Origin: a virus | Length of the DNA: 23,752 nucleotides | Direction: 5' to 3' (one strand) | Virus record (IMG/VR): IMGVR_UViG_3300035698_005767 | Location: 1-23,752 of that record | Shown here: piece after piece, positions 1 through 23,752 of the stretch | Layout: the number at the start of each line of letters is the position of its first letter | How positions within the stretch are numbered: the first letter of the stretch is position 1 | The notes under the pieces: generated by a model | The model's input: the letters and a program-made list of their open reading frames with translations, nothing else | Databases searched by the model: none | Told to the model about the DNA's origin: nothing | Position numbers and translations under genes: made by a program

Positions 1-1
1 A

Positions 2-1831
2 GGTTCAACAATAGCATCAACAGAATATTATAAATTAAGAATGATTAAATATTACACCGAACTTTCTGTTAATCTTGAAGCTAATAAAGGTGTAATCGTT
101 AAAGATTCAGGAGCAGGTAAAGAGGAAATACTTGATCCTTTAAGTACAACATATACAACAACTGCTAACGCACAAGTTAAAATTTATGTAGAAACACCTT
201 CTAATTATTCTACACCTGGTATCTATTATATAGATAAGGAATTTACGTATTCATCAGGTTTACAATTGACAACTACTTATACTTCAATGTCTAATGTTGT
301 TGCTAAATATTCTGATTTTTATGTTGATTTTATAGATGGTCAAATTAATAATGGTGATTATGTAAATGATGATGAAGATAATACATTAACTATGTATGTT
401 GATACTGATGGTATTTTAACTGTTGATTTTACAACAGCACCAATAGCTCCAATAAAAGTAACAACTGATATTGGAAATTGGAAACAAACTCTTGAAGTTG
501 AAAATATAATAACTGACCCTACGAATACAACATCAATTTATGTAGATAAAACAAGATATGCCGAAGTAAAAAGAGGTGATTATTTAGAATCTTATTATGT
601 AGAAGCTGATCTTGAAATTGGACAACAACCAAGAACATTAACAAGAATAATTGATATTAAAAACGATACAGTTGATACAACTCTTAAAATTCTTTACACA
701 GATGATCCTATTAAAATTACAAGTACTGGTGTATCTGGTGAAAATTACACAACTGTTTATCCAGCTATTTGGAAATATGCTACACATTTAAAGGGTACTA
801 AATTAGCTCCATTTAAGTTACATGCAGATTCATTACCAAATGGTACTGAAACAAGACAAAGTAATATTTTAGATATTATTGGAATTGGAACTTCAATGTT
901 CAAAGGTTTAACAAATAAAAACAAGATTTCTTGGAGATATTTAGTTGATTCATTTGGACTTGGTTTAGCAGAATCTTCAAAACAACAATATGTTGATTTA
1001 TGTGGTGAAAAGCTTAACTGTTTAGGTTTTATTAATATGCCATCAGCTAAAGCTTTTAAAAAATCAGATAATCCATCATTTACAAATGATGATGGTTCAT
1101 TAAGTACTGAATATATTAAAGAAGGTGCTAATCAAGATAAAAATCCTAATTTCTTATATTCATTCGGAACTGGTTCTGGTCGTTCAACAGTAGGTTATTT
1201 CTTCCCTTACGTAAAGAATACTGTTGATGGAATTTCTAAAGAAGTACCACCATCTTCATTCGTAGCAGCAGCTTATATGAGAAAACAACTATCAAATGTT
1301 GGTGGTGTTTATCCTTGGACAATCGTTGCTGGTATTAATTTAGGTAGAGTACCTGATATTGGTGGAACAGAAATTGATTTTACTAATGATGGTTTAAGTA
1401 ACATGGCTTCAATGGGAGCTAACCCAATAACTTTCGTAAGAAATGTTGGATATACAATTAATGACGAAAATACAGCACAAGTATTCCCTGTATCATCATT
1501 GAGTTATATGCACAGTAGAGAAGTTCTTATTGAACTTGAAAACGAACTTTATGATATGTTATTGAGATACCAATGGAAATTTAATACACCAGCTATTCGT
1601 TCAGAAATGAAATACAGAGCTGATAGAATATGTCAAAGATATGTAGATTCTAATGCATTATATGCATATAGAAACGTTTGTGATACTTCAAACAACACAA
1701 ATTATATAATTGACCTTCAAGGTGGTGTTCTTGATACATTCGTTGAAATCGTTAAGGGAATGGGTTGGATAGTAAATAATATCACAATTGAAAAAACAGG
1801 TACTATTAATTCAACAGGTTTTCAACAATAA
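2..1831 (+). CDS. 18: contractile tail sheath protein, T4 gp18-like (5' end cut by window)
   Basis: Subunit of the contractile sheath that surrounds the tail tube and drives injection. The C-terminal half has the T4-type sheath signature: 'WRYLVDSFGLGLAESSKQQY', then 'NCLGFINMPSAKAFK', 'YPWTIVAGINLGRVPDI', 'ELENELYDMLLRYQWKFNTP', and a conserved C-terminal strand region ending near 'GWIVNNITIEKTG'. The first ATG in the frame is at 41, but the frame stays open to the window edge and encodes plausible sequence (GSTIASTEYYKLR) before it. The real start therefore probably lies upstream, and 596 residues is a minimum; T4 gp18 is somewhat over 650. A strong terminator hairpin follows directly, and the tube gene is the next structural gene. 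The identification is firm; only the start is unknown. Confidence 0.95.
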   Translation, partial: GSTIASTEYYKLRMIKYYTELSVNLEANKGVIVKDSGAGKEEILDPLSTTYTTTANAQVKIYVETPSNYSTPGIYYIDKEFTYSSGLQLTTTYTSMSNVVAKYSDFYVDFIDGQINNGDYVNDDEDNTLTMYVDTDGILTVDFTTAPIAPIKVTTDIGNWKQTLEVENIITDPTNTTSIYVDKTRYAEVKRGDYLESYYVEADLEIGQQPRTLTRIIDIKNDTVDTTLKILYTDDPIKITSTGVSGENYTTVYPAIWKYATHLKGTKLAPFKLHADSLPNGTETRQSNILDIIGIGTSMFKGLTNKNKISWRYLVDSFGLGLAESSKQQYVDLCGEKLNCLGFINMPSAKAFKKSDNPSFTNDDGSLSTEYIKEGANQDKNPNFLYSFGTGSGRSTVGYFFPYVKNTVDGISKEVPPSSFVAAAYMRKQLSNVGGVYPWTIVAGINLGRVPDIGGTEIDFTNDGLSNMASMGANPITFVRNVGYTINDENTAQVFPVSSLSYMHSREVLIELENELYDMLLRYQWKFNTPAIRSEMKYRADRICQRYVDSNALYAYRNVCDTSNNTNYIIDLQGGVLDTFVEIVKGMGWIVNNITIEKTGTINSTGFQQ

Positions 1832-1847
1832 TAGTATCAAATAGTTT

Positions 1848-1885
1848 AAAAAATCCCCATTATTAATTTAATGGGGATTTTTTAT
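1848..1885 (+). terminator. intrinsic terminator after the sheath gene
   Basis: Perfect inverted repeat AAAAAATCCCCAT / ATGGGGATTTTTT with a 10-nt loop (TATTAATTTA), followed by T's. It starts 17 nt after the sheath stop, so it should separate the sheath transcript from the endonuclease gene downstream. Confidence 0.85.
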
Positions 1886-1934
1886 TAGACAAACTTTATT
1901 CTTTTTATATATAAGTATTAAAAACACCTATATT

Positions 1935-3686
1935 ATGATAAATGATATTTTATATAAAACTGATCCATCTGGTAAATATTCAAAGGAAAAATTTTTAAAA
2001 GAAAATTATATAGAATTATATGATAGAATTATACAATATTCAAAAATTAATAATTTATTAGATTTACCATTCAAGGAAAAAGTTTATTGTTATAAACATA
2101 TAATATTACCACATCAATGTAAAAACCCGAATTGTACCAACGTAGTAAAATATAAAAATTCCACGATTGGATATAAAGATTACTGTTCAACAAAATGTAT
2201 AAGTACAGACCTTAATATTATTAAAAATAAAAAGGAATCTTCGTTAAAAAAATATGGAACTAAAACACCATCAGAATCTAAAATAATAAAAGATAAAATT
2301 ATTAAAACTAATCAAGAAAAATATGGTTTTAATTCTCCAATGCAAAATCACAATATCCGAAATAAATCTAAACAAACATTGTTAAAAAATTATGGAGTTG
2401 ACAATCCACAAAAATCTAAAGAAATCCAAGAAAAAAGAATAAAAAATTTTGACATTAAAAAATGGAGAAAAAACTTTGAAAAAACTATGTTAAATACATA
2501 CGGTGTTAAAAATGCACTACAATCAGAAACCATTAAAAATAAAATGAAAAATACAGTTTTAAAAAAATATAATTGTGAAAATGTAAATCAACATAAAGAT
2601 ATAATTTCAAAAAGAATCGATACAAAAAGAAATAAATGGAAAGATAATATTATAAAACATAACCCAAATATAATTGATATAGATTTAGAAAAAAATATTT
2701 ATTTTATGAAATGTGATTGTGGAGAAGAACATGATTTTGAGATTTCTATACCATTATATAAAAGTAGAAAACAATTTTCATTAAATTACTGCACTGTTTG
2801 TTTCCCCCAAAATTATAATAATATTTCTCAATTAGAAGTAGATTTACTTAACTTCATAAAATTAAAATATAATGGTGATATTTTAATAAATACCAAATCA
2901 ATTATAACCCCTTATGAATTAGATATTTATTTACCAGAATTGAATTTAGCTTTTGAATTTAATGGTGTTTATTGGCATAATGAGTTAAATAAACCAACCA
3001 ATTATCATAAAATGAAATCTGATATGTGTGATGAAATAGGAATACAATTAATACATGTCTATGAAGATGATTGGGTTTATAAACAAGATATTATTAAATC
3101 TATGATTCTTTATAAATTAGGTCAAGTATCTAATAGAATATTCGGGAGAAAAACAGAAGTAAAAGAAATAACAGATAATGATGTAGTTAGAAAATTTCTA
3201 AATGATAATCATATTCAAGGATTTGTTGGATCATCAGTTAAATTAGGATTATACTATGATAATGAATTAGTATCATTAATGACTTTTGGTAAAAAAAGAA
3301 ATAACATGAATTCTTTATCATCAAATTATGAATATGAAATGTTAAGGTTTTGTAATAAATTAAATACTAATGTTATAGGAGGTGCTTCAAAATTATTTAA
3401 ATATTTTATTAGAAATTATAATCCGATTGAAATTATTAGTTATGCTGATCGTAGTTATAGTAACGGAAATCTATATAAACAACTAAATTTTCAACTGTAT
3501 CATATTACAGAACCTAACTATTATTATATAATTAATGATATTAAACAATACAGATATAATTTTAGAAAAGATATTTTAATTAAAGAAGGTTATGATCCGA
3601 AAAAATCAGAACATGAAATAATGTTAGATAGAAAAATATACAGAATATACAATAGTGGTAATTATAAATTCGTATATAAAAACTGA
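1935..3686 (+). CDS. free-standing homing endonuclease: zinc fingers, KYG repeats, PD-(D/E)XK nuclease and Mom/GNAT-like C-terminal domain
   Basis: Probable selfish site-specific endonuclease inserted between the sheath and tube genes. Domains in order: a zinc-finger-like cluster C62/C67/C84/C88; about five short repeats at roughly residues 103-230, each built around K-[KN]-Y-G followed by SxxI and a basic helix (DNA-binding modules of large phage endonucleases); a second Cys cluster C260/C262/C286/C289; a Vsr-like nuclease core at about 296-392 with 'ELDIYLPELNLAFEFNGVYW' (E328, D330, E341) and 'HVYEDDW'; then residues 410-575, with 'GLYYDNELVSLMTFG', 'YEMLRF' and 'IISYADRSYSNGNLYKQ', resembling the Mom-like GNAT fold. 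The composition is very K/N/I rich compared with the tail genes. The terminator at 1848 means it needs its own promoter; TATAAGTA at 1910-1917 is one possible site. The nuclease call is good; the C-terminal fold is inferred by eye. Confidence 0.85.
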   Translation: MINDILYKTDPSGKYSKEKFLKENYIELYDRIIQYSKINNLLDLPFKEKVYCYKHIILPHQCKNPNCTNVVKYKNSTIGYKDYCSTKCISTDLNIIKNKKESSLKKYGTKTPSESKIIKDKIIKTNQEKYGFNSPMQNHNIRNKSKQTLLKNYGVDNPQKSKEIQEKRIKNFDIKKWRKNFEKTMLNTYGVKNALQSETIKNKMKNTVLKKYNCENVNQHKDIISKRIDTKRNKWKDNIIKHNPNIIDIDLEKNIYFMKCDCGEEHDFEISIPLYKSRKQFSLNYCTVCFPQNYNNISQLEVDLLNFIKLKYNGDILINTKSIITPYELDIYLPELNLAFEFNGVYWHNELNKPTNYHKMKSDMCDEIGIQLIHVYEDDWVYKQDIIKSMILYKLGQVSNRIFGRKTEVKEITDNDVVRKFLNDNHIQGFVGSSVKLGLYYDNELVSLMTFGKKRNNMNSLSSNYEYEMLRFCNKLNTNVIGGASKLFKYFIRNYNPIEIISYADRSYSNGNLYKQLNFQLYHITEPNYYYIINDIKQYRYNFRKDILIKEGYDPKKSEHEIMLDRKIYRIYNSGNYKFVYKN

Positions 3687-3747
3687 TTTTATTAATTTAA
3701 TATTAAAATTAAAAATAAAAAAAAGGGATTAATAATTTAATATATAC

Positions 3748-3755
3748 TATAAATA
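3748..3755 (+). promoter_or_regulatory. possible T4-type late promoter (TATAAATA) for the tube gene
   Basis: Exact TATAAATA, the T4 late promoter core, ends 27 nt before the tube ATG, in the 96-bp gap after the endonuclease gene. In DNA this A+T rich the octamer is expected several times per strand by chance, so only its position supports the call. Confidence 0.3.
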
Positions 3756-3782
3756 AGAATTAAAAAATAAAACAAAAAAAAT

Positions 3783-4349
3783 ATGTGTCCATTACCACAC
3801 TTCACTCAGATATCGAGTCATAACGAAAATTGGGAGCCTTCATATAAGAATTTATTTGAAGTCGAAATATTTTTACCAGATACTATTAGAGATAGACACC
3901 CAAATGGAACTAATCTTTTATTAGAGAATGCAATTAGCACATCTATGCCAACATATCCAACTTTAGCAACTATCCCACAAAAATATAAGTATTCAACTAG
4001 ACTATTTGTAGGTTTTCCTGATTCAACATCAAGAACAGACTTAGGTATATCATTTAACGTAAATCAAAATGACGCTAATCAATTATTCACATTTAGAATG
4101 ATTAAAGATTGGTACGACCTAGCTTGGAACAACGAAGATGGTTCATCTAACTATAAAAGTAATATGTTAGGAGATATCATCGTTTATCACCACGACAGAG
4201 AAGGTCTTATCATTAGAAGAGTAACTTATCATAATTGTCAAATCGTAGGATTTACAGGAATGGAAGAATTATCTTGGTCTGAAACATCAGGTATCCACGA
4301 ATTAGCTGGAACTTGGGCTGTAGACTGGTGGGAGGACTATTATTTCTAA
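3783..4349 (+). CDS. 19: tail tube protein, T4 gp19-like
   Basis: Major subunit of the inner tail tube through which DNA passes, 188 residues against about 163 in T4. The N-terminal part 'YKNLFEVEIFLPD' is the usual gp19 opening strand (N-x-F-E-V-x-[FI]-x-[LP]). 'QLFTFRMIKDWYDLAWN' and the C-terminal 'QIVGFTGMEELSWSETSG' followed by 'WAVDWWEDYYF' match the family pattern, in which the last strand ends in an aromatic/acidic stretch. It starts at an ATG behind an A-rich run with no Shine-Dalgarno. It is isolated: endonuclease genes lie on both sides and a strong terminator follows its stop, so it is probably made from its own late transcript. Order sheath-tube is conserved in T4-like phages. 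Confidence 0.93.
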   Translation: MCPLPHFTQISSHNENWEPSYKNLFEVEIFLPDTIRDRHPNGTNLLLENAISTSMPTYPTLATIPQKYKYSTRLFVGFPDSTSRTDLGISFNVNQNDANQLFTFRMIKDWYDLAWNNEDGSSNYKSNMLGDIIVYHHDREGLIIRRVTYHNCQIVGFTGMEELSWSETSGIHELAGTWAVDWWEDYYF

Positions 4350-4399
4350 CAACTCATTGATAATTAGTTAGTTATAACGATTAATTAAAGTTTTACTTC

Positions 4400-4433
4400 A
4401 ACCCCCTTATTTTTATAAGGGGGTTTATTTTTA
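4400..4433 (+). terminator. intrinsic terminator after the tube gene
   Basis: Stem AACCCCCTTAT / ATAAGGGGGTT with loop TTTT, followed by TATTTTTATTT. This is the most GC-rich hairpin in the window, fitting a highly expressed tube transcript. Confidence 0.88.
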
Positions 4434-4486
4434 TTTATATATAGATTGTCGGAAAGACTTTATTAAAAAATGATACTACATTAAAT

Positions 4487-5155
4487 ATGAATAAAATATG
4501 TACAGATTGTAAAATAGAAAAAAATATATCTTTCTTTTCAAAAAAGAATAAGTTAAAAGATGGCACTCAACGATATTCTCCTATTTGTAAAGAATGTTTT
4601 AATATAAAAGATGCTGAAAGAAGGAAAACAAAAGAATACAAAGAAAACAAAATTAATTATGATAAATCATATTACAATAACAATCAAGAAAAAATATTAG
4701 AAAGAAAAAAAGAATACCACATTGAAAATAGAAAAGATATTCTATATAAAAAACAGATATATAGAGATAAACCAGAAAATAAAGAAAGAACACAAAAATA
4801 TAATAAATATTATAGAACTGAACAAAAAGAGAAATTTTATAAATACCGAAACAGACACCCACATATAATAGCATGGCGTAGTATGTTATATAGAACCCTT
4901 AACCATATAGGAAAAGAAAAAGAAGGAAGCACAAAAGAAGAGTTAGGATATAGCGCAGTTCAATTAAAACATTATTTAGAAAAACAATTTAAAGAAGGAA
5001 TGACATGGGATAATCATGGTGAATGGGAAATAGATCACATTATACCTTTAACATCATTTGATAATACGTCAACCCCTAAAGAAGTAAATGCATTATCAAA
5101 TTTACAACCATTGTGGAAAGAAGATAATCGACACAAATACAATAATATTATTTAA
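4487..5155 (+). CDS. free-standing HNH homing endonuclease
   Basis: Probable homing endonuclease of the HNH family, 222 residues. The N-terminus has a zinc-ribbon pair C5/C8 and C34/C37. Residues 40-125 form a long, highly charged helical linker (K/E/Y/N rich) with repeated R-K and Y-x-K units. The catalytic HNH module is at the C-terminus: 'WEIDHIIPLTSF' (D183, H184), then 'ALSNLQPLWKEDNRHKYN', with N205 and the H216 region. It lies between the tail tube terminator and the gp26-like gene, so with the first endonuclease it brackets gene 19. Its composition differs from the structural genes and matches the other endonuclease, consistent with separate acquisition. The family call is firm; target site unknown. 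Confidence 0.9.
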   Translation: MNKICTDCKIEKNISFFSKKNKLKDGTQRYSPICKECFNIKDAERRKTKEYKENKINYDKSYYNNNQEKILERKKEYHIENRKDILYKKQIYRDKPENKERTQKYNKYYRTEQKEKFYKYRNRHPHIIAWRSMLYRTLNHIGKEKEGSTKEELGYSAVQLKHYLEKQFKEGMTWDNHGEWEIDHIIPLTSFDNTSTPKEVNALSNLQPLWKEDNRHKYNNII

Positions 5156-5227
5156 TATATAATAGTATAATTTTTATTTTTTAAAACCAATTTAAAACAA
5201 ACAAATTACGATTTTTTTATCAAAAAT

Positions 5228-5271
5228 ACAACATTATGATGTTGTGCCCGCCTTTCTATAATATATAGAAA
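5228..5271 (+). promoter_or_regulatory. two small hairpins in the leader of the gp26-like gene
   Basis: ACAACAT-TATG-ATGTTGT (5228-5245) is followed by a short GC-rich stretch (GCCCGCC) and then TTTCTATA-ATA-TATAGAAA (5253-5271), 20 nt before the ATG. The first has no T tract, so it is not a standard terminator. It could be a leader structure or an RNA-processing site; function unknown. Confidence 0.3.
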
Positions 5272-5290
5272 TAAAAATAATTTTTTTATA

Positions 5291-6235
5291 ATGAACGACA
5301 AAGAAAAAGCAAACCAAGAATACCTTGAAGGTCTTTTAGGAGAACCCGATAAAACAAAAACTGAAAAGGTGAAACATACAAAGAATAGTAATGATTTTAA
5401 TCCTCCTTCAGTTGAGTATTCTGTAATTGATATTAATTTATTACCAGCTGGAAGATATTATAAATCAGGTACTAAAATTAGTATAAGAGCATCAAAAGTA
5501 TCAGAAATACAAGCCTATTCTGTTGTAGATGACGAAAATTTTGTTGATATAACTGAAAAAATGAATGAACTTTTATCAAGAAATATATTATTCGTTCATC
5601 CTGATGGAAAAAAAGGAACTTATAGAGACATCAAAGATGCTGATAGAATGTTTATTATTTTCATGATTCGTGAATTAACATTCCAAGGAGGTAATACTTT
5701 AACAAAAGAAGTGCAATGTCCTAGTTGTAACTATGAATTTTCAATTCCATTTAGATCAACAGCTAATAATGATGGTCCTGCTACATTCGAATTATATGAA
5801 GCAAATGAAAAAATTGAAAAATTTTGGAAAAAGGATGAACAGTGTTATGAATTAGCATACGAAGGTGTATCTTGGAAATTAGGAGCACCATCAATAGGTA
5901 TTCAAGAAGATTTTTACGAAGAAATTAAAAGAAATGTTCAAGAGGATAAAAAACCAAATGTATCTTTTATGAAAATTATGCCATTTTTATTATATGATAG
6001 AAGTGGGATAACACCAGAAGGTATTAAAGCAAAATTAAAAGAGTACATAAGTATGAATGATTTAACATTATTTAATGGTTTAAATGCTATAGTTAGTAAT
6101 ATGACATTAGGTATAAAAGGATTAACAATGATATGTAAAGAGTGTGGCGAGGAGGTCCACACCGAAATGACGTTTCCAGGAGGTGCGTCTACTCTATTCG
6201 AACTCCCAAATATCTTGGACAGTTTTACAGGATAA
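5291..6235 (+). CDS. T4 gp26-like baseplate hub / tail assembly protein with zinc-binding Cys pairs
   Basis: 314 residues. The acidic/basic N-terminal 40 residues look disordered. A central body with 'DADRMFIIFMIRELTF' is followed by two Cys pairs, C143/C146 (CPSC) and C282/C285 (CKEC), which could together bind one zinc. I relate it to the T4 base-plate protein family (gp26, a hub or hub-assembly component) from this Cys pattern and from its place between the tube and tape-measure genes. It is longer than T4 gp26 (about 208). Its 3' end overlaps an open frame in the +1 register, which continues into the next gene. Two Shine-Dalgarno-like AGGAGG strings lie inside its last 90 bases, otherwise almost absent from this window. 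Family call moderate; role inferred. Confidence 0.7.
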   Translation: MNDKEKANQEYLEGLLGEPDKTKTEKVKHTKNSNDFNPPSVEYSVIDINLLPAGRYYKSGTKISIRASKVSEIQAYSVVDDENFVDITEKMNELLSRNILFVHPDGKKGTYRDIKDADRMFIIFMIRELTFQGGNTLTKEVQCPSCNYEFSIPFRSTANNDGPATFELYEANEKIEKFWKKDEQCYELAYEGVSWKLGAPSIGIQEDFYEEIKRNVQEDKKPNVSFMKIMPFLLYDRSGITPEGIKAKLKEYISMNDLTLFNGLNAIVSNMTLGIKGLTMICKECGEEVHTEMTFPGGASTLFELPNILDSFTG

Positions 6236-6266
6236 TATTAACATATTTCGTAAAAGATTATTATCG

Positions 6267-6557
6267 ATGTTTCAAGTTGATATTACTGATTTACTTGCTA
6301 ATAAGTTTCAATTAATGGTACAGGATACTGATCAACAATCTACTACAATAGATACATGGTATTATTGGGAATATGAACAATATATTAAATTATTAAATAA
6401 TAAAAACAAAGAAGAAAAAGAACAGCAAGATAAACAAGATAAAGAGCAAGGTGATAAATATGGCAATATGTCGAGTTTTAACCCAAGTAAAATGATGTCG
6501 AGTTTTAACCCATCAAAATTTGGTGGTGGGGGCACATCATCATTCCCAAGATTTTAA
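6267..6557 (+). CDS. small tail-cluster protein, unknown (possible tail assembly partner)
   Basis: About 96 residues from the ATG at 6267 (MFQVDITDLLANKFQ). The frame is open from 6171, and a GTG at 6183 would give 124 residues overlapping the gp26-like gene by 53 bases. I prefer 6267 because it falls just after the previous stop and begins a compact helical segment containing 'IDTWYYWEYEQYIKLL'. A Lys/Glu/Gln-rich helix follows, then a low-complexity tail with two copies of SSFNPSK and a Gly run. It sits between the gp26-like and tape-measure genes, where many tailed phages encode tail assembly chaperones, sometimes by frameshift from the preceding gene. No homologue recognised. A strong terminator follows. 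Confidence 0.65.
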   Translation: MFQVDITDLLANKFQLMVQDTDQQSTTIDTWYYWEYEQYIKLLNNKNKEEKEQQDKQDKEQGDKYGNMSSFNPSKMMSSFNPSKFGGGGTSSFPRF

Positions 6558-6559
6558 TT

Positions 6560-6593
6560 AAAAAATCCATATCATTTGATATGGATTTTTTTA
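6560..6593 (+). terminator. intrinsic terminator
   Basis: Long perfect inverted repeat AAAAAATCCATATCA-TT-TGATATGGATTTTTT followed by more T's, immediately after the small tail gene. It should end the gp26-like transcript. Confidence 0.82.
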
Positions 6594-6621
6594 TATATAA
6601 TACAAATATTTAATTTTTATT

Positions 6622-7491
6622 ATGAATAAAACTATTCACTTTTTTGATTTAGACAGAACATTGTGGTCAATTGATACAAGACCTTGGGTTATTGATAAAA
6701 ACAACCCAAGTAAACCAATTATTAGATTATCGAAAGAAGAAGCTCTTTATATACTTTCTGGTATTTATAAGAATGAAGAACAGATGATAGAATATAATGG
6801 TAAATCTTATTGGATAAGTGAAGAAATGTTAGAAAAAATTCAAAAGAAAAGAAAAATAGAATTAGAAGATTTAGGTATTTCTTTTATAGAAAGTACAAAT
6901 CCTGAATATTATGATAAAGTGAAGTTTTTCGTAGAGAATGTAAGACATGTTACACAAGAAGATAATGTAGATATTGGTATTTTATCATCAAGGTATAGTG
7001 TTGATAATGATAATGAATTATTAAAAGTTCTTGTTGATAAATTAGCTGAACTAGGATTAGAAATAAATAAATTTTATTATACAAATGATAGTTTTAGTCA
7101 TTCTAATACCAATAAGATGAATGTTGATAAAATGAAAATTTTACTTGAACACATGACAGGTTTTCACATAGAAAATGATCATTTTGTACCAATCAAACAA
7201 AATTTTTATGAAAACATCCATTTCTATGATGATGAACCACAAAATATAAATGTAGCTAATGATATTCAAGATTTTTTAGAGGAATATTTAAAAAATTCAG
7301 AAGATGAAGTATTTGAAAGAATATCTAAAAGAATTGGTGAACAAAAACCAACTTTATATACACACTTGATAACTAATAATCAATTAAAAAGATTTAAAAC
7401 AACTGAAATTAAATTAGCTCAACCAATCAAATTTCCTATTAAATTAGAAGAAAAGAAAATTATTAAGGGATTCAACGATTTTAATAAATAA
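6622..7491 (+). CDS. HAD-superfamily phosphatase-like protein
   Basis: 289 residues with all HAD motifs: motif I 'FFDLDRTLW' (nucleophile D9, acid D11), motif II 'IGILSSR' (S122 or S123), a lysine-rich segment about 165-172 for motif III, and motif IV 'FYDDEPQN' (D203/D204). The cap region between motifs I and II is large (about 100 residues). Such proteins hydrolyse phosphates from nucleotides, nucleic-acid ends or small molecules; phage relatives include polynucleotide 3'-phosphatases and the HAD type of RNA-repair clusters, but nothing here fixes the substrate. It is not next to a kinase or ligase; downstream are a GNAT gene and the tape measure. It starts behind its own A/T-rich leader after a terminator, so it probably has its own promoter. 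Confidence 0.82.
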   Translation: MNKTIHFFDLDRTLWSIDTRPWVIDKNNPSKPIIRLSKEEALYILSGIYKNEEQMIEYNGKSYWISEEMLEKIQKKRKIELEDLGISFIESTNPEYYDKVKFFVENVRHVTQEDNVDIGILSSRYSVDNDNELLKVLVDKLAELGLEINKFYYTNDSFSHSNTNKMNVDKMKILLEHMTGFHIENDHFVPIKQNFYENIHFYDDEPQNINVANDIQDFLEEYLKNSEDEVFERISKRIGEQKPTLYTHLITNNQLKRFKTTEIKLAQPIKFPIKLEEKKIIKGFNDFNK

Positions 7492-7501
7492 ATAATATGA
7501 A

Positions 7502-7912
7502 ATGAAATATTTAAAACTATTTGAAGATTATAAAGACGATAATTTGAAAATATATAAACAACACCGAAAAGGTTATAAAGATAATTACTTTCTATATCAT
7601 TTCTTTTTAAACAACGAAAAAATTGGATATATGTTTGGTTTTATAGAAAATAATATATTTAACTTAATAGGAATTAAAATTGAAAATGAATATAGAAATA
7701 AATCATTAGGTGAAAAATTTATAATAAAATTTTTAAAAGATAATAAAGATATATCAATCCTTTCTGATAATGAAACAAGGAAAGAAAGAGCTGATAAAAT
7801 GTGGCAAAGAATATCTAATCATCCAGATATAATTGTTAAGTCCAAAAATATAAAGAGTCATTTCACCTGGAATGAAGAAAGTTATAATATTTATACAGCT
7901 AAATCAAAATGA
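7502..7912 (+). CDS. GNAT-family N-acetyltransferase with MKYLKLFEDY leader
   Basis: 136 residues. The central 'NLIGIKIENEYRNKSLGEKF' is GNAT motif A: a strand followed by an R-N-K-S-L-G loop in the place of the acetyl-CoA pyrophosphate-binding R/QxxGxG/A. 'NETRKERADKMWQRI' matches the late GNAT helix that often contains N..A..W. It should transfer an acetyl group from acetyl-CoA to an unknown protein or small molecule. The first ten residues, MKYLKLFEDY, precede the fold and resemble the starts of four other genes in the window, so they may be a removable targeting leader. It lies 10 bases after the HAD gene and 25 bases before the tape-measure gene, so is probably co-transcribed with them. 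Confidence 0.72.
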   Translation: MKYLKLFEDYKDDNLKIYKQHRKGYKDNYFLYHFFLNNEKIGYMFGFIENNIFNLIGIKIENEYRNKSLGEKFIIKFLKDNKDISILSDNETRKERADKMWQRISNHPDIIVKSKNIKSHFTWNEESYNIYTAKSK

Positions 7913-7937
7913 AACTGAATTATTTAATAAATAATAT

Positions 7938-9581
7938 ATGGCAATTCCAAAAAATTTAGAAGAAGTAGGTTATAATCAAGCTACCGTTAATATGGATGTA
8001 GATGCTCTTGTAAGAGAATCTATGATTCGTTTATTTGGTCTTGTTGATGATGCAGGACAAACAATGACAGATAATGACGAAAAGTATGAAAAAGATGCTG
8101 AAACTAACCTTGGTTTAAATCCAGACAATTCTGGTGCAGCTTCTTTAGTTAAACAATTTATTCTTTTAGAAGGTAAAGTTCTTGGTTTTTTATTCCAACA
8201 ATTTTTATCAATGGTTAAACCAATTCAGACTGCATTGGAATTACCACAATTATTAACTAACCCACCCCAATTATTACAGAAAATAAAGGACATTATAGAC
8301 GGTATTAAGGACTTAATCAATGATGTGATAACATTCTTCACTGATACTTTAAATTGGTTCCTTGGACTTCTATTAGGGGAAATAATGGATGTTAATATAC
8401 CTATACCACCTTTAGAATTTACTATTTTAGGAATTAATATACCAATACCTGCAATTGATAATTTGAATAAATTTGGGAAAGAGCCTTTCCTTGAAAAATT
8501 AACCGATAAAGTAAATAAATTAAAAGATAGTATTGCAAGTAAGAGAGATAGAATAAAAAATTTAACAGATAAAATTAACCCAGATATAGATACATATCAA
8601 ATAGCAGGTATAGCTTTATTAACTGCACAATTATCTAAGTTATTATCAGTAGATGTTCAATATAATGATGAATTTTTTGAATTAGCTAAAAAAATTCAAA
8701 ATGAAGTAATTTTACAAAAAGATAAAATTATTAGAAATAACTTAAATGAAAAACAAACAAAAGATTATAAATTCAAAGATCAATCAATAAAATTACAATC
8801 ATATAAGAATTATTTAGTAGAACACACCGAAGTAAAAAACCACATAAATATTTATTCAGGTAGTCGAACAGAATTATTAAACATGGCAGATAATATAATC
8901 CAATTATTAGAAACCGAAGAAAAAGAAATAGAAGATACTATTAATAACTATAAAATGGAATCGGATGAAGATTTAAAAGATAAATTCGATAAACTAGATG
9001 TAAAACTAAATAAATACACCGAAGAATTATTAAAGTTATATGACAAGATAAGAACTACTGGATCTGATATTGACGACACTATTGATAACAGAATTAAAAT
9101 GGATAATAACGTAAGAGATATGTTAGTAGCTGGTGGTGGGTTAGCAGCTGTAGAAGCAGCAAAAACAATAAAAGATTTAAAACAACAAATTAAAGAAGAT
9201 AGAAATGAAATGGCAGAAGAAAGTCCAGCATCAGCTTGGATTGATTCGATGATTGATTTAGTCATTGGAGTTATTAAATCACCCATAGATATTGTCATTA
9301 ATATTATATCAAAAGTAATCGAAGGTATTTTAGAATTTATAACAGAATTACCTTTACCAACATTTACAAAAATAAAAGAATTTTTCTCTGATTTATTAGG
9401 ATTAGCAAATCCCGAAAAAATGCAAACTATTTTATCTGAAATGATAGTTGATATTAGCGGAGCAGGTGAAGAATTTTTACCAGTAATAGAAAAAGTTGTT
9501 AATTTCCTTCCTTGGTTATTTGTCGAAATAGCTAAAACATTTATAGTAAGCGTTGTAGAGCCACTACCAATTCCAATTTAA
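7938..9581 (+). CDS. tape-measure-like tail protein (T4 gp29 analogue)
   Basis: 547 residues, the longest intact non-sheath late protein except the endonuclease. Architecture fits a tail length-determining protein: a helical N-terminus; hydrophobic/amphipathic segments at about 70-160 with 'TFFTDTLNWFLGLLLGEIMD' and Pro-rich 'IPIPPLEF'; a long charged coiled-coil at about 185-425; then a second hydrophobic helical block, 'IDSMIDLVIGVIKSPIDIVI' onward, to 'LPWLFVEIAKTFIVSVVEP'. T4 gp29 has about 590 residues. With the usual rule of about 0.15 nm of tail per residue, the predicted tube is roughly 80 nm, slightly shorter than T4. Position after sheath, tube and gp26-like genes supports the call, but no family motif is decisive. 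Confidence 0.65.
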   Translation: MAIPKNLEEVGYNQATVNMDVDALVRESMIRLFGLVDDAGQTMTDNDEKYEKDAETNLGLNPDNSGAASLVKQFILLEGKVLGFLFQQFLSMVKPIQTALELPQLLTNPPQLLQKIKDIIDGIKDLINDVITFFTDTLNWFLGLLLGEIMDVNIPIPPLEFTILGINIPIPAIDNLNKFGKEPFLEKLTDKVNKLKDSIASKRDRIKNLTDKINPDIDTYQIAGIALLTAQLSKLLSVDVQYNDEFFELAKKIQNEVILQKDKIIRNNLNEKQTKDYKFKDQSIKLQSYKNYLVEHTEVKNHINIYSGSRTELLNMADNIIQLLETEEKEIEDTINNYKMESDEDLKDKFDKLDVKLNKYTEELLKLYDKIRTTGSDIDDTIDNRIKMDNNVRDMLVAGGGLAAVEAAKTIKDLKQQIKEDRNEMAEESPASAWIDSMIDLVIGVIKSPIDIVINIISKVIEGILEFITELPLPTFTKIKEFFSDLLGLANPEKMQTILSEMIVDISGAGEEFLPVIEKVVNFLPWLFVEIAKTFIVSVVEPLPIPI

Positions 9582-9600
9582 TATTTTAATATATATTCCT

Positions 9601-10204
9601 ATGAAGTATTTAAAATCATATAATGAATCTTTAAGAGATAAGATGACTCCTAAATCAGAAGATGAAATAGAATATGCAATAGAGAAAATGAATTCTATTG
9701 ATATATTAAAACTTATTTGGAGAGAACGATTAGATAAAACATATACACCAACAGATGATAAAATACGAGAAGATATAAAATCTGTGGATGCTTTTGAAAT
9801 AATTAAAATCATAAAAGAAGGTATTTTAGATGAAAAATTTATGCCAAGTAAAGAAGAAATTTCAAACAGTATGTCTGATCCTAATATTATTTTTAAATCA
9901 ACAAAAAAAATGGGCTGGTGGATCATTAATAGGATATGTTTATGCATCTTATAATGATTTGTTTGAATTGTTTGGTGAACCAGAAGAAGGTGATTTTGAT
10001 AAAACATCTATGGAATGGTTTTTAGAAGATAATCATGGTAACATTGTTTATATATATGATTACAAATCAACTAATTTATATGATAATAGTTTACCATCAG
10101 TTGAAGAAGTTAAAAATATGAAAACATTTGATTGGCATATCGGAGGTAGAAACCAAGAAAACGCTAACAATTTAAGTGGATTTATTTATAAAAAAATATT
10201 ATAA
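9601..10204 (+). CDS. single gene split by a +1 frame change at an A8 run; MKYLKSYNE leader, helical repeats and conserved phage C-terminal domain
   Basis: Two overlapping frames read as one 200-residue protein if one A of the A8 run at 9903-9910 is skipped. Frame one starts MKYLKSYNES and has about two and a half helical repeats of roughly 32 residues, each beginning D-x-x-x-x-P-[ST]-x-[DE]. It would otherwise stop at 9952-9954. The +1 frame then encodes a well-structured domain: 'GGSLIGYVYASYNDLFELFG', 'KTSMEWFLEDNHGNIVYIYD', 'DWHIGG'. That is the ATYxxLxxxFGxP / EWxLEDxxGxVxxIYDxK pattern I associate with a conserved phage protein of unknown function. The second frame has no credible start of its own. 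Explanations are transcriptional slippage, a sequencing indel or a recent mutation. The leader resembles that of the GNAT protein. Confidence 0.7.
9903..9910 (+). other. A8 homopolymer at the frame junction
   Basis: Eight consecutive A's in 'ACAAAAAAAATGGGC'. Removing one A (or adding two) joins the two frames of this gene without a stop. Runs of this length are known substrates for RNA-polymerase slippage and are also common sites of sequencing indels. Confidence 0.7.
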
Positions 10205-10206
10205 AA

Positions 10207-11160
10207 ATGAAAAATTACAACGATTTCGTAAATGGAAGATTAAATGAAGAAAAAGAATTTGGTGGTTCATCAGGTGCTAATAAAATAGGTGGATTATTGA
10301 AAAATTTACTCGGTGGATTAGTAAAAGATTTAACAGATGAATTTAAAAAACCATTAGAAGATTTTAATAAAAAATTAGGAAATCAAAAAGATAAAGATAG
10401 TGTTATTAAGGTTGTTAATGATTATTTAGCTAATCATAAAGTCAATTTAGATAAAACAATGGAAGAATCTAAAACTATACCAGATATAGTTAAAACAATT
10501 GAAAGTAATCTAAAAACAGCATATGGTGCAATCGAGTCTACTGTTACGAATTTTGGTAATGATAAATATACATTTGAAGAAATATTTGCTGATGCACCTG
10601 ATAGAACTAAAAAATTAATGAGTAGTAACCCCAAAAAATTTCCCGATAGAGTAATACAATTTTCTAAAGATTTAGTTTTAAGTTTTGGTAAACCATATGG
10701 AGTTACAAAAGAAGATGTAAATCAAGAACCCGAAAAGGCTACTGATCAAAACCAAAAAGAACAAACAGACGAAGCAGCCCCAGATTTAGCAAAACAAGGA
10801 GAAGGACAAGGTACAGAACAAACAGGTACAGAAAAAGTAGAACATTTACATTCTGATTACACTGACAAATTATTTGAAGCTATAAATGAAGATGATATAC
10901 CAAAACTCAAAGCAGATATTATTAAATGGTTTGATAATACAATTTATAAAAACACAAAAAATTCATTAGAAGAAGTAAGGAAAGAAGAACCTGAACAAGA
11001 AGGTAGTGGGGATTTAAATACAACTATTGATAACATGTCAGTTGATGTAAATAAAGATAGTGTTAAAAAAATGGTTGATAAATTAGCTACGAGTGATAAA
11101 AACACTATAATAAAAGTTCGTGATATGTTAGGACTTGATGCAGATAATGCACCATTATAA
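10207..11160 (+). CDS. late protein with MKNYNDF leader and acidic Gln/Glu linker, unknown function
   Basis: 317 residues, starting 2 bases after the previous stop. The first residues, MKNYNDFVNGRLNEE, closely resemble the capsid-targeting leader of T4 internal proteins (MKTYQEFIAEA). Next comes a Gly-rich amphipathic segment at about 18-41, helical charged sequence to about 165, a disordered acidic linker at about 171-212 rich in E/Q/T/G, and a helical C-terminal region ending DMLGLDADNAPL. No catalytic motif is visible. The composition (acidic, helical, low complexity) suits a head core, scaffold-like or internal protein, but a tail accessory role is equally possible from its position after the tape measure. 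I do not recognise a family. Confidence 0.7.
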   Translation: MKNYNDFVNGRLNEEKEFGGSSGANKIGGLLKNLLGGLVKDLTDEFKKPLEDFNKKLGNQKDKDSVIKVVNDYLANHKVNLDKTMEESKTIPDIVKTIESNLKTAYGAIESTVTNFGNDKYTFEEIFADAPDRTKKLMSSNPKKFPDRVIQFSKDLVLSFGKPYGVTKEDVNQEPEKATDQNQKEQTDEAAPDLAKQGEGQGTEQTGTEKVEHLHSDYTDKLFEAINEDDIPKLKADIIKWFDNTIYKNTKNSLEEVRKEEPEQEGSGDLNTTIDNMSVDVNKDSVKKMVDKLATSDKNTIIKVRDMLGLDADNAPL

Positions 11161-11173
11161 AAAAAAATTGATA

Positions 11174-11857
11174 ATGAAACATTTAAAAAGATTTAACGAA
11201 GCTAAACAAGAAATTAAGTATAAAGACTTACAAGAAACTATTGATGGTGTATTAGATAGTCTTTCTGAAAAGGGTAAATTATCTGATTCCGAAAAAGAAT
11301 TTATGACAGCAGCTGCTAATGATGAAGTTAAATCTGTAACAACACCACAATTAACAGGAAATTTTTGGGCTGATATGTCAAACCCACACAACATGGGTAT
11401 AATGTGGCAAGGTGTAGATGGTACATGGAAACAATTAGAAGAATTACCAATATTAAAATCTGTTAATATGAGAGGAAAAGATTATAAACATCTAAAGGGA
11501 ATGAGCCAAAGTGATAAAGAATGGGAAGTAGAAAAGATTAAAGAAAGAAAAGTAATATTGAAACAAAACCCTGGATTAGAAGAAGATTTAAATAAATTAT
11601 TAAAAATGTTTATAAAATCAGAACAAGAAGAAACAACAGGGATTAAAAGAGTAGCAAATAATATGTTAATAAAATGGACTAAACCATACGAACAATGGAA
11701 AAAACCAGATGATACTGATAATAGTGGGGTTTCAAATTATAATTATAATCAAATAATAGATTATGCTTTTAATGGGACATTTCACAGTCTAATAAATCAA
11801 TTTGGATATTGGGAAGGTCCTGATGATTTTGATTATGTAATTTATTCAAAAGATTAA
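11174..11857 (+). CDS. late protein with MKHLKRFNEA leader, unknown function
   Basis: 227 residues from the ATG at 11174. The frame is open upstream to a possible start at 11135, which would overlap the previous gene by 26 bases, but MKHLKRFNEAKQE matches the other leaders in the window and lies 13 bases after the preceding stop, so I choose it. The body is helical and charged at first (about 12-50), then has 'GNFWADMSNPHNMGIMWQGV' and 'GTFHSLINQFGYWEGPDDFD', rich in Trp and aromatic residues, suggesting a folded C-terminal domain. No known family recognised. The peptide F-N-E-A just after the leader resembles a T4 prohead-protease cleavage site (I/L-x-E before A/G/S). It is the last gene before a terminator. 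Confidence 0.72.
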   Translation: MKHLKRFNEAKQEIKYKDLQETIDGVLDSLSEKGKLSDSEKEFMTAAANDEVKSVTTPQLTGNFWADMSNPHNMGIMWQGVDGTWKQLEELPILKSVNMRGKDYKHLKGMSQSDKEWEVEKIKERKVILKQNPGLEEDLNKLLKMFIKSEQEETTGIKRVANNMLIKWTKPYEQWKKPDDTDNSGVSNYNYNQIIDYAFNGTFHSLINQFGYWEGPDDFDYVIYSKD

Positions 11858-11882
11858 ATAAATAAATTAAAACTTTAATATT

Positions 11883-11913
11883 CCCATTGAATACAATATT
11901 CAATGGGTTTTTA
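11883..11913 (+). terminator. intrinsic terminator closing the tape-measure transcript
   Basis: Perfect 11-bp stem CCCATTGAATA / TATTCAATGGG with a 3-nt loop CAA, followed by TTTTTATTG. It divides the virion-type genes from the glycosyltransferase block. Confidence 0.86.
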
Positions 11914-11969
11914 TTGTTTTAGACCGCTCCTAAATAATAAATACTTATAGAAAAAATAATAAATCCAAA

Positions 11970-12998
11970 TTGAATAAATCAATTATAATTTCTTATCGTG
12001 AAAGTTCAGAAGAAAGAAGATATAATCTTAAATGTGTTCTTGATAATTTATCACATATACAAGATGGTAAAACAGAAATATTAATCATTGAACAAGATGA
12101 TACAACAAAAATAGATTGGTTATCTGAAATTAGAGGGAATCAGTTCATTAAACATATCTTTGTAGAGAACGATGGTATATTTAATAAAGGATGGGGATAT
12201 AATATAGGTGCTAAAATGGCTGAATCCGAAGTATTGATTTTTCATGATTCTGATTTATTTATTAAAATTCAAACATATGGTATTGCACTAAATATTTTGA
12301 AAACGTGTGATATTGTAAATCCTTATAAATCTGTGGTTTTTTTAGATGAAGAATCTAGTAAACTTTTTAAAGAACGCAATTATAGTTTTTCGGTTGCAAA
12401 TACTTTTAAACCTGTAATACACACTATTATAACAGGTGGTATATTTCTTATTAAGAAAGATGTATATTTTAAATTAAAAGGATTTGATGAAGATTGTTAT
12501 GGGTATGGTCATGAAGATGATATTTTTGATGAAAAAATAAGAAAACTAGATTTAAAAGTCCAAACATTAAATGATGTATCAATACATATGCATCATGAAA
12601 GTTCTGTTGATAATATTGGATTATATTATTCATTTAAAGAAATTAATAAACAACTTTTTGCTGAATATGTTAAATTATCTAAACAAGATATTATTAATAA
12701 AATTCAAAACATAGATGTATGGGGAGATATCAAATCGGATAAATCTGGTGAAGTATCAACTAGACACATTAAAAGAGAATTATACAAATTAATATCTGAA
12801 AATATAATTAATCATGTTTTATCCAAATTTACGGATAATTATTTAGATGAAATAGTTAATAACATTTCAACTAAAATATACAATGATATTGTTGATGTGG
12901 TATCTGAAAAAGTAAAAAATGAATTAAGTAATATTAATTATTCTGAAAAAGATAAAGACGGTATATTAAAACAAATAATGAGAAAATTTAAAATATAA
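11970..12998 (+). CDS. GT-A fold glycosyltransferase (GT2/GT7-like) with C-terminal coiled region
   Basis: 342 residues beginning at TTG (11970). No ATG lies between it and the upstream in-frame stop at 11931-11933, and the translated start NKSIIISYRES is the normal first strand of this fold. 'EILIIEQDD' is followed by 'NKGWGYNIGAKMAESEVLIF' and the metal-binding HDSD (93-95). 'TGGIFLIKKDVYFKLKGFDE' with 'GYGHEDDIF' (180-186) is the galactosyltransferase C-terminal signature, and 'HMHHE' lies at 206-210. Residues about 215-342 form a helical extension, perhaps for oligomerisation. It would transfer a sugar from a nucleotide sugar to an unknown acceptor. It is first in a run of four sugar-transfer genes, with the next starting 3 bases after its stop. 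Confidence 0.85.
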   Translation: MNKSIIISYRESSEERRYNLKCVLDNLSHIQDGKTEILIIEQDDTTKIDWLSEIRGNQFIKHIFVENDGIFNKGWGYNIGAKMAESEVLIFHDSDLFIKIQTYGIALNILKTCDIVNPYKSVVFLDEESSKLFKERNYSFSVANTFKPVIHTIITGGIFLIKKDVYFKLKGFDEDCYGYGHEDDIFDEKIRKLDLKVQTLNDVSIHMHHESSVDNIGLYYSFKEINKQLFAEYVKLSKQDIINKIQNIDVWGDIKSDKSGEVSTRHIKRELYKLISENIINHVLSKFTDNYLDEIVNNISTKIYNDIVDVVSEKVKNELSNINYSEKDKDGILKQIMRKFKI

Positions 12999-13001
12999 AA
13001 T

Positions 13002-13736
13002 ATGAAAAAAATATGTATAATAATTCATTTATACTATACTGATTTATGGGATGAAATAAAAGGTTATTTAGATAATATAAAATATGATTATGATTTACAT
13101 ATTTCTCTATCTGATAATAATGAAGAAGATAATAACATTTTTTTAGAAAAAATAAAAGATTTAGATAACGTATATATTTATAAAGTAACTAATAAAGGAT
13201 TAGATATTGGTCCTTTTCTAGCTGTTTTTAATATAATAGTTAAAAAAGGATTCGATTATGGGCTGGTATTAAAGTTACATACAAAAAAAGGTTTACATGG
13301 TGGTAGAAACCCTGAAAGGGGGGAACATTGGAGGAATAATTTATTAGTTCCGATATTAAATAGCACCGATATTGTTGATAATATAATTAAACAATTTGAA
13401 GAAGATGGGAGTATAGGTATTATAGGTTCAAATAAATGGTTAATTACTAAACATCATCCTGGATTTATTTATAACCATAAAGATATAATGGAATATATAG
13501 AACAATTTAATATAAAAACAAAATTTGAAGATATAAGATTTATAGGTGGTACAATATTTTGGTGTAGGTTTGATGTTTATAAAGAATTTTTTACAAAACA
13601 CAATATGATAGAAGTGTATAACGAATTAGAAACAGGTGCATTTACAGATTCTAGTTCATCAAGAAAAACACACGCATTAGAAAGAATAATGTCACTAATC
13701 ATGATGGATGCAAATAAAAAAATAATAGGTATATAA
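13002..13736 (+). CDS. RgpF-like (rhamnan synthesis F) glycosyltransferase-type protein
   Basis: 244 residues matching the core of the rhamnan synthesis protein F family: 'NKGLDIGPFLAVF' (64-76), 'LVLKLHTKKGLHGG' (88-101), 'HWRNNLLVPIL' (109-119), then 'IGIIGSNKWLI' and 'FIGGTIFWCRFDVYKEF'. In bacteria, RgpF-like proteins take part in assembly of rhamnose-containing cell-wall or O-antigen polysaccharide. In a phage they may modify virion proteins or host surface sugar. There is no signal peptide, so it acts in the cytoplasm. It sits 3 bases after the first glycosyltransferase, and its TAA overlaps the next ATG (TAATG), indicating translational coupling. The family call is good; substrate unknown. 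Confidence 0.85.
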   Translation: MKKICIIIHLYYTDLWDEIKGYLDNIKYDYDLHISLSDNNEEDNNIFLEKIKDLDNVYIYKVTNKGLDIGPFLAVFNIIVKKGFDYGLVLKLHTKKGLHGGRNPERGEHWRNNLLVPILNSTDIVDNIIKQFEEDGSIGIIGSNKWLITKHHPGFIYNHKDIMEYIEQFNIKTKFEDIRFIGGTIFWCRFDVYKEFFTKHNMIEVYNELETGAFTDSSSSRKTHALERIMSLIMMDANKKIIGI

Positions 13737-14563
13737 TGAACAAATATAGTGTTAGTTATAATGTCTTTGATGGAGTTGAATTATTAGAAGATTCAATAAA
13801 ATGTATAAGAGAACATGTTGATCATATATCATTGATTTTTCAGACTACATCATATTGGGGTAATAAATTATCACAAGAAGAAGTTGATATTGTTAATACA
13901 TTGAGAAAAGATGGATTAATAGATGACTTAGTTCATTTTACTGAGAAAATGGATGTTAGAATAATACAAACATATAAAAGAAATTTAGGAAGAAGATTAG
14001 CAAAAAAGAATGATTGTACACACTATATGACAATGGATTGTGATGAATTTTATACTAAGGATGAATTTAAAAGAATGATAGAATATCATAATAACAATCC
14101 TGATAAAATATCTTACATACCATTAGAAGCATATTATAAAGATACTAATTATATGATAGATAGTAGTACATATATGGATGGTGATTTATATGTTAGTGGG
14201 TTTTTTCCTGTTGATAATGAAATTGTACTTGGATTTCCTTTAAAACTAAAAGTTGATCCAACCAGAAAACCAAATGTTTCTGATGTAAGTAGATTTAAAA
14301 TTTGGGAAAAAACTGAATTAAAAATGCACCACTTATCTTATGTGAGAGCAAATATACACCAAAAAGTTAATAATGCATTTGCTAAGTTTAGATATAAAGA
14401 TAATAAACAAAGATTTGAAAAAATATTACAATGTTATGAAAATTATGAAACTAACAAAGTAGCATTATCAGCAGATGGTGTAGAATATAATATTAAAACT
14501 TTAGATACACCAGAAATAATATTAGATAAATATTATGAAAATATTAAGTATATAAAGAAATGA
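13736..14563 (+). CDS. glycosyltransferase-like protein, paralogue A
   Basis: 275 residues. The first strand 'YSVSYNVFDGVELLEDSI' and the DxD-type motif 'TMDCDEFYTKDEF' (D101-E104) indicate a GT-A fold transferase of the GT2/GT92 kind. 'ELKMHHLSYVRANI' is a conserved histidine motif late in the domain. About half of its positions are identical by eye to the next gene, including 'LKVDPTRKP', so the pair is a tandem duplication. Its start overlaps the previous stop by one base (TAATG), and its own stop overlaps the next start (ATGA), so three genes are coupled. Acceptor and donor cannot be told from sequence. Confidence 0.8.
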   Translation: MNKYSVSYNVFDGVELLEDSIKCIREHVDHISLIFQTTSYWGNKLSQEEVDIVNTLRKDGLIDDLVHFTEKMDVRIIQTYKRNLGRRLAKKNDCTHYMTMDCDEFYTKDEFKRMIEYHNNNPDKISYIPLEAYYKDTNYMIDSSTYMDGDLYVSGFFPVDNEIVLGFPLKLKVDPTRKPNVSDVSRFKIWEKTELKMHHLSYVRANIHQKVNNAFAKFRYKDNKQRFEKILQCYENYETNKVALSADGVEYNIKTLDTPEIILDKYYENIKYIKK

Positions 14564-15387
14564 ATAAATTAGGAATAAGTTATAATGCATTTGATGGAGT
14601 TGAATTAATAGAAGATTCAATAAACCATATAAAAGAATTTGTCAGTTACATATCAGTAATTTTTCAAACAGAATCATATTGGGGTGAGAAATTATCACAA
14701 GAAGAAATTGATATCGTAGAAGATTTAAAAGAAAGAAATGTGATAGACAAATTAGTTTATTATAATGATAATACACAATCAAAAGTTGTTACACAAACAA
14801 ATAAAAGGAATTTAGGAAGAACATTAGCAAAAGAAAATGGGTGTACTCATTTTATGTCAATGGATTGTGATGAATTTTATACTAAGGATGACTTTAAAAG
14901 AATGGTAGAACACCACGAAAATAATCCACTTGATGTATCTTATATGCCAATTAAGGATTATTATAAAGATAGTAAGTATTTGATAAAAGGTAATGATTAT
15001 AAAAAACCAGGTGGTATGTATGTTAGTGGTATTTTTCCTATTGATACTGAAATTACATTTGCATTTCCACTAAATTTAAAAGTAGATCCAACAAGGAAGC
15101 CAGGTATATCTGATACTAATAAAATTAAAGTATGGGGTCTTACTGAAGTAGTATTACACCATATGTGTTATGTAAGAGCTGATATTTATAAAAAAGTATA
15201 TAATGCTTGTGCAAAACAAGGTTATGGGAATAAATTAGACCATTTCAAATATTTAACCGAGTGTTATGATACGTTTGAAACAAATAAGAAAGCAGTAGGA
15301 GCAGTTGGTAGAGTATATGATGTGATTGATATTTTTCCTGAAATAATCTTGAAAAAATATTATGAAAATCTAAAAAAATTAAAATAG
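14560..15387 (+). CDS. glycosyltransferase-like protein, paralogue B
   Basis: 275 residues, the same length as its upstream paralogue, with the same blocks: 'ISYNAFDGVELIEDSI', 'SYWGEKLSQEEIDIV', 'KRNLGR', 'SMDCDEFYTKDDF', 'LKVDPTRKP', 'VLHHMCYVRADI', and the shared ending PEIILxKYYEN. Differences cluster at residues about 55-80 and 135-160 (around the sugar-binding loops), so the copies may use different donors or acceptors. Translation starts at an ATGA overlap with the previous stop. It is the last of the four sugar-transfer genes; the ATPase gene follows 6 bases after its stop. Confidence 0.8.
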   Translation: MNKLGISYNAFDGVELIEDSINHIKEFVSYISVIFQTESYWGEKLSQEEIDIVEDLKERNVIDKLVYYNDNTQSKVVTQTNKRNLGRTLAKENGCTHFMSMDCDEFYTKDDFKRMVEHHENNPLDVSYMPIKDYYKDSKYLIKGNDYKKPGGMYVSGIFPIDTEITFAFPLNLKVDPTRKPGISDTNKIKVWGLTEVVLHHMCYVRADIYKKVYNACAKQGYGNKLDHFKYLTECYDTFETNKKAVGAVGRVYDVIDIFPEIILKKYYENLKKLK

Positions 15388-15393
15388 AAAAAT

Positions 15394-16599
15394 ATGAATG
15401 AATTGAGAAGATTGCCCTTTGGGGATGAAAGTGTAATTAATACATTGAGAGCGAACGGTAGAAGTAAACACCCCGAAGATATTAATATCTTAGAAGTATT
15501 TTATAATAAATATAAAAAAAGACCGTCATTATATAAATTTGAAATAGAAGATAATGATTATTTTTATTGGGTGGAACTTTTAAATAACTTATCTGAAATA
15601 TATCCAAATATGGAAGAATATTTTAAAGAAGAAGTTAGATCATTAACCCAAGATTTAAGATACAATAAACAACAAACGTTAATTCTCAGAGAAGGATTAT
15701 TACTTCAATTAGAAGGATGTATTGCAAGAAATTTATTTTTAGAATCTCACTCATTAAAAGATTCTGATAATGTTGTTACGTTTTCTCTGTTTTTACTTGA
15801 TGAACCTTTAACTGAAGAAGAAGATGATAAATTACATAAGGCATTTAAATCCTCAGTTATTGTAGAAAAAGAAACTATTACTATTGGTATGGTTTCTTAT
15901 GATGATGGTAGTTTTTATGTAAAAGATTTTGATATTAAAGACAAAATACAAGAATTACAATTATTAGATTTACATTATGGTAAAGGATTCGAAGATTTTG
16001 ATAAAGCACTATATGAAAGATTATTAAATGAACATAAAGGTTTAACTTTATTTCACGGAGATCCAGGTACAGGGAAAACAACATATATTAGACACCTAAT
16101 AAAGAAAATTAAAATGAATGATAAGAATAACAATATTCTTTATTTCCCACCAACAATGGTAGGTTCTATTACTGAACCAGGTTTTATTAATTTTATTTCT
16201 GAATGGGTATCTGATAGTAAAGGTAAGAATTACCTTCTTATTGAAGATGCTGAACCATTATTAGAATCAAGAAACCAATCAAGAAATATTGGTATTACTA
16301 ATTTACTTAACCTAACCGATGGTATTCTTAATGATGTTCTTAGTATTCAAATTATTGCTACTTTTAATACAAATCTTAAAAATGTAGATAGTGCTATATT
16401 AAGAGCTGAAAGATTATTAGCAAGAAAAGAATTCAAAGTGTTAACTAAAGAAAAAGCTATTGTGTTAGCTAAAGAAATTGGAATTGATGAATCATTAATT
16501 ACAAAAGAAATGTCATTAGCTGATTTTTATGCACTTAAAAAAGATTCTAAACCATTAACACACGATATTGATGAAGAAAACAAAAGAATTAGTTTTTAA
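15394..16599 (+). CDS. AAA+ ATPase, Bcs1-like
   Basis: 401 residues. An N-terminal domain of about 200 residues without a recognised family is followed by a AAA+ module: Walker A 'GDPGTGKTT' (222-230), Walker B 'YLLIEDAEPLL' (280-290) with the E-D-x-[DE] form seen in Bcs1-type ATPases rather than the usual DE pair, a 'LLNLTDGIL' helix, sensor 1 'IIATFNTN', and 'SAILRAERLLARKEF' in place of the arginine-finger/GR region. These ATPases remodel or translocate folded proteins; some phage members are of unknown role. It starts 6 bases after the glycosyltransferase paralogue and ends the + strand block, before two terminator hairpins. The ATPase call is firm; function open. Confidence 0.85.
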   Translation: MNELRRLPFGDESVINTLRANGRSKHPEDINILEVFYNKYKKRPSLYKFEIEDNDYFYWVELLNNLSEIYPNMEEYFKEEVRSLTQDLRYNKQQTLILREGLLLQLEGCIARNLFLESHSLKDSDNVVTFSLFLLDEPLTEEEDDKLHKAFKSSVIVEKETITIGMVSYDDGSFYVKDFDIKDKIQELQLLDLHYGKGFEDFDKALYERLLNEHKGLTLFHGDPGTGKTTYIRHLIKKIKMNDKNNNILYFPPTMVGSITEPGFINFISEWVSDSKGKNYLLIEDAEPLLESRNQSRNIGITNLLNLTDGILNDVLSIQIIATFNTNLKNVDSAILRAERLLARKEFKVLTKEKAIVLAKEIGIDESLITKEMSLADFYALKKDSKPLTHDIDEENKRISF

Positions 16600-16636
16600 T
16601 CAAAAAATAAGGGTTTTTATTTTTAATATATAAATA

Positions 16637-16708
16637 CACACATCCACACTTTATCTTTGCTTTATGCAAAATGTGTATATGTGTACCACAAATAACCACT
16701 ATATATCC
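16637..16708 (+). ncRNA. possible structured small RNA or long 3' leader in the convergent gap
   Basis: An imperfect stem-loop: ACACAT (16638-16643) with ATGTGT (16679-16684), ACAC (16646-16649) with GTGT (16673-16676), and an apical TTTGC-TTTAT-GCAAA (16656-16670). TATAAATA lies just upstream (16629-16636) and a terminator starts at 16710, so a transcript of about 100 nt is possible. It contains no useful open frame. It may simply be the 3' untranslated end of the ATPase mRNA. Confidence 0.28.
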
Positions 16709-16709
16709 A

Positions 16710-16750
16710 GGGAATATAAATTATAATGATTTATATTCCCTTTAATTTTT
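16710..16750 (+). terminator. intrinsic terminator
   Basis: Twelve-bp perfect stem GGGAATATAAAT / ATTTATATTCCC, loop TATAATG, followed by TTTAATTTTT. It ends + strand transcription from the glycosyltransferase/ATPase block or from the small RNA candidate. Confidence 0.8.
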
Positions 16751-16783
16751 AAAAAATGTGTATTTTTAAACTAAAAAGCATTA

Positions 16784-16822
16784 AAAAGGGAAAATAATAT
16801 TAACTATTTTCCCTTTTCTTTT
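16784..16822. terminator. bidirectional terminator between convergent blocks
   Basis: Stem AAAAGGGAAAATA / TATTTTCCCTTTT with an 8-nt loop ATATTAAC. T-rich tracts follow on both strands, so it can stop the + block and the - strand gene that ends at 16847. Confidence 0.8.
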
Positions 16823-16846
16823 TATTACTATGAAAAAAAAACGACT

Positions 16847-17116
16847 TTATGAGTATGTTAATTCTTGTACTATTTGATCATATCCAAATACAGTATTCCA
16901 TGATTCTGTTGTACCAGTTGAGCCAACAGGAACACCATAATATTGATAAGCTAAACCACCATCATTAGAAAATCTTTTTGGTTCAGCTACAAAAGTTGGA
17001 GAACCTAAACTACGTTCAGTGCAATATTGAGCTACTGATGCAGCATCTGCTCTTAAATATACATCGTTGATTGCGAAGTACTGTACATTTATTTTAGGGT
17101 AAGTTATTTTTGGCAT
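16847..17116 (-). CDS. small protein of unknown function, possibly virion-associated
   Basis: 89 residues beginning MPKITYPKINVQYF. Unlike its Lys/Ile-rich neighbours it is rich in Y, V, S, T, G and A and poor in lysine, with alternating hydrophobic positions that suggest a beta-structured, exported or assembled protein such as a capsid or tail decoration. There is no Cys pair and no membrane segment. It is the last - strand gene before the convergent terminator and has an 89-base leader of its own, so it may be transcribed separately. The decoration idea rests only on composition; no family recognised. Confidence 0.68.
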   Translation of the reverse strand: MPKITYPKINVQYFAINDVYLRADAASVAQYCTERSLGSPTFVAEPKRFSNDGGLAYQYYGVPVGSTGTTESWNTVFGYDQIVQELTYS

Positions 17117-17205
17117 ATCTTTATAATTTCTTTTTTATTATATATTAAATTTCTTTTACCGAATTTTACGGTTGTTATACTATATATAAAAAACTCATTT
17201 TAATT

Positions 17206-17460
17206 TTATTCTTCTTTCTTTTTACGACCTCGTTTCTTTTGATATGGTTTCCCAATTTCATATTTTCCCTTTTCAATACAATTTACACAAAATAAAGCAT
17301 AATAATCCATTGAAGGGAATTCGGGGCTGTGTTGTAATACCCAAAAGAAATCACTTGGTTTTAAATCACTATCTGTCGGATCTAATAAGCAATCCGCACA
17401 AACGGGTATTTCCTTTGATTTCTTTTTAGGTGCTGATTTTTTGTAATATCTCTTTGCCAT
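17206..17460 (-). CDS. small zinc-ribbon protein with basic tails and AT-hook-like end
   Basis: 84 residues. A basic N-terminus (MAKRYYKKSAPKKKSK) is followed by two Cys pairs, C21/C24 (CADC) and C58/C61 (CVNC), about 33 residues apart, a classic zinc-ribbon layout. The C-terminus 'PYQKKRGRKKKEE' contains the K-R-G-R-K core of an AT-hook. Together these suggest a nucleic-acid-binding protein, perhaps a transcription or DNA-packaging accessory factor suited to A+T-rich phage DNA. It lies in the - strand block with short gaps on each side. Zinc binding is likely; DNA binding is inferred. Confidence 0.75.
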   Translation of the reverse strand: MAKRYYKKSAPKKKSKEIPVCADCLLDPTDSDLKPSDFFWVLQHSPEFPSMDYYALFCVNCIEKGKYEIGKPYQKKRGRKKKEE

Positions 17461-17492
17461 ATTATTATATATAACATGACATTGGTTTATAA

Positions 17493-17729
17493 TTAAACTT
17501 TCTTATATTCGGGTATAGTTTTTTTACCCCTATCAAATAAATCCAATGTTAACATAACGAGACTAGAAATAAATCCCCTTCCTTCTACTGTATCATTTTC
17601 TATTTCATCAATAATACGTTGCTTAGAAAAGACATCTTTACCTCTTATTAGATAAGGTTTATCTAAATCACCATCTTTTAGAAATTTATCAATAACTTCT
17701 TGTTTTAATTCTTTAATTAATTTTTCCAT
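17493..17729 (-). CDS. small protein of unknown function
   Basis: 78 residues, MEKLIKELKQEVIDKFLKDG at the start. The first half is amphipathic helix; the middle has 'YLIRGKDVFSKQRIIDEIEN' and the end 'SSLVMLTLDLFDRGKKTIP'. There is no transmembrane segment, Cys pair or catalytic motif. Its start lies 4 bases after the stop of the small membrane protein upstream, so the two are probably co-translated. Not recognised. Confidence 0.65.
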   Translation of the reverse strand: MEKLIKELKQEVIDKFLKDGDLDKPYLIRGKDVFSKQRIIDEIENDTVEGRGFISSLVMLTLDLFDRGKKTIPEYKKV

Positions 17730-17733
17730 AATT

Positions 17734-17856
17734 TCATATAATTGGTTTCCACTTGGATTTAAAAAATCTTTTACCTAATATATCAAAGAGTTTAAAAAAC
17801 CCATAGATAAATATCCATGAAAACGATAATAATACTATTAATAATGCTGTATTCAT
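17734..17856 (-). CDS. 40-residue single-pass membrane protein
   Basis: A short open frame, ATG at 17856 and TGA at 17736-17734. The protein begins MNTALLIVLLSFSWIFIYGF, a single strongly hydrophobic segment (about residues 4-21), followed by a positively charged tail (KRFFKSKWKP). By the positive-inside rule the C-terminus would be cytoplasmic. It fills the only sizeable gap between the methyltransferase and the 78-residue gene, and its stop lies 4 bases before the next ATG, as expected for a real gene in this operon. It could be a small host-membrane effector or lysis-related peptide; neither is shown by sequence. Confidence 0.6.
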   Translation of the reverse strand: MNTALLIVLLSFSWIFIYGFFKLFDILGKRFFKSKWKPII

Positions 17857-17887
17857 AATGTCTTATATGTTAGGTGAATAAAAAAGT

Positions 17888-18913
17888 TTATTTTTGAACA
17901 ACTATACAAGATAGTTTACTATTAAGTATAGCATTGGGAAATACTTTTTCAACTATTGGTAATAATTCTTTTAATCCATAATATTGTTGATATGAATCTC
18001 TACCTTTAACTTCACCTGGTTCTTTCCCTTTTATTTTATAATCAGAATAGATATATACTTTACCGCCTTCTTTAATAGCATTTTCAGCTTGTTTTAATAC
18101 TTTTAATTGTTCGAATTCTTCTTTTATTACATTCAGAACATTAAATATTGTAACTGAATCTGATTTACCATTACTGGTTATTTCTTGAACCATTCTATTA
18201 TGTTCTTCACTTTTATTAAATGGATCATATATGTAATTAGTAATCCCTTCATTTAAGAAAAAATTAGTCATTAAATTAAATTTACCACCACCAATATCTA
18301 AATTTATTGAATTATGTTCTAATTCATTTTGTTCTATTAAGACTTTAGCTGGTTTTGGTATATGTTTTATTGAAGTTTTAGCTGATGAAAATTCTTGTTT
18401 TGGAACAGACCACACAGAATCTTCTATCAAAGGTAATACAATTTCTTCCCAGTACCCTTTAGAACCGATTTTAGACATATTTATAACATCTGATACATCC
18501 AACCACTTCCTACTCCTATCCATTGATTCTAATACGTTAAAACCCTTATAATCGTCTTTAACGAACATCCATTTGTGGTGATATATCTGTGGTGTTGATT
18601 CTTCTTTTGTTTTCGTTACTTTACCTTCATTAGTTACTTTATAAGCATCAGATACAATTGGTTCATCTGCCGTATCAAAATCAGGAGAATTAATAAATGA
18701 AATAGTTTCATTTTTATTATTATACTTTATGATATTAAATTTAATACCTTTTGGTAAGTTACTTTTTAGTTTATTATAAAAAATTTCATCAATATATTCA
18801 CCAACGTAATCTTTATGGAAATATAAATCATTCCCCATTTTCTTCCCAACATCTTTATATCTTTTTATAGAAGAACCTTTTTTAGTTTTTATATTTCCAA
18901 CAACAATATTCAT
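17888..18913 (-). CDS. two-domain protein with C-terminal SAM-dependent methyltransferase fold
   Basis: 341 residues. The C-terminal half is a class I methyltransferase: motif I 'NLDIGGGKFNL' (D206-G210) for S-adenosylmethionine, acidic residue D230 in 'IYDPFN', a post-motif 'VTIFNVLNVIKE' (254-265), and 'AENAIKEGGKVYIYSDYK' as the next strand. The N-terminal about 170 residues, with 'GKKMGNDLYFHKDYVGEYI' and 'MFVKDDYKGFNVLESMDRS', form a separate domain I cannot name. The motif IV position reads NVLNVI, not the DPPY/NPPY of typical adenine-N6 methyltransferases, so the target need not be DNA. It starts 3 bases after the upstream gene stop, so they are likely coupled. Confidence 0.75.
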   Translation of the reverse strand: MNIVVGNIKTKKGSSIKRYKDVGKKMGNDLYFHKDYVGEYIDEIFYNKLKSNLPKGIKFNIIKYNNKNETISFINSPDFDTADEPIVSDAYKVTNEGKVTKTKEESTPQIYHHKWMFVKDDYKGFNVLESMDRSRKWLDVSDVINMSKIGSKGYWEEIVLPLIEDSVWSVPKQEFSSAKTSIKHIPKPAKVLIEQNELEHNSINLDIGGGKFNLMTNFFLNEGITNYIYDPFNKSEEHNRMVQEITSNGKSDSVTIFNVLNVIKEEFEQLKVLKQAENAIKEGGKVYIYSDYKIKGKEPGEVKGRDSYQQYYGLKELLPIVEKVFPNAILNSKLSCIVVQK

Positions 18914-18916
18914 AAA

Positions 18917-19462
18917 TTATTTATTAAACCAAACAACCTTATTAAGTTTGTATCTTAATAATTTTTCTTTGATATCAGATGGAAAAATAGGAACATCAGT
19001 CATTTTTAAAATTTCTATTGGATCTTCTTTTGTTCCTTCATAACTAGTTTCTACATAAAGACCATACCCATCAGAGTCAACAAAACCACCATTTTTAACA
19101 CTATTTTTAAATTCATTTAATGTCATAACTTCCCCACCATCAGGAATGTTTTGTGTTTCATATGGTCTTATTAATCTTAATTCTTTATTTAACGATTCTA
19201 TTTGTTCATCTATATATTTTGTTAATTCAAGATATTCATTAAGAGATTTATTATAATCCCATGTCTTTAATTTAAAATCTTTATCTATTTTTAATTCAGT
19301 AATTTGTTTTCTTAATTTTGAAACTTGTTTCTTTAATAGTTGTTCTTCTTTATTATAAAGAAAGTCACCTTTATTAAAAACATTTCCATCATCATCAATA
19401 TATTCGTTCTTCATATGCCATCCTCTTGGTGGATTACCTACTGGTTTAATACTATCTTCCAT
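18917..19462 (-). CDS. coiled-coil protein of unknown function
   Basis: 181 residues. Residues about 38-95 (from 'EEQLLKKQVSKLRKQITELK') are a strong coiled coil with heptad-spaced L/I. The C-terminal part has 'GGFVDSDGYGLYVETSYEG' and 'IFPSDIKEKLLRYKLNKVVW', probably a small folded domain. The start ME-DSIKPVGNPPRGWHMKN lies next to a 92-base divergent intergenic region, so this is likely the first gene of the unit that continues into the methyltransferase. The ending RYKLNKVV resembles the basic tails of the genes at 21.7-23.4 kb. No family recognised. Confidence 0.7.
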   Translation of the reverse strand: MEDSIKPVGNPPRGWHMKNEYIDDDGNVFNKGDFLYNKEEQLLKKQVSKLRKQITELKIDKDFKLKTWDYNKSLNEYLELTKYIDEQIESLNKELRLIRPYETQNIPDGGEVMTLNEFKNSVKNGGFVDSDGYGLYVETSYEGTKEDPIEILKMTDVPIFPSDIKEKLLRYKLNKVVWFNK

Positions 19463-19554
19463 AATTTTAATTATTATTTTGTACTTATTATATACTAAAT
19501 CTTTATTTTTGTTTATAAAATTAAATATATAGTAATAAATATAATTTAATTATT
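19463..19554. promoter_or_regulatory. divergent intergenic region with probable promoters for both sides
   Basis: The 92 bases separate a - strand gene starting at 19462 from a + strand gene starting at 19555, so both promoters must lie here or overlap the genes. TAATAAATA (19533-19541) precedes the + gene and is one base from the T4 late core. The sequence is almost entirely A/T, so no element can be called firmly. Confidence 0.4.
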
Positions 19555-19845
19555 ATGAAACATATAAGATTATTTGAGGAATTTGGTAAAGAAGATCCTG
19601 ATGCTGAAATTAGAAACAGAGGGGATGTTGTATTCTCCGCTGAAAGTTCAAAAGTGAAAGACAATAAAGATCACTTTCCTATTAATGATTTAAAACACGG
19701 AAGAAACGCATTAGCGATGGTTCAGAAATATGATTCAGTTCCAAAATGGTATGATGGTACTTTGAAAGAAGTTAAAGATGCTGTTATTAAAGCAGTGCAT
19801 AAAAAATTCCCTTCGATTGAAATATCTGAATTAGACGAAGATTAA
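19555..19845 (+). CDS. lone + strand protein with MKHIRLFEEF leader, unknown function
   Basis: 96 residues and the only + strand gene in the - strand block. It starts MKHIRLFEEFGKED, again matching the leader shared by the late proteins at 7.5-11.2 kb. The rest has 'RGDVVFSAESSKVKDNKDHF' and a helical C-terminus ('GTLKEVKDAVIKAVHKKFPS') that ends in acidic residues. Its stop overlaps the stop region of the opposing gene by 4 bases. Being on the late strand and carrying the leader suggests expression with the virion genes. No family recognised. Confidence 0.72.
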   Translation: MKHIRLFEEFGKEDPDAEIRNRGDVVFSAESSKVKDNKDHFPINDLKHGRNALAMVQKYDSVPKWYDGTLKEVKDAVIKAVHKKFPSIEISELDED

Positions 19846-20225
19846 AGAACCCAATATTCTCCGCTCATCATTAATTTTTTCGGACGTTTACTATAATTTA
19901 TATCTTTAACAAATGGTGTATATTTATTATTTAATTCTTCTAGTGTTCTATGGAATTTTTTTAACCAATTATACATATCGTGTTCATCTATAAATTCAAA
20001 ATATGCTTTCATATTTTTTTCATATCTATCACCACCTGGTAATCTAAGTGAATTGATTCCTCTTTTAATACCTTTCCTTGAATAAATAACAAAATCATAA
20101 GCATCACTATTAAAATAAACAAAGTCATGCTCTTTTTGGGTCATTAATCTCTTATCAATATACAAAAAAGTCATTGATAACGATTTATCACTTAAAAATT
20201 CAATTTTTAATATAATTTTATTCAT
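19842..20225 (-). CDS. protein of unknown function
   Basis: 127 residues, MNKIILKIEFLSDKSLSMTF at the start. Alternating hydrophobic strands in the first half ('FVYFNSDAYDFVIYSRKGI') are followed by a helix ('YNWLKKFHRTLEELNNKYTP'), an alpha/beta pattern. No catalytic motif. It overlaps the upstream gene by 8 bases, indicating coupled translation, and meets the + gene at 19845 tail to tail. Confidence 0.65.
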   Translation of the reverse strand: MNKIILKIEFLSDKSLSMTFLYIDKRLMTQKEHDFVYFNSDAYDFVIYSRKGIKRGINSLRLPGGDRYEKNMKAYFEFIDEHDMYNWLKKFHRTLEELNNKYTPFVKDINYSKRPKKLMMSGEYWVL

Positions 20226-20535
20226 ATATAAATCGTTTTTGTCGTTCTTCTTTAGATAACATGTAAAATGGGGTGGTATTTTCTTTAATTATTAATTCAG
20301 GACAAATCTGCCATGTTCTATTATAGGAATATTCAGGTGAAATGTTAATAATTTGAAAACCATTTATTACATTTCCATTTTCATCAATATCTTCATCGGG
20401 TATAATAATATCACTACCGAGTAGATAGTTCATATAACCTTCTTCGTTCATATCAACCGTTTCTTCCCAATATTCACCAAATTCGGAATATAATTCTTCT
20501 TTGGTTTTAAAGCGATATTTGTACATATTCTTCAT
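20218..20535 (-). CDS. acidic protein of unknown function
   Basis: 105 residues from the ATG at 20535 (MKNMYKYRFKTKEEL). A TTG directly upstream at 20538 is possible but less likely. The body is acidic with 'EFGEYWEETVDMNEEGYMNY' and 'IIIPDEDIDENGNVINGFQI', then a strand-rich end. The first 45 bases after the M16 gene stop are non-coding, so it may be read through from upstream. It overlaps the next gene by 8 bases. Not recognised. Confidence 0.65.
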   Translation of the reverse strand: MKNMYKYRFKTKEELYSEFGEYWEETVDMNEEGYMNYLLGSDIIIPDEDIDENGNVINGFQIINISPEYSYNRTWQICPELIIKENTTPFYMLSKEERQKRFIYE

Positions 20536-20582
20536 CAATTAACAAAGATATGAATAAAAAATTTAAAAACCAACTATTTTTA

Positions 20583-21680
20583 TTAAAATTCGGTTTTATC
20601 TAACATCCAATTCCATTTATCAAATGTTAAATATTTATCAAAAATTTGTTTAGATTTTTCAAAAGTGAAATCATCTAATATTTTTTCTATTTGCCAATGG
20701 TCAGGAAGAATATATTTCTTATATTGTGAATATGAATTAATTTCATCCATCTTTCTTTTAACTGTATGATAATCTTTAACAATGTCAAATCTTTCCTCTG
20801 TTAAATATTTATCAGGATCAGATAAAATCATTTTATAAACATCTAATACTTCATCTACATTTTCATCTGTTGTTATAAGTGATGTTGTAACTAAACCCTG
20901 TGTATCTGAAATATTAGCTATGTGATTATGTACACCATATGTCAATCCTCTTTTTTCTCTAATTTCTTTTGTAAATGGGGATTTAAGTGACATACCTAAC
21001 ATATCTAAAACAAAATCAATTTTAGATATATCATCTTCTACTTCAATATAACCTGCTATACATGCTTTATTAAATTTTGAATTATTCTCAAAAACCAATT
21101 CATCAGATTTAATAGTTTTAAAAGTATCAGGGTGAGTTGTACTAAAATTATCAAACCCATTAAATTCTGAATTTTTTGATATGTTTATAATCATTGATGG
21201 TTTAGAAAGATATTTTTGCCAATAATCATTAATATCTTCATAAGTTAAATTTTCTAATGATTGTAATTTACCAATAGGTCCATAATTACCATAAACTTTT
21301 CTTAATAAATTATAATAAGCTGATGAAAATTGATCTTGGAATGTATCTTTATATTCTTGTATTACTACACTTAATTCTGTTTTAAAATCTTTTTCGGATA
21401 CTTTAAATTTCGATAATGAATTAAGAAGTTCATGTCTATATTTGTAAATATATTCATCTAACCCTTTCATATGAAACACGACTTCATTACCCGATGTATA
21501 TGCGTTCCAATTTATAGAATATCTATCAAAGTCATCATATAAATTTTCAAACATCTTACACATTAAATGCTCCATCAAATGGCTGATCCCATAATTTTTA
21601 GGTTCTTCATTTAATACTGAACCTTTATATACAATATAAAAACCACTTAAATCTGTTGGACTCTTTCTATTTATTATCAT
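20583..21680 (-). CDS. M16-family zinc metallopeptidase
   Basis: 365 residues with the complete M16 pattern. The inverted zinc motif H-x-x-E-H is 'HLMEH' (34-38) inside 'YGISHLMEHLMCKMF', and the third ligand is probably E109 in 'LSVVIQEYKD', about 70 residues later as in the family. The C-terminal M16 domain has 'PFTKEIREKRGLTYGVHNHI' (235-254), including the R/Y pair that binds substrate in active members. Two M16 domains in 365 residues make it a compact M16B-type enzyme, near the lower size limit; such enzymes form a clam-shell dimer that degrades or processes unfolded peptides. Its start overlaps the upstream gene by 14 bases. All catalytic residues are present, so it should be active. 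Family call firm; substrate unknown. Confidence 0.88.
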   Translation of the reverse strand: MIINRKSPTDLSGFYIVYKGSVLNEEPKNYGISHLMEHLMCKMFENLYDDFDRYSINWNAYTSGNEVVFHMKGLDEYIYKYRHELLNSLSKFKVSEKDFKTELSVVIQEYKDTFQDQFSSAYYNLLRKVYGNYGPIGKLQSLENLTYEDINDYWQKYLSKPSMIINISKNSEFNGFDNFSTTHPDTFKTIKSDELVFENNSKFNKACIAGYIEVEDDISKIDFVLDMLGMSLKSPFTKEIREKRGLTYGVHNHIANISDTQGLVTTSLITTDENVDEVLDVYKMILSDPDKYLTEERFDIVKDYHTVKRKMDEINSYSQYKKYILPDHWQIEKILDDFTFEKSKQIFDKYLTFDKWNWMLDKTEF

Positions 21681-21870
21681 ATTTATCTATATTATTTTTT
21701 AGTATTTTATTTATCTTAACATTCCTTTGACTTATTGATATAACTTTATTAAGTTCGTTAAATGTCTTTTTATTTATTATTATATGATTACCTGCACCAT
21801 TTATTGTTTGTCTGTGTGCAATTTTATAAGCATTTTTAAGTAATTCTGATATATCTTTTTTATTACTCAT
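21667..21870 (-). CDS. small basic protein with KINKIL tail
   Basis: 67 residues, MSNKKDISELLKNAYKIAHR at the start. The middle 'NGAGNHIIINKKTFNELNKV' could be a small strand-helix unit. The ending 'SQRNVKINKILKNN' shares the basic tail of the neighbouring genes. It overlaps the previous gene by 8 bases and the M16 gene by 14, so the tail codons lie in the start region of the peptidase. No family recognised. Confidence 0.65.
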   Translation of the reverse strand: MSNKKDISELLKNAYKIAHRQTINGAGNHIIINKKTFNELNKVISISQRNVKINKILKNNIDKYDNK

Positions 21871-22105
21871 GTTTACTTAGTATTTTATTCAACTTTTGTT
21901 TACGGTATTGTCCAAAAGATATAAATCTATTTGCATCAAACGCCCCACTAACTTCATCAATTATTAAAATTGACATAATTTTATACCTGATATTATCTGT
22001 TTTAGTATAAGAATCTACTGTATAAACACCGTATAATTCTACACCAATTATACCTATGTCATCTGCGTCAATTAAAACTACTTTATCTCCTTTTTTAAAT
22101 CCCAT
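21863..22105 (-). CDS. small SH3/KOW-like protein with KLNKIL tail
   Basis: 80 residues. The start MGFKKGDKVVLIDADD and 'VELYGVYTVDSYTKTDN' look like a small SH3-like beta barrel (G-D-x-V opening, then a G-x-Y-x-V strand). 'ILIIDEVSGAFDANRFISFG' is followed by the tail 'QYRKQKLNKILSKHE'. Such barrels often bind nucleic acid or protein; here it is unproven. It overlaps the upstream gene by 11 bases and the next by 8. Confidence 0.68.
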   Translation of the reverse strand: MGFKKGDKVVLIDADDIGIIGVELYGVYTVDSYTKTDNIRYKIMSILIIDEVSGAFDANRFISFGQYRKQKLNKILSKHE

Positions 22106-22436
22106 TATTTTCCATTTGATGTTTAAATACCATACTTCTTATTTTAGATAATTTTCTTTGTCTTTGTGATATTAGTGTGTGATTGGTATACATTTCTATA
22201 TAACCATGAATTGTTTTAAATTCATTTAACCCTGAATTGAAAATAAAATGTATACCATCAGAATCTTTTAAATTGGTTATGAATTTTTCAAATGATTTTT
22301 CATCCCATACAGGATAAGAACCAAATACATGTTTAAGACATTCTTTTTTAAATTTTTTTTCATCATTTATTATTACAAATGTCCCAAACATTACACCTTC
22401 TTCTAAAAGTATTTGTGTTAATTCCCAATTAGTCAT
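22095..22436 (-). CDS. protein of unknown function with KLSKI tail
   Basis: 113 residues, MTNWELTQILLEEGVMFGTF at the start. It contains a helical middle ('PVWDEKSFEKFITNLKDSDG') and strands 'IHFIFNSGLNEFKTIHGYIE', then 'SQRQRKLSKIRSM' near the end, matching the basic tail of its neighbours. It begins 1 base after the previous gene's stop and overlaps the following gene by 11. No family recognised. Confidence 0.65.
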   Translation of the reverse strand: MTNWELTQILLEEGVMFGTFVIINDEKKFKKECLKHVFGSYPVWDEKSFEKFITNLKDSDGIHFIFNSGLNEFKTIHGYIEMYTNHTLISQRQRKLSKIRSMVFKHQMENNGI

Positions 22437-22437
22437 G

Positions 22438-22716
22438 TTATTTCGTATTATACAAATTATTTATCAAATTATCAAGTTTCAATTTCCTGAAAAATGATAT
22501 TCTAACCTTATCGAATATTTCTTGAATTTCACCAACAGCATCAAGTTCTTGATTAAAATCAGCTAAAATAGAATAAATCTCATTATCTGAATCTATATTA
22601 ACAACATCAAAACCTATGTTAGATTTTATTTCTTTTTGATCACTAATCAACAAATTCTCTATAACATATCCATTAGGTGAATCTTTTTTAATATGTATTT
22701 CAAAGTATATTAACAT
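22438..22716 (-). CDS. protein of unknown function with KLKLDNL tail
   Basis: 92 residues. The N-terminus (MLIYFEIHIKKDSPNGYVIE) and 'IGFDVVNIDSDNEIYSILAD' suggest an alpha/beta fold. It is acidic in the middle and then switches to the basic end 'ISFFRKLKLDNLINN'. It overlaps the upstream gene by 7 bases. No motif recognised. Confidence 0.65.
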   Translation of the reverse strand: MLIYFEIHIKKDSPNGYVIENLLISDQKEIKSNIGFDVVNIDSDNEIYSILADFNQELDAVGEIQEIFDKVRISFFRKLKLDNLINNLYNTK

Positions 22717-22970
22717 TTATCTTTTATCTTGTCAATTTTTTTATTTCTTAATTCATCCATAGCTATTTTACAATAATATTTACCTGTTCTTGTGTTCCCC
22801 ATAAAATACTTTTGATCCATAACAAACGTAGATTCTCTTTTTATCCATTCTCCAGAATCTTTTTGTATTTTAACTTCTTCTAAAAATTTATAATAAGCTA
22901 AATCCGTTATTTCATTGGAATCAATAAAATTCCAAAAACCTAATTTTTTTATTTCATTTAACATTTCCAT
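22710..22970 (-). CDS. protein of unknown function with KKIDKI tail
   Basis: 86 residues, MEMLNEIKKLGFWNFIDSNE at the start, with a helical middle and 'FVMDQKYFMGNTRTGKYYCK' before the end 'ELRNKKIDKIKDKC'. An alternative start, Met3, lies 6 bases downstream. It overlaps the protease gene by 17 bases. The single Cys residues do not form a zinc motif. Not recognised. Confidence 0.65.
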   Translation of the reverse strand: MEMLNEIKKLGFWNFIDSNEITDLAYYKFLEEVKIQKDSGEWIKRESTFVMDQKYFMGNTRTGKYYCKIAMDELRNKKIDKIKDKC

Positions 22971-23397
22971 TTTTCAATCTTTCTAATATTCTGTTTAATT
23001 TCTTACTTCTTTTTTGTAAGGAAGTTTCAGGTCTTGGTATAAAATCAAAAGCAGTTATACTTTCCATTACTATTTTCCCATTAACTATTTCACCTTTCCC
23101 TCTACTGGATATATCAAAATTTATATCCATATCTTTTAATTCCTGTAATATATTTCCTGATTCAGTATCTAATATTTTTATTTCAGCCCATATACCATCA
23201 TCATAAACTTCAATATCTTTAATAACGTGAGAAACATTACTTAATAATACATCTGTACCAACTTCCCCATCATGTGATAATTCACCCATTAACATTCCTC
23301 TATTACTTATATCTTCTAATTTACCCCAATCATAACTATTCTTGTCATAAATTCTCCCGTTTTTATTCTTTCCAAATTCTATTAATCTATCTTTCAT
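22954..23397 (-). CDS. S77-like serine protease, T4 gp21 prohead protease type
   Basis: 147 residues. Three blocks match T4 gp21: 'NKNGRIYDKNSY' (11-22; gp21 has NRNKRLYP), 'MGELSHD' with catalytic His42 (gp21 GELNHP), and 'DISSRGKGE' with nucleophile Ser97 (gp21 VSSRGLGS). The third catalytic acid is probably D118 in 'ITAFDFIPRPE'. His42 to Ser97 is 55 residues, the same as His85 to Ser140 that I recall for gp21. It is shorter than gp21 (about 212) at both ends and has a basic tail instead. gp21 normally cleaves scaffold, capsid and internal head proteins. Here it lies in a run of small - strand genes with no portal or capsid gene visible, so its substrate is uncertain. Confidence 0.82.
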   Translation of the reverse strand: MKDRLIEFGKNKNGRIYDKNSYDWGKLEDISNRGMLMGELSHDGEVGTDVLLSNVSHVIKDIEVYDDGIWAEIKILDTESGNILQELKDMDINFDISSRGKGEIVNGKIVMESITAFDFIPRPETSLQKRSKKLNRILERLKNGNVK

Positions 23398-23723
23398 TAA
23401 AATAACGAATTAAATTTTCTTTTATCTTCCCTAAAAGGTTTTAATAATTTAGGTGATAAATAGTAGTACCCTATCTTATAGTCGGCATATTCCACCAAGT
23501 TTACTTGCCAATAAACCTTTTCGGTTCTTCCTTCAGGAATTAACCAATAATAAAAGAAAGATTCATCTGATACTTCATCAGGTAGTGGTTGATTAAACTT
23601 AGATAATAAATTAACTTCTAATTGTTCATCTGTTAATTCTACATAATCACCACGACCACCATGAACAACTCGTTCAAAGTCATTAGCAAATAAAGTACCA
23701 TCTAAGAAATATAAATTATACAT
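23397..23723 (-). CDS. conserved phage-type protein of unknown function
   Basis: 108 residues, MYNLYFLDGTLFANDFERVV at the start. A strand-rich part with 'FFYYWLIPEGRTEKVYWQVN' and 'YADYKIGYYYLSPKLL' looks like a compact beta fold. It ends 'REDKRKFNSLF', the shortest version of the operon's basic tail. Its stop TAA shares one base with the protease ATG, so the two are translationally coupled. It is the first - strand gene visible at the right edge; 29 A/T-rich bases remain beyond its start. Confidence 0.7.
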   Translation of the reverse strand: MYNLYFLDGTLFANDFERVVHGGRGDYVELTDEQLEVNLLSKFNQPLPDEVSDESFFYYWLIPEGRTEKVYWQVNLVEYADYKIGYYYLSPKLLKPFREDKRKFNSLF

Positions 23724-23752
23724 TATTTAAGTTTTTTTATTTTCTCTTCTCG

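Follow-up and report, generated by a model that had tools for sequence, protein, structure and literature searches.

Five proteins with otherwise unrelated bodies, encoded in the 23,752-nt stretch of viral DNA analyzed here (the window), share a short N-terminal leader, and the same kind of starting tag is found on dozens to more than 100 different proteins in some of the largest known bacteriophages. We interpret these leaders, with a probability of about 0.68, as T4-type capsid-targeting propeptides attached to many different proteins, which would be packaged and injected. As judged from the sequences, the leader is a genuine N-terminal signal; its confinement to N termini, its protein-level conservation, its sharing between orthologues, its match to T4 internal proteins and the excess of small residues after its glutamate all belong to this same level of evidence. 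The best reading of these features is a capsid-targeting propeptide widened to 10 to 16% of the genes in the three largest genomes counted.

RESULTS

The five leader proteins of the window

The window represents part of the genome of a huge-phage relative, with a sheath 50% identical to that of the 735-kb genome LR756501. The original prediction had placed leaders at the N termini of five unrelated proteins, and all five ORFs were found at the predicted starts (Table 1). Each protein begins M-K-x-[L/I/Y]-x-x-[F/Y]: lysine occupies position 2 and F/Y falls precisely at position 7 in 5/5, bearing out the predicted M-K start and aromatic residue at position 6 or 7, while position 4 is L, L, Y, L and I. 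The acidic residue followed by A/S that had also been proposed is seen in the leaders at 9601 (NE-S) and 11174 (NE-A) and is missing from the other three. Once residues 1 to 15 were trimmed off, the five bodies gave no pairwise match at E ≤ 10, and the description of the bodies as unrelated therefore stands.

Table 1. Leaders and gp21-type ORF of the window (strict pattern as defined in the text)
Feature	Position	Strand	Description
Leader MKYLKLFEDYK	7502..7534	+	N terminus of 136-aa protein, ORF 7502-7912; fits strict pattern
Leader MKYLKSYNES	9601..9630	+	N terminus of 117-aa protein, ORF 9601-9954; YNE-S resembles a gp21 cleavage site
Leader MKNYNDFVNGRLNEE	10207..10251	+	N terminus of 317-aa protein, ORF 10207-11160; fits strict pattern
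Leader MKHLKRFNEAK	11174..11206	+	N terminus of 227-aa protein (from the ATG; the mechanical ORF starts at a TTG, 11135), ORF to 11857; fits strict pattern; FNE-A resembles a gp21 cleavage site
Leader MKHIRLFEEFGKED	19555..19596	+	N terminus of 96-aa protein, ORF 19555-19845; fits strict pattern
gp21-type (head maturation protease) ORF	22954..23397	-	147 aa; phrog_207, E 4.3e-17

The body of the 7502 protein has a weak likeness to acetyltransferases (phrog_21214, E 6e-4) and no Pfam match at E 0.05, and that of the 19555 protein matches the Pfam family DUF6582 (E 4.9e-5, under the curated cut-off). In the 9601 protein, a module, LRDKMTPKSEDEI, follows the leader; leader and module are found again on paralogues in the relatives L002, L004 and L010, and the homology runs on, in another frame, into the overlapping ORF 9830-10204. 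The 10207 protein has an orthologue in L004 (8996-10009, E 3e-89) that retains the leader, spelled MKKYNEFIQSRLNEE; a scan of viral contigs for its relatives returned none, yet it missed this very orthologue and is thus uninformative on absence. The L004 orthologue of the 11174 protein (10971-11552) has the body and lacks the leader. Single-sequence AlphaFold models of the 7502 and 11174 proteins (mean pLDDT 51.6 and 37.7) were of too low a quality for use.

The strict pattern, MK.[LIYFV][KRNQTDES].[FY], occurs at 20 of 8,520 internal ATGs pooled from seven sequences, which gives an expectation of 0.08 at the 34 starts of the window, against five observed (Poisson 2.5e-8). Because the pattern was derived from the window, this value is post hoc, and the other genomes furnish the real test. 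Conditioned on M-K, the window alone gives no significant excess (4/8 starts versus 1/8 internal sites, p = 0.14). In the genome comparisons its count is four, not five, greedy calling of overlapping ORFs having left out 9601.

Distribution across huge-phage genomes

Relatives were searched for the leader, as had been suggested with the original prediction, and it proved to be genome-wide in LR756502, LR756501 and the IMG/VR records G001 and G003. The strict pattern is present at 101 of 298 MK gene starts versus 12 of 288 internal MK sites in LR756502 (642 kb; p = 8e-22), at 36/151 versus 3/199 in G001 (p = 1e-11), at 16/66 versus 2/77 in G003 (p = 9e-5) and at 14/246 versus 10/421 in LR756501 (p = 0.024). 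A broader pattern reveals that the last genome has its own dialect, with hits in 107 of 682 genes versus 10 to 18 at five internal offsets. Among the closest relatives of the window (L002-L017 and L065), the leader stands at 21 of the 188 starts and at 3 of the 1,171 internal ATGs. Pattern-free counts point the same way and to the same positions: F/Y at position 7 is found 197 times versus 79 expected in LR756502 (z 13), 108 versus 45 in G001 (z 9) and 36 versus 19 in G003 (z 4), and LR756501 has F/Y peaks at positions 5 and 8 (z 8.3 and 7.7). No F/Y enrichment was found at positions 2 to 18 in PTm1 and MaF61 (z at most 1.0), and no comparable leader set in these two phages or the examined part of Lak-C1.

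Hits to any of three patterns number 61 to 158 per genome in the three largest genomes counted. The spelling of the leader is phage-specific (e.g., MKHLKKYNES, MKYLKLFESF and MIKKFxxFINE), its first glutamate is usually residue 8, 9 or 11 in LR756502, and the leader proteins of nine sequences form 154 phmmer-linked components, counting non-leader relatives too. Orthologues share the leader above chance: between LR756502 and G001 it is on both members of 11 pairs, on one only in 12 and 5, and on neither in 186 (p = 5e-9). Several synonymous codons are in use at leader positions 3 to 5 in LR756502, a variation that marks the peptide as constrained at the protein level and disfavors a DNA-level repeat as the explanation. 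An explanation from the tail-sheath neighborhood was likewise rejected, as leaders are spread over whole genomes. Separately, LR756501 carries a second, distinct tag, DPYGEE.W, that is also genome-wide.

Likeness to T4 and cleavage-like sites

In T4, which served as a positive control, the strict pattern finds 4 of 51 MK starts versus 0 of 103 internal sites (p = 0.011); these four hits in 268 called ORFs are ipI, ipII, ipIII and 61.1. Residues 4 and 7 of T4 IPIII direct targeting and residues 8 and 10 processing, according to the available text of PMC9026906, and the corresponding targeting residues are present in 5/5 window leaders and genome-wide in the relatives. The predicted resemblance to the T4 capsid-targeting sequence is thus upheld at positions 4 and 7 and by the recovery of the T4 internal-protein genes.

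In the three-pattern set, the first leader glutamate is followed by S/A/G/N in 90/150 cases in LR756502 (background 21%), 32/56 in G001 (19%), 17/33 in G003 (20%) and 45/101 in LR756501 (18%). This excess of 2.5 to 3 times background in four genomes, at what may be cleavage sites, is imposed by none of the three patterns; with the strict pattern alone, the counts are 3/11 in LR756501 and 6/15 in G003. The spacing of the glutamate within the leader varies, and E-A/S of the gp21-type site (hydrophobic-x-E before a small residue) ends 2/5 window leaders. The main protease has an N terminus ...LIVE-N in all four aligned relatives, and LIE-9 of T4 gp21 fits the cleavage logo in the available text of PMC9026906. 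The idea that the major capsid protein has this cleavage site in common was set aside, since alignment with T4 gp23 failed to bring the T4 site onto the conserved INE-N.

As for the predicted gp21-type protease of the window, the ORF is real, as its PHROG 207 match attests, but it is short and probably, from its alignments, a small paralogue and not the main prohead protease. Its GELSH and SSRG segments align with GELNH and SSRG of T4 gp21, and we take their His and Ser to be the catalytic residues; unlike T4 gp21, it sits among small genes, away from portal and major capsid protein genes, for which PTm1 queries found no homologue in the window. A Pfam search at E 0.05 gave no match to it, and it scores best against the small paralogue of G006, next against the main protease of PTm1 and then against the small paralogue of LR756501. 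In four relatives the main protease is a separate ORF of 690 to 807 aa; that of LR756501 (807 aa) lies between the portal and the major capsid protein, apart from the small paralogue, and LR756500 too has a small paralogue alongside the main protease. Matches to phrog_207 were obtained in 9 of 13 related records, 8 of the 9 with a long ORF (635 to 811 aa), and none in G004, G007, G008 and G009, all of which are fragments. A gp21-type protease is also present in PTm1 and MaF61, which have no leader set; the protease therefore does not imply the leader.

The tagged proteins

Most leader proteins of LR756502 have no Pfam name: the 144 examined yield 17 Pfam families, whereas 111 conserved leaderless proteins yield 99. 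This contrast is widened by the choice of the latter, which had to be conserved in three or more genomes and to lack the leader. The broad LR756501 set has 51 families among 121 proteins, in part because the broad pattern lets in false positives. Among the matches listed, 25 of these 51 families and 25 of the 99 leaderless ones are named. Leader ORFs situated at piece joins (4 in LR756501 and 7 in LR756502) and those shorter than 100 aa do not enter these sets, and 3 of 114 leaderless proteins were dropped whose ORF is also that of a leader protein.

Enzymes among the tagged proteins include a T4-Rnl1-like RNA ligase, a CCA-adding enzyme, PPK2, NFACT-R, a methyltransferase and a radical SAM protein, with single weaker matches in the LR756502 set to RNase_T (7e-7), DHH (2e-5) and Toprim_2 (6e-4). 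Equal occurrence on clearly cytoplasmic early enzymes had been named as a sign against packaging; some enzymes do bear the tag, but clearly not equally. Portal, capsid, sheath and main protease were examined for the leader and do not bear it, so that no result obtained here links it physically to the head. A homologue of one leader family occurs in Cellulophaga phage phi38:1; this protein, gp37, carries no annotation beyond hypothetical, lacks a leader and is therefore of no help in judging the reading. An isochorismatase identity for LR756502:207650 was dropped, there being no Pfam, PHROG or PDB match.

DISCUSSION

The tag is a short N-terminal segment with a hydrophobic residue at about position 4, F/Y at about position 7 and usually a glutamate at positions 8 to 14. 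Late in infection, it would dock proteins on the prohead scaffold core, where the gp21-type prohead protease would in many cases trim it after the glutamate. The tagged proteins would be retained alongside the DNA inside the head and then pass into the next host cell, there perhaps to act before phage gene expression in counter-defense, tRNA or RNA repair and host modification. Since the tag is like the head-loading tag of T4, giant phages may in this manner bring a large protein cargo into host cells.

The tag could instead sort proteins to a destination other than the head core, such as a phage-made compartment, a membrane or the tail. The RNA ligase, the CCA-adding enzyme and other tagged enzymes would be useful in the cytoplasm and leave room for such a role, as does the fact that portal, capsid, sheath and main protease carry no leader, and the presence of DPYGEE.W besides the leader indicates that short tags serve more than one purpose, or one unknown purpose. 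We nevertheless hold another destination to be unlikely, given that the strict hits in T4 are three internal-protein genes and one hypothetical gene and no others, that the two key positions are the T4 targeting residues and that small residues are in excess after the leader glutamate in four genomes.

An inherited 5'-end cassette, in which a ribosome site, promoter and first codons were fused to new genes and the peptide has no present targeting role, would fit the tandem arrays of leader genes, the gain or loss of the leader between close orthologues and the placement of AATATATA in LR756502, where 60 of the 78 copies lying no farther than 100 nt before leader genes start 10 to 19 nt upstream of them (61 of 136 for other genes). 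However, a passive cassette would be expected to decay at the protein level, whereas the peptide is maintained despite varied synonymous codons and kept on orthologues across genomes in differing spellings, which makes this origin quite improbable. Hardly credible is a translation-start bias, with A-rich early codons yielding M-K, combined with selective reading: K2 is indeed in excess at the gene starts of each of the seven genomes compared, including PTm1 and MaF61, and the MK-conditioned result for the window alone would agree with it, but PTm1 and MaF61 have no F/Y enrichment at positions 7 and 10, and the MK-conditioned tests, above all in LR756502 and G001, together with the pattern-free ones rule it out for the largest genomes.

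If capsid targeting is the correct reading, its consequences may be considerable. We tentatively suggest, at somewhat less than even odds, that the largest phages known (LR756501, LR756502 and their relatives) are protein-delivery vehicles in which at least a tenth of the genes, or about 100 to 160 proteins, carry a genome-specific capsid-loading tag, the virion injecting a broad early-action kit in which there would be enzymes for tRNA/RNA repair (Rnl1-type RNA ligase and CCA-adding enzyme), an ADP-ribosyltransferase-like protein and many fast-evolving counter-defense proteins. As the spelling of the tag is phage-specific, the injected proteome would then be readable from the genome, providing a sequence rule for those uncultured phages in which most proteins lack an assignment, a ready-made list of counter-defense candidates and short tags to load proteins into very large heads. 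The role of the many small unknown genes of huge phages would thereby become directly testable.

The available, mostly non-subscription literature on capsid targeting and on huge, jumbo and mega phages (including PMC3012670, PMC5694885, PMC7162821, PMC9026906 and PMC13282480, each in its accessible portions) does not describe the leader, and no relevant publication was found there for the leader strings or DPYGEE. According to the available text of PMC5694885, SPN3US and other phiKZ-type phages package many proteins with the DNA, process them with a prohead protease and have a diverged protease paralogue, a set of features that the present phages would share. SPN3US belongs to a different clade, in which that text records no short leader common to many proteins; unlike here, three of its propeptides are 124 to 127 residues long, and gp45 alone (20 residues) is of T4 length. 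The closest parallel is the capsid-targeting sequence of T4 IPI, IPII, IPIII and Alt, which like the present leader is N-terminal and short, has hydrophobic or aromatic residues at positions 4 and 7, tags diverse proteins and is accompanied by an encoded gp21-type protease; the T4 propeptide ends in a glutamate, as the present one would. In T4, this sequence is used by a handful of proteins. T4 with its four strict hits stands against the 61 to 158 three-pattern hits of the three largest genomes counted and, unlike T4, the huge phages spell their leaders in a genome-specific manner.

Phage identity and turnover of the window leaders

The window is a 23,752-base fragment of a contractile-tailed phage. 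Its tail sheath has 50% identity to that of LR756501, an uncultured phage of 735 kb, and 47-49% identity (76-79% of its length covered) to those of 634-642 kb records; this sheath is present in 67 IMG/VR loci. The accessible part of PMC7162821 places the largest huge-phage genomes (634, 636, 642, 735 kb) in the Mahaphage clade, with Bacteroidetes as predicted hosts.

Five ORFs, named here by their starts (7502, 9601, 10207, 11174 and 19555), begin as the original prediction described, with a common leader and bodies that give no cross-match at E<=10. In each of the five, residue 2 is K, residue 4 is hydrophobic or aromatic and residue 7 is F or Y; the proposed acidic residue followed by A/S held only in part, being E-A/S in two leaders and lacking in three. 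The 10207 orthologue in the close relative L004 retains the leader with changed letters (E 3e-89), that of 11174 has the body without it, and a distinct leader gene sits between these orthologues. Leader 9601 is followed by a module, LRDKMxPKSEDEI, and the combination recurs on paralogues with differing bodies in L002, L004 and L010. Kept in one case, absent in another and recurring with different bodies, the leader is therefore a module gained and lost. ORFs 7502 and 19555 had no relatives among the ORFs of L002-L068. The overlap at 9601-10204 appears to be a frameshift, either in the gene or in the assembly. The L004 element TATCTTTG resembles the Bacteroidota promoter form TAnnTTTG, so leader loss there might accompany changed expression.

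Features of the window and related sequences
Sequence	Coordinates	Feature	Evidence
Window	2-1831	Tail sheath	phrog_34521, E 1e-47
Window	9601-9954, 9830-10204	Overlapping ORFs, different frames	Both match a single L004 ORF (7953-9005)
Window	20583-21680 (-)	M16-type peptidase gene on phage fragment	Pfam Peptidase_M16 + M16_C
Window	22954-23397	gp21-type protease	Aligns with T4 gp21
L004	10930-10971	TATCTTTG	Upstream of leaderless 11174 orthologue
LR756502.1	10332-36490	Densely arrayed leader genes	Several with DILLEL.DDG-like segment past leader
LR756502.1	251650	Leader family, ~500 aa, with orthologues	Joined by orthology to 37-member group; leaderless homologue, Cellulophaga phage phi38:1 gp37 (hypothetical)
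LR756502.1	491690-492961, 597869-599053	T4-Rnl1-like RNA ligase and CCA-adding enzyme, each with leader	E 2e-20; 5e-29
LR756502		PPK2 with leader	E 6e-77
LR756501		CCA-adding enzyme with leader, within 1233-aa protein	3e-19
LR756501		Methyltransferase with leader	
LR756501		Radical SAM with leader	
LR756501.1	11314-11850 (-)	Small gp21-type paralogue	C-terminus DPYGEENWSE; aligned His and Ser missing
G001		NFACT-R with leader	1e-15
G001	39448-44022, 410192-413931, 434672-435917	Leader genes arrayed in tandem	Spelling close to MKYLKLFESF

Genome-wide enrichment

The search of relatives proposed with the original prediction found the leader enriched at gene starts, most strongly in LR756502 (642 kb), G001 (464.6 kb) and G003 (179.6 kb). 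The genomes covered also included LR756501, LR756500 (400 of 462 kb), G004, G006, G008 and G009, with T4, PTm1, MaF61 and Lak-C1 (200 of 540 kb) for comparison; ORFs were called by a simple script in all fetched genomes. A strict pattern modelled on the window leaders, MK.[LIYFV][KRNQTDES].[FY], was counted at MK gene starts and internal MK sites; residues 3-14 were permuted within each start (200 trials per sequence); and three patterns combined were set against internal sites.

Leader counts at gene starts and internal sites
Sequence	Strict, MK starts	Strict, internal MK	Shuffles reaching observed (of 200)	Three-pattern, ORFs	Three-pattern, internal	Pattern-free F/Y position (z)
LR756502	101/298	12/288	0	158/981	5/734	7 (13.2), 10 (7.1)
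G001	36/151	3/199	0	61/541	0/416	7 (9.3), 10 (5.9)
G003	16/66	2/77	0	34/222	0/177	7 (4.0), 10 (5.8)
LR756501	14/246	10/421	0	105/1022	10/723	5 (8.3), 8 (7.7)
LR756500						7 (4.4), 10 (4.1)
G004	6/45	3/82	0			
G006	6/37	2/44	0			
G008	3/16	0/24	1			
G009	2/12	1/21	1			
Window (4 of 5 leaders called)	4/8	1/8	0			
T4	4/51	0/103	4	5/268	2/175	
PTm1	3/63	3/86	19	8/310	4/220	Not enriched
MaF61	1/34	1/117	84	2/196	2/147	Not enriched

The small contigs are weak taken one by one; pooled, the loci closest to the window have the strict pattern at 21/188 starts vs 3/1171 internal ATGs. Lak-C1 (TAG = Gln) gave 4/114 in a 150-kb part and 0/46 in a 50-kb part, with no excess of F/Y at position 7 (z 0.7 and -0.4). 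The leader is real and widespread across these huge phages.

Its spelling is specific to the genome: MKHLKKYNES and MKYLKRYKIFES in LR756502, MKYLKLFESF in G001, MIKKFxxFINE or MIKKFKLFE in LR756501 (broader pattern in 107/682 genes vs 10-18 at five internal offsets), and MKYIKEYEEFILE in LR756500 (strict pattern 22/434; broader pattern weak, 27 vs 15 internal). Constraint on the leader is at the protein level, with several synonymous codons in use at leader positions 3-5 of LR756502. Reciprocal-best orthologues, compared after removal of the first 16 residues, have leader status in common (both, one genome only, the other only, neither): 11, 12, 5, 186 for LR756502-G001; 7, 4, 5, 85 for LR756502-G003; 6, 2, 6, 61 for G001-G003; 5, 4, 11, 137 for LR756501-LR756502; and 3, 3, 3, 126 for LR756501-G001. 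Sharing was not significant for LR756501-G003 (1, 2, 7, 54). One family has the leader in 4/4 genomes, spelled differently in each.

LR756501.1 (W01, loci L084-L120) has another short tag throughout its genome, DPYGEE[N/D/E/I/V]W. DPYGEE occurs 105 times, spread over 90 predicted proteins; 38 of these copies lie at the extreme C-terminus, 19 in the first 25 residues and 48 are internal. The leader pattern is also on 40 of the 90 (odds ratio 5.1), and the C-terminus of the small gp21-type paralogue (feature table) is a copy of this tag. DPYGEE was absent from the 11 other sequences counted, LR756500 and Lak-C1 being outside the count.

Leader proteins and their expression

Most leader proteins of the broad LR756502 set have no Pfam name. 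Its 144 proteins, none shorter than 100 aa and not counting 7 that lay at piece joins, matched 17 Pfam families, vs 99 for 111 conserved leaderless proteins, a contrast exaggerated because the latter were picked for conservation and leader absence. DNA polymerase, ribonucleotide reductase and gyrase were not found by Pfam among the 144, which include single matches to RNase_T (7e-7), DHH (2e-5) and Toprim_2 (6e-4); the 25 leaderless families listed of the 99 include DNA polymerase B, ribonucleotide reductase, topoisomerase, thymidylate synthase, Hsp70, T4-type portal and gp23. In LR756501, 51 families were matched among 121 broad-set proteins. Individual look-ups found the tagged enzymes in the feature table; the RNA ligase and CCA-adding enzyme of LR756502 could possibly form a packaged tRNA-repair set. 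One G001 protein has a weak ART-PolyVal match under the cut-off (E 0.0016); Alt of T4 is a packaged ADP-ribosyltransferase, according to the available portion of PMC9026906.

In LR756502, the element AATATATA starts mostly 10-19 nt upstream of leader starts, where 60/78 of its occurrences within 100 nt of leader genes lie, vs 61/136 for other genes. A related motif set precedes 67/158 leader vs 135/823 other genes, and 18/26 head/tail vs 3/13 replication genes, both selected by homology. These motifs would fit late expression of leader genes, as a hint rather than a proof.

Likeness to T4 capsid targeting

The gp21-type protease originally proposed for the window is borne out by alignment, with the His and Ser segments kept; the short paralogue lacks His in G006, and both residues in LR756501. 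In four relatives the main protease is a 690-807 aa ORF adjoining portal and capsid genes, and that of the window phage is presumably encoded beyond the fragment. In the three-pattern sets, S/A/G/N directly follows the first leader Glu in 90/150 (LR756502), 32/56 (G001), 17/33 (G003) and 45/101 (LR756501) cases, vs 18-21% after the remaining Glu of the same proteins. Under the strict pattern alone the counts are 64/96, 20/31, 6/15 and 3/11, respectively, and 1/4 called leaders in the window.

The four T4 proteins matching the strict pattern are ipII, ipIII, ipI and 61.1 (annotated hypothetical). As far as the available text of PMC9026906 goes, T4 substitutions at positions 4 and 7 mainly affect targeting, and those at 8 and 10 processing. 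We consider it fairly probable (roughly 0.7) that the leader acts by a T4-type capsid-targeting mechanism, which would predict packaging and injection of the proteins bearing it. Among known systems, the closest likeness of the huge-phage leader is the T4 capsid-targeting sequence.

Follow-up and report, generated by a model that had tools for sequence, protein, structure and literature searches.

A common C-terminal peptide, probably a docking tag, on unrelated small proteins of a huge phage

Many otherwise unrelated small proteins of a group of huge phages carry one common peptide near the C terminus, and the explanation that fits best is that this peptide serves early accessory proteins as a docking tag. 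We regard this account as probable, and the docking tag itself, considered apart from what reads it, as slightly firmer still. In the window, the whole stretch of 23,752 nucleotides that was analysed, the motif R-x-x-K-[IL]-x-x-[IL] ends six consecutive minus-strand genes between 21667 and 23397 (Table 1). An earlier note on this DNA had listed eight similar tails, and their coordinates and peptides are as it gave them. Six of the eight (21667, 21863, 22095, 22438, 22710 and 22954) fit the pattern used for matching, R..[KR][ILVMF]..[ILVMF]; the other two have been set aside. The end of the 18917 product aligns with that of its homolog in the untagged genome LR756500 and so belongs to the domain, and DKRKFNSLF of the 23397 gene misfits the pattern. 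For the 14 genes on the minus strand between 17 and 23.7 kb, tails made of shuffled residues, of shuffled codons or of first-order Markov DNA gave a mean of 0.3 matches and a maximum of 4–5; six were never reached in 5000 runs. Random A-rich 3' ends, which had been named as a possible source of the pattern, thus do not produce it. In the window proteins the tag often stands 10–20 residues before the end, so that it needs no free carboxylate.

Table 1. Tagged genes of the window, their tags and the features compared with them
Feature	Position	Strand	Match or remark
C-terminal tag RNVKINKIL of gene 21667-21870	21700..21726	-	
C-terminal tag RKQKLNKIL of gene 21863-22105	21878..21904	-	
C-terminal tag RQRKLSKIR of gene 22095-22436	22137..22163	-	
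C-terminal tag RKLKLDNLI of gene 22438-22716	22462..22488	-	
C-terminal tag RNKKIDKIK of gene 22710-22970	22722..22748	-	
C-terminal tag RSKKLNRIL of gene 22954-23397	22984..23010	-	
Small tagged protein without family match	21667..21870	-	
Small tagged protein without family match	21863..22105	-	
Small tagged protein without family match	22095..22436	-	
Small tagged protein without family match	22438..22716	-	
Small tagged protein without family match	22710..22970	-	
Tagged stand-alone piece resembling head maturation protease residues ~31-159	22954..23397	-	phrog_207, E 4e-17
Untagged gene, end belongs to domain	18917..19462	-	end shared with untagged homolog
Untagged gene, end does not fit tag	23397..23723	-	homologs in Lak-A1 and LR756500 untagged
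Late-like motif AAATATATAG before N-terminally tagged gene 19555-19845	19523..19532	+	
Gene with N-terminal tag MKHIRLFEE, contrast class, like 7502 and 11135	19555..19845	+	

Homology in core genes marks the window as a fragment of a Mahaphage-related huge phage; the Mahaphage clade has been described previously (PMC7162821). The best matches of its tail sheath gene (41-1831) lie in genomes of 735 kb and 635–642 kb, with 47–50% identity; for its AAA ATPase the first IMG/VR search returned no relative. In three related complete genomes of 634–642 kb the tag occurs near the C terminus of 190/993, 183/961 and 167/942 proteins, against about 4–5 expected per complete genome and 6–9 obtained with reversed tails. 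Two partial genomes carry it on 93 of 333 proteins (G002) and on 60 of 470 (G003), the latter count including some false and subclass matches. Up to a fifth of the proteins are tagged in this fragment and its relatives, which are among the largest known phages, and in the relatives the tag lies within the last ~8–25 residues. It is absent from two relatives, of 735 kb and 462 kb, and from six known phages that were sampled; no published description of it was found in the literature searched. The phenomenon is real and larger than first supposed, and the sorting or docking role that had been put forward as one of two possibilities is strongly supported by the relatives.

Apart from the tag, the bearers appear to have little in common. 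The 190 tagged proteins fall into 185 BLAST clusters and, by sequence comparison, are otherwise unrelated to each other. Among 120 tagged proteins, two Pfam and six PHROG families were matched by one member each, and nearly all are classed as ORFans. The product of gene 22954-23397 matches part of full head maturation proteases of 594–807 aa (blastp); its ortholog in LR756501 ends in DPYGEENW. Here a weak single-sequence model, one of two low-confidence models that predict C-terminal helices, places RSKKLNRIL inside such a helix (residues 126–142). The tagged genes are not enriched for head-protein fragments, untagged fragments being equally common, and group I or II introns as the origin of an RKxKIxxIF subclass found no match in Rfam.

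The wording of the tag differs between lineages. Its consensus is R[DNE]xK[IL][ND][KE][IL][LG] in W02 and W03 and RKx[KRI]I[ED][NED]L[LI] in W04, a genome-wide shift that suggests a co-evolving receptor. It is mainly from this shift of the tags as a set that we infer a receptor common to all tagged proteins.

Selection acts on the protein, and the tag is probably read at the protein level. In 52 ortholog pairs from W02 and W03 the arginine is kept in 52/52, and amino-acid identity is 0.61 in the tag as against 0.44 in the body. Codon identity among conserved residues is 0.59 in the tag, 0.53 in the body and 0.56 in untagged tails, which gives the tag no clear excess over the body. The codon difference first noticed within the window was confirmed: KLN-x-IL is written TTG AAT AAA ATA CTA in gene 21863 and TTA AAC AGA ATA TTA in gene 22954.

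These observations bear on a reading in which the peptide is a by-product of a translation signal: in a host that makes no use of Shine-Dalgarno sequences, an A-rich, unstructured stretch of RNA close to the 3' end would help ribosomes to start on the following gene. In the relatives, overlap with the next start is indeed commoner for tagged than for untagged genes (43–48% vs 17–26%), and late tag positions favour the codons ATA, TTA and GGA, which suit overlapping ATGA starts. Against this, the downstream neighbour of 16–24% of the tagged genes in the three complete genomes is convergent and offers no start codon to serve; the tag is retained in sixteen W02/W03 ortholog pairs whose downstream context has changed, and a further eight pairs have no near same-strand start in either genome. 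Arginine codons in the tag match background usage, and reversed or permuted tag patterns show no enrichment. The tag thus neither depends on a nearby downstream start nor displays the nucleotide-level constraint expected of translation coupling, which makes this reading highly improbable. As the cause of the tails, the initiation sequence offered earlier is refuted; what survives of the dual-use idea is that the 3' ends of tagged genes also carry overlapping starts. Still more remote is the notion that the tag marks the end of a mobile DNA cassette or a recombination site, coding by accident and spread between genes by recombination. Such an element would give unrelated neighbouring genes common 3' ends, but the tag codons largely follow background use, and the consensus is fixed in the reading frame, with synonymous variety and with lineage differences at the amino acid level.

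The tagged genes also appear to form a distinct expression class. A late-like promoter motif precedes 13 of 693 tagged genes and 558 of 3006 others (p 5e-38), and among small genes alone the figures are 9/644 tagged and 272/1861 untagged. The small, fast-evolving tagged proteins are probably expressed early, 'early' here being read from the missing late-like motif. The same genomes contain a separate N-terminal tag, MKHLKKFNES-like, behind the late-like promoter, and its sequence resembles the capsid-targeting sequence of T4. N- and C-terminal tags avoid each other, occurring together in only 5 of the 693 tagged genes (p 2e-9). Terminal peptides load T4 internal head proteins into the capsid (PMC5694885), and the C-terminal tag could likewise send its bearers into the head, to be injected together with the DNA; host-takeover proteins delivered in this way might well form such unrelated, fast-evolving sets, and head-protein pieces occur among the tagged proteins. 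Yet the capsid-type signal of these phages seems to be the N-terminal one, coupled to a promoter that the C-tagged genes avoid, and capsid loading is accordingly an unlikely role for the C-terminal tag.

Under the preferred docking explanation, unrelated small phage proteins with fast turnover and non-late expression each end in one short peptide, R-[D/N/E or K]-x-K-[I/L]-x-x-[I/L]-[L/I/G], which is probably helical. Its most likely job would be recruitment, by which between dozens and nearly two hundred host-takeover proteins would gather at a single phage-encoded machine or site. The best single candidate for the reader is a phage-encoded ClpC-type unfoldase with ClpP; the evidence is mixed, and this assignment is tentative and less likely than not. 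With such a reader the tag might act as a degron for the timed removal of early proteins or, alternatively, as an adaptor tether that delivers bound targets. A ClpC-type AAA+ protein and a canonical ClpP are both encoded in the tagged genomes W02, W03, W04, G004 and G008, the picture being partial for others, whereas one or both are missing in the untagged LR756501, Lak-A1, phage G, LR756508, PTm1, PAU, MaF61 and T4. The VGF loop, typical of ClpP partners, is seen in W02, W03, W04 and G003, and the ClpC UVR segment recurs as a copy in a tagged small protein of W02, W03 and G003. Weighing against this candidate, the link is drawn from few, related genomes, 37 W03 families fit a broader profile (present in W01–W04 and G003, not in W05 or G009), ClpP without the tag is common, many of the window's tags lie some way before the end, and it would be odd for a phage to put a degron on a fifth of the proteins it makes.

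The chances are about even that the docking tag is read by something else, for instance an Hsp70/Hsp40 pair of the phage, RNA polymerase, the ribosome or a replication compartment. Hsp70-binding peptides have a hydrophobic core flanked by basic residues, which the tag resembles; the 37 families with the broader profile include DnaK- and DnaJ-like proteins, so called by their sequence; and most of the probability given to docking is not bound to ClpC. Several other readers or markers of the tag were discarded. Loss of the ClpC N-domain fails, as G008 has both domain and tag and LR756508 neither; ClpP alone is contradicted by Lak-A1 and phage G; and PrkA, considered as the reader, is present in the untagged G009 and was not found in the tagged G002, G003 and G004, which are possibly incomplete. 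A tagged gene adjoins clpP in W02, W03 and W04, which is not beyond chance, since about 19% of genes bear the tag and there is more than one neighbour slot, several in fact, to be filled. The DPYGEE peptide of the 735 kb genome is not an exact counterpart of the tag: its C-terminal copies have no promoter class, and it offers a parallel, no proof.

In the largest known phages, ORFans that give no clue to function make up the majority of genes. The tag marks about a fifth of such genes as one functional class, and so provides a handle on them; it predicts a common receptor and sets its bearers apart from late virion-bound proteins. If a proteolytic machine proved to be the receptor, this would be a case of a phage using a modular code to organise host takeover. 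A bolder proposal, for which the chances are slim, is that the tag is a lineage-specific recruitment password making nearly two hundred small early proteins interchangeable adaptors, each binding a different target of the host or of a rival phage and handing it over to one phage-encoded machine, possibly ClpC/ClpP; DPYGEE[DNE]W of the 735 kb relative would then be another phage's password. If true, new takeover functions would be gained by putting the tag on any binding protein.

Among known systems, the T4 capsid-targeting sequence is likewise one short terminal peptide common to unrelated phage proteins, and a sorting signal on internal head proteins. It is N-terminal, stands on late virion proteins and is cut by the head protease; the present tag is C-terminal, unrelated in sequence, found on far more proteins and carried by non-late genes (late-like motif in 13/693 vs 558/3006). 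SsrA-type degrons of ClpXP and ClpAP are, like the tag, short C-terminal peptides on unrelated proteins, which a tag of this kind would deliver to a Clp machine. In contrast to SsrA, the present tag is gene-encoded rather than added by tmRNA, often lies 10–20 residues from the end and has no fixed last residue. A known small phage protein acting through the ClpC machine in takeover recalls the tagged proteins, but it is a single protein that targets host ClpC and carries no common tag; the ClpC and ClpP considered here are encoded by the phage itself, and their link to the tag is conjectural. The PicA pathway imports proteins selectively into the phage nucleus (PMC11087766). Like the tag system, it is a phage-encoded route that sorts phage proteins. 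We know of no common short terminal tag for this route. Encapsulin cargo-loading and microcompartment encapsulation peptides are short, terminal, often helical and common to unrelated cargo; compared with these, the present tag is found on a far larger number of proteins.

The 23,752-base virus record carries tail-like genes on its plus strand, among them one for a tail sheath, and a series of small genes on its minus strand from approximately 17 kb. The sheath is 47-50% identical to its counterparts in LR756501 (W01, 735 kb), LR756502 (W02, 642 kb), LR745206 (W03, 635 kb) and LR756504 (W04, 636 kb), all genomes of the Mahaphage group (PMC7162821). Six consecutive minus-strand genes of the window, spanning 21667-23397, end in the pattern R..[KR][ILVMF]..[ILVMF]. 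Of the 14 genes that this strand carries from 17 kb on, chance models in which residues or codons are shuffled, or tails are drawn from Markov DNA, make 0.3 match on average, and six matches did not come up in any of 5000 runs. Eight similar tails had been listed in the earlier note: six fit one pattern, whereas two drop out. The end of the gene at 18917 is part of a domain common to an untagged homologue in the relative LR756500 (W05, 462 kb); that of the gene at 23397 mismatches the pattern, and its homologues in Lak-A1 and W05 are untagged. At its end the tagged run overlaps with a same-strand gene for an M16-family peptidase, which has homologues in W01-W04 and the partial IMG/VR genome G003 and none in W05 or G009.

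With genes of the unannotated relatives called by a simple longest-ORF picker, which makes the counts approximate, a position matrix built from tails assigns the tag to 190 of 993 proteins in W02, 183 of 961 in W03 and 167 of 942 in W04; the expectation from internal stretches is 4-5 per genome, and reversed tails give 6-9. Tagged proteins also occur in the partial IMG/VR genomes G002 (93/333) and G003 (60/470), some false and subclass matches included. The fixed pattern stays at background level in W01 and W05, where a retrained matrix does return a few weak matches (35 and 24 vs 9 and 4 expected). Just 0-2 matches are present in 50-kb samples of Lak-A1, PTm1, PAU, MaF61, phage G and T4, and LR756508 has them in 3 of 225 genes. 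Among 88 further IMG/VR loci of at least eight genes each, retrieved by searching for the tag pattern, 19 contain at least three tagged genes forming at least 15% of the locus genes, a threshold that none of the 88 reaches with the reversed pattern.

The arginine of the tag is almost invariant (189/190 in W02). It is followed by K at +3, I or L at +4 and +7, and L, I or G at +8, and lies usually 9-12 residues from the end in the relatives and 12-22 in the window. Two AlphaFold models, one for a tagged family and one for the window 22954 protein, put the tag in a C-terminal helix, both with low confidence (mean pLDDT 57 and 42). The residues favoured at +1 are D, N or E in W02 and W03 but K in W04, which also favours I at +4: this shift of the whole tag set between lineages argues for one receptor that would co-evolve with all tags.

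Codons of the key-position arginine follow genome usage (for example, AGA 0.69 vs 0.71 in W02). Across the W02/W03 orthologue pairs tagged in both genomes, the arginine is identical in 52/52, identity is 0.61 in the tag vs 0.44 in the body, and codon identity at unchanged residues is 0.59 vs 0.53. The next gene is convergent after 16-24% of tagged genes; 16 pairs keep the tag despite an altered downstream context, and in 8 a near same-strand start is absent from both genomes. Tag state is concordant in 52 pairs vs discordant in 11, several of which retain a degenerate tag. Because the arginine codons are at background, the tag is more conserved than the body and convergent or changed contexts retain it, the tag is under selection as a peptide. 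Overlap with the following gene is more frequent among tagged genes than among others, and the last codons of tagged genes are biased, so the tag shares space with overlapping starts.

The carriers are small (median 101-112 aa). BLAST clustering resolves the 190 proteins of W02 into 185 clusters and the 167 of W04 into 125, with some paralogue groups, and among 120 tagged W03 proteins the only family matches are to 2 Pfam and 6 PHROG families, by one member each. Genes with W01 orthologues are almost never tagged. A late-like motif, TAATATATA and variants, which was identified via operon comparison and precedes some structural genes, lies upstream of 13/693 tagged vs 558/3006 other genes and, among small genes, of 9/644 vs 272/1861. 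In W02-W04 it often precedes genes whose products begin with a second tag, MKHLKKFNES or MKYIKEYEEF. This N-terminal tag, carried by 21-57 proteins in each of W02-W05 and by three in the window, looks like the T4 capsid-targeting sequence (PMC5694885). Both tags meet on one protein in 5 of the 693 cases. Since late-like motif and N-terminal tag rarely accompany the C-terminal one, the latter marks a different, non-late gene class, whose expression would presumably be early.

W01 has another motif, DPYGEE[DNE]W, in 106 copies across 91 proteins, encoded by 49 distinct 18-mers: 40-47 copies lie at the extreme C-terminus, some on pieces of the major head protein and head protease, and the rest are N-proximal or internal. 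Tiny ORFs (35-83 aa), mostly with the variant tail RKxKIxxIF, are found in W03, G003, L177 and G002; their snippets resemble major head protein, head protease, DNA polymerase or what we take, from sequence, to be terminase. Five such stretches were scanned and contain no Rfam intron.

Coordinates of features in the window and its relatives
Feature	Record	Position	Strand
Tail sheath gene	window	41-1831	+
M16-family peptidase gene	window	20583-21680	-
N-terminally tagged gene	window	7502	
N-terminally tagged gene	window	11135	
N-terminally tagged gene	window	19555	
DPYGEE[DNE]W example	LR756501.1	145891-146127	
DPYGEE[DNE]W example	LR756501.1	502266-506309	
DPYGEE[DNE]W example	LR756501.1	552104-555773	
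Tiny ORF	LR745206.1	83154-83393	
Tiny ORF	LR745206.1	255010-255237	
Tiny ORF	LR745206.1	308370-308522	
Tiny ORF	LR745206.1	460435-460686	
Tiny ORF	G003	41205-41381	
Tiny ORF	G003	342611-342796	
Tiny ORF	L177	7175-7423	
Tiny ORF	G002	169311-169442	

A ClpC-type AAA+ protein, with two AAA domains and, in W02 and W03, a UVR segment, occurs together with canonical ClpP in W02, W03, W04, G004 and G008; the VGF loop is present in W02, W03, W04 and G003. W01 has a ClpB-like protein with the N-domain, without the VGF loop and without ClpP; in Lak-A1 and phage G, canonical ClpP is accompanied by no more than a weaker match to the Clp C-terminal domain; LR756508 combines a ClpC-like protein with a ClpP match that is only weak; W05 offers nothing beyond weak ClpP-like matches. 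A tagged small protein carries a copy of the ClpC UVR segment in three genomes, and SPO1 Gp53 illustrates that phages are able to act through ClpC (PMC6873191). As receptor evidence this distribution is suggestive but no proof: it comes from related genomes, some of them fragments, 37 families of W03 have the same broader profile, and the ClpC N-domain does not track the tag. ClpC/ClpP is the leading single candidate for the receptor, with a fairly low probability. The distribution of PrkA, also considered, does not follow the tag. W02-W04 and relatives encode a proteostasis set of their own, comprising DnaK- and DnaJ-like proteins, a ClpC-type AAA+ protein, two ClpP, a ClpX-like protein (W04), M16 and M28-like peptidases, and PrkA with SpoVR.

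These phages thus bear a peptide tag, selected at the protein level, on unrelated non-late accessory proteins. The peptide would dock each protein onto a common phage-encoded receptor; if this were ClpC/ClpP, one might speculate that early proteins undergo timely removal or hand over the targets they have bound. No account of a tag of this kind came up in a search of the open-access literature, with most subscription papers outside it. We know of no C-terminal tag that has a lineage-specific consensus and sits on one in five proteins of a phage; terminal sorting peptides as such are a known kind.
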